From positions 1 through 64,000 of the forward strand of contig JAKACW010000005.1 in the NCBI GenBank assembly GCA_021821045.1: a stretch of 64,000 nucleotides of DNA, read 5' to 3'. Positions 1 through 64,000 of this stretch are shown here, piece by piece. A program made the translations under genes and the position numbers. The notes under the pieces were generated by a model, which saw only the letters and a program-made list of their open reading frames with translations, searched no databases and was not told the DNA's origin. How positions within the stretch are numbered: position 1 is the first letter of the stretch; each line of letters starts with the position of its first letter. The stretch comes from Pseudomonadota bacterium. GTDB taxonomy: Bacteria > Pseudomonadota > Gammaproteobacteria > JAADHS01.

Positions 1-1
1 T

Positions 2-595
2 CCGGCGGCGAGCAAGGACAATGTTGAATGGCAAGTCTCCGGCTGGAAGATAGCCGATATCGCTCTATCCAAGGGCGGTACGCTCCCGATGCAACTGCAA
101 AGCGCAAGCGTGAACGTCAACGGCAACCTGGCGTTGGCGGGCGAAGCCCTGAATGGAGCGGTCGACGCCAAGTTCCTCAACGCCGCATGGAAGAGCGACG
201 CCAAGGACGGCTGGGCGGCGCAAGTGGCGAAAACACTGGCCGCCATCAACACATTTTCCCTGACTGGCAATGTTCAAGGCGCGCTCAACTCGCCGGACAT
301 CTCAATCAAGTCCGATCTCGATCAACAAATCAAGGGCGCGGCCAAGGCGCAGCTGAAATCCCAACAAGCGGAGCTTGAGCAAAAACTAAAAGTTCGCTTG
401 GAGCAGGAAATCGAGAAGTCCGCTGGCCCCTACAAAGATCAGGTCGCCATGCTGACCCAAAGCGAAGGCAGCCTCGATGAGCGCATCAAGAAAATCGAAG
501 AAATGCTAAAGGCGGAAATGCAGTCGGCGGTGGATTCGAAGAAGGAAGAAGCTGAGCAAAAGCTTAAGGACAAGCTCAAGGGTTTGAAATTCTAG
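2..595 (+). CDS. TIGR03545-like envelope protein, C-terminal part (5' end outside window)
   Basis: The reading frame is open from base 2, so this is the last ~197 residues of a longer protein and no start is visible. The first ~100 residues alternate polar and hydrophobic residues in the AsmA/Mce-like beta style (for example MQLQSASVNVNGNLALAG), and the last ~90 are a charged, Lys/Glu-rich coiled coil ending in KDKLKGLKF. This combination, including a segment reading APYKDQ-like followed by SLDERIKKIEEMLKAEM, resembles the C-terminus of the uncharacterised TIGR03545 family of outer-membrane-containing bacteria; that family assignment is from memory. Its TAG stop shares the bases CTAG with the stop of the convergent gene on the other strand. 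Function unknown; an envelope or lipid-transport-like role is only an inference from the AsmA-like fold. Confidence 0.6.
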   Translation, partial: PAASKDNVEWQVSGWKIADIALSKGGTLPMQLQSASVNVNGNLALAGEALNGAVDAKFLNAAWKSDAKDGWAAQVAKTLAAINTFSLTGNVQGALNSPDISIKSDLDQQIKGAAKAQLKSQQAELEQKLKVRLEQEIEKSAGPYKDQVAMLTQSEGSLDERIKKIEEMLKAEMQSAVDSKKEEAEQKLKDKLKGLKF

Positions 596-1692
596 TACAT
601 GTGGACATAGTAAACGTGCACGCTCCCACTAATCAGCAGCAAGAACAATAGGGGCACATGGGCGTGGCGCCAGAATGCGAAGAACCGTTCGTAAAAGTTG
701 AAGAATGCGACCTTTTCGAGGGTTGACATGAAATTCTTCACATCCCGCTCGCATTGGTTCATTTCTGCGTCGCACTCAACACGGCTTTTCTTCTCGCCAT
801 TCTCCGCCGCTTTCAACTCATCTTTTAGACTACGCATGACATGTCGACGAACGCGCCGGCTGCGTTGCCCGTACCAAAGCAAATGCCAGCCCGCACGCAG
901 CAGCGACTTCGACGCCGTCAATGTCGTCCTCTTGAATGCGTCCAGTTGAGTTTGACCGTAGTCGCAGGTCAACGTGGTCATGGCTGCCTCAACATCCTTA
1001 ACCTGAGCGCGCCGACCACCCAGTCCATAATGGACTTTCGAGTACAAGTAACGGCCGATCACGCCGCTCAAGAACACCAACAACATGGTCGTCAGGAACA
1101 CGCCGCCATTCAACGATTGAAAGGTGAATGTCGAGTGCAGCACGCCGAGCAAGGGCCCGACCACGCCGAACACAATGTGCACCCGCAACCAGGCTTTCAT
1201 CATGCCGGTGGACCGAAACAGCTTGAGATGCTTGCTCGCACTGTAGGTAAATGCCAGCAACATCATCACGCCACCGACGAGGCCCATTGAGTACCCGATT
1301 CCTTCCTCCGCGGTATACATCGAGTCGTCCCAGTAGGCTCGGCCGACCACAAACAAACCTGCAAAAAGACCGACCAGTCCAAATGCCAAGAAAATCTCAC
1401 CGCCTTTGGCCAGTTTCTTCAACTGCGACGGGCTCACGGTTGCCGGCGCCGGAACCGTCGTCCCGCCGCTTTCGGTTTCTGCCGACTTCTCTGGGGCCGC
1501 CCGTCGTTCTCGATTGCTCTTTTCCAGACCGACGGCGCCGTCGGCGAGCGTGGAGGGGTCCGCATGGCGTATTTCTATCAGTGCATCTCTTATTTGCGCC
1601 AATTCCCCCATTGGGTCCACGGCCCGTGTGGTCGGCTTGAGCGGTTCGCTTGGACTCGGTGCCACATTTTGATTTGGTGATGGTTTCGTCAT
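592..1692 (-). CDS. Cytochrome b-like membrane protein with two H-X13-H heme-ligand pairs
   Basis: A 366-residue protein. Residues 1-95 are a soluble, Pro/Ser/Glu-rich leader. About five membrane segments follow (near 98-122, 133-155, 167-190, 195-220 and 345-366), with a charged, presumably cytoplasmic loop of ~110 residues before the last. One helix carries RVH-X13-HSTF and the final helix carries AH-X13-HVYY: two histidine pairs each spaced 14 residues, the spacing that holds two stacked b hemes in ferric reductase/NOX and cytochrome b type bundles. I infer a two-heme transmembrane electron carrier. The segment GVIGRYLYSKV is typical of bacterial ferric-reductase-like membrane proteins. 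ATG 1692 is chosen over the GTG four codons upstream because AAGGTG lies at ribosome-binding distance. It is divergent from the FeS/flavin oxidoreductase, which suggests they act together. The exact family is uncertain. Confidence 0.65.
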   Translation of the reverse strand: MTKPSPNQNVAPSPSEPLKPTTRAVDPMGELAQIRDALIEIRHADPSTLADGAVGLEKSNRERRAAPEKSAETESGGTTVPAPATVSPSQLKKLAKGGEIFLAFGLVGLFAGLFVVGRAYWDDSMYTAEEGIGYSMGLVGGVMMLLAFTYSASKHLKLFRSTGMMKAWLRVHIVFGVVGPLLGVLHSTFTFQSLNGGVFLTTMLLVFLSGVIGRYLYSKVHYGLGGRRAQVKDVEAAMTTLTCDYGQTQLDAFKRTTLTASKSLLRAGWHLLWYGQRSRRVRRHVMRSLKDELKAAENGEKKSRVECDAEMNQCERDVKNFMSTLEKVAFFNFYERFFAFWRHAHVPLLFLLLISGSVHVYYVHMY

Positions 1693-1857
1693 TTTGCTAA
1701 ACACCTTGTTGTGCCGACTAAATGTTTTCCGGTGCTACTCCGCTAGCGTGCGGTAATCTTGAGGACGCAGTCGAGACGTCGAATCTGCTTCGACCGCGTT
1801 TCGAAAAAGTTTTGCGATGTATGCCACAATTCCCGCAGTATGCCAGGAGTAGATGCC

Positions 1858-3189
1858 ATGAATGTGAATCCGTTGCTGTCGCTGGTCGGCGACTACTCAT
1901 TCCTACTGGTTTACGCGGTTCCCGTTTTGGTCATGTGGGCGTTCTACATCGGTCGCCGAAAACTCGCATCAAAGAGTAACTCCAGAATTCTCGAGAGCAT
2001 GCTAAAGGCGGGACTGACGGAACCGGCATCACTCCATCCGAAGATCAACCGCGACCTATGCATCGCGTGCAATTCCTGCGCCATTGCGTGTCCCGAACAG
2101 GATGTCTTAGGCATCGTGGATGATAAGGTGGAACTTATTAACCCCACTCACTGCATCGGGCACGGTGCCTGCGCCGCGGCCTGTCCAGTGGGCGCGATCG
2201 AGCTGGTTTTTGGTAGCGAAAAGCGCGGCGTCGACATTCCAAAGGTCGACGCGACTTTTGAAACCAACGTCCCGGGCATCTACATCGCCGGCGAACTCGG
2301 CGGAATGGGCTTGATCCGCAATGCGGTTTCACAGGGACGACAGGCTATGGATGCCATCGCCAAGCGGCGGGACATCCGTACCGGCAAGGGCTATGACGTC
2401 ATCATCGTGGGCTGCGGCCCGGCCGGTTTTTCCGCGACACTGAGTGCGAAACAGCATAAGCTCAACTATCTCACCATTGACCAGGAATCTTTCGGCGGCA
2501 CGGTATCGCACTATCCCCGTGGCAAGATCGTAATGACACAGCCCGCGGAATTGCCGCTGATCGGATCGGTGAAGTTCACGGAGACATCCAAGGAGGCTCT
2601 CATGGCGTTTTGGGAAGATGCGCGCAACAAGGCTCAAATATCCATCAACACGGGCGAGCAGATGCTGAGCGTCAAAAAACACCAGGGAGCTTTCGAGGTC
2701 ACGACGTCCAAGGGGGTCTACAACACCGCCACGGTGCTGCTGGCGATCGGCAGGCGGGGCACACCTCGGAAACTGGACGTGCCTGGAGAAGACCTGCCCA
2801 AGGTGGTGTACCGCCTCGTCGATCCCGAACAATACCGCGACAAACATGTACTGGTCGTTGGCGGCGGCGACAGTGCGCTGGAAGCGGCAATAAGCATTGC
2901 AGAGCAACCGGGAGCAACGGTCAGCCTGTCCTATAGAAGCGCCGCCTTTAGCCGCGCCAAAGAGAAAAATCGCGAGAAAGTCAGCGCTGCCGAAACGGCA
3001 GGGCGGTTGCGTGTATTGCTGAAATCCGAGGTAAAGGAAATAACAACGGAATCGGTCGCCGTAGAACATGACGGTCAACTCCTAGCGCTGCGCAACGATG
3101 CGGTTATTGTCAGCGCGGGCGGCGTATTACCGACGGGAATGCTCAAGGAATTGGGCATCGCGGTGGAAACGAAGCACGGAGTCGCGTAA
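1858..3189 (+). CDS. Membrane-anchored [Fe-S]/FAD NAD(P)-binding oxidoreductase
   Basis: 443 residues from ATG 1858, which has AGGAG eight bases upstream; an open frame runs further 5' to 1759 but lacks such a site. Residues ~8-28 form one membrane helix. Then comes a dicluster ferredoxin domain: CIACNSCAIACP is a full [4Fe-4S] motif, while the second reads CIGHGACAAACP, with His where the second Cys would be. From about residue 170 there is a thioredoxin-reductase-like flavoprotein: FAD site GCGPAG, NAD(P) site GGGDSALEAA and a closing motif near VIVSAGGVLP. The redox-active CxxC of thioredoxin reductases is absent, so electrons probably pass between nicotinamide, FAD and the FeS clusters. 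I infer exchange with the membrane cytochrome and, through it, the multiheme cytochrome. Direction of flow cannot be told from sequence. Confidence 0.8.
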   Translation: MNVNPLLSLVGDYSFLLVYAVPVLVMWAFYIGRRKLASKSNSRILESMLKAGLTEPASLHPKINRDLCIACNSCAIACPEQDVLGIVDDKVELINPTHCIGHGACAAACPVGAIELVFGSEKRGVDIPKVDATFETNVPGIYIAGELGGMGLIRNAVSQGRQAMDAIAKRRDIRTGKGYDVIIVGCGPAGFSATLSAKQHKLNYLTIDQESFGGTVSHYPRGKIVMTQPAELPLIGSVKFTETSKEALMAFWEDARNKAQISINTGEQMLSVKKHQGAFEVTTSKGVYNTATVLLAIGRRGTPRKLDVPGEDLPKVVYRLVDPEQYRDKHVLVVGGGDSALEAAISIAEQPGATVSLSYRSAAFSRAKEKNREKVSAAETAGRLRVLLKSEVKEITTESVAVEHDGQLLALRNDAVIVSAGGVLPTGMLKELGIAVETKHGVA

Positions 3190-3543
3190 CCACGACAAGC
3201 GTGCTCATCGGGCTCCCGCCTTTTGAGACGCGGCTCGCATAAACCATCCGAACGGCCAAAGGATATCTCGGATTGTGTGATGGGCGTTACATCCCCCTCC
3301 GCGAAGAGGCCGATAATCCCAAGCATGAACGACGAAATACCTGGCACGCGGACAGAGTCAACGGCAGTCATCCACCGCCGTAGCTCGTTGAAGTCGCAAG
3401 CAGGCGACGCCTTGCGCAGTCCGTACATGCGCAGGAGCCGGACGGAGCCGGCAGACGATAACAAACGGATTATCCATCCATTCAATTACCTGCGGCTACA
3501 TCACATGTCATACATTCCAGACCTGGGATGGCGACGGAAATTC

Positions 3544-3558
3544 TGGCACGAATTCTGC
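3544..3558 (+). promoter_or_regulatory. Candidate sigma54 (-24/-12) promoter
   Basis: TGGCACG at 3544-3550 and CTGC at 3555-3558 place GG and GC exactly 10 bases apart, the invariant spacing of RpoN promoters (TGGCACG-N4-TTGC). Transcription would start near 3570, about 80 bases before the multiheme cytochrome. The rest of the 460-base gap (3190-3649) shows no convincing gene. An activator site was not recognised. Confidence 0.45.
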
Positions 3559-3649
3559 CTAAAAACTCCAACGTCCGAACAGATCTGTGGACAACGTCCC
3601 GATTGGTTGCGACCAACACTTCTAACATGACCCAACATCCGAGATTGCC

Positions 3650-6600
3650 GTGCAATTCCGACCGCTGCAGCGCAACATTCGCGGAGATCGATCTCCGCGT
3701 CCCCTCCGACGCGACAGCGCATGGCTCGCGCCGCTGCTCCTGTTGCTCTTAGTCGCCCTCGCCCAGAACGCTTACTCTGAATCGAAGCCTTTCGACCATC
3801 TCGCCACAGGGTTTCCCTTAACCGGTGGCCACACCACTGTCGCTTGTGAACGTTGCCATATCGGTGGCGTCTTCGACGGAACGCCTACCCAGTGCGCTGC
3901 GTGCCATAACAACACCATTGCGCCGGGCCCTTCGTCGGACCATATCCCCACGACTGAAGCATGCGACGTGTGCCACGAAACTGTTGAGGAGAACTGGGCC
4001 ATCCCGCAAGGAAGCTTTAATCACCTGTCCGTTATCAGTGCCTGCGTGACCTGCCACGACAACAAAATCGCACCCGGAAAAGGCTCCTCTCACATCCGAA
4101 CGTCGGACGATTGTGAAAACTGTCACCGCACGAATACGTGGCAGGTCTACACAGTCGATCATCAGGACCTTTCTGGACAATGCGGCGTTTGTCACAACGG
4201 AGACGACGCCCGTGGCAAACCGCTGGTTCACATTCAATCGACTAACAACTGCGAGGCGTGCCATCACACCGAGAGATGGTCGCCCGAGAGGGAAGTTGCC
4301 CACGACGAGGTGCTGGGCACCTGCAGCAGCTGTCACGACGGCTCGTCGGCAACGGGACGGCCGGTCGACCATATACCGACCAACTCTGACTGTGGGACAT
4401 GTCATTCCGTTTCAACTTTTGCCGGCGCTTCGTTTGATCACGTCGGCGTCGCTTCCGGATGTGCGAACTGCCACAACGGCGACGCCGCGGTCGGAAAAAG
4501 CGCATCGCACATTCCGTCCACCGCCGTATGCGAAGCCTGCCATTCGATGACAGCATTCTCCCCGGAACTTGCCGTCGCTCACACTGAGGTCATTGGACTG
4601 TGCAGCGTATGCCATGACGGGACCGTCGCAACTGGAAAAGACATCGGTCACCTACCGACGTCAGCGGCGTGCGATTCCTGCCACAATACGACCGCTTGGT
4701 TGCCCGCCGCCTTCGACCACAGCGGCATCACTCAACCATGCGCGGACTGTCACTCGCACGCGCAGGGCTTCGTGTCCGCGGCCTCGCCCGGGCCGTCGAG
4801 CCACATTCCCACAACGGACGAGTGCGGCTCCTGCCACGGCACCGACTCGTGGACACCCGCCACGGTCAATCATCAAGCAGTCTCCGGCACCTGCGGCAGT
4901 TGCCATGACGGCACTACCGCCACCGGCAAGTCCGCCGATCACATCACCACCAGCGAAGACTGCGGCATCTGCCATACGACACGTAGCTTCGCCGGTGCGA
5001 CGTTCGACCACACCGGCATCACGGATAACTGCGTCAGTTGTCACGACGGCACGGCCGCCGTGGGTAAATCCGCCAGTCACATGGCGGCATCGACTGTCTG
5101 CGAAGCCTGCCATGCCACCTCGGCATTCACGCCGGCCACCGCCGTCGACCACGCCCAGGTGCGTGGTACCTGCAGCAGCTGCCATGACGGCGTTACCGCC
5201 ACCGGCAAGTCCGCCGATCACGTCACCACCAGCGAAGACTGCGGCATCTGCCATACGATTCGAGCCTTCGACGGTGCGACGTTCGACCATAGTTCCATCA
5301 CGTCGGGTTGCATCGCATGCCACAACTGCACCAATGCCACAGGTAAAACGCCGACCCACATGCCGACGACAAGCCTGTGCGAGAACTGTCATCTGAGCGA
5401 CACGTGGCAACCCGCCGTTACGGATCACAGCGAGGTCGTGGGAACCTGCTCCGACTGTCACAATGGTGAACGAGCGACCGGAAAGCCGGTGAATCACATC
5501 ACAACCTCCGCCAATTGCGACAGCTGTCACCAGACCAATGGGTGGCAACCCGCCACATTTAATCATGACGGTATCACCGATAACTGCACCACCTGCCATG
5601 ACGGTGTCCGCTCCACCGGTAGGCCGGTTACCCATATTTCATCGACGAACATTTGCGAGGATTGCCACTATGTGCAGGCATGGACGCCCGCTACGGTCGA
5701 TCACAACCAGGTACTTGGCACTTGCGCCGGCTGTCACAACGGCCAAACGGCGCCCGGCAAGCCCACCAACCATATCGCGACAACTGAGGGTTGTGACACC
5801 TGTCATAGCGTAAATGCCTGGACACCCGCAACATTCGACCACGCCAGCATTGTGGACGGCTGCGCAAACTGCCACAACGGCACCCAGGCGGTTGGAAAAC
5901 CCAACAACCATATACCGACGAGCAGCCTGTGCGAGACATGCCACTTCGTGCAGGCCTGGCGGCCCGCTGTGGTCGACCACGACGAAGTCGTCGGACCATG
6001 CAGCGGCTGTCACAACGGATCGCGCGCAACGGGCAAGCCGACGAACCATATCACCACGTCCGGCGAGTGCGACACGTGCCACGGCGTCAATGGCTGGTCA
6101 CCGGCCACCTTCGACCACGGATCGATCACGAGCGGATGCTACTCGTGTCACAACAACTCTCGGGCGCAGGGCAAGACGAACAACCACATTACCACCACCA
6201 ACGTCTGCGAAGATTGTCACATCACGCAGGCTTGGCGACCCGCCGTTGTTGACCATTCGCAGGTCTTGGGGACGTGCGGTCACTGCCACAACGGCCAGAC
6301 GGCACCCGGCAAGCCGTTGACCCATATCAGCACGACTGCCGAGTGCGATGCATGCCATTCGACCAATGCGTGGAAGCCCGCCACCTTCGATCACAGCACT
6401 ATTACCTCGGGCTGCGGCGGATGTCACAACGGAGTTAGCGCGACCGGAAAACCCAACGGTCATTTTGTAACGAGCATAGAGTGTGTCGAGTGCCACAGCG
6501 TATCGGCGTGGCGTCCCATAGCCTACGGTCATGCCTCGCCCAACTATCCAGGCAATCATCGCGGAAATCCGCCCTGCAGAGCTTGCCACAGCAGCAACAC

Positions 6601-6832
6601 GGAGTCGGTCACGTGGACATCCCCTGCATACAAACCCGACTGCGCCGGCTGCCATGCAACCGACTTCCGCAGCGGACCGCACAAAAAGACGGAGAATCCG
6701 CAAACCATCAACTATACGGTGGACGAACTGCGTGACTGCAGCGGCAGTTGCCACATCTATACGGACAATAGTTTCTCCCGAATTAAGGAATCGCGAAATA
6801 GTGAACATCGCCCTAGCGATGAACACTTTTAG
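3650..6832 (+). CDS. Giant secreted multiheme c-type cytochrome, 42 putative heme sites
   Basis: 1060 residues from GTG 3650. Residues ~20-43 (arginines, then a Leu-rich core ending near NAYSES) form a Sec signal peptide. By hand count the mature part has 41 CXXCH motifs, the first at C66-H70, plus one CXXXCH (CSGSCH, ~1030-1035): roughly one heme per 24 residues. The body is a tandem two-heme module of ~53 residues, roughly WxPATFDHxxI-x3-CxxCHNG, then AxGKPxxHIxT-x3-CxxCH. Each half carries an extra His (FDH or HI) suited to be the distal ligand, so bis-His low-spin hemes are expected. Such modules suggest an extended heme wire rather than a globular enzyme. The tail (KESRNSEHRPSDEHF) is hydrophilic, with no membrane anchor or lipobox. 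It lies eight bases before an outer-membrane barrel gene. Role inferred: periplasmic or extracellular electron conduction. Confidence 0.93.
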   Translation: MQFRPLQRNIRGDRSPRPLRRDSAWLAPLLLLLLVALAQNAYSESKPFDHLATGFPLTGGHTTVACERCHIGGVFDGTPTQCAACHNNTIAPGPSSDHIPTTEACDVCHETVEENWAIPQGSFNHLSVISACVTCHDNKIAPGKGSSHIRTSDDCENCHRTNTWQVYTVDHQDLSGQCGVCHNGDDARGKPLVHIQSTNNCEACHHTERWSPEREVAHDEVLGTCSSCHDGSSATGRPVDHIPTNSDCGTCHSVSTFAGASFDHVGVASGCANCHNGDAAVGKSASHIPSTAVCEACHSMTAFSPELAVAHTEVIGLCSVCHDGTVATGKDIGHLPTSAACDSCHNTTAWLPAAFDHSGITQPCADCHSHAQGFVSAASPGPSSHIPTTDECGSCHGTDSWTPATVNHQAVSGTCGSCHDGTTATGKSADHITTSEDCGICHTTRSFAGATFDHTGITDNCVSCHDGTAAVGKSASHMAASTVCEACHATSAFTPATAVDHAQVRGTCSSCHDGVTATGKSADHVTTSEDCGICHTIRAFDGATFDHSSITSGCIACHNCTNATGKTPTHMPTTSLCENCHLSDTWQPAVTDHSEVVGTCSDCHNGERATGKPVNHITTSANCDSCHQTNGWQPATFNHDGITDNCTTCHDGVRSTGRPVTHISSTNICEDCHYVQAWTPATVDHNQVLGTCAGCHNGQTAPGKPTNHIATTEGCDTCHSVNAWTPATFDHASIVDGCANCHNGTQAVGKPNNHIPTSSLCETCHFVQAWRPAVVDHDEVVGPCSGCHNGSRATGKPTNHITTSGECDTCHGVNGWSPATFDHGSITSGCYSCHNNSRAQGKTNNHITTTNVCEDCHITQAWRPAVVDHSQVLGTCGHCHNGQTAPGKPLTHISTTAECDACHSTNAWKPATFDHSTITSGCGGCHNGVSATGKPNGHFVTSIECVECHSVSAWRPIAYGHASPNYPGNHRGNPPCRACHSSNTESVTWTSPAYKPDCAGCHATDFRSGPHKKTENPQTINYTVDELRDCSGSCHIYTDNSFSRIKESRNSEHRPSDEHF
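3843..6520 (+). repeat. In-frame tandem repeat (~159 bp, two-heme module)
   Basis: Almost the whole cytochrome gene is built from degenerate ~159-bp units, each coding two heme motifs of alternating type (DH/VxGT type and HI/T type). Some adjacent units remain close at the DNA level: the blocks around 4890-5000 and 5180-5260 share long identical runs such as GCCACCGGCAAGTCCGCCGA, pointing to recent local duplication or gene conversion. Confidence 0.8.
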
Positions 6833-6840
6833 GGTTGACG

Positions 6841-9192
6841 ATGCGTTGCCTAATTCGACAGTGCTGGCATCTGCTAGTCGCGTGCGCAATAGCCGCCCCC
6901 GCGGCACTGGCGGATTCCCACGGTCTGATCGACCGCATCGACTACGAACAGGATGGCGAGAATCGATTCGCGCTGGTAATACTGACGGAGCGGCTGATGT
7001 ACCTCTCCCACTACCCGCCGGGAAACGCCGCAACCATTGAAATCAGGCTGAAGTCAGTCGACAACGCAGCGGGCGGTTTGCCCCCCGAAACGTTCCAGCG
7101 CACCCGCAGCGTCATGCTGGCGCCTCTTGCGCAGAAGTTCCCTCTAATCAGCGTGAGCTATGAGAAGGAATCGAACGACAACGTCGTATTCGTTCTGCGC
7201 TTTTCCGAAAACACACCTCTCCGAATTTCGCAGTCGAGGGACTTGCGCAGCCTTGAGATCGCGTTAACGGACTCCTTGCCGTCCAAGCAGGAAAAACGGC
7301 GGACAACCGTCGCCACGACCAGCGCCGACGAAAACCTCGTGGCACGCGCCGATCGACTGAAGCAACTTATGACCCTCGGCCAACGGTCCTTGGAGTCACA
7401 ACAATATGAGACTGCGCGCGCGGTGTTCGCGGACATTATCTATTTGGGTCCCCACCCCTATATGAGCGAGGCGGAGAAGCTTCACCGCCTGGCCCAGCAA
7501 GGAACGTCAACCAAAGCCTCTAACTCCGGCGAGCACTTCTTCACCATTGACGAACTCGAAAGCCTTGTGTCCCGGGCGGATGCGGTCATCAACAAAGGAG
7601 ACAACCGCCAAGCGATCGTGCTGTTCACCAAAATCGGCCGGCTTCCCGAGCACCCCTACTCGCCCCACGCGTTGGAAATGCTTGGTGTGGCGCGCCAACG
7701 CAATGGCCAGAGCGCTCACGCCAAAGCAAACTATCGGGACTACTTGGCCCGGTATCCGTCGGGCGACGGGGCCGTGCGGGTTCAGCAGCGGTTGGCCGAG
7801 CTGCTGGCCACGGGACGTACTCCCGAACCACGTCCCATGGAGAAGCTTAAGCAGGACGGCGTCGCCTCTACCGACACTGGATCCTTTCGCGCCGACCATT
7901 TCGGCATGCTGTCCCAGAGCTACTACCACGGAGACATCTCTTTCGACGGACTTGAGGAGGATCGGTCCGATCAGTCTCTATTGCTGACGCACCTTCAGGC
8001 GACCAGCCGCTGGCGCAATAGCAGATTCGACCTGCGCAGTAACATTTCCCTGGACCACGAGGAAGATTTTCTCGAACAACAGACCAGTGACGGAAGGATC
8101 GATATCTCGACTCTGTACCTGGAGAGCCGAGACAGCCGTTTTGACTACGCGGTCCGCATTGGTAGACAACCCGCGAACGCCGCCGGCGTGCTGGGTCGCT
8201 ACGATGGTGCCTGGCTGCAATACCGAGTTTCCGCAAGTCAGGCCGCCGACGTAGCAGTGGGTTTCCCGGTCGTGCTTTCCGACACCGACACCTTGGATAC
8301 CGACAAACGCTTCGTGACGGCGTCTTACGAAATGACGAATCTGTTCCAAAGCCTGGACCTTGTTCCCTATTTCCACGTTCAGCAGGACACCGGTGTTACC
8401 GAGCGCAGGGCAGTCGGGCTCGAAGCGCGTTATTTCTTGCCGCGCGGCAATTATTTTGGTCTTCTCGACTACGATACGTCGTTCAGTGATGTCAACATTC
8501 TGATGCTTAACGGCAACTTGGTCTTGAGCACCGCACGATCGGTTCATTTCAGCTTTGACAGACGCAAAAGCCCACTGCTCTTCCTCAGTAATGGATTGAT
8601 CGACAACGTCGCAGTCAACTCGCTGGAGCTCGCCAAAGCGATCTTTTCCGAAGAGGAGCTGCGCGCCTTAGCGAAGGATCAAAGCGGCACCACTACGTTG
8701 CTAAACCTGGGCTGGACGGAGCAACTGCGCGGCACGGTCCAAGCGAGCGTTGACATATCGCGTTCCACACACGATTACTCCGCCAACCTTCGTGCCGCCG
8801 ACCCGGCCCTTGGCGAGTCCGAATCGGCCACCGGCTTATCCGGGCAACTGCGTTTTCAGGACCTAGTCATGCCTGGCGATCTAACCGTCCTCGGCGTTTT
8901 CTATGCAAATTCGGATCGCTACAACAATAAAGGCGTGTCGGCGCAGAACCGGCTGCGCATTCCCGGCAGCTGGTCCATCGAATCCAGACTTCGAGCCGAT
9001 TCCCGCGAGGACACAAACGGCAGCCGGTTAACGCGTCTGAGACCATCGGCAAGGGCAATTTTCGATAGGAAACGAAGCTACACCATCGAAGCGGAGATCG
9101 GCTGGGAATTGACGGACTATGGTGGCGCCAGCAGCAACGCCGATACTCAGCGCTTTTTCTACAACGTGGGGTATCGCTGGACGTTCCGGTAA
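6841..9192 (+). CDS. Outer-membrane beta-barrel protein with AMIN/TPR-like N-terminal region
   Basis: 783 residues. The start is set at ATG 6841, five codons into the signal-bearing frame, with AGGG just upstream and only 8 bases after the cytochrome stop, so the two are cotranscribed. Residues 1-25 form a signal peptide ending near ALADS. Residues ~30-140 look like a small beta domain of the AMIN kind. Residues ~155-330 are helical repeats of TPR type (for example SLESQQYETARAVFADIIYL and ANYRDYLARYPSGDGAVRVQ). From ~340 to the end the sequence alternates in the manner of a transmembrane barrel and closes with FFYNVGYRWTF, an outer-membrane-like terminal strand. I infer a porin sheath or secretion/anchoring partner for the multiheme cytochrome, analogous in logic but not in sequence to MtrB-type porins. 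Confidence 0.7.
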   Translation: MRCLIRQCWHLLVACAIAAPAALADSHGLIDRIDYEQDGENRFALVILTERLMYLSHYPPGNAATIEIRLKSVDNAAGGLPPETFQRTRSVMLAPLAQKFPLISVSYEKESNDNVVFVLRFSENTPLRISQSRDLRSLEIALTDSLPSKQEKRRTTVATTSADENLVARADRLKQLMTLGQRSLESQQYETARAVFADIIYLGPHPYMSEAEKLHRLAQQGTSTKASNSGEHFFTIDELESLVSRADAVINKGDNRQAIVLFTKIGRLPEHPYSPHALEMLGVARQRNGQSAHAKANYRDYLARYPSGDGAVRVQQRLAELLATGRTPEPRPMEKLKQDGVASTDTGSFRADHFGMLSQSYYHGDISFDGLEEDRSDQSLLLTHLQATSRWRNSRFDLRSNISLDHEEDFLEQQTSDGRIDISTLYLESRDSRFDYAVRIGRQPANAAGVLGRYDGAWLQYRVSASQAADVAVGFPVVLSDTDTLDTDKRFVTASYEMTNLFQSLDLVPYFHVQQDTGVTERRAVGLEARYFLPRGNYFGLLDYDTSFSDVNILMLNGNLVLSTARSVHFSFDRRKSPLLFLSNGLIDNVAVNSLELAKAIFSEEELRALAKDQSGTTTLLNLGWTEQLRGTVQASVDISRSTHDYSANLRAADPALGESESATGLSGQLRFQDLVMPGDLTVLGVFYANSDRYNNKGVSAQNRLRIPGSWSIESRLRADSREDTNGSRLTRLRPSARAIFDRKRSYTIEAEIGWELTDYGGASSNADTQRFFYNVGYRWTFR

Positions 9193-9208
9193 CCCGATCC
9201 AAAGCTAG

Positions 9209-10537
9209 CTACTTCCCCGGCTCGGAATCCGCCAACACACCCGTCTCCCCCTCTAACCGCGCGATGATCACCGCGCCGCAGGAGTCGCTGAATACGTTGA
9301 CGGTGGTGCGAAACATATCGAGTATTCGATCCACAGCCAGAATTAAGGCGATACCTTCGGCGGGCAAACCGATGGTGCCGAGAATGACTGCGATGGCCAC
9401 CAAGCTGGCGGACGGAATGCCGGCCACGCCGATGGAGGTGAGCAACGCCACCATCACGATGGTGAATTGCACCGCGAAGCTGAGCTCCAAACCATAGACC
9501 TGAGCGATGAACATGGCCGCGACACATTCATACAAGGCCGTGCCATCCATGTTGATCGTCGCCCCAAGCGGCAGAACGAAGCTGGAAGTGCGGTTGGAAA
9601 CTTTTGCGTTCCCCTCCACGCACTCGATGGTCACGGGCAACGTCGCGGACGACGAACTGGTGGAAAACGCCGTCAATAGCGCCGGCGCCATGGCCCGATA
9701 CTGGCGCAGTGGATTCACCCCGCCGATGAAGCGCAACAGCAAGGGCAGAACAATCAGAAAATGGGTCAACAGCGCCAACAATACCGTGGCGAAAAACAGC
9801 GCCAACGGCTTGAACGCGGCGAAGCCTGTCGTCGCAAAAACTTTCCCCACCAACGCGAAAACGCCATAGGGCGTAAACTTCATCACCCAGTGGGCCATCA
9901 GCATCATGATATCGAACACGCCCTGCCAGAACTGGCGCAAGGTGCTGCCTTGCGGTTCTTTGATCTTGGCCATGAAAAAGCCGAACAGTAACGAGAAGAA
10001 GATTAAACCCAGCATGTCGCCTTCCACCGCCGCCGCAACGGGATTGGTGGGCACCATGCGCAGGAAGACATCCACAACGTCGCTCGCACCCTTGCCCTCA
10101 ACCTTTTCGGTGACAGCGGACGTGTCGACCGCGCTGTCGCGCAGTTCCTCGATGGGCCGACCGTCTTCGAGTCCCGGTGCCAACGCGTTCACGAACATCA
10201 GCCCGACAAGGATCGCCAGCAAACTGGTGGAGAGGTAATAGAGGATTGTTTTGAACCCGAGACGGCCCAGATGACTGCCCGTGCCGATGCTCAGGATGCC
10301 GGTAATAATGGATGCGGCAACCAGCGGCACCACCAGCATTTTGAGGGCATTGAGAAACAGCGTTCCAACGAAGCCGAACACCGCCACGAACGTGACGCCG
10401 CCGACTTGAGCATCCGGGCCGACGAGGATGCCGGCCACCACCGCCAGCGGGAGCGCAATCAGAACCTGCCAGTGCAGCGCCAGCCCGCGTGACTTGTCCT
10501 GTTCCTTAACGCTACGGGCTGAGTCTGAATGCTTCAT
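9209..10537 (-). CDS. Dicarboxylate/amino acid:cation symporter (DAACS family)
   Basis: 442 residues, normal length for the GltP/DctA family of inner-membrane sodium- or proton-coupled transporters for glutamate, aspartate or C4-dicarboxylates. Diagnostic parts are the serine-rich re-entrant loop AFSTSSSSATLP, the substrate/cation motif GATINMDGTALY in helix 7, and DRILDMFRTTVNVFSDSCG in helix 8. The C-terminal Asp/Thr/Asn pattern is intact. The specific substrate cannot be decided. It follows ppiD on the same strand after 32 bases and may be read through from it; it is convergent with the barrel protein, 16 bases apart. Confidence 0.9.
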   Translation of the reverse strand: MKHSDSARSVKEQDKSRGLALHWQVLIALPLAVVAGILVGPDAQVGGVTFVAVFGFVGTLFLNALKMLVVPLVAASIITGILSIGTGSHLGRLGFKTILYYLSTSLLAILVGLMFVNALAPGLEDGRPIEELRDSAVDTSAVTEKVEGKGASDVVDVFLRMVPTNPVAAAVEGDMLGLIFFSLLFGFFMAKIKEPQGSTLRQFWQGVFDIMMLMAHWVMKFTPYGVFALVGKVFATTGFAAFKPLALFFATVLLALLTHFLIVLPLLLRFIGGVNPLRQYRAMAPALLTAFSTSSSSATLPVTIECVEGNAKVSNRTSSFVLPLGATINMDGTALYECVAAMFIAQVYGLELSFAVQFTIVMVALLTSIGVAGIPSASLVAIAVILGTIGLPAEGIALILAVDRILDMFRTTVNVFSDSCGAVIIARLEGETGVLADSEPGK

Positions 10538-10569
10538 CGCGCTCCGTTTTCAGTCCCGCCCGCGCTTGA

Positions 10570-12489
10570 TTAGAGATTGTCGGGGAACACCTTGATGTTG
10601 GCTTTAGCCTTCCATGCCTCCGCCAGGGCCTGAAAATGTTCGATGGCCCGCGAGCGAAGCTGGCCGTCTTCCAGCACCTTGCGGTCGTCTTCCGAAAGGG
10701 CGCTTGGATCGCCGTCCTTGCGGCCAAAAACACCGAATAACGCGATATCGCCCATCGGCGTCGACACACGGCCGAATACCGGCGCTTCGGCCGTGGGGTT
10801 CGCCGCCGCGAACACGTCGGCGAGAACGGTACGGTCAATCTCCGGATCATCGCGCGAGACGAAGCCGGGGCGGCTCCACTCGGCCCCAACCGACTTCAGC
10901 ACCTCTTCAGGCGATTCCTTGTTCTTCAAGCGTTCCAATGCGGCTTGCGCGTCCGCGGTCAACTTTTCCGTGGCCTTTTCGCGTTTGAGCTTGGTTTTGA
11001 TTTCTTCCTTCACATCGGCCAGCGGTTTCTCCGTCGCCGCGCGGCGCTCCTTCAAACGCAGAACGACAACATGATTCGGAGCCACTTCGATGACCGAACT
11101 GTTATTGCCCGCGGTCAGTACATCATCATCAAACGCCGCGCTGCGCACTTTGGCGTTGGCCGCGATTCCCGCCGCCGGCCCCCCGGATTTGGCAAAGAAT
11201 GCCGACGTCTGAACCGTCAACCCGAGCTGATTCGCCGCCGGCTCGAGGGATGTCGGATTCTCGAATGTCAGTGTTTCCAGTAGATCGAGCTCGCCGAAAT
11301 AGCGTTGCTCGGCCTGGCTGTTGCGATAATCCTGCTCCAACTGGGCGCGAACCTCCTCGAACGGTTTGGCCTTGGTCGCTTCGATGTCGGTCACCTCGAT
11401 GATGTGAAAACCGAAAGCGCTGCGCACCACGTCGCTCACCACACCCTTCTCCAGCGCAAACGCCGCGTCTTCAAAGGGCTTGTCCATGATGCCGCGGCCG
11501 AAAAAGCCCAAATCGCCGCCTTGGCTCGCGGAGCCGGGGTCGTCGGAGTTCGTTTTCGCCAATTCCTCAAATGAAGCACCGCCCTTCAACTTAGCGAGCA
11601 AGTCTTCGGCTTTCTTGCGCGCCGCTTCCACCGTCGCGTCGTCGGCATCCGATGGTGCTTGCACAAGAATGTGTCGCGCGCGGCGCCGCTCGGGCGTAAC
11701 AAACAACGCGGATTGTTCCTCGTAACGCGCCTTGAGCGCTTCCTCATCCACGGTGACTTCCTTGGCCAGCGCGTCGAGCGTCAATTCCACGTATTCGACC
11801 GCAACTTGCTCCGGTGTTTTGAATTCATCCTTGTGCTGATTGTAGTAAGCATCGATGTCCGCGTCGGCAACCTCGATGCCGTCTAAATAGCCGGCGAGCT
11901 TGATCACGCCATAGCCTACATCGCGCTGCTGATCGCGCAGCCGCACGATGGCATCGAGTTCCTTCTTCGTGACGAACGCGGTGTTGAACAGCCCCTTGCG
12001 CGGCTGATCCAAAATCAATGCGCGCCTTTGCTCATACTCCCACGCCGCCGTGGAGCGATAAACGCGGCTTACGACTTGCTCATAAAGCTCGGGATCGAAC
12101 TTGCCTTCGCGCTGGAACTCTTGAATCTGATTGATGTAGCTCGCCAACTGGACATCGCCGACCCGGAATCCAAGATCGACAGCTTTTTGGAGTTGCACTT
12201 CTTCACTCACGAGCTGGTCGAGAATCTGGCGCTTCATGCCAAGCTGCTCCAGCAACTCCGGATCGAGGTTGCCGCCGAACTGGGCTTGCATGCGGTTGCG
12301 CTGCATCTCGAAAGCGCGCAGGTATTCTTGTTGGCCGATGTCGACACCTTCCACTTGGGCGACGTTCACTTTGGAATCCGGCTCGAAGTAAGCGTTGATG
12401 CCCCACACGGCGAAGACCAAAATCAGCAGCGAAATGATGACCCAGGAGATCCAACTCTGGGCACGGTCGCGTATTGCTTGCATCAACAT
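10570..12489 (-). CDS. ppiD: Periplasmic peptidyl-prolyl cis-trans isomerase-like foldase PpiD
   Basis: 639 residues, the usual PpiD length. A single N-terminal anchor (ISWVIISLLILVFAVWGI, ~14-31) holds it in the inner membrane facing the periplasm. A SurA-like helical chaperone region follows (~35-260), then a parvulin domain at ~268-370 (ARHILVQAPSD ... GGDLGFFGRG ... FGFHIIEV), and a C-terminal chaperone half. PpiD helps newly exported proteins fold near the Sec translocon. Its place downstream of lon is the classic proteobacterial order, although here hupB is absent and two tRNA genes stand in between. It follows the tRNA terminator and must have its own promoter, which I could not pin down. 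Confidence 0.92.
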   Translation of the reverse strand: MLMQAIRDRAQSWISWVIISLLILVFAVWGINAYFEPDSKVNVAQVEGVDIGQQEYLRAFEMQRNRMQAQFGGNLDPELLEQLGMKRQILDQLVSEEVQLQKAVDLGFRVGDVQLASYINQIQEFQREGKFDPELYEQVVSRVYRSTAAWEYEQRRALILDQPRKGLFNTAFVTKKELDAIVRLRDQQRDVGYGVIKLAGYLDGIEVADADIDAYYNQHKDEFKTPEQVAVEYVELTLDALAKEVTVDEEALKARYEEQSALFVTPERRRARHILVQAPSDADDATVEAARKKAEDLLAKLKGGASFEELAKTNSDDPGSASQGGDLGFFGRGIMDKPFEDAAFALEKGVVSDVVRSAFGFHIIEVTDIEATKAKPFEEVRAQLEQDYRNSQAEQRYFGELDLLETLTFENPTSLEPAANQLGLTVQTSAFFAKSGGPAAGIAANAKVRSAAFDDDVLTAGNNSSVIEVAPNHVVVLRLKERRAATEKPLADVKEEIKTKLKREKATEKLTADAQAALERLKNKESPEEVLKSVGAEWSRPGFVSRDDPEIDRTVLADVFAAANPTAEAPVFGRVSTPMGDIALFGVFGRKDGDPSALSEDDRKVLEDGQLRSRAIEHFQALAEAWKAKANIKVFPDNL

Positions 12490-12610
12490 AGTGAGAATCC
12501 GCTTCTTTATAAAGGGTAATGGTTCAAGGCGCCGTACGCCCCGCCGACCGTTGCGAAGGGGGCATTTTGGCGAAAAACGCGCATTTCATCAACCGCTTGA
12601 ATTGCGCAAA

Positions 12611-12645
12611 CGAAAAAGGCGCGAAACAGAGTTTCGCGCCTTTCG
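12611..12645 (-). terminator. Rho-independent terminator of the tRNA-Val/tRNA-Asp unit
   Basis: A perfect 13-bp stem (12615-12627 with 12631-12643) around a 3-base loop, followed on the minus strand by a run of Ts. It lies 6 bases beyond the 3' end of tRNA-Asp. Confidence 0.85.
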
Positions 12646-12651
12646 TCGATA

Positions 12652-12728
12652 TGGCGGAGTGGACGGGACTCGAACCCGCGACCCCCGGCGTGACAGGCCG
12701 GTATTCTAACCGACTGAACTACCACTCC
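12652..12728 (-). tRNA. tRNA-Asp (GTC)
   Basis: 77 bases including an encoded CCA. The acceptor stem GGAGTGG/CCACTCC, the D-loop, the T-loop GGTTCGAGTCC and an anticodon GTC at 12692-12694 all read cleanly on the minus strand, and the sequence is close to bacterial tRNA-Asp. Confidence 0.97.
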
Positions 12729-12785
12729 TAAACTACGGAAACCGCGGTCAGTTATCGCGGCCCCAAAAAAAGCAACGCTTTTTAA

Positions 12786-12861
12786 TGGTGGGTGCTGTAG
12801 GGATCGAACCTACGACCCTCGCCTTGTAAGGGCGATGCTCTCCCAGCTGAGCTAAGCACCC
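12786..12861 (-). tRNA. tRNA-Val (TAC)
   Basis: 76 bases with encoded CCA. Acceptor GGGTGCT/AGCACCC, T-loop GGTTCGATCC and anticodon TAC at 12826-12828. It is first in a two-tRNA transcript with tRNA-Asp. Confidence 0.97.
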
Positions 12862-12875
12862 GTGAAAGGGTGCCT

Positions 12876-12904
12876 ATTGTAAGGCAAGTATGTCCATTCG
12901 CCAA
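12876..12904 (-). promoter_or_regulatory. Sigma70-type promoter for the tRNA-Val/tRNA-Asp unit
   Basis: On the minus strand TTGGCG (12904-12899) and TACAAT (12881-12876) are separated by exactly 17 bases, and the -10 lies 14 bases before the mature tRNA-Val 5' end. It sits between the lon terminator and the tRNA. Confidence 0.6.
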
Positions 12905-12922
12905 TAGCCAAAACACCACGCC

Positions 12923-12965
12923 CACAAAAACAAAACGGCCCGCGGGAGTCGATCCCGCGGGCCGT
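12923..12965 (-). terminator. Rho-independent terminator of lon
   Basis: A 12-bp GC-rich stem (12936-12947 with 12953-12964) with a 5-base loop; the minus-strand continuation is TTTTGTTTTTG. It begins 10 bases after the lon stop codon. Confidence 0.9.
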
Positions 12966-12974
12966 CGATTTCGC

Positions 12975-15401
12975 CTAATGCGCGCGGATTCGATTGCGTT
13001 CCTTGGAACGCTTCGAACGCGCGGTCTTGCTCTCTTCGACCTTTTCCAGAACCGGACTCGGTACGGTGGTCAACGCCACCTGCAACACCTCGTCGATCCA
13101 ACGTACAGTGCGAATATCCAAACTGCTGGTGATATTCTTCGGAATGTCCGTTAGATCGCGGGCATTCTCATGGGGAATGACCACGGTTTTGATTCCGCCG
13201 CGATGGGCCGCGAGTAGCTTCTCCTTCAAGCCGCCGATGGGCAGCACTTCGCCACGCAGCGTGATTTCACCCGTCATGGCCACATCGGCGCGCACCGGGA
13301 TCCCCGTCAGCACGGAAACCAACGCGGTGCACATACCTACGCCCGCGCTTGGGCCGTCCTTCGGAATGGCGCCCTCGGGCACGTGGATGTGGAAATCGTT
13401 CTGCTGATAAAAATCAGCTTCGATCCCCAACGCCGCGGCTCGACTTCGCACCACGGTCATGGCCGCTTGAACGGATTCTTGCATCACATCACCCAACTGG
13501 CCGGTAATGGTCAGCTTGCCTTTGCCCGCAACCGTCGCCGCTTCGATGGTCAGCAAATCGCCGCCCACTTCGGTCCACGCCAGGCCGGTGACTTGGCCCA
13601 CTTGATCCTTCTCTTCCGCCAACCCGAAACGGAAACGCTGCACGCCAAGATATTTATCAAGATTGCGCGAGTTGATAGCGAGCTTGCGCTTGGTCTTGCC
13701 GAGCAAAACATCCTTCACCACCTTGCGACAGACCTTGGAAATTTCCCGGTCCAAATTGCGCACACCGGCTTCGCGGGTGTAGTAACGAATGATGTCGAGA
13801 ATCGCCGCGTCGGCTATCGTCAGCTCGTCCGGCCGCAAACCGTTGGCTTCGATCTGCTTGGGCACCAGATAGCGCATCGCGATATTGAGCTTCTCGTCTT
13901 CCGTGTAACCCGCGAGGCGAATCACTTCCATACGATCCAACAGGGGACCCGGGATGTTGAGACTGTTGGCCGTCGCGATAAACATCACGTCGGACAAGTC
14001 GTAGTCCACTTCCAGGTAATGATCGTTGAAGGTGTGGTTCTGCTCGGGATCCAACACCTCGAGCAGCGCCGCCGCCGGATCACCGCGGAAATCAGCGGAC
14101 ATCTTGTCCACCTCGTCCAGCAGGAACAGCGGATTGCGCACGCCGGTCTTGGCAAGATTCTGCACGATCTTGCCCGGCATGGAACCGATATACGTGCGAC
14201 GGTGACCGCGAATCTCGGCCTCGTCACGCACCCCGCCCAGCGACATGCGTACGAACTTGCGATTCGTCGCGCGGGCGATCGATCGGCCCAGCGACGTTTT
14301 GCCCACACCGGGCGGTCCGACTAAGCACAGCACGGGGCCGCGCAGTTTTTCGACGCGCTGTTGCACCGCTAAATACTCGAGGATGCGTTCCTTGACCTTC
14401 TCCAGTCCAAAGTGATCTTCTTCCAGCACCTGTTCGGCAACGGACAGATCACGGCGAACCTTGGACCGTTTGCGCCACGGCACGTTGACCATCCAGTCCA
14501 CGTAGTTGCGCACCACGGTTGCTTCCGCCGACATGGGCGACATCATCTTCAGCTTGTTGAGTTCGGCTTTGGCTTTGGCCTTCGCATCCTTGGGCATGCC
14601 GGCCTTTTCGATGCGCTTGGCCAGCTCCTCGACTTCGTTATGGCCGTCTTCCAGTTCGCCCAATTCTTTCTGAATGGCCTTCATTTGCTCATTCAGATAG
14701 TACTCGCGCTGACTCTTTTCCATTTGCTTCTTGACGCGCCCGCGGATGCGGCGCTCGACTTGCAGCAAATCGATTTCCGACTCGATCAAACCCATCAGGC
14801 GTTCCAAGCGCTCGCGCACGTCGACCATCTCGAGGATGTGTTGACGCTCTTCGATTTTGAGCGACATGTGAGCGGCGATGGTGTCCGCAAGGCGACCGGG
14901 ATCGTCGATGGTGCTCAATGACGAGAGAATCTCCGGCGGAACCTTGCTGTTCAATTTTACGTATTGATCGAACTGACCGAGCACGGAGCGGGTAAGCACT
15001 TCGGCTTCGCGCTCGCTGATGGTTTTCGCCCCCAACACCTCGATTTCCGCTTCGAAATATTCGGGATTGTCGGTAAAGCGAATGATGCGCGCGCGCTCGG
15101 CGCCTTCCACCAATACTTTGATGGTGCCATCGGGCAGTTTTAGTAGTTGCAGGATCGTGGACAGCGTCCCGATCTCATAGATGTCTTTTTCCTTCGGATC
15201 GTCCAGCGCCGCGCTTCTCTGCGCGCCGAGCAAGATTTGCTTGTTGTTCGCCATCGCCGCTTCGAGTGCGCGAATCGATTTTTCGCGGCCGACGAACAGC
15301 GGGATGACCATGTGAGGATATACAACCACATCTCGAAGCGGCAACACCGGCGCCGCACGCGGAGTAACGATGCCGATCTTCTTGTCCTCACTGTTTGACA
15401 T
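12975..15401 (-). CDS. lon: ATP-dependent protease Lon
   Basis: 808 residues, typical for bacterial LonA. It has the N-terminal substrate-binding domain ([20 protein letters not shown]), an AAA+ module with Walker [10 protein letters not shown] and Walker [10 protein letters not shown], and a C-terminal serine-lysine protease domain with the catalytic serine in [11 protein letters not shown] and the lysine downstream in [14 protein letters not shown]. Lon degrades misfolded and regulatory proteins in the cytoplasm. ATG 15401 is preceded by GGAGGG. It follows clpX at 238 bases and has its own promoter candidate, consistent with separate heat-shock control. Confidence 0.97.
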
Positions 15402-15491
15402 GAAAAACCCTCCGAATTTTTGGTGAAGGACGGACGGTTTGCCGTGGCAAATTTCGCAACTGAATTTCCCCGTCCCGCCTTCTAATCGCGT

Positions 15492-15507
15492 CGCCCGAAT
15501 TCGGGCG
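15492..15507. repeat. 16-bp perfect palindrome upstream of lon
   Basis: CGCCCGAATTCGGGCG reads the same on both strands and falls inside the predicted lon leader. It could form a hairpin in the mRNA or bind a dimeric regulator; there is no T-run after it, so it is not a standard terminator. Confidence 0.5.
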
Positions 15508-15540
15508 GCGGCAAGGGCTCATAGGCAGCCCGTTTGATTA

Positions 15541-15569
15541 GATATAAAGCCCCGTGAGACTTAATTCAA
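15541..15569 (-). promoter_or_regulatory. Candidate lon promoter
   Basis: On the minus strand TTGAAT (15569-15564), 17 bases, then TATATC (15546-15541). The -35 part lies within TCTTGAAT, which also resembles the sigma32 heat-shock -35 CTTGAAA, but no CCCCAT-type -10 is evident. Confidence 0.35.
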
Positions 15570-15639
15570 GACCAGAAAAGAAAGGCGTTGGCCCGATCTT
15601 GTGTAAGTCGTTGGGCCAACAGCACGCACAGCGGAAAAA

Positions 15640-16923
15640 TCAATCAGTGGACGCAGCCCGTTGCTGTTCAGACCCTTCGTATATGAGTATCGGATCGCTG
15701 TCCTCGGTAATTACCCCCTCATCCACAATGACTTTGCTTACGCCAGCCATGGACGGGAGTTCATACATCGTTTCGAGCAGGGCCTGTTCAAGAATTGAGC
15801 GCAATCCGCGGGCACCGGTGCGACGATCCATGGCTTTGCGAGCGACGGCGCGCAATGCCTCGGGGCGAAACTCCAGATCAACGCCTTCCATCTCGAACAA
15901 TTTCGAGTACTGCTTGGTAATGGCGTTTTTCGGCGCCGACAAAATCTCGATCAACGCTTCCTCGTCCAGTTCATCCAAGATCGCGGTGACCGGCAGCCGG
16001 CCGACGAACTCAGGGATCAGCCCGAACTTGATCAAGTCCTCCGGCTCGGCGGCGTGCAGAAGCTCATTGTCGCGCTTCTTGCTGTCCTTGCTTTTCACTT
16101 CGGCGGAAAAGCCAATGCCGCCCTTTTCGGAGCGATTGCGGATAATCTTCTCCAAGCCTGCAAAGGCGCCACCGCAGATGAACAGAATATTGGAGGTGTT
16201 CACCTGCAGGAATTCCTGCTGCGGGTGCTTGCGTCCGCCCTGCGGCGGCACAGACGCGATCGTACCCTCGATGAGTTTCAACAACGCCTGCTGCACGCCT
16301 TCGCCGGACACGTCGCGGGTGATGGACGGATTGTCGGATTTGCGTGAGATCTTATCAATCTCGTCGATGTATACGATTCCGGTCTGCGCCTTCTCGACGT
16401 CGTAGTCGCACTTCTGCAGCAGCTTCTGGATGATGTTCTCCACGTCTTCGCCGACGTAACCGGCTTCGGTCAGCGTGGTCGCGTCCGCGATGGTAAATGG
16501 TACGTTCAACACCCGCGCCAGCGTCTCGGCCAGCAGCGTCTTGCCGCAACCCGTCGGCCCGACGAGCAGGATGTTGCTCTTTGAGAGTTCGATCTCGTCC
16601 TTACGGGCGCCGACTTCCAGACGCTTGTAGTGATTGTAAACAGCGACCGAGAGGATCTTTTTGGCGCGCGATTGGCCGATCACATACTCGTCGAGAATGG
16701 CGTTGATCTCGCGCGGCGTCGGCAGCTTGGAGCCCTTTACACCGGTCGCCTTGTCCTGCATCTCCTCGCGGATGATGTCGTTGCACAATTCGACGCACTC
16801 GTCGCATACGAACACGGACGGTCCGGCGATGAGTTTGCGAACTTCGTGCTGGCTCTTGCCGCAAAACGAACAGTAAAGCAGCTTCTTTCCATCATCACCG
16901 GAACTGTTCTTGTCATCGCTCAT
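15640..16923 (-). CDS. clpX: ATP-dependent Clp protease ATP-binding subunit ClpX
   Basis: 427 residues, normal length. The N-terminal zinc-binding domain ([14 protein letters not shown] ... CDECVELC) has all four cysteines; the AAA+ domain has Walker [13 protein letters not shown] and Walker [10 protein letters not shown], plus the pore loop GYVGEDVEN. It unfolds tagged substrates and feeds them to ClpP, whose gene lies 62 bases upstream on the same strand. Confidence 0.97.
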
Positions 16924-16985
16924 GGTCGTACCTCTGCCGCTCGATCAAACTTACTCATAACAATGGCGCCGTCCTGTCCGTGGCC

Positions 16986-17615
16986 TTAGGCGCGTTGCGT
17001 CAGAACCGAATCGATCAAACCGTATTCAACGGCTTGTTGACCGCTCATGAAATTGTCGCGATCTGTATCGATCTGTATATTTTCTATCGGCTGCCCGGTG
17101 TGTTTCGCCAAGATTCGATTTAATCGGTCCCGAATAGCAAGAATTTCCCGGGCGTGGATGTCGATATCCGACGCCTGACCCTGAAACCCTCCGAGTGGCT
17201 GATGAATCATCATGCGGGAGTGTGGCAAACAATAGCGCTTGCCTGCGGCTCCCCCCGCCAGCAGAAGGGCGCCCATGCTGGCGGCCTGGCCGATGCACAT
17301 GGTACTGACGTCCGGCTTGATGAACTGCATGGTGTCGTAGATGGCGAGCCCCGCCGTTACGACGCCACCGGGCGAGTTAATATATAAAGAGATATCTTTG
17401 TCGGGGTTTTCCGACTCCAGAAAGAGCAATTGGGCCACGACCACATTGGCCATGTAATCTTCGACGGGACCGCACAGAAAAATGATGCGCTCCTTAAGCA
17501 AGCGGGAATAGATATCGAAAGCTCGCTCGCCCCGCGCCGTTTGCTCGACGACCATTGGGACAAGATTCAGAGCCTTCTCGGGGGACATCCCACCATAGAC
17601 GTTGCCGACCATCAA
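16986..17615 (-). CDS. clpP: ATP-dependent Clp protease proteolytic subunit ClpP
   Basis: 209 residues. The catalytic serine is in [11 protein letters not shown], the histidine in [13 protein letters not shown] and the aspartate further on near [12 protein letters not shown] 17615 has AAGGAG six bases upstream. It forms the two-ring peptidase chamber with ClpX. The 214 bases between it and tig hold no gene. Confidence 0.97.
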
Positions 17616-17829
17616 TTACTCCTTAGCACCAATCGCTCAATTTATCAACGGGTTGTGGTCTCGGTACTGCGGCGACGGTTCCCTGTCGCCTCTCTTGTGA
17701 GATGCAAGATTCGTGACCGTTCTGCGTAAACGCGTGGGCAGAAGCCATAGCTAATCAACAAATTACCCTAATCGGGCCCGAGACGCCAGCTTTCCACCTT
17801 CCCCTTACACTACATCAAATTAGTACACG

Positions 17830-19137
17830 CTAGCCCTTGGCGGGTTCCTCGATCAGCTCTTTTACTGAACTGGGTGTCTCCTTGATTTGCGCCTGACCGG
17901 CCAGCCATTGGATGGCCTTATCCTCCAGCAACAGCGCTTCAACATCGCTGAGCGCCTTGCGATTCTCGTAGTACCACTGGACCACTTGCTGGGGTTGTTC
18001 AAAGGTTTCGGCCCGCTTTTCAACCGCCTGACGCAGTTCCTGGGGGGTCACGGATATAGACTGACGGCGCAAGATCTCGGCCACCAGGAGACCGACTGCA
18101 ACGCTCTTGCGTGCCGGCCCCTCAAACGGTTCGCGAGTCAAACCGACTTTGTCCTTGGGTATGCCGTGTCGCATCATTTCCTGAGTGGCACGGGCGATGC
18201 GCGCGTTGACCTCATTGTCGAGAAGCGCCTTCGGCACGTCGATGGAGTTGGCCGCCAGCAAGCGCTCAATCACCTGGTCTTTGACTTTCTGCGCCACAGC
18301 GTCGTCCACCTGCCGTGCGATGTTGTCCTTCACTTGAGCCCGCAGCGACTCCACACCGCCGGTGACGCCGAACAACTCGGCGAACTTTTCGTCCACCGCG
18401 GGCAGCTCCGGCGCGCTGACGCTGTTGATCTTCACGTCGAAATGGGCCGTTTTGCCGGCCAAATTCTCCGCCGGATAGTTCTCGGGGAATTCGATGTCGA
18501 AACCTTTGCTCTCGCCGGCACGCACGCCAGTCAGATTCTTCTCGAAATCGCCCACCAGCGAACCGCTGCCGATGATGATGTTGTAGTCCGCCGCCTCGCC
18601 GCCGCTGAATTTTTCTCCGTTCAGCGTGCCGACGAAATCGACATTGACTTGATCCCCGTCTTGGGACGCGCGATCGACGGCCTTATACGCTTTGTTTTGT
18701 TCGCGCAAACGATCGATGACGCGATCGACGTCGGCGTCAGTCACTTGCACCGCCGGCTTGTCGATGGTGAAGTTGCTCGGTATTTGCACTTCGAACTCGG
18801 GGTAGACTTCGAAGCTGGCGGTGAATTCCAGCGGCCCGCCCGGTTGAAAGTTGGCGTGCTCGATCACCGGCTGGCCGACGGGACGCAGCTTCTCCTTCAC
18901 CACGGCTTCGCGAAAACCGCGTTGCACCATGTCGTGACTGACTTCATCGCGCACACGCTGGCCGAACTGCCGTTGCACCACCTTTAGCGGCGCCTTGCCG
19001 GGACGAAACCCGTCGATGCGCGCCGTCGCAGCCAGGGACTGAATTCGTGCGGCGATCTGCTTTTCGATTTCGGAAGGAGGAATCGCCACCGTCATGCGAC
19101 GGCCAAGACCTTCGGTTTGCTTGATCGAGATTTCCAT
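17830..19137 (-). CDS. tig: Trigger factor, ribosome-associated chaperone
   Basis: 435 residues from ATG 19137, chosen because trigger factors begin with this kind of sequence (MEISIKQTEGLGRRMTV); an in-frame start 18 codons earlier would add residues unlike the family. It has the ribosome-binding signature GFRPGKAPLKVV (~44-55), a central FKBP-type isomerase domain (DQVNVDFVGTLNGEKFSGG, ~150-240) and a helical C-terminal substrate cradle. It binds nascent chains at the tunnel exit. It heads the tig-clpP-clpX-lon cluster, downstream of tRNA-Leu. Confidence 0.96.
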   Translation of the reverse strand: MEISIKQTEGLGRRMTVAIPPSEIEKQIAARIQSLAATARIDGFRPGKAPLKVVQRQFGQRVRDEVSHDMVQRGFREAVVKEKLRPVGQPVIEHANFQPGGPLEFTASFEVYPEFEVQIPSNFTIDKPAVQVTDADVDRVIDRLREQNKAYKAVDRASQDGDQVNVDFVGTLNGEKFSGGEAADYNIIIGSGSLVGDFEKNLTGVRAGESKGFDIEFPENYPAENLAGKTAHFDVKINSVSAPELPAVDEKFAELFGVTGGVESLRAQVKDNIARQVDDAVAQKVKDQVIERLLAANSIDVPKALLDNEVNARIARATQEMMRHGIPKDKVGLTREPFEGPARKSVAVGLLVAEILRRQSISVTPQELRQAVEKRAETFEQPQQVVQWYYENRKALSDVEALLLEDKAIQWLAGQAQIKETPSSVKELIEEPAKG

Positions 19138-19227
19138 GACTCTTGAACCTTTATCTATCGTTGCCTTAGTAGCCCAGCCGGGGATCGCCAAATGCGCTGA
19201 ATATTGTGCGCTGATAATCGATACTCA

Positions 19228-19313
<86 letters not shown>

Positions 19314-19344
19314 TCGCCATCGGGGATGAATCCGAGCGCGCCAT

Positions 19345-19373
19345 ATTATAGGGCGGTACCCTGGCCCCGTCAT
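19345..19373 (-). promoter_or_regulatory. Candidate promoter of tRNA-Leu
   Basis: On the minus strand the perfect -10 TATAAT (19350-19345) follows ATGACG (19373-19368) by 17 bases; the start would be ~25 bases before the mature tRNA. Confidence 0.5.
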
Positions 19374-19465
19374 CCCCTGGGCCCTGTTCCGCGTCGGGTT
19401 TTTTCCCATTTATTGAACCACATAGCGTTTATGGTCCGCGACTTAGGCCGATTTCATCCGGCTCG

Positions 19466-22400
19466 TTAGCGCGGCGGCGGATAGCGAATCGGCCCACCCG
19501 GCGTGCCGATCGTTCCCGAACTCAATGACGCGCTGCCGAAATCCACCAAATATGCAGTGCCGAAATTCAACGACGATTTATCGCCGTCGGTTACCGTAAC
19601 CAATTCCGGCAGATCCAGCGTCCGCAGCGCGCCGCAGGCTTCGCCCGGATCGCACAGTATCCCGTCTTGATCCATGTCGCTGCCGGCAAAAATGAAGTAG
19701 TCGCCCGGCGCGACGGCATCGATCGCGAAGCGGTACTCGCCCTTTTCGGTATCGGGCAACACGTGCACCGTATGCGCCTCCTTGCTCTCATCCTTGGGTA
19801 ACAGCAACACATAATGCGATCCGGTGTTGGTACTGACCGGACCGTTAAAAACACCCATCAGGACGTCAACGGTCGCGGCGCCGTCACTGGTTGCGATAGC
19901 GATCGATGCCGAGTAGTTGCCGTCGGCCAAGTTTCGACGATTGACCTGCGCGGTGTAGATGCCCAGCCCGTCGGTATCGACTTGTTTGCGCACGACGCTT
20001 AACCACGGCTGATTGCCCTTGACCGACTCCACTCGCAGCGTCGCCCCGCCGCTGTTGTTGATTCTGAAGTCCAGTGCCACGGATCCAAATCCGAAATTCA
20101 GCGCGCTAGGTTGCACCACCAGGCTCGGGGGACGCGGCGACGGATTGGTGCCGCTCTCGGCAAGGGTACGCGCCTCAAACACCGCCTTGAATGCATCGAT
20201 CAAGCCATACCCAAACTGTTCGTCGCGCCCTGAGGGGCCCAACTCCTCGGTGATCTTTCCGCTGGCCAGCAAGTCGTCGAATATATCGGGCGTCAGCCCA
20301 GGAAACACAGACTTCATCAACGCCGCGATGCCGGCGACGTGCGGCGCGGCCATGGACGTGCCCTCCAACATCGGGTAGCGATAGAGAATCGTTCCCGTGC
20401 GATCGGATCCGCCGGTGCTCAACACGCCGTCACCCAAACCGTCGGCGTTGGCGTCCTGACTCAAGTCGCCGCCGGGCGCGGCCACGGCGATATGGGCGCC
20501 AAAGTTTGAATACGGCGCGAGCTGCTTGGTCGAGCCGACGGCGCTGACCGCGACGACCCCGGGATAACCCGCGGGATACATTGGATCGCCCGTTCGCTCG
20601 TTGCCGGCCGCCGCGACAACGATTACGCCGGCTTGGCGTACCTGTTGAATCGTCTCCATAAGCGCATCCGAGAACTCGCTGGAACCGAAACTCAAGTTGA
20701 GAATATCGGCTCGGCGTGCCGGCAACGTGTTCGAATCATTGGCTAAACCGGCCGCGAACTGCAGGGCTTCAATCACATCGCCCGTGGTTCCACCAAGTCG
20801 CCCCAGAACCCGCAACGGCATGATCTTCGCGCCCCACGCCACACCGGCCACACCTTGATTGTTGTTCGTGGCCGCGGCGATGGTGCCGGCGACATGGGTG
20901 CCGTGAAAGGTGCTGCCGTTGGGCCCTTGATCGCCCGGATCGTCGGGATTCGGATCGCGACCGTTGCCGTCACCCGCGCTGGCTGCGCTGCTGATAAAGT
21001 CGTACCCTGGCACGGTCTGACCCACCATATCCGGATGGTTCAACAGCACGCCGCTATCGACGACCGCGACAATGACATCGGCGGAGCCGGTGGTCAGATC
21101 CCACGCCGCGGGCAGATGCACCAGCGGATAGTGCCACTGCATGTTGTACATAGGGTCGTTTGGCACGGCCAGCGGCTTGACGTAGTAGTTAGGTTCGGCA
21201 AACGCCACATCCGGTTGAGCGCGCAAGGCCTTAATGACAGCAAGGGTCTCGTATTTTCGCGCCGTTCTCTCATCGGCAAACGCCCGCGTCGCCGACTTAA
21301 CGAGCGCCCGCGGGCTTGTGTTCGCCGCGATCTTGTAAACCGCGGCCCGAGACAGATCCACGGCCTGCGGCGTGAGCGCCGCCGCGGCCGGTGAACGAGA
21401 GAGACTGCGCGTCGTCGCCGATGCAGCCCACTTGATAATCGCTTCGCCCGGCACAAAATCGCTGCCCATACGCAGCGCTGAACGCGAAACTGCGGCAGCA
21501 GACGGCTGCCCCACCGTCAGCACATAATTTGATCCGCCAACCGCCGCGCACTGCCCAATCGTCGCGCATGACGCCACCTCGATGAAGTAATTCCCGTCTT
21601 GGCCCGCCGTCAGGCGCTCGGCTTCGCCGGTGCCTATCGAAAAGTCAATCAACGTGCCCGCGCTGTTCCACAGAAACAAGTCAAGGTCGGCGGCCAACGC
21701 ATCGCCGATGTAAAGCACAACTTGTTGACCGGCGGCCAGACGCACCGAGTAGAAGTCGGACACATCGCCAAGTTCGTACGAGCGACCGAACGGTCCGGTT
21801 CCCGGCGCGTTGACATAGCCGCCCACGGTGACCGGATTGCTGATCACTTGGGCCGATTCGATAGCGTTGTTGGCGACGGGCTCGATCAATTCGTCATTAA
21901 TGTCGCCATCCACGTCCGTAAACGGCGCAATCGCAATGGTGCCGCACAAGGTGAAAGTGCCCGGCGGGCCGGGGATTGCCTCGCGGTCGTTTATCGTGAC
22001 GCTCACCTCACGTTGCGCGCCGTTACTCGCCGTCAGCCGCAACCGTGCTCGGCTGCCACATTGGTCCGTATCCAAACTGGATCGCACCGACACGCTTTGA
22101 AAAGCCTGCCAGTTGTCGGCGGTGAACGTCAGCGGCGCCGGATCGACCAACGTGACGCCAGGGTCGGCGTCGACCAACTCGGGGGTTACGGTGATAGCGG
22201 TCGGCGGCTCGGCGTCCAGCTTAACGCCCACGGTGCCGCGCGCGCCCTCTTCCAACGTCAGCGACTGCAGCGTGGTCACAATGCTCGCCGATCCCGGCGC
22301 GATATAGGTGTCGACCTCGGAAACGATCCATTCCGCCGCCACGATCCCCGGCGCAACCGCGCGAATAATCGCATTGCCGTTGTCACTGTCGTCGTCCAAG

Positions 22401-22813
22401 GCCGCCTCCGCCGTGAACGGAACGAAAACGTCCCAATCGGCCGCCGCGATGACGATGTCGCTCGGAGAAACGCTGATATCCTCGTCGCCTTCCACACGCG
22501 AGACCGACACGGTGACTTCATCCACGGTGGGACGCGCGGATAGCTTGAATCGGAATATGCGTTGCCCACCTTCGTCGACGGTCAATGGCTGCGGAACAGC
22601 CTCCGCGACGATGCTCAGCGGCAAGGGATTGTTGGAACCGTCACCCGTTGTGTCTCCGGGCGCGTCGCTGCCACCGCCGCCGCACGCGGCCAAAATGACG
22701 CACGCGACAGTCACGGCCCATGCACGGTTACAAATTGCGATGAACTTGGCATCACTTGCCACGAGGTTACGTCCTGTAATCGGCGACGATGGTTTAAGCG
22801 CGGGGAAAAACAA
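19466..22813 (-). CDS. Subtilisin-like (S8) serine protease lipoprotein with extra N-terminal beta domains
   Basis: 1115 residues. A lipobox VILAAC puts the lipid-anchored Cys near residue 44; a GTG start 17 codons later (22762) is also possible. Two Calx-beta/cadherin-like domains (~55-160 and ~170-277) precede a PPC-type domain (~345-435, DFYSVRLAAGQQVVLYIGD). The S8 domain has the full triad: Asp586 in VAVVDSG, His637 in HGTHVAGT and Ser820 in GTSMAAPHVAG. A C-terminal region ends with DMDQDGILCDPGEACG, an Asp-rich calcium-site-like loop closed by two Cys. It is predicted to sit on the outer membrane or outside the cell and to degrade proteins. The next gene on the strand is a shorter paralogue lacking the N-terminal domains. 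No type 2 secretion or sorting signal was recognised. Confidence 0.9.
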   Translation of the reverse strand: MFFPALKPSSPITGRNLVASDAKFIAICNRAWAVTVACVILAACGGGGSDAPGDTTGDGSNNPLPLSIVAEAVPQPLTVDEGGQRIFRFKLSARPTVDEVTVSVSRVEGDEDISVSPSDIVIAAADWDVFVPFTAEAALDDDSDNGNAIIRAVAPGIVAAEWIVSEVDTYIAPGSASIVTTLQSLTLEEGARGTVGVKLDAEPPTAITVTPELVDADPGVTLVDPAPLTFTADNWQAFQSVSVRSSLDTDQCGSRARLRLTASNGAQREVSVTINDREAIPGPPGTFTLCGTIAIAPFTDVDGDINDELIEPVANNAIESAQVISNPVTVGGYVNAPGTGPFGRSYELGDVSDFYSVRLAAGQQVVLYIGDALAADLDLFLWNSAGTLIDFSIGTGEAERLTAGQDGNYFIEVASCATIGQCAAVGGSNYVLTVGQPSAAAVSRSALRMGSDFVPGEAIIKWAASATTRSLSRSPAAAALTPQAVDLSRAAVYKIAANTSPRALVKSATRAFADERTARKYETLAVIKALRAQPDVAFAEPNYYVKPLAVPNDPMYNMQWHYPLVHLPAAWDLTTGSADVIVAVVDSGVLLNHPDMVGQTVPGYDFISSAASAGDGNGRDPNPDDPGDQGPNGSTFHGTHVAGTIAAATNNNQGVAGVAWGAKIMPLRVLGRLGGTTGDVIEALQFAAGLANDSNTLPARRADILNLSFGSSEFSDALMETIQQVRQAGVIVVAAAGNERTGDPMYPAGYPGVVAVSAVGSTKQLAPYSNFGAHIAVAAPGGDLSQDANADGLGDGVLSTGGSDRTGTILYRYPMLEGTSMAAPHVAGIAALMKSVFPGLTPDIFDDLLASGKITEELGPSGRDEQFGYGLIDAFKAVFEARTLAESGTNPSPRPPSLVVQPSALNFGFGSVALDFRINNSGGATLRVESVKGNQPWLSVVRKQVDTDGLGIYTAQVNRRNLADGNYSASIAIATSDGAATVDVLMGVFNGPVSTNTGSHYVLLLPKDESKEAHTVHVLPDTEKGEYRFAIDAVAPGDYFIFAGSDMDQDGILCDPGEACGALRTLDLPELVTVTDGDKSSLNFGTAYLVDFGSASLSSGTIGTPGGPIRYPPPR

Positions 22814-22957
22814 ATGAGTTCAGGAACGACCCATGCCAGCACGCGTCAACGGATCGCGCGTCATCCCCGTTCGGGTGCTGAATGCCAATTGTAATCAATA
22901 TGCGAGCGAAAAAATTGCGGTTTGTGAACAAATTTGTGCGCGGCCGCGCAAACGAAT

Positions 22958-25591
22958 TTACTTTGTGGGGAGTCCCAAAGACCGCACCGGTATTGAACCG
23001 GCGGTAAAGTTGATCGGATAGCCGGTGTCGAAGTCCAGCGCCGTCGCGTTGCTTTGAGTAACCACAACCATTTGCGGCTGCTCGAGTGTCCTGAATGCTC
23101 CGCATGACTCACCGGGATCGCACAGCTGGCCGTCGCCGTCCAAATCGCTTCCGGCGTAGAGGTGATAGGTTCCCGGCGGCACACCCCTCAACGTGAACCG
23201 ATACTGCCCGCCCGTAGGCGCAACCGTCGCGCTCGCAATCACTTGGTGGGTATCGGGCTCCAACAGCCGCACCAGTTGCACCCCGGCGTTGGCGGCGATG
23301 GGCGCCGCGCGCACCTCGAACACAACGTTCACGGTCATGTTGCCGCCGGTGGTGGCGATCGTGATGGTTCCCGTGCGGGTTCCGCTTGTTTGATTCTGAC
23401 GATCCAAGCGCGCCGTATACATGCCCACACCTTCGGCATTGACTTGCTTTTGAACAATCTGAAGCCATGGTTGACTTGGCGTCACGGCAGTGACCCGCAG
23501 TCCGGGGCCCCCTACCGAGTTGACTGAGAAATCGAGCGCCGCCAAGGTCGCCCCAAAGTTCAAGGCCGACGGCTGCGCGACGGCCTGGGGCGGCAACGGC
23601 GGCGGGTTGTTGCCGTTTTGCGCGAGGGTGCGCGCTTCCGAAACGGCCTTGAAGGCATCGATCAAACCGTAACCAAACCGGTCGTCACGCCCGGCCACGC
23701 CCAAGTCTTCCGTAATTCGCCCGCTGGCCAGCAAGTCATCGAACGTTTGCGGCGTCAAACCGGAAAACACCGACTTCATCAGCGCCGCCACCCCGGCCAC
23801 GTGGGGCGAGGCCATGGACGTTCCCTGGAACACCGGATAGCGAAACTGAATGGCCCCGGTGCGATCCGAGCCGCCGGCGCTCAATACACCGTCGCCGGAA
23901 CCGTCGCCGTTCGCATCTTTCGACAAATCTCCGCCGGGCGCCGCCACGTCGATGTATGCGCCGAAGTTCGAATACGGCACGAATAGTTTCGTGAAATCCA
24001 CCGCGCTCACGGCGACAACGCCCGGATACCCCGCCGGATACATCACGTCGCTGGTACTCTCATTGCCGGCGGCTGCGATAACGATCACGCCGGCATCGCG
24101 CACTTGTTGAATCACGTCTTGCGCCGTCTGCGAGAATTGTGGGCCGCCGAAACTGAGATTGAGAATATCCACCTTGCGCGGCGGAGTCGTTCCGGAATCG
24201 TTAGGCAATCCGGCGGCGTAGCGCATGGCTTGCGTGACATCGTAGTCCGTCCCTCCCAGCTCGCCCAGCACGCGCAGCGGCATGACCTTCGCGCCCCAAG
24301 CAATGCCCGCCACTCCCTGACCGTTGTTCGTGGCCGCAGCGATCGTACCGCTCACGTGCGTGCCGTGAAACGAGCTGCCGTTGGGACCTTGATCGCCCGG
24401 ATCGTCGGGATTGGGATCGATGCCGTCGCCGTCGACCGAGTTGTTCGTGCTGCGAATGAAATCGTAGCCGGCAACCGTCTGGCCCTGAATGTCCGGGTGA
24501 TTCAACAACACGCCGGTGTCGATGACGCCGACGATGACATTGGCCGAACCGGTGGTCAGATCCCACGCCGCCGGCAAATTCAAAATCGGATAATGCCACT
24601 GCATGTTGTAAAGCGGGTCCGTGGGCACGGCCAGCGGTTTGACGACGTAGTTGGGTTCGGCCAGCACAACGTCGGCGCGGGCGCGAAGTTCGCGAATCGC
24701 GAGCAAAGTCTCGAATTTGCGGGCGAGTTCCTCCGTCGCAAACGTGCGGACCGGCTCGACAGGATTCACCGCTCGAATCGCGCCATTCCCGTTAGCCGCT
24801 TCGACCTTGTAAAGCATTTCCCGCGATACATCGCCACCCTGCGCCACGAGCCCGGTGGCCGCTGCCGCCGTAAGACTTCGCGTGGCGGCCGTGCTTGCCC
24901 ACTTCACGATGACATCGTCGGCGACAAAATCGTCGCTGAGTCGCAACGCCGACGCTGACGCCGCCGCCGTGGGTTGACCGATCGTCAGCACGTAGTTGGA
25001 CCCGCCCATGGCCGCACAGCGGCTGACGCAAGCCGCGACTTCGACGAAGTAATCACCATCGTTGGCAACGTCGACTTGCAGAAAGTCGCCCGGACCCAAA
25101 GCCGCATTAACGACGGTTCCACTGCTGTCGCGCAAGTAAAGGTCCAAATCGACAGGCTCGGCCGTGCCGCGGGCGCCCACGACAGTATCGCCGACATGCA
25201 ATGTGACCTGCTGCCCGGCGTTGAGCCGCACGGCGTAAAAATCCGACACATCGCCACCCTGGCGGGAACGCCCCACGGGTCCGGTGCCCGGCGCATTGAC
25301 GTAACCGCCAACCGTCACTGGATTGGAAACCGGCTGTGCCCGAGCGATGGCGTCGTTCGGCGCGTACGGAGCCGCCGGGTCATTGACGTCACTGTCCACG
25401 AGGCTAAACGGAGGCGCGGTGATCGTGCCGGTCAATGTGTAGGTTGTCGGGCTACCCGTCGTATTGCCGACGTTGCTTCCCGGCGGGGCTTTTTTGGCGC
25501 CGCCGCCCCCGCACGCCGCCAGAAGCAGACAAAACGTCGCGATTATGGCCACGCAAGCGGACGACGAACGGACTGTGGGGATCTTTGGCAC
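22958..25591 (-). CDS. Subtilisin-like (S8) serine protease lipoprotein, paralogue
   Basis: 877 residues. The lipobox LLAAC gives Cys27. A PPC-like domain (~110-205) precedes a propeptide-like stretch and the S8 domain with Asp358 (GVIDTG), His409 (HGTHVSGT), Asn510 in AAAGNES and Ser592 (GTSMASPHVAG). The C-terminus repeats the DLDGDGQLCDPGESCG motif of its neighbour. From the PPC domain on, the two proteins align along their whole length, so they arose by tandem duplication; this copy lacks the two Calx-beta-like domains. It probably lies upstream in the same transcript (144 bases between them). Confidence 0.9.
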   Translation of the reverse strand: MPKIPTVRSSSACVAIIATFCLLLAACGGGGAKKAPPGSNVGNTTGSPTTYTLTGTITAPPFSLVDSDVNDPAAPYAPNDAIARAQPVSNPVTVGGYVNAPGTGPVGRSRQGGDVSDFYAVRLNAGQQVTLHVGDTVVGARGTAEPVDLDLYLRDSSGTVVNAALGPGDFLQVDVANDGDYFVEVAACVSRCAAMGGSNYVLTIGQPTAAASASALRLSDDFVADDVIVKWASTAATRSLTAAAATGLVAQGGDVSREMLYKVEAANGNGAIRAVNPVEPVRTFATEELARKFETLLAIRELRARADVVLAEPNYVVKPLAVPTDPLYNMQWHYPILNLPAAWDLTTGSANVIVGVIDTGVLLNHPDIQGQTVAGYDFIRSTNNSVDGDGIDPNPDDPGDQGPNGSSFHGTHVSGTIAAATNNGQGVAGIAWGAKVMPLRVLGELGGTDYDVTQAMRYAAGLPNDSGTTPPRKVDILNLSFGGPQFSQTAQDVIQQVRDAGVIVIAAAGNESTSDVMYPAGYPGVVAVSAVDFTKLFVPYSNFGAYIDVAAPGGDLSKDANGDGSGDGVLSAGGSDRTGAIQFRYPVFQGTSMASPHVAGVAALMKSVFSGLTPQTFDDLLASGRITEDLGVAGRDDRFGYGLIDAFKAVSEARTLAQNGNNPPPLPPQAVAQPSALNFGATLAALDFSVNSVGGPGLRVTAVTPSQPWLQIVQKQVNAEGVGMYTARLDRQNQTSGTRTGTITIATTGGNMTVNVVFEVRAAPIAANAGVQLVRLLEPDTHQVIASATVAPTGGQYRFTLRGVPPGTYHLYAGSDLDGDGQLCDPGESCGAFRTLEQPQMVVVTQSNATALDFDTGYPINFTAGSIPVRSLGLPTK

Positions 25592-25877
25592 CGATTAACG
25601 ACCTGTTATCGCGATTTTTTTTGTTATTTTAAGCACGACGGACAAAATAGCCATCCGTAACGACAACAGCACGACCCCGGGGGTGGCTAGAACACATTGG
25701 GGCTCACCAGCTGATACGGCCAACGCCTACATATTATAAGCACGCCGGCACGCCCAGACACGTCCAGCGTTACAATCGGCCCACATCGGGCATGGGAGAA
25801 TTCCCGGATAGCACAGCCAAGATGGCTCCTATAGCCTGATCCCCGCTTTCAACAAAACAACGCGACAGGGAGATTTT

Positions 25878-26405
25878 ATGTCATTTCTTTTCAACTACCG
25901 TTCGACCGCCGCCATCGGACTGGCCGGCGCCCTTTTATTCGCACCCGCGGCCTTCGCCCAGTCCCATGACCATGGCGGCGACGGCAAATCAGACAGCAAA
26001 GGCAAAGACAAGGAGAAAGGCCACGGCGGCGGCATGATGATGGGCCACATGGCCAATCTGCCGGGCAGCGAAGTGGAAAAGTGCCACGGCCACGACGGCA
26101 TGCCGCCCCACTACTGCGAACCGGTATACCACGTCGTGAGTTCGGTGCGCGGCGTCGCCATCGACGAAGTCGCGGCGGCGGGTGATCGGGCGGTGATCGT
26201 CACGCTGCGGGAGTTGAATGTCATGCACCCCGGCGTAACTCAAAAAATCGTTATCGTCGGCGGCGGCGGCGATTTGGCGGGCGCGGCGATCGTCGACGGC
26301 GGTTGGAAAGAAAAGCAGAAAGTGCAACTCAACCTCACCGGCGACGGCAGTCTGTACTCCCAAGGGAAACTGAAGCTCCACGTCTTCCCGTTGACCGGAC
26401 CGTAA
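25878..26405 (+). CDS. Secreted His/Met-rich protein, possible metal binder
   Basis: 175 residues not recognised as a named family. Residues 1-27 form a clear Sec signal peptide (AAIGLAGALLFAPAAFAQ). A low-complexity stretch (~29-60) holds HDHGG, a Lys/Asp/Gly run and GHGGGMMMGHM, ligands typical of copper- or silver-handling periplasmic proteins. Then comes KCHGHDGMPPHYC and a beta-rich C-terminal domain (~70-175) with no further motif. A periplasmic metal-binding role is inferred from composition only. AGGGAG precedes ATG 25878 at normal distance. It converges on the P-type ATPase gene, with a hairpin between. Confidence 0.6.
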   Translation: MSFLFNYRSTAAIGLAGALLFAPAAFAQSHDHGGDGKSDSKGKDKEKGHGGGMMMGHMANLPGSEVEKCHGHDGMPPHYCEPVYHVVSSVRGVAIDEVAAAGDRAVIVTLRELNVMHPGVTQKIVIVGGGGDLAGAAIVDGGWKEKQKVQLNLTGDGSLYSQGKLKLHVFPLTGP

Positions 26406-26408
26406 TCC

Positions 26409-26450
26409 GCAAATGCGCCGCTCGTCCTGCACGGCGAGCGGCGCATTTGC
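26409..26450. terminator. Long perfect hairpin between convergent genes
   Basis: A 16-bp perfect stem (26409-26424 with 26435-26450) around 10 bases. It lies between two stop codons and probably ends transcription from either side, although neither flank has a good T-run. Confidence 0.55.
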
Positions 26451-26452
26451 CG

Positions 26453-29155
26453 TCAGTGACCGGCGATTCGCCGCCGCACCCACTTCTCCACTTCCAGCAA
26501 CGCGAACAACAGGACGCCGATGCCGATAATTTCCACGCCGTGCACGAAATCCACGGGCCGCGTGTCGAAGAAGCGCTCCATGAACGGCGCGTAGGTAAAT
26601 ATGAGCTGCAACACAACAACGATTGTCACGGCGATTAGGACTGCCCGCGTACCGATAACCTGCCGCCACCCCAATGATGTGGTGCCAAGGTATCGGACAT
26701 TGAAAAGATAAAACACCTCCATCACGACCAAGGCGTTGACGGCGTAGGTGCGGGCTTCCTGCAAGGTTGCGCCGTTTTGTTGCGCCCAATAGAACACTCC
26801 GAAAACTCCCGCCAGAAACAGCAGCGAAACGAAGGCGATGCGCCACACGAGAAAGCGCGACAGCACGGCTTCCCCCTGCGGTCGAGGCGGCCGCCGCATG
26901 ACGCCCGGCTCGTGGGGCTCGAAGGCCAGGGCCATGGCCAGCGCGACGGAACTCACCATGTTCACCCATAGAATCTGCAAAGGCGTGATGGGCAGCGTCA
27001 ATCCAAAGAGCACCGCGGCGAGAATCGCCATCGACTCGCCGCCGTTGATTGGCAGCAAGAACAAAATGCCCTTTTTCAGGTTGTCATAGACGGTGCGACC
27101 CTCGCGCACGGCGTGGGCGATCGACGCGAAGTTGTCGTCGGCCAGCACCATCGCGGCCGCCTCCTTGGCGGCTTCGGTGCCATTGCGCCCCATGGCGATC
27201 CCTACGTCGGCCCGCTTCAGGGCCGGCGCGTCGTTGACGCCGTCACCGGTCATGGCCACGATATGGCCGCTCGCTTGAAGTGCCTGCACCAGACGTAGTT
27301 TGTGCTCCGGTGTGGTGCGTGCAAACACATCGACCCGACCCGCCACGTCGACGAGCGCGCTGTCATCGATCCCCTCCAGCTCCCGCCCGGTCAGGGCTTC
27401 GTCGGTACTGGTCAAGCCCAGTTGCGTTGCGATCGCACGGGCGGTATCCGCATGATCACCGGTAATCATTTTCACCCGGATGCCGGCTTGCTGGCACTCG
27501 CGAACGGCCTCGATAGCTTCCTCCCGCGGCGGGTCCATCAAACCGAACAACCCCAACATCACCATGTCGTTCTCGACATCTCCGAACTGCAGCTCGCGGT
27601 GCTCTGACGTCACACGGCGCAGCGCCACACCGAGGACGCGTTGCCCCTGCGCGGCGGCGTCTCTGACCCCTTGCAGCCAGAAGTCGCGGTCGAAATCGAC
27701 GTTGTCTTGCCCATGCCGCTGCGCCGCGCACATCTCGAGAACGCGCTCCGGCGCGCCCTTCAGAAATATATAGCCGTTGCCTTCGTGGTCGTGATGCAGC
27801 GTCGCCATGAAACGGTGATCGGCATCGAACGGAATCACGTCGGTGCGCGGATAACGCTCCGCTTCAGTCTTTGCCTCGATGCCGGCCTTGAGCGCGGCCA
27901 CCAGCAGCGCCGCCTCCATCGGGTCTCCCTCGACACGCCACTGTTGATCTTTGTGGTGAAAATGAGAGTCATTGCACAGCGCACCCGCCCGCGCCAACTC
28001 CATTAGATCCGGATAGCCGTCCGCGTCGACCTCGCCGCCGTTGAGACTGAATCCGCCGTGGGGATCATAGCCCGTGCCGCTTACGGCGAATGTCCCTTTC
28101 GCGGTCACCACGGTGCGCACCGTCATTTCGTTGCGGGTAAGCGTGCCCGTTTTATCGGAACAAATCACCGAAACCGCTCCCAAAGTTTCCACCGCGGGCA
28201 AGCGGCGTATGATGGCGTTGCGCCGCGCCATGCGTTGCACGCCGATGGCCAGCGTTACGGTAAGAATGGTAGGCAAACCTTCGGGAATCGCCGCCACCGC
28301 CACGCCCACGACGGTCATGAACATTTCGACCGGGCCCAGCTGCTGCACGTATCTGCCATAGAGAAATGCGGCGACAGCCACGCCGAAAATTATCAACGTC
28401 AACCAACGCGAGAACGTCGCCATCTGCCGAACCAACGGCGTCGTCAACGCTTCGACATCAGTCAACATGCCGCTGATGCGCCCGATCTCGGTGCGGCCAC
28501 CTGTGGCGACGACCACGCCCACCCCCTGCCCGGCACTCACCAACGTGGACGAATACGCCATCGACGCTCGATCACCGAGCACGGCGGCGGTTGGCACGGG
28601 CGCCGGAGACTTGTCCACGGGAACCGATTCACCCGTCAGCGCCGCCTCCTCTATCCGCAAGCCCTTTGCCTTGATAATTCGAAGGTCAGCGGGTACTTTG
28701 TCGCCGGGCTCGATCAACACCACATCTCCCGGCACCAGCAATTCGGCCGGCACGCTGCGCCGCGCTCCGTCGCGCAGCACCGACGCTCGCGGCGCAAGCA
28801 TGTGCTTGATGGCTTCCAATGCCTTCTCTGCCTTGCCTTCCTGCACAAAACCGACTACCACATTGACGAGCACGACGCCCAGAATCACGCTGGTGTCGAT
28901 CCAGTGACCCAGGAACGCCGTCACCGTCGCGGCGCCGACCAACACCAAAATCAGCAAATTGCTAAACTGCGCGGCCAGTCGCTGCAGCGACCCGCGCGAC
29001 TTCGCCGCGGGAATGCGGTTCTCGCCGTACGTGTTGAGGCGGTTTTCACCTTCGGTTTGCGAAAGACCGTTCTTGCTGCTTTCCAGTTTCGCCAACACGG
29101 CATCGACATCCATGCCGTGCCACGGCTGATCATGGGGCGCCTTAACGTCGTCCAT
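26453..29155 (-). CDS. P2-type cation-transporting ATPase
   Basis: 900 residues from ATG 29155, with GGAGGA just upstream; a GTG four codons earlier overlaps that site. It has the N-terminal cation ATPase domain, the A-domain motif LTGESVPV, the phosphorylated Asp334 in DKTGTLT, the hinge TGDGVNDAPALK and about ten membrane helices. Helix M4 has PEGLP with Glu292, as in SERCA/PMCA calcium pumps, and M5 has NGGE. M6 reads WVNMVSSVAL, however, where SERCA has a Thr-Asp pair after WVNLV, so one calcium site is probably altered and the transported ion is uncertain. It is last in an apparent operon with a permease (30 bases upstream) and a sensor kinase. Confidence 0.9.
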   Translation of the reverse strand: MDDVKAPHDQPWHGMDVDAVLAKLESSKNGLSQTEGENRLNTYGENRIPAAKSRGSLQRLAAQFSNLLILVLVGAATVTAFLGHWIDTSVILGVVLVNVVVGFVQEGKAEKALEAIKHMLAPRASVLRDGARRSVPAELLVPGDVVLIEPGDKVPADLRIIKAKGLRIEEAALTGESVPVDKSPAPVPTAAVLGDRASMAYSSTLVSAGQGVGVVVATGGRTEIGRISGMLTDVEALTTPLVRQMATFSRWLTLIIFGVAVAAFLYGRYVQQLGPVEMFMTVVGVAVAAIPEGLPTILTVTLAIGVQRMARRNAIIRRLPAVETLGAVSVICSDKTGTLTRNEMTVRTVVTAKGTFAVSGTGYDPHGGFSLNGGEVDADGYPDLMELARAGALCNDSHFHHKDQQWRVEGDPMEAALLVAALKAGIEAKTEAERYPRTDVIPFDADHRFMATLHHDHEGNGYIFLKGAPERVLEMCAAQRHGQDNVDFDRDFWLQGVRDAAAQGQRVLGVALRRVTSEHRELQFGDVENDMVMLGLFGLMDPPREEAIEAVRECQQAGIRVKMITGDHADTARAIATQLGLTSTDEALTGRELEGIDDSALVDVAGRVDVFARTTPEHKLRLVQALQASGHIVAMTGDGVNDAPALKRADVGIAMGRNGTEAAKEAAAMVLADDNFASIAHAVREGRTVYDNLKKGILFLLPINGGESMAILAAVLFGLTLPITPLQILWVNMVSSVALAMALAFEPHEPGVMRRPPRPQGEAVLSRFLVWRIAFVSLLFLAGVFGVFYWAQQNGATLQEARTYAVNALVVMEVFYLFNVRYLGTTSLGWRQVIGTRAVLIAVTIVVVLQLIFTYAPFMERFFDTRPVDFVHGVEIIGIGVLLFALLEVEKWVRRRIAGH

Positions 29156-29185
29156 TTTCTCCTCCACCCTTCTCGCGAAATTCTT

Positions 29186-31054
29186 TTACAACGGCCAGAC
29201 CACCAACAACATGGGAATGCTCACCGCCAGCACCAGCAGCTCCAACGGCAAACCCAACCGCCAATAGTCGCCGAAACGAAATCCGCCCGGCCCGAGAATC
29301 AGCATATTGTTCTGATGCCCGATGGGCGTGAGAAACGCGCACGATGCGCCCACTGCAACCGCCATCAAAAAAGGATCCGCGCTCACGCCAAGATGGGCGG
29401 CCGTACCGATGGCAATGGGGCACATCACCGCGGCGGTGGCGGCATTGTTCATCAGGTCCGAAAGCGTCATGGTGACGATAAGGATCAGCACCAAACCAAA
29501 AACCGCGTTCCCCTGTGCAACGTCCTCGATCAGCAGTCGCGCGAGCAATTCCGCCGTGCCCGTGGTGTGCAACGCGCCCGCGACCGGAATGAGCGCGGCC
29601 AACAGCACGACCACCGGCCAATCGATCGCGTCGTAAACGGCGCGCAAGGGCACGACCCGCAGCGCCATTGTCGCCAGCACACCGCCTGCGAAAGCGATCG
29701 CCGCCGGAAGCAATCCGAACGCGGCCCCGGCGACCGCCAAGAGCATGATGCTGCCTGCAAAAAGCGCCTTGCGTTTGTCCGGGATGCGCAGCGCGCGTTC
29801 CGCCAACGGCACGCAACCTGCGTCGTTGGCGAATCCGGTGATCGCTTCGGGCGCGCCCTGCATCAGCAACACATCGCCCGCCTTGAATATCATGGTGCGC
29901 AAACGCGTCATCGATCGCGCGCCTTGGCGCGAGACCGCCAGCAAATTAATGCTGTAACGGGTGCGCAACTGAATATCGCTGGCCGATCGACCAACCAGAT
30001 CAGAGCGCGGCAACACCGCCAGCTCGGTCAGCACGATGTCGCTCGGCGGCGCGGCCTTCTCTTCGCCCTTTTCCTCGGCAGGCTCGGGCGCACTGGACTC
30101 GGGCGCCTCGGCACGGTCGGCTTGCGCTTCGGCTGATTTCGCTTCATCGCTTGACTGCTTGGCCGCCTCAGCCTCTTCCAGAATCAGACCAAGACTTGCG
30201 AGTGCGTTGGGCAGTACATCGGCTGCCGCCTCGATCACCAGAATATCCGCCGCGCGCAGTACACGGTACGGACTGGGCGCGGTCACCCTGTAGTCGCCGC
30301 GCACCAGGCCAATGACTTGAGCGTCGGCTTTGTCCAGCTCGGACTCGACGTCGCGCAAAATCATGCCGACGACTTTGCTGCCCTCGGGCACCCGTGCTTC
30401 GGTTACATATGCGCCGGTTTCGAAGCCTTCGGCGCCCACGCGCTCCCGCGCCGGCACCAATCGCCATCCGATTAGGGCAACGAATACGACACCAGCGGCG
30501 GCCACCGCGAGCCCCACCGGAGTGAAATCGAACATGCCAAAACTGCCGGCGCCCGTTTGCCCACGAAAGCCCGACACGATGAGGTTGGGCGGCGTGCCGA
30601 TCAAGGTCGTCATCCCGCCCAGAATCGATCCGAACGCCAGCGGCATCAGCGCCCGTCCCGGCGGAATATTCAGTCTGGCCGCGAGCTGAATCGTCACAGG
30701 CATCAACAACGCCAGCGCGCCCACGTTGTTAATGAATCCGGACAACAGCGCCGCAAGCCCCGTCAACGCGGCAATACTCAATGTCACACCGCTTTTGGTG
30801 GGCAGAATGCGTCGCGCCAGTTCGTCGACGGCGCCCGTATGCTGCAGCGCATAACTGAGCACCAGAACGCAGGCCACCGTAACCACCGCCGGATGACCGA
30901 AACCACTGAATGCCGCCGCGGACGGCACCAATCCAGCCAATACGCAAGCAAGCAATGCGCCCACGGCGACCATGTCGTGACGCCAACGGCTCCACAGAAA
31001 CATGACAATCGTGACGAGGATGATGGCAAGGATGATCGTTTGTTCTCGAGTCAT
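29186..31054 (-). CDS. SLC13/DASS-type permease with TrkA_C (RCK_C) domains
   Basis: 622 residues from ATG 31054, which has GGAGG seven bases upstream. The architecture is a first block of membrane helices (~1-185), a soluble insert (~200-420) with two TrkA_C-like regulatory domains (for example EGSKVVGMILRDVESELDKA), and a second membrane block. Signatures such as NNVGALALLMPVTIQLA and TPIGHQNNMLILGPGG match the anion-transporter family of sulfate, phosphate or dicarboxylate carriers. An unusual acidic/Ala run (~310-345, SDEAKSAEAQADRAEAPESS) separates the two TrkA_C copies. Substrate not determined; sulfate would suit a sulfur-using lithotroph but is speculative. Confidence 0.88.
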   Translation of the reverse strand: MTREQTIILAIILVTIVMFLWSRWRHDMVAVGALLACVLAGLVPSAAAFSGFGHPAVVTVACVLVLSYALQHTGAVDELARRILPTKSGVTLSIAALTGLAALLSGFINNVGALALLMPVTIQLAARLNIPPGRALMPLAFGSILGGMTTLIGTPPNLIVSGFRGQTGAGSFGMFDFTPVGLAVAAAGVVFVALIGWRLVPARERVGAEGFETGAYVTEARVPEGSKVVGMILRDVESELDKADAQVIGLVRGDYRVTAPSPYRVLRAADILVIEAAADVLPNALASLGLILEEAEAAKQSSDEAKSAEAQADRAEAPESSAPEPAEEKGEEKAAPPSDIVLTELAVLPRSDLVGRSASDIQLRTRYSINLLAVSRQGARSMTRLRTMIFKAGDVLLMQGAPEAITGFANDAGCVPLAERALRIPDKRKALFAGSIMLLAVAGAAFGLLPAAIAFAGGVLATMALRVVPLRAVYDAIDWPVVVLLAALIPVAGALHTTGTAELLARLLIEDVAQGNAVFGLVLILIVTMTLSDLMNNAATAAVMCPIAIGTAAHLGVSADPFLMAVAVGASCAFLTPIGHQNNMLILGPGGFRFGDYWRLGLPLELLVLAVSIPMLLVVWPL

Positions 31055-31092
31055 GAGCGTCCTCCGGCACCAACTCACAAGACCGCGCGGTA

Positions 31093-32658
31093 TCAGTTTG
31101 GTGTGCCGTGCATCGGAAATTCCACTGCAAACATCGCGCCGCCGCCGTGCACATTTTGGAATCCGATCGTTCCGCCCATCTGTTCCACCAGCGACTTGGT
31201 TATAAAAAGGCCCAACCCAGTCCCGCCTTTCTGGCGCGTATCGGATGCATCCGCTTGGGCGAACTTGGTGAAGATGCGATCGTGAAATGCCTCGGGAATG
31301 CCGGGGCCACGGTCTCGAACCGAGATCGCCACCGTGCTTCCTTTGGATTGGGCGGATATGTCGACAGCGCTTCCCGGCGCCGAAAACTTGGCCGCGTTGG
31401 ATAGCAGATTCGTCATGACTTGAACGAAGCGGTCGCGGTCAACACGAATTGTCACATCGGGAACGGGATGCACGACGTGGAACCCGACGCGGTACTGCAG
31501 CGCGCATCCGTGGTTTAGCTCCACAGCCTCGTCCAAAAGTGGGGGCAGCGAAAAATCAGAGGACTTCAAGCGCATCGCGCCGGATTCGATCTTGTCCATG
31601 TCGAGAATATCGTTGGTCAACGCGATCAGCCGATGTGTATTCTTATAGGCGATCGCCACCAAGCCCGGCACTCGATCGGGCGTACCGGCCTTCAACAAGC
31701 CATCGATCAACCCCAGCGAGCCATGAATCGACGTCAGCGGTGTGCGCAACTCGTGGCTGACGGTCGAGATAAATTCCGACTTCATCCGATCGATTCGCCG
31801 GCGCTCGGAAATGTCGCGCACGATCGCAACAAATCGCGGCGACTGTCCGGTCGACTCGACGTACTGCAAGAACACTTCGACGGGAATGAGCTTGCCGTTC
31901 TTGTGCCGGTGAACGGTCTCGAACTTCTTCATGCGCTCGGTCGACGCGACAACGTCATCCGCCAAGGCTCGGAAGCTCTGCTGGGTGAACTGCGGTTTGA
32001 TATCGGCCGGACCTAGCCCCGCCATTTCCTCCGCGCTGTAGCCCACCTGCTCCATTGCGCCGCGGTTGACGTAAATGAACTTCATCGTCACGGGGGAAAA
32101 CATGAAAACGCAGTCGAGCGTTTGATCAAGTGTGGCCTTGAACTGAACCAAATCCCGCTGTGTCTGCTCCCGCGCTAATTCCAGACTGATCCACTGCGCC
32201 ATTAACCGCAGAAAATCCAGATCACAATCCGTAAACGGATCCGGCTTGGCTGTCGGGCTCGAGAAATTCAACGTGCCGAATGTCCGGCCGTCAACGTCCA
32301 CCCGCGTCCCGATATAGGCCTCCAGCCCGAATTTCCGGTAACACGGGTGCGAACGCCAAGCTGTCTGCCCGGCATAGTGAAAGGACACAGGGCCGTGGGC
32401 ATCCAACGTGCGGCAGCAGTAGGTATCGGCCAGAGGAAACACCGCACCCTTGGCTAAGCCATCGTCCGGCGCTTTGACGGACACTAGCGTGTAGTCATTG
32501 CCGACAACGCGAGAAAGTATCCCGATTTCGAGACCGAACGACTCCACGCCCAGGGCCAGCAGCGCTTCGATTTTTTGTTCGAAATTCAAGTCCGACGACG
32601 ACGTCGTCACCTGCAGCTTGCGCAGACGGTGTTCACCGCTGGAGTAAGTCTCTGACAT
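31093..32658 (-). CDS. Sensor histidine kinase (GAF-PAS-HisKA-HATPase)
   Basis: 521 residues from ATG 32658 ([12 protein letters not shown]); an upstream in-frame start at 32718 would add an unlikely leader. There are no membrane helices, so it is cytoplasmic. A GAF domain (~25-165; includes the Cys pair TYCCRTL), a PAS domain (~180-290, ending DISERRR), the phosphoacceptor His in [13 protein letters not shown] and a complete HATPase ([24 protein letters not shown]) follow in order. No response regulator gene is adjacent, so it is an orphan here. It is the first gene of the permease/ATPase operon (38 bases), which suggests that transport is under its control or supplies its signal. Confidence 0.9.
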
Positions 32659-32827
32659 TGCCGCACCAAAATGGTAACAATTGCAGTCCAGAGAGGCTAC
32701 CGATCTCGACCCCTCCACCTAAACATAGGCTGTCGTCCCGGGTTGTCCAACAACACCCGCGCTATTATCTCGCGATTTCAAGCTTCTTGACACTCCGTTA
32801 TCGCGCCACTAAAGTCTGCGACTGCTT

Positions 32828-32877
32828 CAGGTGTCCCAAGAGATTTCGCCCGAGGGATGAAACGGGAAGCCGGTGCG
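32828..32877 (+). promoter_or_regulatory. Degenerate or truncated cobalamin riboswitch (5' half)
   Basis: CAGGTGTCCC (32828-32837), a short hairpin and GGGATGAAACGGGAAGCCGG (32854-32873) match, in order and spacing, the first conserved blocks of the AdoCbl riboswitch (GGTGCCC ... GGGTGAAAAGGGAAGCCGGTG). The downstream core (CCCCCGC-ACTGT and the B12 box AGCC-GGAGACC) is missing: cobQ begins 24 bases later. It precedes a cobalamin-pathway gene, which supports the identification. Either it is a remnant or a shortened form. Confidence 0.5.
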
Positions 32878-32900
32878 TCGCCAGTCGAAAACATGTTCAC

Positions 32901-34397
32901 ATGAACACCCCCACGCTGATGATTCAGGGAACCACATCGGATGCCGGCAAGAGTACGCTGGTGACTGCACTATGCCGTTGGCTGTTCCGGCAAGGCGTCC
33001 GCGTCGCGCCGTTCAAGCCGCAGAACATGGCTTTGAACAGCGCCGTGACCGTCGACGGCGGAGAGATCGGTCGAGCTCAAGCCGTGCAAGCCCGGGCCTG
33101 CGGGATCGCACCCCACACCGACATGAATCCGGTATTGCTCAAGCCGAATACCGATATCGGCGCGCAAGTTATCATCCATGGTCGCGCGATCGCCAACATG
33201 GATGCGCGAGACTATCATGACTACAAACGCGTGGCCCGCGACGCTGTGCTTCAGTCCTATCATCGACTCGCCGCTCAATATGACGCCATTATCGTCGAAG
33301 GCGCCGGCTCGCCCGCCGAGATCAATCTGCGGCACAACGACATCGCCAACATGGGATTCGCCGAAGCCGCCGATTGCCCGGTAATTCTGGTCGCCGACAT
33401 CGATCGTGGCGGCGTGTTCGCCCACCTCGTCGGCACATTGGCGTTGCTGAGCCAGAGCGAACGCGCACGGATCAAGGGCTTCGTCATCAACCGTTTTCGC
33501 GGCGACATCGCATTGCTACAATCGGGCCTCGACTGGCTCGAAAATCACACCGGAAAACCCGTACTCGGCGTGCTCCCGTACCTGCAGGGATTGCACCTGG
33601 AAGCGGAAGACGCATTGCCGCGCCACGCCGACGCGACACCTGTCGCCGATCGCAAGGCAGCCGTTCGAATTGTGGTCCCGGCGCTGCCGCGCATCAGCAA
33701 TCACACCGACTTCGATCCGCTGCGTCTGCATCCGCAAGTTCAACTCCGCTTCGTCGGGCCTGATGAAACCGTTCCTCCCGCCGACTTGATCATCCTGCCC
33801 GGCTCAAAGAGTGTGCGCGCTGATTTTGCTTGGCTGCGTCAACAAGGTTGGGAAAGCGCCATCCGCCGCCACCTGCGCTATGGCGGCAAGCTCATAGGTA
33901 TTTGCGGCGGGTTCCAAATGCTTGGCAAGGCAATTCACGATCCCCATGGCCTCGAAGGCCAAGCGGGAAGTAGCGACGGCTTGGCATTGTTCGACATGGA
34001 AACCACTTTGCAACCGGAGAAGCAACTACGCAATGTGCGCGGAACCCTTACCCTGAAGGATGTTCCGGTCACCGGGTACGAGATCCACGCGGGCGCGACC
34101 ACCGGCCCGGCGCTGGCGCGTCCCGCCGCCTTGCTCACCCACGGACCCGACGGCGCACTCAGCAATGACGGGGCGATATTAGGCACGTATCTACACGGCT
34201 TGTTCGAGTCGCCGAACGCCTGCGCAACGCTGCTCGACTGGGGCGGGCTCGAAGCCGACCGAGAACTCGCATTTGACTACCACGCCCTGCGCGAATCCGC
34301 CATCGATCGCGTCGCCGATGCCGTCGAGCAACACCTCAAGACCGCAAGTCTGTTGGCGCTGCTCATGCCGAATCCGCTCAATCCCCGATTTGTTTGA
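32901..34397 (+). CDS. cobQ: Cobyric acid synthase (adenosylcobyrate amidating enzyme)
   Basis: 498 residues from ATG 32901, the family start ([19 protein letters not shown]), which contains the ATP-binding P-loop-like motif; the longer open frame upstream is non-coding leader. The N-terminal half is the dethiobiotin-synthetase-like ATPase ([25 protein letters not shown]), the C-terminal half a class I glutamine amidotransferase with nucleophile Cys335 in [10 protein letters not shown] and His in TYLHGLFES. It amidates four carboxylates of adenosylcobyrinic acid diamide. No other cobalamin genes are present in the window, so the pathway must be scattered. Confidence 0.96.
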
Positions 34398-34415
34398 GCT
34401 GGACGTAAAACCAAG

Positions 34416-35510
34416 TCATCGGTCTCCGACCAGCAATTCGTCGCGGTGGCTGCGAGTATCGGAGCCAATTGCCAACTGCGGACGCCCCACCCTTGCGGTC
34501 TCTTCATAGACAATTTTTGCAATGACCAGCATGGGCACCGTAATCACCACGCCGGCGACCCCCCATAGGAACCCCATCAGCAGAATGCACAGGAAGACAA
34601 CGATCGGGTTAATAACGAAAACTCGTCCGTATACGAGGGGTTGAAATATCTGTCCTTCGATCAGATGAAGCACTGCCACGCAGACTGGCGGAAGCAGCGC
34701 CATGGTGCTGTCTTCAAAGGACAATAACGCGACCAGCGCGACAACCACGACGTTGGTGATCGGGCCAATGTACGGAATGTAGTTGAGCACAAATGCGCCA
34801 ACTCCCCACACGATCGGATTCGGCATGTTTGTCAGCCACATCGCGACGGTAACGGCGAGTCCGAGCAGCGCGCTTATCGTCGTATGCAGCAGCAAGTAGC
34901 GGCTTACTTGAGAACGTGCGAGGCGCGCAATTTCGACGAGTGCTTGCTGGCGCGGACTTCGGCTGAACAATCTCTTGCTGTCATCGAATAGTGCATTTCC
35001 AGCCGCCATGAAGAAATAGAGCAAAGTGATATAGGAAATGACGCCAATGATGAACGACTGCGTGCTGGCGAGCAGCGCAGAGAAGATGTTTGGCCCGCTT
35101 ACCACGACGTCCTGCTCATCGTCCCTCGATGATGCCAGGGTCGCCAAGTCCCCGATGCGCTCCGTGGTGTCCTTCACGCTCTCAATGGATCGCTTTACCG
35201 AAGAGAGCTTGCTTTCGAGTGTCAGCATTTCCGCCGGCAGCCGTTCGAGCCACAGTCTCATCGGATCCACCGTGTAGTTCAGCACCACGGAAACGCCAGC
35301 GACGAACATGGCGAGAATCAAAAAGGCCGCAACGGCCGGCGGCATCACCCGTTCGAACAAATGAACAACCGGCGCCAGCATAAGCGCCGTCAGAAGAGCG
35401 ATGACGGCAGGAATGAGAATTGGCTTTGCGAAGTACATCAGCGCCAGCAACGCGAGTCCGAAAAGGCCCCAAACCGGAACGGTCCAGTTCTTGACAAAGG
35501 CTGATGGCAT
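34416..35510 (-). CDS. AI-2E/PerM family membrane protein
   Basis: 364 residues. Typical permease-like pattern: two N-terminal hairpin helices (WGLFGLALLALMYFAKPILI, PPAVAAFLILAMFVAGVSVV), a soluble loop (~90-150), then a C-terminal helix block with the family motif NYIPYIGPITNVVVV and a closing segment FLWGVAGVVITVPMLVIAKI. Members export AI-2 or act as sodium/proton antiporters; the role of this one is undetermined. It ends the operon led by the DUF883 gene; its AGGAG overlaps the stop of the preceding small gene. Confidence 0.88.
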   Translation of the reverse strand: MPSAFVKNWTVPVWGLFGLALLALMYFAKPILIPAVIALLTALMLAPVVHLFERVMPPAVAAFLILAMFVAGVSVVLNYTVDPMRLWLERLPAEMLTLESKLSSVKRSIESVKDTTERIGDLATLASSRDDEQDVVVSGPNIFSALLASTQSFIIGVISYITLLYFFMAAGNALFDDSKRLFSRSPRQQALVEIARLARSQVSRYLLLHTTISALLGLAVTVAMWLTNMPNPIVWGVGAFVLNYIPYIGPITNVVVVALVALLSFEDSTMALLPPVCVAVLHLIEGQIFQPLVYGRVFVINPIVVFLCILLMGFLWGVAGVVITVPMLVIAKIVYEETARVGRPQLAIGSDTRSHRDELLVGDR

Positions 35511-35523
35511 TAGCGATGAACTC

Positions 35524-35733
35524 CTAGAGCAGCGCCCGGGCGACCTGCACCATCAGTTGATTCTTAACCCCGGCGTTTGGGCTGCCCATCGCCAGACCTG
35601 CCAGAAACGCGGCACCCAGCGCTGACAGCGGCTGGCGTCGAATCGGCCCCAAAGGATCTATCTCGGCGCAAGCGTCTCTAAACTCGCGCTTGGCCTCGTC
35701 AACGGTCTTCGGTCTTTGTATAGTGCGATCCAC
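35524..35733 (-). CDS. Small protein in the yqjD/yqjE-like operon
   Basis: 69 residues, not recognised. GTG 35733 is chosen because GGAGG (35747-35743) sits 9 bases upstream; the ATG six codons earlier would contain that site. It has an N-terminal charged part (KTVDEAKREFRDACAEID) and one hydrophobic segment (LSALGAAFLAGLAMG), a pattern like the C-terminal anchor of DUF883 proteins. It overlaps the end of the upstream gene, as coupled small membrane genes often do. Confidence 0.6.
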   Translation of the reverse strand: MDRTIQRPKTVDEAKREFRDACAEIDPLGPIRRQPLSALGAAFLAGLAMGSPNAGVKNQLMVQVARALL

Positions 35734-35981
35734 AACAGCGTTCCTCCACATGCAAGCGCAATTGACCCGACGACCAGGAATCGAACGTCGACGGCTAAAT
35801 AGGGCTCTAGGCCATAGAAAACCGCCGCCAATACCGACACAAAGAAAATCACTAACAAAAAGCTCGCCGCCGCGATCAAGAGGAGTCTGAAGGCCGTCCG
35901 GACAACTTTTTCTTCCAAAAGACGGCCTTCAGCCTCCGCAAGGTCGAAGAAAGCGATGATGGTATTGGCAAGTGCGTTCAC
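35658..35981 (-). CDS. YqjE-like phage-holin superfamily membrane protein
   Basis: 107 residues from GTG 35981. Two strong membrane helices (LLLIAAASFLLVIFFVSVLAAVF and FLVVGSIALACGGTLLWIAL) follow an amphipathic N-terminus (IIAFFDLAEAEGRLLEEK), the layout of the PF07332 family that includes E. coli YqjE. It follows the DUF883 gene directly, which mirrors the yqjD-yqjE order. These are envelope-stress or stationary-phase proteins of unclear mechanism. Confidence 0.7.
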   Translation of the reverse strand: MNALANTIIAFFDLAEAEGRLLEEKVVRTAFRLLLIAAASFLLVIFFVSVLAAVFYGLEPYLAVDVRFLVVGSIALACGGTLLWIALYKDRRPLTRPSASLETLAPR

Positions 35982-35991
35982 GGGCGTCTCG

Positions 35992-36312
35992 CTATTCAGG
36001 CCGGCTTATCCTTGATATTAGATACCCCGCACCGAACGCGATGGCCAGGCTCGCCACAGGATTCCTTTGTACACGGCCACCCAGCTCTTTCACGCTTTCG
36101 GCGCCGAACTCGTAGGCGTCGTGCAGCGTACGCTTGGCTTTCTCCTGCGTCTTGTTCAGCCCACTCTCAAGTTTGTCGGCGACTTGGTGGCTCGTTTCCT
36201 GACTGGCGCTCTTTAACGCCGTCAGCACTTCGCCGAACTGGTCACGCAGTGCATTCAACTCCTCACGCAGTTCAACTGTGGGATCCGCGCGATGATGATG
36301 TACGGTAGCCAT
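35992..36312 (-). CDS. DUF883 (YqjD/ElaB-like) protein
   Basis: 106 residues from ATG 36312, with AAGGAG upstream. An N-terminal coiled coil (LREELNALRDQFGEVLTALK, and a run with alternating charged residues to ~75) leads to the DUF883 C-terminal membrane tail (QRNPVASLAIAFGAGYLISR). YqjD in E. coli is a tail-anchored protein that associates with ribosomes in stationary phase; a similar role is possible here. Confidence 0.85.
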   Translation of the reverse strand: MATVHHHRADPTVELREELNALRDQFGEVLTALKSASQETSHQVADKLESGLNKTQEKAKRTLHDAYEFGAESVKELGGRVQRNPVASLAIAFGAGYLISRISRPE

Positions 36313-36647
36313 AAAGCATTCTCCTTTCATGGTTGCTTCAAAGTGTTGCTTCACCGTAGCTGATTGCATTGATCGGGCCAAACCAGATACACAGATGAAG
36401 TGCCGCGCAACGCCATGAAAGATTTGCGAAATCCTGGGCGGTATTGCGCAGAGACAATTCGTACACTGTGATGGCGTGGTGATTTTGAACTGATCCGGTG
36501 GATTTGCACCACCCGTTCCGCGCGCACGTCGCCCCCCCGGCTGAATCCTGCAAACCATCGCGTTTGATGGGAGTCATGAAAATTGCATCGTGACTAGATG
36601 TCGGCAACTGTAACAGCACGAGGCATCACAGAAAAGGAGGAATAGCC
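36313..36647. other. Intergenic region without a supported gene
   Basis: Open frames extend into it but lack coding character and ribosome-binding sites. It must hold the DUF883 operon promoter and the promoter of the small peptide gene; I could not locate either with confidence. Confidence 0.5.
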
Positions 36648-36752
36648 ATGATTAGGCGATACACAACGACAGGTGATGACTGGGCCATCTTTATCGGATC
36701 ACATGTGATCCTGCTCATACTTTTCTTGCTCGGGATGGCAATGGCGCAATGA
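36648..36752 (+). CDS. 34-residue single-span membrane peptide
   Basis: A short frame with an excellent ribosome-binding site (AAAGGAGGAATAGCC before ATG 36648) and a Rho-independent terminator 19 bases after its stop, so it is a complete transcription unit. The peptide begins MIRRYTTTGDDWAIF, then has one hydrophobic helix (HVILLILFLLGMAMA) and ends with Gln. No homologue recognised. It resembles the many small stress-linked membrane proteins and lies beside the DUF883/YqjE-like genes. Confidence 0.65.
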   Translation: MIRRYTTTGDDWAIFIGSHVILLILFLLGMAMAQ

Positions 36753-36770
36753 GCGTTCAGTCGACGTGAG

Positions 36771-36813
36771 AACGGCATGGCGGTCATCCGCCATGCCGTT
36801 TTCATTTTTTTCT
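36771..36813 (+). terminator. Rho-independent terminator of the small peptide gene
   Basis: A 13-bp perfect stem (36771-36783 with 36788-36800), loop TCAT, then TTCATTTTTTT on the plus strand. Confidence 0.9.
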
Positions 36814-36822
36814 AAAATCACG

Positions 36823-38247
36823 TCACAAGGCGGCCAGAAAAGCCACCAAGTCTTCCTTTTCCTGTTTGGCCAGTTTTGTCTGCAGCACTAAATTGAAAAA
36901 CTCAACGGTGTCGGCCAAAGTGAGCAATCGACCATCGTGAAGGTATGGAGGAGTGTCCTTCAAACCGCGAAGGGGAAAAGTTTTGATTGGACCCTGGGCC
37001 GTTGCGAGCATGCCATCGTAGCGTTGCGGCTTGTAGAATCTCTCCACTTGGAGATTATGCATCGAGTTGTCGGTGTAGTATGGGGGCGTGTGACACTCTG
37101 CGCATTTCGCCTTTCCGAAAAACAGATCTTGTCCGCGCAATTCAGCCGGCGTGGCTTTGGCGGGATCGAGCTTTCCATCAATGCCCAGCTTCGGCGCGGG
37201 CGGAAAATCCAGGAGTTTCTGGAACTCCGCCATGAAGTGAACCTGACTTCCCCGTTCCAGCGGATTGACGCCCTTCTTCGTTGCAATAACCGGATCTCCG
37301 TCGAAGTAAGCGGCGCGTTGCTCGAACTCCGTGAAATCCTCGACCGATGTCAACGCCCGCTGCGAGCCGAAGGAGCGCTGAATATTCACGCCGCGGAGCG
37401 CCGGCGTATCAATCCTCCGCCGTACTTCTTGCGGCCGCATATCGCCGACGAGATGGGTCGCGGCATTGGTCCCGCCGTTGGCATGGCAGTCGAAGCACGC
37501 GACACCTTCGCTCGGTTCCGCGGTCCGACGGTCTTCAGTCGCATTGAACTGTTGCTGGGGAAAGCGGGTGAGCAGCAACCGCAGTCCTTCGAGATCCTTT
37601 GGATTAAGGATGCCATTGAATAGAGAGTTGAAGTTTTGCAGGGTGACCAATTTCCCCTTCGAAACATCGCCCAGATCGGGACGGACGGTCAAAAAGATGG
37701 CCGGCGGAAATTCCGCCAGGAAACGCTCGGGGATATCGAACTCGACGTCGAAACGTTCCAATCGACGCCCCTTACCGTCCTGCTGACGCTCGATCTCATC
37801 GATCATCGCTTTGGGAAAGACCATGCCGCCTTCCTCATGGTCCGGATGTGGAAGCGGCATAAATCCAGCCGGGAATACGCCTTGCTGGCGAATTTGTTCA
37901 GGCGTCATTTCCGCAAGCTTTTCCCACGTCATACCCTGCGGCAGTTTGGCGCGCACGCCATTTTGAAGCGGTTTGCCACGGGTCATTTTCCAAGTAGGGT
38001 GCGGTTGATCGCTAAGGTCATAGCGTGACTCCAGAAGTTCCCGGTGACGCTTGCCGCGTTGCGATTGCTCCGACTTGCGGCGTTTAACCATGTCGTCAAA
38101 GGTTTCGTCGATCTTGACGTCCATATAGCTCGACTTGCCCACCGGGGGCTGCTCAGGCGGCGGTGGTTCCTGAGTTTGCGCTATCTTGGCAAAGGCCAAG
38201 CTGGTGAACATGACTGAATAGGCTGCGACTCGAGAAACTGTTTTCAT
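36823..38247 (-). CDS. Periplasmic di-heme cytochrome c, MauG/cytochrome c peroxidase-like
   Basis: 474 residues. ATG 38247 is chosen: AGGAG lies 8 bases upstream and the protein then starts with a signal peptide (MKTVSRVAAYSVMFTSLAFA). After a Pro-rich linker and an N-terminal region (~60-270) without a known motif there are two heme sites, CFDCH (~256-260) and CAECH (~388-392). Around the second, CAECHTPPYYTDNSMHN and the later TPPYLHDGR are signatures of the CCP/MauG superfamily. Such proteins reduce peroxide or oxidise a protein or small substrate using two c hemes. The long N-terminal region makes it larger than ordinary peroxidases (~330). It has no obvious operon partner. Confidence 0.8.
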   Translation of the reverse strand: MKTVSRVAAYSVMFTSLAFAKIAQTQEPPPPEQPPVGKSSYMDVKIDETFDDMVKRRKSEQSQRGKRHRELLESRYDLSDQPHPTWKMTRGKPLQNGVRAKLPQGMTWEKLAEMTPEQIRQQGVFPAGFMPLPHPDHEEGGMVFPKAMIDEIERQQDGKGRRLERFDVEFDIPERFLAEFPPAIFLTVRPDLGDVSKGKLVTLQNFNSLFNGILNPKDLEGLRLLLTRFPQQQFNATEDRRTAEPSEGVACFDCHANGGTNAATHLVGDMRPQEVRRRIDTPALRGVNIQRSFGSQRALTSVEDFTEFEQRAAYFDGDPVIATKKGVNPLERGSQVHFMAEFQKLLDFPPAPKLGIDGKLDPAKATPAELRGQDLFFGKAKCAECHTPPYYTDNSMHNLQVERFYKPQRYDGMLATAQGPIKTFPLRGLKDTPPYLHDGRLLTLADTVEFFNLVLQTKLAKQEKEDLVAFLAAL

Positions 38248-38567
38248 AATCATTGCTCCTAGTTTGTGCTGAGGAGCCGGTGTCATTGCCCGCGTTGCGC
38301 GATGGCCGATTCGTCTTGGGTCGCGCACTGCACATACATCAACCTCACCGGTTCGCTCGGCGTGGGTGGTAAGTGACAGTTGCATTCATCGCGCCAACTC
38401 GCCAACGTCGACGAGGAACCGCACAACTCAATGAAAGTGGCGAAAAAAGAGATGCGCTTACGGAATTGGAGATGCGGACAATTTGTTCACGTGGTGTTTT
38501 TGACCGGATGCGGTGGATAGTCACCAGCGACAAGGAAAAGCCTATTCGTGCCGCGGCCCTCGCCGGG

Positions 38568-38921
38568 CTAGACCAGCACTTGACGCGTCTGCGCCATGAA
38601 CTCGTGAATGGCAGCTTCGACTTGCGAGTCGATCATCACATCGGGCCGCCTGCCTCGCGGACAAGCCAAGCGCGGCGTAGTGCCGAACAACCGACAAATG
38701 AGGGGACGCTCCGCGTAGACTTGGCAGCCGCTCGCCCCCAGATGCGGACAACTCAGCGCAGCCAACGCCGCCTCGTGCTCCGCTTCACTCTTGACCGGTA
38801 GACGCGCCATCTCTTCGGACAACGTCGTCACCGGTCCGCAGCAATCATGACATCCCGGCTCACACTCGAAGCGCGGAATACGTTCGCGGAAGAAACGGAT
38901 TTTTCGTTCATTGGATGTCAT
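38568..38921 (-). CDS. YkgJ-type cysteine-cluster protein
   Basis: 117 residues with the CxxCC core of the zinc/iron-chelating domain family: FECEPGCHDCCGPV near the N-terminus, then CPHLGASGCQVYAERPLICR. Seven or more Cys are placed as in PF03692 members, which bind a metal or FeS cluster of unknown purpose. Cytoplasmic. It stands alone between divergently placed genes. Confidence 0.85.
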   Translation of the reverse strand: MTSNERKIRFFRERIPRFECEPGCHDCCGPVTTLSEEMARLPVKSEAEHEAALAALSCPHLGASGCQVYAERPLICRLFGTTPRLACPRGRRPDVMIDSQVEAAIHEFMAQTRQVLV

Positions 38922-39451
38922 TTGAGAGCCCTGCTGTTCGGCCGCGCACGCTTGGATCGAAATTGTAGCAGACGGTAGTGCGGTCGAAGTTCATGGACGG
39001 GCCCGTGAATTGACGGAGCAACGTTCGAAGTGGTACCGTGCGGCTCCTATTTGGTTTTGTGTCGTCTTTTGCCTTTAACTGCTTTCCTCGGATGCGGGTC
39101 GCCATCCAATACTGAGGAGCGGAACATTATCTTGAAGACATCGTCATTGTCGACAAAGTCAACGCGGTAATCATTGACGAGCCCTCGTTGAATTCGGTTA
39201 AAAATTCAGCCTAAATCAACATCGAAACCTTCAGCGGCGCGGCTCAATCGCTCACCCCGTCTCCTGCGGTGTGACTTGCGAGTTCGGCGATCCGTTGGGC
39301 ACGAGCAGTTTCACACTCAAACAATCGAAGGATAGGCACGAATGCATTTTTAGCACCTTATCTTCGGGCGTAGGAGGCGTATCCGACCCCCGCTTAACGG
39401 TCTCCCCGCCCGACCTTTCCGTTCAACGCATGAGGATGGTCGACGATAAAC
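38922..39451. other. Intergenic region, no supported gene
   Basis: About 530 bases of lower GC than its surroundings. Short open frames on the plus strand (39271-39519) overlap the start of the large glucan synthase gene in another frame and have no ribosome-binding site or recognisable product. It presumably holds the promoter of the synthase. Confidence 0.5.
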
Positions 39452-42400
39452 TTGTTCAATTTCTTTGGAGTCTGGAAGCGCCTCGAACAGTCTTACGGGA
39501 CGCGAGACACGCAACGTGACAAGCTGAATACCGAGCCGTTGCGCTCCGAGCTTTTCGGAGCCGAGCAGCTCAAGCGTCACGCGATCACATTGGCGCGCCA
39601 GCATCGAATCGATCCACGGCCCAGTCCGGACAAGTTGCTACCGCGACTGGCCGACAACGAGCGCGTCCTGCTTGCCACGTATGATAGGGTAAGCGCCGCC
39701 GCGTCGGCGGGACAGCGGATCGCCCCTGCGGAGGCTTGGCTGCTCGACAATTTCTATCTCATCGAACAGCAGATCAATTTGGCGCGTCGGCATTTGCCGC
39801 GCGGATACAGCCGCAAATTGCCGCGACTGGCGGAGGGTCCCGCCGCGGGCTCCCCTCGCATTTACGAACTTGCCTTGGAGTTTATTTCCCACCAGGACGG
39901 ACGTGTCGACACGGACTACGCCAACAGCTTCGTCGCCGCATACCAGAGCGTTCAACCGCTTCGACTCGGGGAATTGTGGGCATTCCCGATCATGCTGCGA
40001 CTGGCTTTGCTGGAAAACGTTCGGCGTGTCGCGTCGCGCATCGCTCGTCGGCGCCTGGAGCGAGATACGGCGGTCGCTTGGGCCGACCGCATGCTCGAAA
40101 CCGCCGAGAACGAGCCCAAGCAGCTCATCCAACGGCTCGCCGAGTTCGCCAACGCCGATGTCCCGCTGACCGCATCATTTGTCGATGAATTCTACGCGAG
40201 ACTCCAGGCGCAGGGCCCCGCGATGTCCTTCGTGCAAACTTGGGTCGAGCAGAGCCTGCTCGACCAGGGCGTAACCGCCACACAGTTGTTGCAGGCGGAG
40301 GGCCACACGGTGGCGGCCAGTCAGATCACCATCGCCAACAGCATTGGCAGTTTCCGCTTCATCGGCTCTATTGATTGGACGGTTTTCGTCGAGACGCTCA
40401 GCGTTGTCGAGCAGACATTGCGGGAAGACCCTGCAGGAATGCACGCCCGCCAGGATTTCGCCACCCGCGATCGATACCGTCACGCCATCGAAGACATAGC
40501 GAAGGTCAGCTCTTATAGCGAATGGGAGGTGGCGCGCCAGGCGGTGGCGCTGGCTCAAGCCGCCGCCCAACGATCGGGAACAGACGATCGCAGCGCCCAT
40601 GTCGGTTACTACCTAACAGATCGCGGTCGAAGCAGCCTCGAACACGCAGCCGGCTGCAATGTGTCATGGACCTTGCGCGCCTCTCGCTGGGTTCGCCGAT
40701 CGCGCTTGGCGTTTTACCTCGGCTCGATCCTGTTGCTTACCGCTGCGGCCGTGGCAGAGGTCCTTGTCATGGTTGCCGAGGCCGGGCTCGGAATGTGGTG
40801 GTACGGGTTCTTTGCGATAACCGGCATCATTGGCGCATCGGCGTTGACCGTATCGCTCGTTAACCGCCTTATCACGCTTTTCGTACCGCCCCGTTCGCTG
40901 CCACGACTGGACTTCTCCCAAGGCATTCCTCCCGATCATCGCGCGATGGTCGTTGTCCCAACATTGCTTAGCAATCCGCTCGAGGTTGCCGGCCTGCTCG
41001 AAGCGCTGGAGATTCGCTATCTGGGCAATCGAGATCCCAACCTGTTCTTTGCCCTGCTGACCGATTTTCGCGACGCACCCGAACGTGTCCAGCCAGACGA
41101 TGAGGAATTGCTCGCCGTTGCGCGCGAGGGAATTCGCGCGCTGAACGCGACGTATCGCGACGATCGGACCTGTATCTTCTATTTGTTTCATCGGCCGCGT
41201 GTCTGGAATCCGTTCGAACGGGTTTGGATGGGCTATGAGCGAAAACGGGGGAAGATAGAACAGTTCAATGCGCTGCTGCGAGGTGTGACGCATGGTGCTG
41301 CGTCCGAGAATGAGCCCGCGGCGTTCTCGGACGTTGTTGGAGACCCGTCCATTCTCGGTTCGATCAAATACGTCATCACCTTGGACACCGACACGCAGTT
41401 GCCACGCGATGCGGCGCGCGCGCTGATTGGCAACATTGCACACCCACTTAACCGACCGGTGTACGATTCCGCCAGGGGGCGCGTGGTTGAAGGCTACGCC
41501 ATTCTGCAGCCGCGCGCCACGATCAGCCTGTCCAGCGCCGGCCAGTCCCGGTTCACGCGATTGTTCGCCGGCGAAGCGGGCATCGATCCCTACACCCGCG
41601 AGGTATCGGACGTTTACCAAGATCTTTTCGGTGAAGGTTCGTTTATCGGCAAGGGCATCTACGATGTGGACGCCTTTCGCCAGGCGGTGGATGGCCGTTT
41701 TCCGGAGAACCTCGTTCTCAGTCACGACTTGCTGGAAAGCGGCTACGCGCGTTCGGCGCTGGTGACCGATGTCGAGCTGATTGAGGAACATCCGGCCAGT
41801 TACGCGGCGGAGGCCAGTCGGCGCCACCGCTGGATACGCGGTGACTGGCAGCTGTCCGGTTGGCTCCTCCCGCGGATTCCCGCACCGCCCGGATCGAAAG
41901 CGAAGCAACAGCCTAACCCCCTCTCGGCCTTGTCGGTGTGGAAACTGTTCGACAACCTGCGCCGCAGTCTCGTGGCGCCGGCGCTCCTTGCTTTTCTGAC
42001 CATGGGATGGCTGGTTGGTCCCGGCCCGACATGGTTCTGGATTCTGCTGGTGGCGGCCGTGGTCTTCCTGCCCGCATTGGTGGGAGGCGTAATTGAAGTG
42101 CTCGGCAAGCCGGCGGAGCGCGATTGGTTGGTGCATTTGATCCTGGCAAGCAGATCCGTGACCCGTCCGATGGTGCTCGCTTTTTTAACGTTGGTGTTTC
42201 TGCCATACGACGCGATGATCTGCTTGGACGCGATCCTGCGCTCGGGCGTGCGAATGCTGTTCACTCGACGTGGACTGTTGCTCTGGCATATGCCTACCTA
42301 CACCCGTCGCAATGCGCGCCGCACACTGGGTGACTTTGTCCGCGAGATGTGGTTCGCGCCCGCTCTGGCGCTGGCCCTGGCATGGGCGCTGTCGGAAACC

Positions 42401-45400
42401 CGCTCGCCGGAGTGGTACTTTTGGGCCCCGGTGTTGGTGCTTTGGCTGATCGCGCCCCTTGTCGGTTGGTGGATCAGCACGCCGCTGCGCGCCCCCCCGC
42501 CGAACTTGTCCACCGATCAGCGGAAATTTCTGCGGACACTGGCGCTACGAACATGGCGTTACTTTGCCGAGTTCATGGGTCCGCGAGACAACTGGTTGCC
42601 CCCCGACAACTTTCAGGAGCACCCAAACCCGGTCATCGCCTCGCGGACCTCGCCGACGAATATCGGCATGGGTCTGCTGGCGAACCAAGCCGCGTACGAT
42701 TTTGGCTACATCGGCACCGAGGAGTTTCTGCGTCGCACGCAGAGCACGCTGGCCGCCATGGAAAAGCTGGAACGTTATCACGGCCATTTTTATAACTGGT
42801 ATGACACGCATTCGCTGCAGCCGCTGCGTCCGCAGTATGTGTCTTCGGTGGATAGCGGGAACCTCATCGGCAGTTTGCTCACTCTTCAAGCGGGACTGAC
42901 CGAACTAAAACACCAACCTGTGCTACCGTCGCGGGCGTTTCAGGGCCTGGAGGACATTTTGCTTGTGCTTGCCGCCTACATCCCCGCCGCGCCGGCCACG
43001 GCGCGCGCGGCGCTCGCGAAACAGGTCGAATTTCTAGAGTTCACGCTGCGCACGGACGCGCCGACCGTGACGGCCGCGGTTTCGTTGCTGGAAGCCCTTC
43101 AAAGCGCCGCTCACGAGTTGCTGGCCGTACTTGCGTTGGAGCCCGTTGCGGACGCCGATCCTTTGGCCCCGCCAAGCAGTCTAAACTACTGGGCCAAGGC
43201 CTTCTGCCGTCAAACCCAAGCGCTGCGAGACGACCTAAAGTCCTTGGTGCCGGAACCGCAGCGCTTCGACGCCATCCCCACGCTGGAAGAATTGGCCAAG
43301 AAAGAACCCGCCGCCAGTCAAAAGCTCGCGACTGATCGGCTCAGACTAATCGACGACTTGGTCGAGCGATGCCACGAAGCGGCGGCAATGGATTTCGAAT
43401 TCCTCTACGATACGACGCGCGGATTATTAAGCATCGGCTACGACGCGGGCGAACGACGCCGCGACCCGTCCTGTTACGACCTGCTTGCGTCGGAAGCGCG
43501 GCTGGCAAGTTTCCTGCTCATCGCGCAGGAGCAGATCCCGCAGAAACATTGGTTTTTACTCGGTCGATTGCTGACAAGCCACGGCGGCGATGTGAGCCTC
43601 CTATCCTGGAGTGGGTCGATGTTCGAATACCTCATGCCGCAGTTGCTCATGCCCAGTTATGAAAACACCTTGTTGGAGCAAACCTGCAAGGCCGCCGTTT
43701 CCCGTCAGATCGACTACGGCCGACGCCGCGGTGTTCCCTGGGGTATTTCAGAATCCTGTTACAACCTTACCGACATCAACAAAGTCTACCAGTATCGCGC
43801 ATTCGGCGTACCCGGCCTGGGCTTCAAACGCGGGCTGGGCGATGATCTGGTCATTGCGCCGTACGCGAGCGCACTGGCGCTGACGGTGATGCCGCGGGAA
43901 GCGTGTCACAACCTGCAGACGTTGGCGTCCGGCGGTTTCATGGGCGACTACGGTCTTTACGAAGCGATCGATTACACGCGGTCCCGCGTGCCGCCCGGCA
44001 TAAACCACGCGATCGTGCGCGCTTTCATGGCCCATCACCAAGGCATGAGTCTGTTGGCGCTAGCCTACGTACTGCTGGACCGGCCGATGCAACGCCGCTT
44101 CATGTCCGATCCGCTCATTCGGGCGACCGAATTGCTGCTGCAAGAACGCGTGCCGAAGAAGGGGGCCACGCTGCACCCGCACGCGGCCGAAGTGAGCGCC
44201 CCCGAACGCCCCTTTACCGAGGACGAGGGTGCAACCATGCGCGTGTTCACTGATCCGAACGCGCCCCTGCCCGAGGTTCACTTGCTGTCCAACGGACGCT
44301 ATCACGTTATGGCAACCCATGCCGGCGGAGGTTACAGCCGTTGGCGCGACTTGGCGGTCACCCGCTGGCGCGAGGACGTGACGGCCGACGCCTGGGGCAC
44401 ATTCATATATTTGCGCGACCGTGATACGGGGCATTACTGGTCGAGTGCCTATCAACCGACCTTGTGCAAGGCGGATCACTACGAGGCGATCTTTGTCCAA
44501 GCCCGGGCCGAGTACCGCCGGCGCGATCACGCCATCGAATCTCATACGGAAATAACCGTGTCGGCCGAGGACGACGTCGAAATACGCCGCGTTACCCTCG
44601 CCAACCTGTCGTCCCGCACCCGGCGGATCGAGGTAACGAGTTACGCGGAGGTCGTGTTGGCACCGTTGAACACCGATCTGGCCCATCGCGCGTTCAGCAA
44701 CCTGTTCGTGCAAACCGAGATTCTTCCCGATCGACACGCGATCTTGTGCACGCGTCGACGCCGCACGCCACAAGAGCAGACGTCGTGGATGTTTCACCTG
44801 TTGGTGGCACCCGGCGCGGTAAGCGGCGAACCGTCCTACGAGACGGATCGTGCCCGGTTCATCGGCCGAGGCCGAAGCGTGGGCCAACCGGCTGCATTGG
44901 AACGCGGCGCCGAGCTGTCGAATACCGACGGTCCGGTGCTCGACCCCATCGTGGCGATGCGCCGCGTAATCGAGCTGTCGCCGGACGAATCGGGAACTGT
45001 ACACGTGATCTCCGGTGTCGCGCCGACCCGTGAGGCCGCATTGGCTTTGCTCGACAAGTATTGTGACCGCCATTTCGTCGATCGCGCGTTCGAGATGGCG
45101 TGGCTCCAAAGTCAGGACGTGCTGCGACACCTGAACGCAACTGAATCCGACGCCCAACTCTGGGGTCGACTGGCAAGTTCGATGGTTCACAGCACTATCT
45201 TGCGCCGGGCTTCACCCAGCATTCTCGCCCGCAACCGACTCGGTCAAGCAGGACTGTGGCGCTTTGGCATTTCGGGCGATCTTCCTATGCTCCTGGTGCG
45301 GATCGGCAACGTGAACCGCATCGATTTGATAAAACAAACGCTGCAGGCCCATGCATACTGGCGGATGAAAGGCTTGGTCGTCGATCTAGTGATTCTAAAC

Positions 45401-48106
45401 GAGGACTTCTCCGGCTACCGCGCCGTGCTCCACGACCAGATCATGGGGCTGATAAACGCGGGCCCCGAAACGCAAATCATCGACAAGCCCGGAGGGGTTT
45501 TCGTGCGCCGCGCCGAAGACCTTTCCGAAGAAGACCGGGTCCTGTTCCAGACCGTCGCCCGCGTGGTACTCACCGATACCGCCGAGACGTTTGCCGAACA
45601 GGTGCAACGCCGCATACCGGCAGAGCGCTTGCCAAGCCGTCTCACCCCGGCGCATCAACCCGTGCCGGAGGCGATTCAGCCGCTACTCCCACACGACCGC
45701 ATTTTCTTCAACGGACTGGGTGGGTTCACGCCGGATGGGCGCGAGTACGTCGTCACCCTCGAGCCCGGTCAGAGCACACCGGCGCCGTGGGTGAATGTCA
45801 TCGCCAGCCCGCACATCGGCACGGTCGTCAGCGAGAGCGGCAGCGCGTACACCTGGGTGGAGAACGCCCACGAGTTTCGACTGACCCCCTTTCACAACGA
45901 CCCACTGACCGACATCAGCGGGGAGGCGCTGTACATCCGGGACGAGGAAACCGGCGCGTTCTGGTCGCCCACGCCACTGCCCGCCCGCGGCCGCTCCGGG
46001 TATGTATGCCGGCATGGTTTTGGGTACAGCGCATTCGAGCACTTCGAAGCCGGCATCTCGTCCGAGCTGTTCACCTACGTAGCGATGGATGCGCCGGTGA
46101 AGTTCGCCGTTATCAAGCTGCGCAATCACTCTGGGCGTCCACGGCGGATGTCCCTTACGGGGTATTGGGAGTTGGCGCTCGGCGAGTGGCGACATGCCAA
46201 CATGATGCACGTTGTCACCGAAATTGACCCACATAGCGGCGCGCTATTTGCCCGCAATGCCTACAGCCGGGAGTGGGCATCGCGAACTGTTTTTGTGCAA
46301 GTCAGCGAATCTGCGTTGCGAACCGTGACGGGGAACCGCGTCGAGTTCATCGGCCGCAACGGAACCCTGGCCAACCCGGCGGCCATGCGTCGCACGCGTT
46401 TATCGGGCAGAACGGGCGCCGGTTTTGACCCATGCGCGGCGATGCAAACCCGGATCGAACTTGCCGACGGCGAGGAGCGCGACGTCGTGTTCATCATCGG
46501 CGCGGCCCGCACCACCGACGAAGCGCAGTATTTTATCCAGCGCTTCAGCGGACCAGGCGGCGCGCGCCAGGCATTGGAAACGGTGTGGGGTCACTGGAAC
46601 CATGCATTGAGCGCAGTGTATGTAGAGACGCCGGATCGCGCGCTCGATGTGTTGGCCAACGGCTGGCTGGTGTATCAGACGCTGTCATGCCGGCTGTGGG
46701 GACGCAGTGGATATTATCAGTCCGGCGGGGCCTACGGTTTTCGCGACCAATTGCAGGACACCATGGCGCTAATTCACGCCACGCCGTGGCTCGCGCGCGA
46801 GCAGTTGATCCGTTGCGCCGAACGCCAATTCCTGCTGGGCGACGTGCAACACTGGTGGCACCCGCCCACCGGACACGGGGTTCGCACTCATTTTTCCGAC
46901 GACTATTTGTGGTTGCCGTATGCAACGTGTCGGTATGTGATGGCAACCGGCGATACCGGCGTCCTCGACGAGCAGGTGCATTTTCTCGAGGGCCGCGCAT
47001 TGAATCCCGAAGAGGAGGCGTACTACGACCAGCCGCAACGCTCGACGGAGTCGGCCAGTCTGTACGAGCACTGTGTTCGAGCAATCAAATACGGTTTGCG
47101 TTTTGGCGCACATCAGATGCCGCTGATGGGCTGCGGCGACTGGAACGACGGCATGAATCTGGTCGGTCGCGACGGCAAGGGCGAGAGTGTTTGGCTGGCC
47201 TGGTTTTTGTTCGAGAACTTGCGCTCGTTCGCAAACTTGGCGCGCGGCCGGGCCGATGACGCATTCGCCGAGCTATGCGCAGCGCAAGCGGAGTCGCTGC
47301 GCGGCAACATCGAGACGCATGCTTGGGACGGCGGCTGGTACCGGCGGGCCTACTTCGATGACGGGACACCCTTGGGCTCGTCCACCAACGACGAATGCCA
47401 AATCGACTCCATCAGCCAGAGTTGGTCGGTTATATCCGGCGGCGGCGATCCCATACGCGCGCGCCAAGCGATGGCGGCCGTCGACAAACGTCTGGTGCGG
47501 CGCGATGCGCGGCTGATCCAACTGCTCGACCCGCCCTTCGACAAATCCGCTCTCGAGCCGGGCTACATCAAAGGTTACGTGCCCGGAGTGCGTGAAAACG
47601 GCGGCCAATATACCCACGCCGCAATATGGACCACGATGGCATTCGCCATGATGGGCGACCGGGAACGGGCGTGGGAATTGTTCGCCATGCTCAACCCCAT
47701 CCATCATGGCAGCGAACCGCAGACCATCGATCGTTACAAGGTCGAACCGTATGTCATGTGCGCGGATATTTATGGCGCCCCACCGCACACGGGCCGAGGC
47801 GGCTGGACGTGGTACACCGGCGCAGCCGGTTGGATGTACCGGCTGATCATGGAAACGCTGCTGGGCGTGCGCTTGGAGGTGGACAAGTTACGCATAACGC
47901 CATGCATACCGGACGGCTGGGATTCGTACAAAGTCCACTACCGCTATCGCGAAACGGCCTACCACATCACGGTCAAACGCGTAGGCGACAAGGCGGAGCG
48001 TGTCATCGGCGTGACGGTGGACGGAGCGGACCTCGGAGGGCAGCAAGACACGATTCCCCTCGTGGACGACCGGCGCGATCACCAGGTGGAAGTGGCCGTG
48101 GGCTAG
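39452..48106 (+). CDS. ndvB: Cyclic beta-1,2-glucan synthase-like protein (GT84-GH94)
   Basis: 2884 residues, the size of NdvB/Cgs enzymes. The start TTG 39452 is the first possible one, since the frame is closed at 39431; its ribosome-binding site is weak. In order: an N-terminal helical region; membrane helices (~420-470); a glycosyltransferase domain with VITLDTDTQLPRD (~630); more helices (~840-1040); a glycoamylase-like domain (~1060-1500, with GGDVSLLSWSG and FMAHHQGMSLLAL); and two beta-sandwich/GH94 phosphorylase modules with the catalytic region MPLMGCGDWNDGMN near 2560. The enzyme makes beta-1,2-linked glucose from UDP-glucose on a protein-linked primer and trims and closes the ring by phosphorolysis, in the inner membrane. 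Products are periplasmic glucans for osmotic balance or host contact. A separate exporter gene (ndvA) is not adjacent. Confidence 0.93.
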   Translation: MFNFFGVWKRLEQSYGTRDTQRDKLNTEPLRSELFGAEQLKRHAITLARQHRIDPRPSPDKLLPRLADNERVLLATYDRVSAAASAGQRIAPAEAWLLDNFYLIEQQINLARRHLPRGYSRKLPRLAEGPAAGSPRIYELALEFISHQDGRVDTDYANSFVAAYQSVQPLRLGELWAFPIMLRLALLENVRRVASRIARRRLERDTAVAWADRMLETAENEPKQLIQRLAEFANADVPLTASFVDEFYARLQAQGPAMSFVQTWVEQSLLDQGVTATQLLQAEGHTVAASQITIANSIGSFRFIGSIDWTVFVETLSVVEQTLREDPAGMHARQDFATRDRYRHAIEDIAKVSSYSEWEVARQAVALAQAAAQRSGTDDRSAHVGYYLTDRGRSSLEHAAGCNVSWTLRASRWVRRSRLAFYLGSILLLTAAAVAEVLVMVAEAGLGMWWYGFFAITGIIGASALTVSLVNRLITLFVPPRSLPRLDFSQGIPPDHRAMVVVPTLLSNPLEVAGLLEALEIRYLGNRDPNLFFALLTDFRDAPERVQPDDEELLAVAREGIRALNATYRDDRTCIFYLFHRPRVWNPFERVWMGYERKRGKIEQFNALLRGVTHGAASENEPAAFSDVVGDPSILGSIKYVITLDTDTQLPRDAARALIGNIAHPLNRPVYDSARGRVVEGYAILQPRATISLSSAGQSRFTRLFAGEAGIDPYTREVSDVYQDLFGEGSFIGKGIYDVDAFRQAVDGRFPENLVLSHDLLESGYARSALVTDVELIEEHPASYAAEASRRHRWIRGDWQLSGWLLPRIPAPPGSKAKQQPNPLSALSVWKLFDNLRRSLVAPALLAFLTMGWLVGPGPTWFWILLVAAVVFLPALVGGVIEVLGKPAERDWLVHLILASRSVTRPMVLAFLTLVFLPYDAMICLDAILRSGVRMLFTRRGLLLWHMPTYTRRNARRTLGDFVREMWFAPALALALAWALSETRSPEWYFWAPVLVLWLIAPLVGWWISTPLRAPPPNLSTDQRKFLRTLALRTWRYFAEFMGPRDNWLPPDNFQEHPNPVIASRTSPTNIGMGLLANQAAYDFGYIGTEEFLRRTQSTLAAMEKLERYHGHFYNWYDTHSLQPLRPQYVSSVDSGNLIGSLLTLQAGLTELKHQPVLPSRAFQGLEDILLVLAAYIPAAPATARAALAKQVEFLEFTLRTDAPTVTAAVSLLEALQSAAHELLAVLALEPVADADPLAPPSSLNYWAKAFCRQTQALRDDLKSLVPEPQRFDAIPTLEELAKKEPAASQKLATDRLRLIDDLVERCHEAAAMDFEFLYDTTRGLLSIGYDAGERRRDPSCYDLLASEARLASFLLIAQEQIPQKHWFLLGRLLTSHGGDVSLLSWSGSMFEYLMPQLLMPSYENTLLEQTCKAAVSRQIDYGRRRGVPWGISESCYNLTDINKVYQYRAFGVPGLGFKRGLGDDLVIAPYASALALTVMPREACHNLQTLASGGFMGDYGLYEAIDYTRSRVPPGINHAIVRAFMAHHQGMSLLALAYVLLDRPMQRRFMSDPLIRATELLLQERVPKKGATLHPHAAEVSAPERPFTEDEGATMRVFTDPNAPLPEVHLLSNGRYHVMATHAGGGYSRWRDLAVTRWREDVTADAWGTFIYLRDRDTGHYWSSAYQPTLCKADHYEAIFVQARAEYRRRDHAIESHTEITVSAEDDVEIRRVTLANLSSRTRRIEVTSYAEVVLAPLNTDLAHRAFSNLFVQTEILPDRHAILCTRRRRTPQEQTSWMFHLLVAPGAVSGEPSYETDRARFIGRGRSVGQPAALERGAELSNTDGPVLDPIVAMRRVIELSPDESGTVHVISGVAPTREAALALLDKYCDRHFVDRAFEMAWLQSQDVLRHLNATESDAQLWGRLASSMVHSTILRRASPSILARNRLGQAGLWRFGISGDLPMLLVRIGNVNRIDLIKQTLQAHAYWRMKGLVVDLVILNEDFSGYRAVLHDQIMGLINAGPETQIIDKPGGVFVRRAEDLSEEDRVLFQTVARVVLTDTAETFAEQVQRRIPAERLPSRLTPAHQPVPEAIQPLLPHDRIFFNGLGGFTPDGREYVVTLEPGQSTPAPWVNVIASPHIGTVVSESGSAYTWVENAHEFRLTPFHNDPLTDISGEALYIRDEETGAFWSPTPLPARGRSGYVCRHGFGYSAFEHFEAGISSELFTYVAMDAPVKFAVIKLRNHSGRPRRMSLTGYWELALGEWRHANMMHVVTEIDPHSGALFARNAYSREWASRTVFVQVSESALRTVTGNRVEFIGRNGTLANPAAMRRTRLSGRTGAGFDPCAAMQTRIELADGEERDVVFIIGAARTTDEAQYFIQRFSGPGGARQALETVWGHWNHALSAVYVETPDRALDVLANGWLVYQTLSCRLWGRSGYYQSGGAYGFRDQLQDTMALIHATPWLAREQLIRCAERQFLLGDVQHWWHPPTGHGVRTHFSDDYLWLPYATCRYVMATGDTGVLDEQVHFLEGRALNPEEEAYYDQPQRSTESASLYEHCVRAIKYGLRFGAHQMPLMGCGDWNDGMNLVGRDGKGESVWLAWFLFENLRSFANLARGRADDAFAELCAAQAESLRGNIETHAWDGGWYRRAYFDDGTPLGSSTNDECQIDSISQSWSVISGGGDPIRARQAMAAVDKRLVRRDARLIQLLDPPFDKSALEPGYIKGYVPGVRENGGQYTHAAIWTTMAFAMMGDRERAWELFAMLNPIHHGSEPQTIDRYKVEPYVMCADIYGAPPHTGRGGWTWYTGAAGWMYRLIMETLLGVRLEVDKLRITPCIPDGWDSYKVHYRYRETAYHITVKRVGDKAERVIGVTVDGADLGGQQDTIPLVDDRRDHQVEVAVG

Positions 48107-48166
48107 CGCGGGCTGCCCATACGGCCAGCCTCTCTAAATGCCGTTAGACCGCAAGCGTAGCAAACG

Positions 48167-48787
48167 TCATTCCGGGTTCCGCGCCAACCGCGCCGCAATG
48201 GACGTCACATGTCGGCCTTGAAAACGAGCGCCGTCCAATTCGTTCGCGCTGGGCATACGCTCGCCCTTGCCACCGGCGATGGTGCTAGCGCCATAGGGGG
48301 AGCCGCCGGTGATTTCGTCCATGCGGGTCTGGCCGGCAAATGTGTATGGGAGGCCGACGACGATCATGCCTTGGTGCAGCAAAGTGACGTGAAAGCTGAG
48401 GATGGTGGATTCCTGGCCGCCGTGCTGGGTGGCGCTGCTGGTGAAGACGCTGCCGACCTTGCCAACAAGGGCTCCGCTGGACCACAACTTTCCCGTGGCA
48501 TCGAGAAACTGGCGCATCTGGCCGCACATATTGCCGAACCGGGTCGGGCTGCCGAAGATGATCGCATCGGCGTTGGGAAGCTCATCCACCGTCGCCAGTG
48601 GCACGTCGGCGAGCTTCTTTTGTGCAGCTGTTGCACCCATCTTTTCCAGTACTTCGCGCGGAAGCGTTTCGGGAACCCGGCGTAGTGCAGCCTTCGCGCC
48701 CTTTACCTGCTCGACCCCCTCCGCTATTGCCTCGGCCATGCGGTGCACGTGTCCGTACATCGAGTAATACACGATCAGCACATTCAT
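48167..48787 (-). CDS. wrbA: NAD(P)H:quinone oxidoreductase, WrbA type
   Basis: 206 residues, normal for WrbA. It starts with the flavodoxin FMN phosphate loop ([19 protein letters not shown]), then has [19 protein letters not shown] and the STQ/HGGQE loop ([14 protein letters not shown]) that distinguish WrbA from plain flavodoxins. It reduces quinones by two electrons to avoid radical formation. AAGGAGAG precedes ATG 48787. Confidence 0.95.
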
Positions 48788-48968
48788 ATTGCTCTCCTTG
48801 CGATATCTGATGGGATTGGTAAAAGACTATATGAAAATTCGAATTCACATAAAGTGAAGCTATGATCGTCGATATTGGCGTGATCGTACGATATGTCGTG
48901 CCATCTGAGGCGCAATTGCATGTATTCTTTGGATCCAGCACGCAAGCAACACCATTAAGCCGCACCGC

Positions 48969-49673
48969 ATGAGCAAATCCGACCCGAGCCCAAACACGCC
49001 CGACAACGTCCCGCCGGATCTGGCGGCCCGCATCCACCGCGGCGTCGTGGCCGTGCTGCTTCTGGTGATGACCGTCGAGACACTGGTGGCGCTTTACAAC
49101 CAACAGTGGCTGACCGCCTTCCTGGTGCTCGCCATCATGGCGGTTATCATTGCGCCGGGGGCATTGGGTCGCCGGTTCCAAGTGCACATCCCGGCCGAGT
49201 TTCAATTGCTGGCCGTCGTCTTCGTGTTCGCCGCGCTGTTTCTCGGCGAGATACGCCGCTACTACGAACGCATTTGGTGGTGGGACATCGCTCTGCACGT
49301 TAGTTCGGGACTGCTGCTGGGTATTCTCGGTTTTCTGTTGGTCTATGTGCTTAACGAGAGCAAGCGCGTCGACTTGCACATGCGACCACGCTTCGTTGCG
49401 CTATTCGCGTTTTCGTTTGCCCTCGCGGCCGGCGTGCTGTGGGAAATCTTCGAATTCGCAATGGACCAGCTCGCCGGAACAAACATGCAGAAACCGATGT
49501 TCGGCGATCCTTCGGGGCTGACCGACACAATGTGGGACTTGATCGTCGATTCGCTAGGCGCGCTGATCATCAGCCTGTTGGGCTGGTGGTATATGGAACG
49601 CGGCCAGCGGTCGTTCATCGAAACCTGGATCCGTAAATTCATCGAACGCAATCCGCATCTGTTTCGGGGCTAA
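48969..49673 (+). CDS. Multi-pass membrane protein, DUF2238/YjdF-like
   Basis: 234 residues with about six helices. The pattern YYERIWWWDIALHVSSGLLLG followed by AAGVLWEIFEFAMDQ and DTMWDLIVDSLGALI resembles the DUF2238 (YjdF) inner-membrane family, where conserved His, Glu and Asp in the helices hint at a metal or proton function. Function unknown. It is divergent from wrbA across ~180 bases and has no strong ribosome-binding site. Confidence 0.6.
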   Translation: MSKSDPSPNTPDNVPPDLAARIHRGVVAVLLLVMTVETLVALYNQQWLTAFLVLAIMAVIIAPGALGRRFQVHIPAEFQLLAVVFVFAALFLGEIRRYYERIWWWDIALHVSSGLLLGILGFLLVYVLNESKRVDLHMRPRFVALFAFSFALAAGVLWEIFEFAMDQLAGTNMQKPMFGDPSGLTDTMWDLIVDSLGALIISLLGWWYMERGQRSFIETWIRKFIERNPHLFRG

Positions 49674-49765
49674 GAACTGAACTCCATACACGGACGCCGG
49701 TCTCAACCGGTCGAGCCTCGCTGGCTACAATACCGGTCAGCCATTGGACGACGGAGAGCATAGTA

Positions 49766-50494
49766 ATGACCGCCACGAAAATGCGCATCAGCAACCCCCA
49801 AGACACCACGTCTTTAGTGTCCAGCGAAGAAGCGATCTATTCTCGACTTCTCCCCTTGCGAGGCGCAACCGTGGTTGAACTGGGCTGCGGGAGCGCGGTG
49901 CACACTCGCGCCATCGCCGAAAGAACCGGCGTGGCCCACATCCACGCTTTCGAGGTGGACGAGATCCAGCATGCGCGAAACCTGGCGGAGGAACGCCCCC
50001 GCAATATCTCGTTTCATGCCGGCGGCGCCGAGGCGATTTCCCTCGAGGCGGATGTCGCCGACATCGTGATGATGTTCAAGTCGCTGCACCATGTGCCCGT
50101 TCAGCTCATGGACCAGGCATTGCGGGAAGTTGCCCGAATCCTGCGTCCAGGCGGCTACGCTTACATCTCCGAGCCGGTGTTTGCCGGCGATTTCAACAAC
50201 ATCCTGCGCATGTTCCATGACGAACAAGCCGTCCGTGAAGCCGCCTTCGCCGCCGTCACCCGCGCGGTGGCATCAGGCCTGTTCGCCCTCGCCGGTCAGA
50301 CTTTTTTCCTGACGCCAAACACGTTCGAGGATTTCGCCGACTTTGAAGCCCGCATCCTAAATGTTACTCATACCCACCACCATTTGAGCCCGGAACTCTA
50401 CGGCGCGGTGAAAGCGAAGTTCGAAAGCCACATGACGCCCGACGGGGCACAATTCGTCATGCCCATTCGGGTGGATCTGCTGCGCAAGGCCTGA
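49766..50494 (+). CDS. Class I SAM-dependent methyltransferase
   Basis: 242 residues. Motif I VVELGCGSAVHTRAIAER, acidic residue in FEVDEIQHARN, and VADIVMMFKSLHHVP with ALREVARILRPGGYAYISEP place it in the Methyltransf_11/25 group. The acceptor cannot be inferred; the C-terminal part (~170-242) with HTHHHLSPELYGAVK has no known signature. GGAG lies upstream of ATG 49766. Confidence 0.85.
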   Translation: MTATKMRISNPQDTTSLVSSEEAIYSRLLPLRGATVVELGCGSAVHTRAIAERTGVAHIHAFEVDEIQHARNLAEERPRNISFHAGGAEAISLEADVADIVMMFKSLHHVPVQLMDQALREVARILRPGGYAYISEPVFAGDFNNILRMFHDEQAVREAAFAAVTRAVASGLFALAGQTFFLTPNTFEDFADFEARILNVTHTHHHLSPELYGAVKAKFESHMTPDGAQFVMPIRVDLLRKA

Positions 50495-50628
50495 ACGCTA
50501 GTTCCCAGCAACTTTACATAGTTTGAAAGCGACCCGCGGCCGTAGCTGTCAACAGACTCGACCTAGCGTAGAATCGGTAACGCCAATAACAATTAAATGG
50601 CCCGGCTAACGGCTGGAAGGGAGGATGA

Positions 50629-51264
50629 ATGAATTTCTCGAGACCGCGGTTTCGCGCAATTGCTTTTTTGATTGCAGGCTTCATTGCCGCATGCGGCAGC
50701 GACTCTGGCGATCCGGACCTGGCTTTCACTGGTTCCAGCGCTCCTCCGCTGAGCGACACAAACGCCGACGGCTTCAATCTCGCCGCGCCCGTGGACTACT
50801 GGGAGATCAGAGGGCGCAATCCAGATAGCGCATCTGGCCTCCAACCTAGTGAACGCATTTTTCGCTACGACGCGGATCGCTACGCATCACTGAGTGAAGC
50901 CCAGATTTCCGACCTCGCGGCCGCTGATTCCCAAACCGGGTTTCGTTACGGCTGCATTCCCGCATCGTGCGCGATCTACGCCGTCGCGGTCACCGGCGAC
51001 ACGACGCTGATCATCAACTCGACCCCATTGCTTCTTGCCTTCATCGGCACCATCGACACCGCCGCGGAACTCACGCTGTGGCTTTGGGCGGCGGACTACG
51101 AGCTGCGCCAGTATCGCCGAACCGCGGGCGGTTACGAAGCATTTGTCGTGCAGGACAACGCCTGTGGGCGGGTGCGAACGGCAATTGTCTTCGTCGACAC
51201 CAACGGCGTTATCACGGAATTGGAGTCCGTCGTCCGCGAGGATCGCAACGCGCCGTGCACCTGA
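50629..51264 (+). CDS. Predicted lipoprotein of unknown function
   Basis: 211 residues. A signal peptide with lipobox FIAAC puts the lipidated Cys at 22; the next residues GSDSGD carry Asp at +4, not +2, so outer-membrane sorting is expected. The mature part is rich in Tyr, Asp and aromatic residues with four further Cys (YGCIPASC and DNACG ... APC), probably disulfides. No family recognised. AAGGGAGGATGA before ATG 50629 is a strong ribosome-binding site. Confidence 0.7.
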   Translation: MNFSRPRFRAIAFLIAGFIAACGSDSGDPDLAFTGSSAPPLSDTNADGFNLAAPVDYWEIRGRNPDSASGLQPSERIFRYDADRYASLSEAQISDLAAADSQTGFRYGCIPASCAIYAVAVTGDTTLIINSTPLLLAFIGTIDTAAELTLWLWAADYELRQYRRTAGGYEAFVVQDNACGRVRTAIVFVDTNGVITELESVVREDRNAPCT

Positions 51265-51307
51265 GCGGCGACGCTGGCGACTATGAATCGGTGAACACGC
51301 AAGGTCA

Positions 51308-51496
51308 TCACCCACTCTGACCCAGCGTCCCGACCACCCACAGAAACCCGACCCGCTCTTGCTCAAGGCGCAGGCCCTGGCGAACGCGGTCGTGCCGCTG
51401 ATCATCGAACAATTCCCGTTCCGTCGCCGTGAGGCGCGCACGGCCGTGCTTAACCGGATCAGCCTCCTCGCCCCACGGCCACTCGTCGGCCTGCAT
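51308..51496 (-). CDS. Possible 62-residue third gene of the toxin-antitoxin unit
   Basis: Its ATG overlaps the stop of the VapC-like gene (TAATG), which would couple their translation. The product is charged (for example TATERELFDDQRHDRVRQGL) and matches nothing I know. It may be a true small gene, a decayed fragment or chance. Confidence 0.3.
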   Translation of the reverse strand: MQADEWPWGEEADPVKHGRARLTATERELFDDQRHDRVRQGLRLEQERVGFLWVVGTLGQSG

Positions 51497-51906
51497 TATT
51501 CGGCACTAAACGGATTCACAACACGAAGGCCAGGGACCCGCGCGAATTCCGCGACGTTTCCCGTCATCACCGGGTAGCCGAGGGCGAGGCCTGTCGCGGC
51601 GATGAGCAGGTCGTGGGCACCTATGGGCATTCCCTGCCGCGCCAGTTCGGCGAATATTTCGGCGTGGACGCGTGCCACGTCCGTCGTGAATGCAATGGCT
51701 GGGATACGGCTGATAATCGCTTCGACAAACGCGGCGCGCTTGGCGCGCACTTCAGGCGTCGTCGCTCTATGCACGCCGACCAAAAGCTCGGACACGGTTA
51801 TCGCGCTAATAAACACCTCGCCCAGTTCTTCCCACCTTGCGAAGTCGACGGTTTCTTTCAGTCGCTCGAAGCGGATGAAAACATTGGTGTCGACGATTAA
51901 TCCCAC
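51496..51906 (-). CDS. VapC-like PIN-domain ribonuclease toxin
   Basis: 136 residues. PIN acidic residues are all present: Asp6 in IVDTNVFIR, Glu in TVSELLVGVHRA, Asp in GAHDLLIAATGLALG and the C-terminal Asn/Glu in TGNVAEFARVPG. Such toxins cut tRNA or rRNA and are held inactive by the cognate antitoxin. Its start overlaps the antitoxin stop by 10 bases. Confidence 0.9.
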   Translation of the reverse strand: MGLIVDTNVFIRFERLKETVDFARWEELGEVFISAITVSELLVGVHRATTPEVRAKRAAFVEAIISRIPAIAFTTDVARVHAEIFAELARQGMPIGAHDLLIAATGLALGYPVMTGNVAEFARVPGLRVVNPFSAE

Positions 51907-52175
51907 TCGCTGGTTTCCTCGCGGCCGGTGGCGTCTCTTATTTCAGCCAAGTCGCGCTCGAATGTCGCGGCGTCACCCTCGTCGAGGGCCGGCAATTGGG
52001 CAAGCAGGTTCCCCAAGTCGCTGACGCGGACGGGGCTGGCCGGGCCGGCAGGCACGATTCGCGCGACGATTTCATTGCCGCGGATGACCTCAAAGCTTTG
52101 TCCTTGATATTTCACCCTATTCATGAGTTCCGAGAACTGCCGTGCCGCCTCGGTGGCGGTGACTTTTGTCGCCAT
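51897..52175 (-). CDS. Phd/YefM-type antitoxin
   Basis: 92 residues. The N-terminal Phd/YefM DNA-binding fold (TATEAARQFSELMNRVKYQG, then FEVIRGNEIVARIVP) is followed by a flexible acidic tail that would wrap the toxin. It should repress its own operon through the palindrome just upstream. Confidence 0.88.
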   Translation of the reverse strand: MATKVTATEAARQFSELMNRVKYQGQSFEVIRGNEIVARIVPAGPASPVRVSDLGNLLAQLPALDEGDAATFERDLAEIRDATGREETSEWD

Positions 52176-52198
52176 AATAGCCGTCCTTTTTTGCTAAA

Positions 52199-52220
52199 AA
52201 TCAGATTATCTGATTATCAG
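52199..52220. promoter_or_regulatory. Palindromic operator of the toxin-antitoxin operon
   Basis: AATCAGA-TTA-TCTGATT (52199-52215) is a perfect inverted repeat, and CTGAT-T-ATCAG (52210-52220) adds an overlapping second one. It lies 24 bases before the antitoxin start, the usual place for Phd/YefM self-regulation. Confidence 0.6.
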
Positions 52221-52772
52221 GCATTTCGTCAATAGGAAAAAAATCAACGCTCACCTAACAAAAATGACGCGGGGCAACTTGGCAACTTTGCGCACGGGCG
52301 TTCCGTCGCGCGCCTCCGCCTCTCAAGCGATAGCCTCCCGGGCGCCCTCGTCCACGACACCACCGACTTGAATGCGTCGCTGCCCAGCTAATGAGCACCG
52401 CATCAACGAGTTCGATCTCGCATTGTCGCCATTCAGCACATCCTCGGACTATTACCTATAGCTCGCGCAAAATCACAATCTACACTTTTCATTAAGATAG
52501 CCACCGAGCTAAAACCATTCTGACAATAACAGGTTAGAACGATTGATTTCGATTGCTCCGGCCACGCCGACGCTCGTTGTATACTTCGCCAGGCCGGCCG
52601 GCGCGCGAACATTGTAAGAGAGGGAGACACAGCCAAATTCAGCGCGCGTGACACGCTCGGCGACCAACTCCAAACGGTCCGCGCGAGGGTGCCGCTTCAA
52701 TCACCCCACACAAGTCACACGGCGGGCTGCTTGCTGTTTTGCTCTATCTCCAGTACTTCTGCGGAGCATCGG
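52221..52772. other. Intergenic region, no supported gene
   Basis: About 550 bases. A plus-strand frame extends from 52689 into the next gene, but the ribosome-binding site supports the later start. I see no repeat, RNA or promoter that I can defend. Confidence 0.5.
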
Positions 52773-53585
52773 ATGGGACACACTGTGAGCAATGTCAGTC
52801 GCCGCGCCATCATTCTCCTTTTGCTGCTGCCTGCGGTGGCGTTGTCCGATGAAATCGAAACGTACCTCTTCGGCGTTTTTCCCCACGTTCCCACATCGAA
52901 GCTTTTCGAAATGTACTCGCCCGTCGCGAAGGACTTCGAAGCGAAACTGGGTGTTCCCGTTTCGGTTAGAACACGCAGTTCCTACTATGAATTCGAAGAA
53001 GCCATCATCTCGCAAGTTTACGACATCGCTCTTATACAACCCTACAATTACCCCGATGCACATGACAAATACAATTACCTGCCGGTAGCTCGCCGCTCGG
53101 ATCAACTGAGCGCCTTGCTGCTTGTCCGCAAGGAGTCGGATTATCAGCGCTTGGCCGATATTCGAGGCAGGATCATCGCCAGCACGGCAAAAACGGCCGC
53201 TGTCAGTCGGCTCATGGAATCGGAAGTCTTGGCCGCCGGCTTCGATCCGCAACACGATTTCGTCCGAGTTTACAAGAACAATCATTTCTCCTGCATGCAA
53301 ACGGTGCTGATTGGCGGCGCCGACGCGTGCATCACGTCCGTGCGGGCCTTGGACCACTATCACAAAGTCAAACTAATCGATAAATTTCGCATTATTCACG
53401 AGAGCAAGAAGATCCCCCATGTGCTCTACGTGGTGCACAAACGCGTGCCGCAAGCGCACCGCGACGCGATAAAGCAAACGATCCTGAATTGGCAAAACAC
53501 GCCGTCGGGCCGGGAAATCCTGGCGCAAAGTCAAATGATCGGTTTCTCCGAAGCACACGATTCGGAATACGACGTCTTACGATAG
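52773..53585 (+). CDS. PhnD-like periplasmic substrate-binding protein
   Basis: 270 residues from ATG 52773 (GGAG six bases upstream), followed by a signal peptide (RRAIILLLLLPAVALSDE). The mature part is a type 2 periplasmic-binding fold of the phosphate/phosphite/phosphonate group: FGVFPHVPTSKLFEMYSPVAKDFEAKLG at the N-terminus, then DIALIQPYNYPDAH and GGADACITSVRAL. No ABC permease or ATPase is nearby. It ends 9 bases before a membrane diguanylate cyclase, so it probably acts as the ligand-sensing partner of that enzyme and not in uptake. Confidence 0.87.
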   Translation: MGHTVSNVSRRAIILLLLLPAVALSDEIETYLFGVFPHVPTSKLFEMYSPVAKDFEAKLGVPVSVRTRSSYYEFEEAIISQVYDIALIQPYNYPDAHDKYNYLPVARRSDQLSALLLVRKESDYQRLADIRGRIIASTAKTAAVSRLMESEVLAAGFDPQHDFVRVYKNNHFSCMQTVLIGGADACITSVRALDHYHKVKLIDKFRIIHESKKIPHVLYVVHKRVPQAHRDAIKQTILNWQNTPSGREILAQSQMIGFSEAHDSEYDVLR

Positions 53586-53594
53586 CGCGAGCCA

Positions 53595-54878
53595 ATGAAC
53601 GACTCACCGGTAACCATTTCGCCGCGGCATTCCCTCAAGTACCGCATCGCGTTGATCGTTTTCGTGCTGGAGGTGCTGCTGCTCACCTTTGTCTTGACCC
53701 ACACCCTTTCATTCCTGAAGTCGCAGGCCTTGAGCGACACCGCGGAGCGGCATCGCGTGCAGTTCGATCTGATTCGCGACATGGCGCGGGATGCGCTGTT
53801 TGCCGGTGAATTCGAAAACTTGCAGTCGTTCATCGAGAAAATGGCGCTGGACAGCGCGATCATCCGGATTGTGGCGATCAATGATAAGGGCACGGTCGTC
53901 GCCCATAACTTGCTGGAGTATGTCGGAACAACGTTTGACCCTCAACGCGAAACGCACTCCGGCCACTGGTCCTTCGAAGACATCAACGGCCTGGGGGGAA
54001 TCTACGTGCTGTTTTCGCTTGCCTCCCAGGAACAACGGATGGCGGCGGCGCGACAGTTGGGTTTTTCCATCGCCCTAACCGGTGTTTTGATAATCGGCGT
54101 GGTCGGATTGCTGTTCGGATATCTGCTCACCCGGCGCTTGAACGCCCTCACCGTTGCCGTCGATGCGTTTCGCGGCGGAAACCATTCCATGAAAGCCAAT
54201 GTCGCCGGCCGCGATGAAGTCGCGGTTCTGGCGAAATCATTTAACTTCATGAGCGCCAAGATCGTCGAGACGATGGATCACCTCAAGAATGAACGGGAGC
54301 AACTCGAGCGGCGGGTATCGCAACGAACACAGGAGTTGCACAGCGCACAACAGGAGCTGCTCCGCAAGAACCGAGAGCTGGAAGTGCTCTCGACGGTCGA
54401 TCGGCTCACCCAGATATACAATCGCGGTTTCTTGGAAGATACCCTCGCCGAGGAAATCGCCCGCGCCCATCGAACCGGCGAGACGTTCGGCATCATTCTA
54501 ATTGATATCGACGACTTCAAACGCATCAACGACTCGATGGGCCACGATTGCGGCGATGCCGTGATCAAAGCCGTGGCCACCACCGTCGCCGACGCAGTGC
54601 GCGGTTCGGGGACAGTCGGTCGCTGGGGTGGCGAGGAGTTTTTGGTCGTCTGCAGCGATTGCGAATTTGAAACGGTGCGCGACCTTGCCAGCCGCATTCA
54701 CCGCCTCGTCGCCGAACATCCGATAGAAGGCGTCGGCAGTGTCACGGTCAGCCTGGGTCTGGCAATGTATGTCATGGGCGATGGCGAAACGGAGATTCTC
54801 AAGCGCGCGGACCTCGCCCTATACGAAGCGAAAAACTCGGGTAAAAACTGCGTTAAATCCCAGACGGCACTGCGTTAG
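53595..54878 (+). CDS. Membrane diguanylate cyclase (sensor-HAMP-GGDEF)
   Basis: 427 residues. Two membrane helices (~16-38 and ~152-178) flank a periplasmic sensor domain. A HAMP domain (LLTRRLNALTVAVDAFRGGN) and a coiled coil (~225-265) lead to a GGDEF domain with intact active site RWGGEEF and substrate residues IDIDDFKRINDSMGHDCGD. The usual product-inhibition site RxxD just before it reads RGSG, so feedback by c-di-GMP is probably lost. It makes c-di-GMP from two GTP, presumably in response to the PhnD-like protein from the same operon. Confidence 0.93.
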   Translation: MNDSPVTISPRHSLKYRIALIVFVLEVLLLTFVLTHTLSFLKSQALSDTAERHRVQFDLIRDMARDALFAGEFENLQSFIEKMALDSAIIRIVAINDKGTVVAHNLLEYVGTTFDPQRETHSGHWSFEDINGLGGIYVLFSLASQEQRMAAARQLGFSIALTGVLIIGVVGLLFGYLLTRRLNALTVAVDAFRGGNHSMKANVAGRDEVAVLAKSFNFMSAKIVETMDHLKNEREQLERRVSQRTQELHSAQQELLRKNRELEVLSTVDRLTQIYNRGFLEDTLAEEIARAHRTGETFGIILIDIDDFKRINDSMGHDCGDAVIKAVATTVADAVRGSGTVGRWGGEEFLVVCSDCEFETVRDLASRIHRLVAEHPIEGVGSVTVSLGLAMYVMGDGETEILKRADLALYEAKNSGKNCVKSQTALR

Positions 54879-54932
54879 TAAGTCCTCGCCCTTGGCGCCG
54901 AGAGCATGAATTCGCGCAGCTTCGAGTCGCTG

Positions 54933-54997
54933 TTGTGGGAGCGGTTTCCTACCGCGATTCTTCGCCGAGTCGATCGCGGAATGATCCGCTCCCACAA
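54933..54997. repeat. REP-like palindromic element
   Basis: TTGTGGGAGCGG (54933-54944) pairs with CCGCTCCCACAA (54986-54997), and an inner CCGCGA/TCGCGG pair forms a second stem. The GTGGGAGCGG arms are those of the REP family common in Pseudomonas and relatives. It lies between convergent genes. No second copy was seen in this window. Confidence 0.7.
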
Positions 54998-55026
54998 CGA
55001 AATCCAACGGGCAATCTCGGATCGAT

Positions 55027-55944
55027 CTAGCCCGCACTCTCCGACCGCGCGATCCGCGCCGCTTCGCGCAACACTAATTGCGAGAAGGCGTGTGCCGCCG
55101 GACTCAGTCGCTTGCCTTTACGCTGCACCAAGTACCATTGGCGCTGCAGCGGAAATCCCGCGACGTCCAACACGCACAGACTGCGCGCGATTAATTCGGC
55201 GCGCACGGTATGCAGCGATACCACGCCCACGCCTAAGCCGGCTTCCACCGCCTGCTTGATCGCTTCGTTTTTGTTCATCTCCATGGCGTTATTTACGATC
55301 AGTCCATGCTGATCAAAAAAATTTTCCACGGCGCTGCGCGTTCCCGAGCCCTCCTCGCGGGTAACGAACGGTTCCGCGGCAATACGCCGCAGATCAATTG
55401 CACGCGCGCCGGCCAATGGATGGGGCGGCGCGGCGATGACCACCAAGGGGTTATCCAAGAACGGCTGCGCCTGCAGATCCTGCCCGGACGGAGGTTGCCC
55501 CATTAACGCCAGATCAATGCTGTTGTCGGCCAGTTGGCGCAGCAAGGTTTCGCGGTTGACCACGTTAAGACTGATGCGCACTTCGGGATGCAACTCGCGG
55601 TACAGCGCCATGAGCCGCGCCGTGAAATAACTCGCCGTGCTCGCCACCGACACGGTGAGCGTGCCGCCCTTCAGCCCTTGAAGATCCGCCAGGGTGTTCT
55701 CCAGATTCACCAGCTCGCGACTGATCGCCCGTCCGGCGGCAAGGGTTTCGCGACCCGCTTCAGTGAGTTGATTCCGTTTGCCAATCTGCTCGAACAGGGG
55801 CAGACCCAACGCCTCTTCCAGTTGCTTGATCTGCATGGAAACCGCCGGCTGACTGAGGTGCAGCTCGGCGCTGGCCCGGGAGAAATTTCCGCAGCGGGCC
55901 ACGGCCTCGAGGATGTTGAGCTGATGCAGGGTAAGTCGCAGCAT
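55027..55944 (-). CDS. cbbR: LysR-type regulator CbbR of the Calvin cycle
   Basis: 305 residues. N-terminal winged HTH (LHQLNILEAVARCGNFSRASAELHLSQPAVSMQIKQLE is the family helix-turn-helix), then a PBP2-type effector domain with GRETLAAGR and FVTREEGSGTRSAVENFF, characteristic of CbbR. It is divergent from cbbM with 124 bases between, the classic arrangement, and would activate cbbM when its metabolite ligands signal demand for CO2 fixation. Confidence 0.92.
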   Translation of the reverse strand: MLRLTLHQLNILEAVARCGNFSRASAELHLSQPAVSMQIKQLEEALGLPLFEQIGKRNQLTEAGRETLAAGRAISRELVNLENTLADLQGLKGGTLTVSVASTASYFTARLMALYRELHPEVRISLNVVNRETLLRQLADNSIDLALMGQPPSGQDLQAQPFLDNPLVVIAAPPHPLAGARAIDLRRIAAEPFVTREEGSGTRSAVENFFDQHGLIVNNAMEMNKNEAIKQAVEAGLGVGVVSLHTVRAELIARSLCVLDVAGFPLQRQWYLVQRKGKRLSPAAHAFSQLVLREAARIARSESAG

Positions 55945-55989
55945 AAGAAATTATTTGAGATCTTATCAGAAAATATGAATTTTTCTTAT
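55943..55989. promoter_or_regulatory. Candidate CbbR binding region
   Basis: ATAAGA (55943-55948) and TCTTAT (55961-55966) form an inverted repeat, and a second TCTTAT follows at 55984-55989. These AT-rich half-sites overlap the cbbR start and lead into the cbbM promoter, as expected for a LysR-type regulator. Confidence 0.45.
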
Positions 55990-56008
55990 ATCTCCTATCG
56001 CGTATAGT
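55980..56008 (+). promoter_or_regulatory. Candidate cbbM promoter
   Basis: TATAGT (56003-56008) is a good -10, while the -35 at 55980-55985 (TTTTTC) is poor. A weak -35 next to the proposed operator fits an activator-dependent promoter. Confidence 0.4.
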
Positions 56009-56068
56009 CCATGCGTTTCATAAGGTCTTTTTACCTCAACATACTTACGTTTTCACTGGAGAAAAAGA

Positions 56069-57448
56069 ATGGATCAATCAGGTCGTTACGCGAACCTTGA
56101 TCTCAACGAAGAAGAATTGATCAAGGCAGGCAACCACATCTTGTGCGCCTACAAAATGAAACCCAAGGCCGGTCATGGCTATTTGGAAACCGCGGCCCAT
56201 TTCGCCGCCGAATCTTCCACCGGCACCAATGTCGACGTTTCCACCACCGACGATTTCACCAAGGGCGTGGACGCGCTGGTCTATTACGTCGATGAAGCCA
56301 CCGAGGACATGCGCATCGCATTCCCGCTGGAACTGTTCGACCGCAACATCACCGACGGCCGCCTGATGATGGTGTCGTTCCTGACCCTCACCATCGGCAA
56401 CAACCAAGGCATGGGCGACGTCGAGCATGCCAAGATGATCGACTTCTTTGTGCCGCCGCGCGCCATCCAATTATTCGATGGCCCGTCCAAGGACATCAGC
56501 GATCTGTGGCGCATTCTCGGCCGCCCGGTCGTCGACGGCGGTTACATCTCGGGCACCATCATCAAACCCAAATTGGGCCTGCGCCCCGAACCGTTCGCCA
56601 GAGCGGCCTATGAGTTCTGGTTGGGCGGCGATTTCATCAAGAACGACGAACCCCAAGGCAATCAAGTGTTCTCGCCGCTGAAGCAGACGCTGCCGCTGGT
56701 GTACGACGCCATGAAGCGCGCTCAAGACGAAACGGGCGAGGCCAAGCTGTTCTCGTTGAACATCACCGCCGACGACCACTACGAGATGTGCGCCCGCGCC
56801 GATTTCGCGCTGGAAACGTTCGGGCCGGATGCGGACAAATTGGCGTTCCTAGTTGACGGCTACGTCGGCGGCCCCGGCATGGTCACCACCGCTCGCCGTC
56901 AGTACCCCAACCAGTATTTGCACTATCACCGCGCGGGTCACGGCGCCGTCACGTCGCCCAGTGCGAAACGCGGCTACACGGCGTTCGTGTTGGCCAAAAT
57001 GTCCCGCCTGCAGGGCGCATCCGGCATTCACGTCGGCACCATGGGCTACGGCAAGATGGAAGGCGAAGGCAGCGACAAAGTCATCGCCTACATGATCGAG
57101 CGCGATGAATGCGAAGGCCCGGTGTTTCTCCAGAAGTGGTACGGCATGAAGCCCACCACGCCCATCATCTCCGGCGGCATGAACGCGCTGCGCTTGCCTG
57201 GATTCTTCGAGAACTTGGGCCACGGCAACGTCATCAACACCGCAGGCGGCGGATCCTACGGTCACATCGACTCGCCGGCCGCCGGCGCCAAGTCGCTACG
57301 CCAGGCCTACGAATGTTGGAAAGCGGGCGCCGACCCCATCGAGTGGGCCAAGCAGCATCGCGAATTCGCCCGCGCATTCGAGTCCTTCCCGAAAGATGCC
57401 GACAAGCTGTTCCCGGGCTGGTGCGGAAAGTTGGGTGTCGCCAAGTAA
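56069..57448 (+). CDS. cbbM: Ribulose-1,5-bisphosphate carboxylase, form II
   Basis: 459 residues, the length of form II enzymes, which work without a small subunit. It begins [21 protein letters not shown] as other CbbM proteins do. The catalytic lysine motif [12 protein letters not shown], the activator-lysine motif [14 protein letters not shown] and the phosphate-binding [16 protein letters not shown] with GGGSYGH are all intact. It fixes CO2 in the cytoplasm and works best at high CO2 and low oxygen. The usual cbbQ and cbbO activase genes do not follow; a terminator does. Confidence 0.98.
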
Positions 57449-57479
57449 CACTGTGGTTGGTACATCAAATGCAAGCGAG

Positions 57480-57508
57480 AACGCCCCCGAATTGGGGCGT
57501 TTTTGTTT
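57480..57508 (+). terminator. Rho-independent terminator of cbbM
   Basis: AACGCCCC (57480-57487) pairs with GGGGCGTT (57494-57501) and TTTTGTTT follows. Confidence 0.85.
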
Positions 57509-57589
57509 GCAGGCGTAAGCAAAAATAGGTAACCATAGGTCAACTGTTGCCGTTTCACCCACAACGCCGCAAACCGATCGGAGGTAGAG

Positions 57590-57877
57590 ATGAAAGCGTT
57601 ACCGCCCGAAGTGGCGCCCTACAAGCGCACGCCCGACTTCAATCAAGACACCGTTCCGAAAGGTTTACTGGGCGAACACACTACCGCCGCCGGTGTGTGG
57701 GGGCTCATCAAGGTAACCAAAGGCCGGCTGTTGTATCGCATGCTTGAACCGAAAGTCGAAGAACACATGTTGGACCCGCAACACAGCGGGGTGGTCGAGC
57801 CTCAGCTCAAACACCAAGTGGAGATCGTGGGCGATGTGGAATTCCACGTTGAGTTCCACCGCGCCAAGGTGGCGTGA
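57590..57877 (+). CDS. DUF1971 domain protein
   Basis: 95 residues forming one DUF1971 domain (LPPEVAPYKRTPDFNQDTVP, then GVWGLIKVTKGRLLYRMLEP and PQLKHQVEIVGDVEFHVEF), a small cupin-like fold found alone or fused to tellurite-resistance TehB. Function unknown. GGAGG precedes ATG 57590. It lies after the cbbM terminator and is the last host gene before the integrated element. Confidence 0.85.
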   Translation: MKALPPEVAPYKRTPDFNQDTVPKGLLGEHTTAAGVWGLIKVTKGRLLYRMLEPKVEEHMLDPQHSGVVEPQLKHQVEIVGDVEFHVEFHRAKVA

Positions 57878-57885
57878 AGTTAAAT

Positions 57886-57933
57886 TGGTGGGCCGTGTAG
57901 GGGTCGAACCTACGACCAAGAGATTAAGAGTCT
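57886..57933 (-). other. attachment site: 3' fragment of tRNA-Lys (CTT)
   Basis: 48 bases on the minus strand match the 3' part of a tRNA-Lys from position 29 to the encoded CCA: half of the anticodon stem, anticodon loop CTCTTAA, variable loop, T-arm (GGTTCGACC) and acceptor 3' strand. Upstream of position 29 the pairing partner bases no longer fit, so the tRNA ends abruptly there. This is the usual att core left when a tyrosine-integrase element inserts into a tRNA gene; the intact gene should lie at the other end of the element, to the right of the window. Confidence 0.85.
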
Positions 57934-57952
57934 AGCAGGCGTCATAAACAAG

Positions 57953-57995
57953 AAGCGCGAGTAACGGGAAATCAAACCGTTGCCGCGCTTTTTTC
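57953..57995 (+). terminator. Terminator-like hairpin just inside the element
   Basis: AAGCGCG (57953-57959) pairs with CGCGCTT (57984-57990), with an inner AACGG/CCGTT stem, followed by a T-run. It would stop transcription arriving from the host side. Confidence 0.65.
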
Positions 57996-58073
57996 ATTTC
58001 TGGCTTTCGCTGAAAGCTGGCCGGTTTTGGCTTGGCTGTAGCGCGGGCGGTAGCGCTGTATAGGTGTTCAGTC

Positions 58074-58083
58074 TTAGCGCTAA
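58074..58083. promoter_or_regulatory. Small palindrome upstream of the first element gene
   Basis: TTAGCGCTAA is a perfect 10-bp palindrome in an AT-richer stretch 108 bases before the first gene and may be an operator; no promoter boxes of good quality were found. Confidence 0.25.
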
Positions 58084-58191
58084 ATTTTATTTTGCAATCT
58101 TAATACTTATCACAACGCAAGCGGGGATGAATGTGATGGGCGTCACAGAATCGCCACTTGGTCCTATGTCGAAATGCTCCGGAGAAATATC

Positions 58192-58380
58192 ATGTTCAGC
58201 ATGAACGGGAAGCAGCTGAGCAAATTATCAGGGATAAGTTATCGCCACGTGATGCGCCTCACGGCCGAAGGAATTCTACCGGCGACACGTGACGCGAGCG
58301 GATTCATAACCTACGACCAAAAAGCGCTTGATGTGCTTCTGGCTTACGTAGCGAAGCCGCGAGGTTCGCGACGGCGATGA
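58192..58380 (+). CDS. Small HTH protein, MerR/AlpA-like
   Basis: 62 residues from ATG 58192 (GGAG seven bases upstream). The core GKQLSKLSGISYRHVMRLTAEGILPA is a MerR/excisionase-type winged helix. Such proteins at the start of an element usually act as excisionase or transcription switch. It overlaps the next gene by ATGA. Confidence 0.7.
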   Translation: MFSMNGKQLSKLSGISYRHVMRLTAEGILPATRDASGFITYDQKALDVLLAYVAKPRGSRRR

Positions 58381-60491
58381 CGCCCCTAGACACTGCTCAA
58401 AAGTACATCGCTCGAGGCTGGTCGCCCGTGCCGGTTCCATTGGCCAGCAAGGCCCCCGTTATCAAGGAATGGCAAACCTTGCGCGTCAATGCGCAGACCG
58501 CCGCAAAACACTTCAACGGCAAGCCGCAAAACGTGGGCGTCATCTTGGGGGAAGTGAGCGGTCATCTTGTCGACGTTGATTTGGATTGCGGGGAAGCCAT
58601 CGCCCTGGCTAACGACTTCTTACCTTTCACCGCGTCGATCTTTGGCCGAGACAGCAAACCGCGCTCCCACTGGCTCTACGTGGCGCGTGGCGCGACGTTC
58701 GCCAAGTTCATCGACCCGCAACAGGGCGACACTCTTTTGGAGCTTCGAGCGGGAAGCGGAAAACAGACCGTTTTTCCCGGATCAACTCACGTTTCGGCAG
58801 AAGCCGTTCGCTGGGACATTGACGGCGATGTTAGTGAAGTTGCCCGCGACGATCTTGAAACCGCCGTGCGCACCCTGGCCGCCGCCGTTTTACTGGCACG
58901 CTATTGGCGTGCCGGTGACTATCACGGCACCACCCTGCCCTTGGTTGGCGGAATGCTGCGTGCCGGTGCGCCCGCCGTCTGGCTGTCGAAGGTTCTGAAA
59001 GCCGTTGGCAAGGCGGCTGGGCGCCAAGACCTGCAAGACATTGACGACGCCATCAAGTCAACCGCCGCGAAACTCGCGGACGGCCAGCCGGTGCAGGGCT
59101 GGCCGACTCTGAAAGAGCATATGCCCCCCGCTGTCGTCGATCGCGTTACGCAATGGCTTGGGTTGAGTCAGGACGCGGAGACGGCGAAGCCCGACCCGCT
59201 CCAACCCCCGGCCTTCCATGACCTGCGGTTAAGCGAGGACGAACTTAATGCGGCGCAGCTCGCGCCGCGATGCTTCATCAAGGATTACCTTTACGCCGAC
59301 GTGGCCACGCTCATAGCCCCTGGTGGGACGGGCAAGACGACCCTTCAAATTTATGAGGCTGTTTGCTTCGCGATCGGGCGTCCCGTGCATGGGCTGAAGG
59401 TTGAGTCAGTCGGCTGGGTGTTGTTCGTCTCTGCCGAAGATCGGCGCGAGCAATTGGTTGCCCGACTGCGCGAAATCATGCGAGCCATGGACCTAAGCCC
59501 CAGCGAGCGGGCAACCGTGCTAGACCGAATTCGGATTTGGGACGTTACCGGCCAGCAAGTGAAGTTAATCGAATGCGACGGCGGCAACATCGTGCTTTCC
59601 GCGCTCGCCGACAACATCATTGAAGCCTACAAGGCCGATCCCCCGGCTATTTGCGTGTTCGATCCCCTGGTGAGCTTTGGTGCGTCCGAAGGGATGGTCA
59701 ACGACAACGAACAGGCCCTTGTTACCGCTGCCCGGCGCATCGTGCGGGCGCTCGATTGTTGCGTGCGTCTCGTAACTCACACCGGTAAGTCCAACGCCAG
59801 AGAAAAAACGTTCGACCCGTACAGCAATCGCGGCGGCTCGGCGTTACCTGACGGCGCCCGCATGGTGGCCGTGATGCATTCATGGGACGCCAATGATCCG
59901 GGCAAGTTGCGCCCGCCACCGGCCTGCGCTGTCACGAAGGACGCCAGCATCACCGTCATGGCGCGGCCCAAGCTGTCTTATGCGCCGCCCAACTTGCCAT
60001 TTATATGGATTCGACGCACCGGCCACACCTTTGAGTCATTCACCGACTTCCAGGTGTCGGAGGAGCAAAAGAAATCCGCCAACGCAGACCAGGTTTTGCG
60101 GTTCGTCGAGTCGCAGCTAAAGCAAGACCGAAAGCACTCCGGCCGCTCCCTGGAAACGAGCATTCCCAATATGTCGCGGGCAGACTTCCGCGCCGCGCTG
60201 AATGAACTGGTCGTCTCGAATCGCATCACCGAGCGGGACCTTCCCGCGGCGGACCGCAAAGGCCAACGAAAGACCTATCTTGTCCCGGCGCAATACGGCG
60301 CATTAGAGGCTTTTTCTGAAATAAACGCGCCGGACGATTATCAATCCAATTGCGCCGCTCCCTTAAGGGAAGAAAAAACGGCGCAATTGAATGCGCCCGT
60401 TTCTTCCCTCGTTCCCGAACGCGCCAAAAATCAAATGGCGCAATACGGCGCAATTGGCGCATTAGACCCAATGGAGGACATGGAACCATGA
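58377..60491 (+). CDS. Bifunctional primase-polymerase / RepA-like helicase
   Basis: 704 residues. The N-terminal ~200 residues are a prim-pol domain (AQKYIARGWSPVPVP, acidic triad in LVDVDLDCG at 66-70, and the downstream PRSHWLY His). A RecA-fold helicase follows with Walker A PGGTGKTT (~314-321), SAEDRREQLVARL and Walker B AICVFDPLVSF (~422-431), similar to RepA/AAA_25 hexameric helicases. The last ~150 residues include a winged-helix-like part and a Lys/Asn-rich tail. It would prime and unwind DNA to replicate the element. Genes downstream overlap it. Confidence 0.88.
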   Translation: MTPLDTAQKYIARGWSPVPVPLASKAPVIKEWQTLRVNAQTAAKHFNGKPQNVGVILGEVSGHLVDVDLDCGEAIALANDFLPFTASIFGRDSKPRSHWLYVARGATFAKFIDPQQGDTLLELRAGSGKQTVFPGSTHVSAEAVRWDIDGDVSEVARDDLETAVRTLAAAVLLARYWRAGDYHGTTLPLVGGMLRAGAPAVWLSKVLKAVGKAAGRQDLQDIDDAIKSTAAKLADGQPVQGWPTLKEHMPPAVVDRVTQWLGLSQDAETAKPDPLQPPAFHDLRLSEDELNAAQLAPRCFIKDYLYADVATLIAPGGTGKTTLQIYEAVCFAIGRPVHGLKVESVGWVLFVSAEDRREQLVARLREIMRAMDLSPSERATVLDRIRIWDVTGQQVKLIECDGGNIVLSALADNIIEAYKADPPAICVFDPLVSFGASEGMVNDNEQALVTAARRIVRALDCCVRLVTHTGKSNAREKTFDPYSNRGGSALPDGARMVAVMHSWDANDPGKLRPPPACAVTKDASITVMARPKLSYAPPNLPFIWIRRTGHTFESFTDFQVSEEQKKSANADQVLRFVESQLKQDRKHSGRSLETSIPNMSRADFRAALNELVVSNRITERDLPAADRKGQRKTYLVPAQYGALEAFSEINAPDDYQSNCAAPLREEKTAQLNAPVSSLVPERAKNQMAQYGAIGALDPMEDMEP

Positions 60492-60715
60492 CATTGACCA
60501 CGCCAGTAACGGGGAAATGGAAGGTTGGCCCCTACACGGTCGAAGCAACCATAGGCACGTCAGACAAAGGGGATTTGATGTTTCATTGCGAGTGGGACCC
60601 CTTGCCACGACGCCTGAGCAAGAAACAGGCGAATCAATATCGCGAGGGGCGGAATCGGTTCATTCAACGGGTGGCGGAGAAAACAGGGTTTAACTTCGCA
60701 GTAGTCGAGGTCTGA
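60488..60715 (+). CDS. Small phage-element protein
   Basis: 75 residues; the start overlaps the primase stop (ATGA), so translation is coupled. The sequence (MTLTTPVTGKWKVGPYTVEA, later DPLPRRLSKKQANQYREGRN) suggests a compact beta domain with a basic helix. Not recognised. Confidence 0.65.
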   Translation: MTLTTPVTGKWKVGPYTVEATIGTSDKGDLMFHCEWDPLPRRLSKKQANQYREGRNRFIQRVAEKTGFNFAVVEV

Positions 60716-60716
60716 C

Positions 60717-61070
60717 ATGACGAACGATACAGTTTTCATCCCCTTCGGCCAGCAAATACTCGCATTGACCCGCGATGAATTCGCGCAAGCCCTGCTCCGA
60801 GGCCAACAGTTGGAGTCGGCACCAAAAAACCACCAGGTGTTGACGGCCGATCAGCTCGAAGTGATTACCGGCATCCCCTCCCAGTGGTTTGGCATGGCAG
60901 CGCGTGAAGGCCGAATACCCTGCTTGCGATTCGGGAAATATGTGCGGTTCGAATTGGAGCCGACATTGGAGGCAGCGAGGGGGGCGCGGGAAGGTGTACA
61001 AAGTACACTGACTAAGGGCGCCAAGTCTGACCAAGGGATTTGGAATCCCAAACTCGCGATAAAAGGGTAA
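60717..61070 (+). CDS. HTH-containing element protein
   Basis: 117 residues. The stretch LTADQLEVITGIPSQWFGMA followed by EGRIPCLRFGKYVRFELE is the helix-turn-helix and wing of excisionase/AlpA-type DNA-binding proteins (HTH_17), placed after a ~40-residue N-terminal region. It probably binds att or operator DNA. It begins one base after the preceding stop. Confidence 0.65.
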   Translation: MTNDTVFIPFGQQILALTRDEFAQALLRGQQLESAPKNHQVLTADQLEVITGIPSQWFGMAAREGRIPCLRFGKYVRFELEPTLEAARGAREGVQSTLTKGAKSDQGIWNPKLAIKG

Positions 61071-61152
61071 TGAAAACAGCATATTACATCGGTGCTCTAC
61101 CAAGGACCTGCCCGCATAATTCCGTATTTCGCCTAGCAGATAGGCCGATGGT

Positions 61153-61533
61153 ATGAGCGGAACACCAGGAATGAAGTCCACGAAAGGCACCGAGCTACCC
61201 GAGCAATACAGCGCGGACATGCTCGCGGGCCTCGATCAACGCTTTGCCGTGGTCAAGGAATTCAAGGCACGGCTCCAGGCTTTCTGTAATGACCTTGGAG
61301 GCTGGGACACATTGAGCTATGCCCAACGTTCCCTTGCTGCCCGAGCGATTCACCTTGAGGCGCTCCTTGAACGCATGGAAGCGGACGTGCTGGCTGGCGG
61401 CGCCGTCGATCCTGGAATCTACATCGCACGAATAAACGCGCTAACGAATCTGTTCAACCGGCTGGGACTGAAACGCAAGGCGAAGGAAGTGTCGCTGCAA
61501 GACATGCTGAGGGGAAACCGTGAAACAGAATAG
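61153..61533 (+). CDS. Putative terminase small subunit
   Basis: 126 residues, mostly helical (LQAFCNDLGGWDTLSYAQRS, EALLERMEADVLAGG). The sequence itself is not diagnostic; the call rests on its place directly before, and 14-base overlap with, the large subunit gene, and on its size. Confidence 0.55.
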   Translation: MSGTPGMKSTKGTELPEQYSADMLAGLDQRFAVVKEFKARLQAFCNDLGGWDTLSYAQRSLAARAIHLEALLERMEADVLAGGAVDPGIYIARINALTNLFNRLGLKRKAKEVSLQDMLRGNRETE

Positions 61534-62956
61534 TCCTCTCGAGTTCTTCTCGCACTTGCGATGGTTGGATGGTCGCCCGCTGCTCGATACCGTCTGCCCT
61601 TACCGTCAGAAGATATTCATGGACGCGCTCTATACGTTCGACCCCGATGGACGCCCGCGTTACAACCTTGCGTTGTGTGGTCGGGGAAAGAAGAACTGGA
61701 AAACAGCCGACTTGAGCCTGGCCGCGCTCTATAAGCTAATCGCCTGGCAGTCGCCGCATGGAAACGACTGCTACGTTTTGGCCAACGATTTGGACCAAGC
61801 ACGCGACGACCTAGCTTTGATCAAGAAACTGATCGACTGCAATCGCTTGCTTGACGCCGAGGTCGACGTTAAACGCGACACCATCGAAAGACGCGACGGC
61901 AAGGGCGTGCTGCAAATCTTGCCGGCACAGGACGCCGTGGGCCAGCACGGAAAAACATACTTGTTCTGTGCGTTCGATGAGATTCACGGCTATCGCAATT
62001 GGGATATATTTGAAGGCCTGGCGCACGATCCGACGCGCCTTGATTCCATGCAATGGATCACCTCATACGCAAGCATCCGTCACACTCCGGGCGTTCCGCT
62101 GTTCGATCTGGTTGCCCGCGGAAAGCGTGGCGATGACCCTCGAATGTATTTCAATTGGTACTCTGGCGACTACTGCACCGATCCTGCCTTTGCCGATCTC
62201 GATCCAGAGAAACGCGCCAATCCTTCAATGGAGTCGTGGGGAAACCCCGACTATCTCGAGCAACAACGGCGCCGACTGCCTACGCACAAGTTCCGCCGCC
62301 TGCATCTGAATCTACCGGGCATGCCCGACGGCACGTTTTACGATGCCACGAAGGTTCTGGATTGCGTAGCCGAGCGGCGCCGCTCCCTGCCCTTCGTGCT
62401 TGGCCGTGAATACCGCGCCTTTGTGGACATGAGCGGCGGCAGCTCCGACGATGCAGTTCTTGCCATAGGTCATATCGACCGCGAGACGAAACGGCGCGTG
62501 CTCGATCTTGTTGCCACACAAACGGGGCGCGCGCCATTCAATCCGCGCGAAGCGGTGAAGAAGTTCGCCGCCATCTGCAAGGAATACGGCGTTTTCTCCG
62601 TGATCGGTGACGCCTACGCGGGCGAGACATTCCGCCAAGACTTCACCGAAAACGGGATCGGCTACACGCTGAGCAGTCAAAGCAAGAGCGCGCTTTATGA
62701 GGCGCTTGAGCCTTTGATTAATGCGCAGGCGGTTGAATTGCTCGATGAACCCAAGATGCTTGAGCAGTTGCTCGGCCTTGTGGTTCGTGGCTCGAAGATT
62801 GACCACATGCCCGGCGAGCACGACGACCTTTGTAACGCCGCGGCGGGCGTGTTGGTCATACTGCCCATGAATGGCGAGATCGACTTGGACGACTGCGTTA
62901 CCGGCACCGACTACACGGCCGCCGGCTACGACACCCCTTGGAGCACTACACCATGA
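61520..62956 (+). CDS. Phage terminase large subunit
   Basis: 478 residues from GTG 61520. The ATPase half has a Walker-A-like GRGKKNWK (54-61) and a Walker B CAFDEIHGY (~153-161) with catalytic Glu; the nuclease half includes VDMSGGSSDDAVLAIGH and GDAYAGETFRQDF with the metal-binding acids. It packages DNA into preformed capsids. It is a little shorter than the ~550 residues of many relatives but has both domains. Confidence 0.88.
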   Translation: MKQNSPLEFFSHLRWLDGRPLLDTVCPYRQKIFMDALYTFDPDGRPRYNLALCGRGKKNWKTADLSLAALYKLIAWQSPHGNDCYVLANDLDQARDDLALIKKLIDCNRLLDAEVDVKRDTIERRDGKGVLQILPAQDAVGQHGKTYLFCAFDEIHGYRNWDIFEGLAHDPTRLDSMQWITSYASIRHTPGVPLFDLVARGKRGDDPRMYFNWYSGDYCTDPAFADLDPEKRANPSMESWGNPDYLEQQRRRLPTHKFRRLHLNLPGMPDGTFYDATKVLDCVAERRRSLPFVLGREYRAFVDMSGGSSDDAVLAIGHIDRETKRRVLDLVATQTGRAPFNPREAVKKFAAICKEYGVFSVIGDAYAGETFRQDFTENGIGYTLSSQSKSALYEALEPLINAQAVELLDEPKMLEQLLGLVVRGSKIDHMPGEHDDLCNAAAGVLVILPMNGEIDLDDCVTGTDYTAAGYDTPWSTTP

Positions 62957-63108
62957 GCAAAGAACTTTCCGAAATCGCGGGACAGCTCATCAACGAGCTT
63001 GTCAAAAAAGAGCGGCGCGAGCATCCAGACCTGACATATCGTGACGCGATGCAGCGGGTCTTGGAGCGCCATCCCGATTTAAAACGTAACTACAACGGCC
63101 AACTATAG
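62953..63108 (+). CDS. Small phage protein with YRDAMxxVLxxHPDLK motif
   Basis: 51 residues, start overlapping the terminase stop by ATGA. The body (MSKELSEIAGQLINELVKKE) is helical and the tail YRDAMQRVLERHPDLKRNY is a short motif often seen near phage structural genes. Related to the next gene. Confidence 0.75.
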   Translation: MSKELSEIAGQLINELVKKERREHPDLTYRDAMQRVLERHPDLKRNYNGQL

Positions 63109-63116
63109 GAGGCACC

Positions 63117-63293
63117 ATGCTACACAAACACACCTACGAACCCACCGTTCGCAAGTTTGCGGACGTTCAGCAAGAGGTGAATCGCCGCGCTTTGGCATAC
63201 CAGCACGAACACCGCTGCACGTACAAAGAGGCGGTTGAAACGGTGTTTACGCTCGATCCCGAGCTGAAGAAACAATACGCACTCAGCAAATAA
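63117..63293 (+). CDS. Small phage protein, paralogue of the preceding one
   Basis: 58 residues. TAGGAGGCACC before ATG 63117 is a strong ribosome-binding site. Its tail YKEAVETVFTLDPELKKQY lines up with the motif of the preceding protein, so the two are likely tandem duplicates or share a repeat. Confidence 0.75.
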   Translation: MLHKHTYEPTVRKFADVQQEVNRRALAYQHEHRCTYKEAVETVFTLDPELKKQYALSK

Positions 63294-63306
63294 CCGGAGA
63301 CTACCC

Positions 63307-63666
63307 ATGACTCAAAAAACATTTTCAGCCCTGGCGGCAACCGACTTGACCGCTTGCCAATTCCACCTTGCACGATGGAGCGCAGCGGGGCAGGTCAACA
63401 TCTCATCCCATGCGGCCACGGATCAAGGCGCGGGCGTCATTCAGACCGTAAGCCGAAGCGGTGAGGCGGTAACAGTTGCCTACACCGGGAAAAGCTTCGT
63501 CACCGTCGGCGCGGCAATTGCGGCGGATACGTTGTTTACCTGCAACGGATCGGGCCGAGCGATTGCCGCGGGGTCTGGTGAGGTCATCTACGGTCGCGTG
63601 CTTGAGACGGCGGCGGCGGATGGTAATTGGGTGCGGTGCCTGCTGTTCGCGCCCTTCATCAACTAG
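63307..63666 (+). CDS. DUF2190-like capsid decoration protein
   Basis: 119 residues, a beta-rich protein with the DUF2190 pattern (AVTVAYTGKSFVTVGAAIAA then AAGSGEVIYGRVLETAAADG). Family members decorate or stabilise capsids and sit close to head genes. GGAGAC lies upstream. Confidence 0.75.
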   Translation: MTQKTFSALAATDLTACQFHLARWSAAGQVNISSHAATDQGAGVIQTVSRSGEAVTVAYTGKSFVTVGAAIAADTLFTCNGSGRAIAAGSGEVIYGRVLETAAADGNWVRCLLFAPFIN

Positions 63667-63674
63667 GAGGCACC

Positions 63675-64000
63675 GTGGCTAAAAAATCATTCGGCCAAAA
63701 CATCTTGTGGGCCACGAAACTCGAGCGCGAGCTTGCCGTTCTGCAATCGCCAAAGGGTTCGATGCAGTCGAAAAAATCCTTTCAGCGTGACGCGATGGAG
63801 ATTGCGGAGACGAGTGAGGCGGAGTTGGACGCGCTCGCGCAACGGCTGGACAAGTGGCCGAATGCGCGGGGCTTTGTGAATCGGCTCAAGATGGTGATTC
63901 GAGACGGGCGCTTTCCCAGTTGTCCAAAGGACGGGTCGCGCATCAATTGCTACGGTGCAGAAGCGGCGGGCGCTGAAACGGGCGTTGCTCCCATGAAGTT
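63675..64000 (+). CDS. Element gene of unknown function, truncated by window edge
   Basis: The first 108 residues from GTG 63675, with GGAGG upstream. It starts MAKKSFGQNILWATKLEREL and continues highly charged, with one Cys pair (SCPKDGSRINC). No family recognised; the 3' end is outside the window. Confidence 0.65.
   Translation, partial: MAKKSFGQNILWATKLERELAVLQSPKGSMQSKKSFQRDAMEIAETSEAELDALAQRLDKWPNARGFVNRLKMVIRDGRFPSCPKDGSRINCYGAEAAGAETGVAPMK

Follow-up and report, generated by a model that had tools for sequence, protein, structure and literature searches.

The segment at 592–9192 of the window, by which we mean the whole 64,000-nucleotide stretch of DNA analysed here, carries four genes, for a five-helix predicted di-heme-b protein, a membrane-anchored Fe-S/FAD/NAD(P) oxidoreductase, a cytochrome c of 41 hemes and a TPR protein with a predicted 22-strand barrel, and is most economically read as a trans-envelope electron conduit of the PCC3 family with an NAD(P)-linked module (probability about 0.55). 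PCC3 is a type of porin-cytochrome complex that He et al. described in 2017 (PMC5566968); it has been surveyed in Gallionellaceae (PMC10734462) and Leptothrix (PMC13386937) and is functionally unverified (PMC12442390). It occurs in many iron-cycling and symbiotic bacteria without an assigned function or direction, and is discussed as a possible iron oxidase. The first-pass annotation, which had called the four genes an undescribed system, placed all of them correctly, but 'undescribed' fails, given an exact PCC3 signature in the inner-membrane protein, barrel and cytochrome matches to PCC3 loci, the PCC3 gene order in relatives, and the presence of named PCC3 carriers among these. The locus is a real, coherent variant of the functionally open PCC3 kind, and novelty is limited to the flavoprotein and ankyrin components, a putatively permuted domain and the reduced gene set in the window.

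Assignment of the locus to the PCC3 type

The inner-membrane protein (IMP) gene (592–1704, minus strand) encodes 370 residues with five hydrophobic segments, the motifs W172-X3-H176-X13-H190 and W345-X3-H349-X13-H363, and SGVIG at 213–217. It thereby shows every element of the PCC3 IMP as defined, namely five TM helices, SGXXG on TM4 and WX3HX13H on TM3 and TM5 (PMC5566968). Of the 62 IMPs from related loci, every one carries the two WX3HX13H motifs and 60 carry SGXXGR. Two b hemes are predicted from these motifs, so that the membrane protein proposed earlier is borne out in its motifs and segments, its heme sites staying at the level of prediction. No Pfam or PDB family scored above cut-off with the IMP and, for the ferric reductase domain PF01794, there was no Pfam match at E ≤ 0.1.

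The cytochrome gene (3650–6832, plus strand) encodes 1060 residues with 41 CXXCH motifs (25.9 residues per heme), compared to a mean of 0.6 and a maximum of 4 in composition shuffles. Motif spacing is exactly 23 residues in 32 of 40 cases, a His lies seven residues upstream in 37 of the 41 motifs, and the protein matches Cytochrome_C7 (2e-45). Its homologues in PCC3 loci are the repeat cytochromes rather than those of the 21-heme type, and it shares with the former the repeats, the many hemes and the low number of residues per heme; the extracellular location of this PCC3-type wire is predicted, and its secretion, assumed in the first-pass annotation, would follow from a signal peptide. Directly after it, the barrel gene (6835–9192, plus strand) encodes 785 residues, for which an AlphaFold2 model from a 38-sequence alignment (mean pLDDT 83.5) comprises a small beta-domain, TPR helices and 22 long antiparallel strands, a predicted outer-membrane barrel as had been claimed. 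Foldseek matches of the model in the PDB were porins, ushers and the TPR-barrel BcsC. This many-stranded protein is homologous to the barrels that adjoin IMP, 21-heme and repeat cytochrome genes in PCC3 loci, and is hence a PCC3-family porin.

The window locus thus resembles PCC3 in its IMP, porin and many-heme repeat cytochrome, but lacks a periplasmic multiheme cytochrome and has, between IMP and cytochrome, a flavoprotein that is not one of the four genes by which PCC3 was defined. PCC4 (He et al. 2017) has the same IMP motif pattern and other redox proteins in its cluster, but with three periplasmic cytochromes (4, 5 and 10 hemes) and no extracellular one; assignment to PCC4 was rejected because the window has a single multiheme cytochrome gene, of 41 hemes, and relatives of the locus show PCC3-type synteny. 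MtrCAB, MtoAB and PioAB likewise combine a porin and a multiheme cytochrome across the outer membrane, but the window locus lacks a decaheme MtrA-type gene and its porin is a TPR-barrel. Membership in the MtrAB/MtoAB group was rejected, as the cytochrome scored 155 bits with the DmsE/MtrA-type model (cut-off 192) and the barrel had no MtrB match in NCBIfam. The Methylobacter bioanode cluster described in 2026 is of the MtrAB type, not PCC3 (PMC13322032).

A membrane-anchored flavoprotein with a putatively permuted FAD segment

The gene at 1858–3189 (plus strand) encodes a protein of ~443 residues with an N-terminal membrane anchor, two ferredoxin-type motifs and a Pyr_redox_3 match (3e-41), in keeping with the membrane-anchored FeS/FAD NAD(P) oxidoreductase of the first-pass annotation. 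Its ORF opens with TTG at 1759, and the start may be upstream of 1858 (TTG 1759 or ATG 1840). Cysteines 68/71/74/78 form the first 4Fe-4S motif, and the second, C99-x2-H102-x2-C105-x3-C109, has His replacing one Cys. This CxxHxxCxxxC form is common to five aligned flavoproteins and was seen throughout a set of 80 loci that is partly biased toward it, one of the two scan patterns having contained the motif. In Betaproteobacterial flavoproteins (L078, L089, L090, L094, L096, L105, L106), the first motif lacks one Cys (CxGSGxC), with CxxSxxC-like forms, having Ser or containing Ala, in place of CxxCxxC; both Fe-S clusters there hence depart from four cysteines.

The segment FETNVPGIYIAGELGGMGLIRNA stands ahead of the GxGxxG motif in the flavoprotein. 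Used as a profile, it gave hits (best E = 0.0013) to a FAD motif that is C-terminal in glutamate synthase small chain, thioredoxin reductase and glutathione reductase-like enzymes. When the segment was moved to the domain end, coverage became full-length (Pyr_redox_3, 1–305/305; Pyr_redox_2, 1–291/291; TrxR, 1–296/300), with a score gain of ~4–5 bits. Together, these comparisons support a circularly permuted flavodomain in which the C-terminal FAD segment would precede the N-terminal one, the bit gain alone being modest. An AlphaFold2 model from five sequences was mediocre (pLDDT 67.5) and was left out of the evidence for permutation.

The closest fold matches are the thiol-disulfide reductases YpdA and TrxR, and the flavoprotein shares FAD and NAD(P) Rossmann folds with these and with TrxR-like FNR. 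It differs from YpdA/TrxR, however, in its permuted FAD segment, added ferredoxin domain, membrane anchor and lack of a disulfide, and falls short of both curated families (162 of the 340 bits required for YpdA; 85 of 343 for TrxR). Neither the window sequence nor its aligned relatives has a CxxC outside the Fe-S motif, and the one cysteine elsewhere is unconserved; there is thus no redox disulfide, and a role as thiol reductase was rejected. Given the Fe-S motifs and the FAD and NAD(P) folds without a redox disulfide, the Fe-S clusters are likely the electron outlet of the flavoprotein.

The flavoprotein is a near-constant partner of PCC3 genes

The first-pass annotation took the four genes to be one system and expected their families to occur together across genomes. 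We examined 274 genomes drawn evenly from the class, with cut-offs of E ≤ 1e-60 for the flavoprotein and, for the IMP, strong matches only (E < 1e-45), and found the flavoprotein in 34, the IMP in 33 and the barrel in 35. All three were present together in 31 of the 37 genomes with any of them, and 237 had none (Fisher p ~1e-36, a statistic that ignores phylogeny). Positive genomes come from more than 25 families, and none of the three genes is present in either of the two genomes of the window's own family, which indicates that the three share gain and loss. For 22 flavoprotein genes out of 37, a divergently oriented IMP gene lies less than 1 kb away. Moreover, 80 named loci were retrieved with the flavoprotein alone as query, and among the 47 that had 4 kb or more of flanking DNA on each side the IMP was found in 44 and another PCC3 gene in 46. 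The claim of one system is thus upheld by both co-occurrence and physical adjacency.

The linkage extends to named PCC3 carriers, namely Bradyrhizobium sp. STM 3843, listed as a carrier by He et al. (PMC5566968), and five Gallionella genomes. In the latter, the periplasmic cytochromes have 24 hemes, consistent with the 21/24/27-heme class of Gallionellaceae PCC3 (PMC10734462). Besides Proteobacteria, flavoprotein carriers include records labelled Nitrospinaceae, Omnitrophota and Deltaproteobacteria. Where an ORF of at least 150 residues starts near the end of the flavoprotein gene, it belongs to one family in 54 of 63 such loci (L027–L106); repeats of the Sel1 and ankyrin types were identified in the four copies analysed, and the family's sequences open with a signal-peptide-like stretch. 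The Sel1/ankyrin protein is therefore probably periplasmic, as judged from its sequence, and is a candidate unreported PCC3 component. The main texts of the PCC3 papers searched name neither a flavoprotein nor an ankyrin protein as part of PCC3, a supplementary listing being possible; relative to these papers, the flavoprotein as near-constant partner and the probably periplasmic Sel1/ankyrin protein after it are new. The flavoprotein also offers a marker gene for PCC3 and, as an NAD(P)-type partner, a concrete entry point at the inner membrane that bears on direction.

A reduced gene set and a second, complete cluster

In related genomes the gene order is IMP, 21-heme cytochrome, repeat cytochrome and barrel, which is the PCC3 order. 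The periplasmic cytochrome of these relatives usually has 18, 21, 24 or 27 hemes and is normally encoded after the heme-b gene. In the window, IMP and flavoprotein genes diverge as they usually do, but it is the flavoprotein, not the IMP, that is followed by cytochrome and barrel, and the cluster is without the periplasmic multiheme cytochrome that is part of PCC3, where its median heme number is 21. The 460-bp gap at 3190–3649 contains no CXXCH in six-frame translation, and hence no 21-heme gene or remnant; an assembly search located the only full-length 21-heme gene of the 98%-complete assembly on contig C126. The locus was therefore filed as a PCC3-derived variant, and the earlier claim that its four genes together span both membranes needs correction, as without the periplasmic cytochrome of the relatives these genes alone do not obviously cross the periplasm. 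Heme numbers of the periplasmic cytochrome in related loci are, with few exceptions, divisible by three (18, 21, 24, 27, 33), as if length changed by three-heme units, whereas those of the repeat cytochrome range from 8 to 85 without such a constraint.

Contig C126 bears a second, paralogous PCC3 cluster (970–24900; L016/L017), missed in the first-pass annotation and complete in that all four PCC3 gene types are present. It encodes an IMP, a flavoprotein, an ankyrin protein (missing at the window locus), a barrel, a 21-heme cytochrome and cytochromes of 73, 37 and 33 hemes, with a further 10 + 13 hemes split over two retrieved stretches; flavoprotein and IMP genes are co-directional and 13 bp apart. 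The window locus may borrow its periplasmic wire from this cluster. A recent duplication of the C126 cluster is unsupported by the flavoprotein tree, in which the window copy groups with those of other species and is not sister to the C126 copy, and hence is no fresh duplicate. An L,D-transpeptidase gene (YkuD) lies inside the C126 cluster, and on contig C136 (L114:8358–12260) a 1300-residue, 51-heme repeat cytochrome has no PCC3 neighbour in 15 kb.

Proposed electron path and alternatives

In the NAD(P)-linked conduit that we favour, electrons would pass between cytosolic NAD(P)H or NAD(P)+ and the FAD of the membrane-anchored flavoprotein, and from there, through its two predicted Fe-S clusters, to or from the two putative b hemes of the five-helix IMP, which it would contact. 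The IMP would exchange electrons with a periplasm-spanning ~21-heme cytochrome, encoded on C126 and not in the window, and this in turn with the TPR-porin, the 41-heme wire and an extracellular redox partner. By analogy, the inner half would follow a split version of ferric reductase/NADPH oxidase logic, in which a flavin-NAD(P) module feeds two stacked b hemes. Ferric reductases and NADPH oxidases (PF01794) likewise have two HX13H motifs on two helices and a FAD/NAD(P) module as feeder, but the IMP does not match PF01794, its flavin module would be a separate TrxR/YpdA-like Fe-S protein and its acceptor a cytochrome wire. Linkage is no proof of electron transfer between flavoprotein and IMP. 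More tentatively, and with somewhat less than even odds, PCC3 in general may be a machine of six components, in which flavoprotein, heme-b IMP, one wire in the periplasm and one outside the cell, porin and periplasmic Sel1/ankyrin protein serve direct, quinone-free coupling of cytosolic NAD(P)H to the exterior. If so, it would be a trans-envelope NADPH-oxidase-like conduit, or would run in reverse for CO2 fixation. A porin-cytochrome conduit that has pyridine-nucleotide chemistry built in would, to our knowledge, be without precedent.

The first-pass annotation had left the conduit NAD(P)H- or quinone-linked, and genome-wide linkage strengthens the former. He et al. liken the PCC3 IMP to quinone-active cytochromes b and propose a quinone link (PMC5566968). 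In such a model the quinone pool is the partner with which the IMP exchanges electrons, and the flavoprotein could be a separate, co-regulated enzyme, for example in redox sensing or balancing. Flavoprotein and IMP genes being usually divergently transcribed, not in one operon, suits this model, but their tight co-gain and co-loss, the near-constant adjacency and the co-directional pair on C126 do not, and Fe-S clusters and a membrane anchor are suited to delivery to a membrane heme protein; we consider the quinone-linked model unlikely, at about one chance in four by our reckoning of this evidence. Still less probable is an accessory assembly factor outside the electron path that would, for instance, reduce heme or cysteine thiols for the large cytochromes c. 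The YpdA and TrxR fold matches and the extreme heme numbers encoded at these loci would be in line with such a role, but the protein has neither a CxxC nor a spare conserved cysteine for dithiol chemistry, and the positive-inside rule puts its flavodomain in the cytosol, when cytochrome c maturation is periplasmic.

A different possibility concerns the window copy itself, which might be a decaying or specialised PCC3 remnant, a paralogue minus the periplasmic cytochrome and no longer a complete conduit. The absent 21-heme and ankyrin genes, the gap free of CXXCH and a gene order unlike that of relatives are what such a remnant would leave. None of the four ORFs is disrupted or short of a motif, however, the complete cluster in the same genome includes the missing part, and the flavoprotein tree does not make the window copy a sister of that on C126, and hence we regard a remnant as improbable.

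For the favoured NAD(P)-linked conduit, standard potentials make flow from NAD(P)H to the outside downhill, and reduction of NAD(P)+ by extracellular electrons requires a low-potential donor or energy input. With the flavoprotein as partner, outward flow from NAD(P)H would thus be energetically easy but direct NAD(P)+ reduction by Fe(II) would not. Sideroxydans ES-1 expresses both of its PCC3 clusters less when grown on Fe(II) than on thiosulfate (PMC8788666), and PCC3 proteins rank low to middling in a magnetite study of ES-1 (PMC12016527); neither result lends support to PCC3 as an Fe(II) oxidase in this strain. The window also encodes a bacterial-type RuBisCO large chain, probably of form II (56069–57448, plus strand; 459 residues; PRK13475 equivalog, 896 bits), with a divergent LysR gene (55027–55944, minus strand). 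This gene pair makes an autotrophic host probable, and uptake of electrons therefore conceivable. No match over cut-off was obtained for SoxB.

Other genes in the window

Two adjoining genes for large secreted subtilases (S8) lie at 19466–25591 (minus strand), and 39452–48106 (plus strand) encodes a 2884-residue membrane protein that, like cyclic beta-glucan synthases, combines glycoamylase and GH94 domains. Near the window end, a gene for a Prim-Pol primase with an AAA_25 domain (58377–60491, plus strand) suggests an integrated mobile element.
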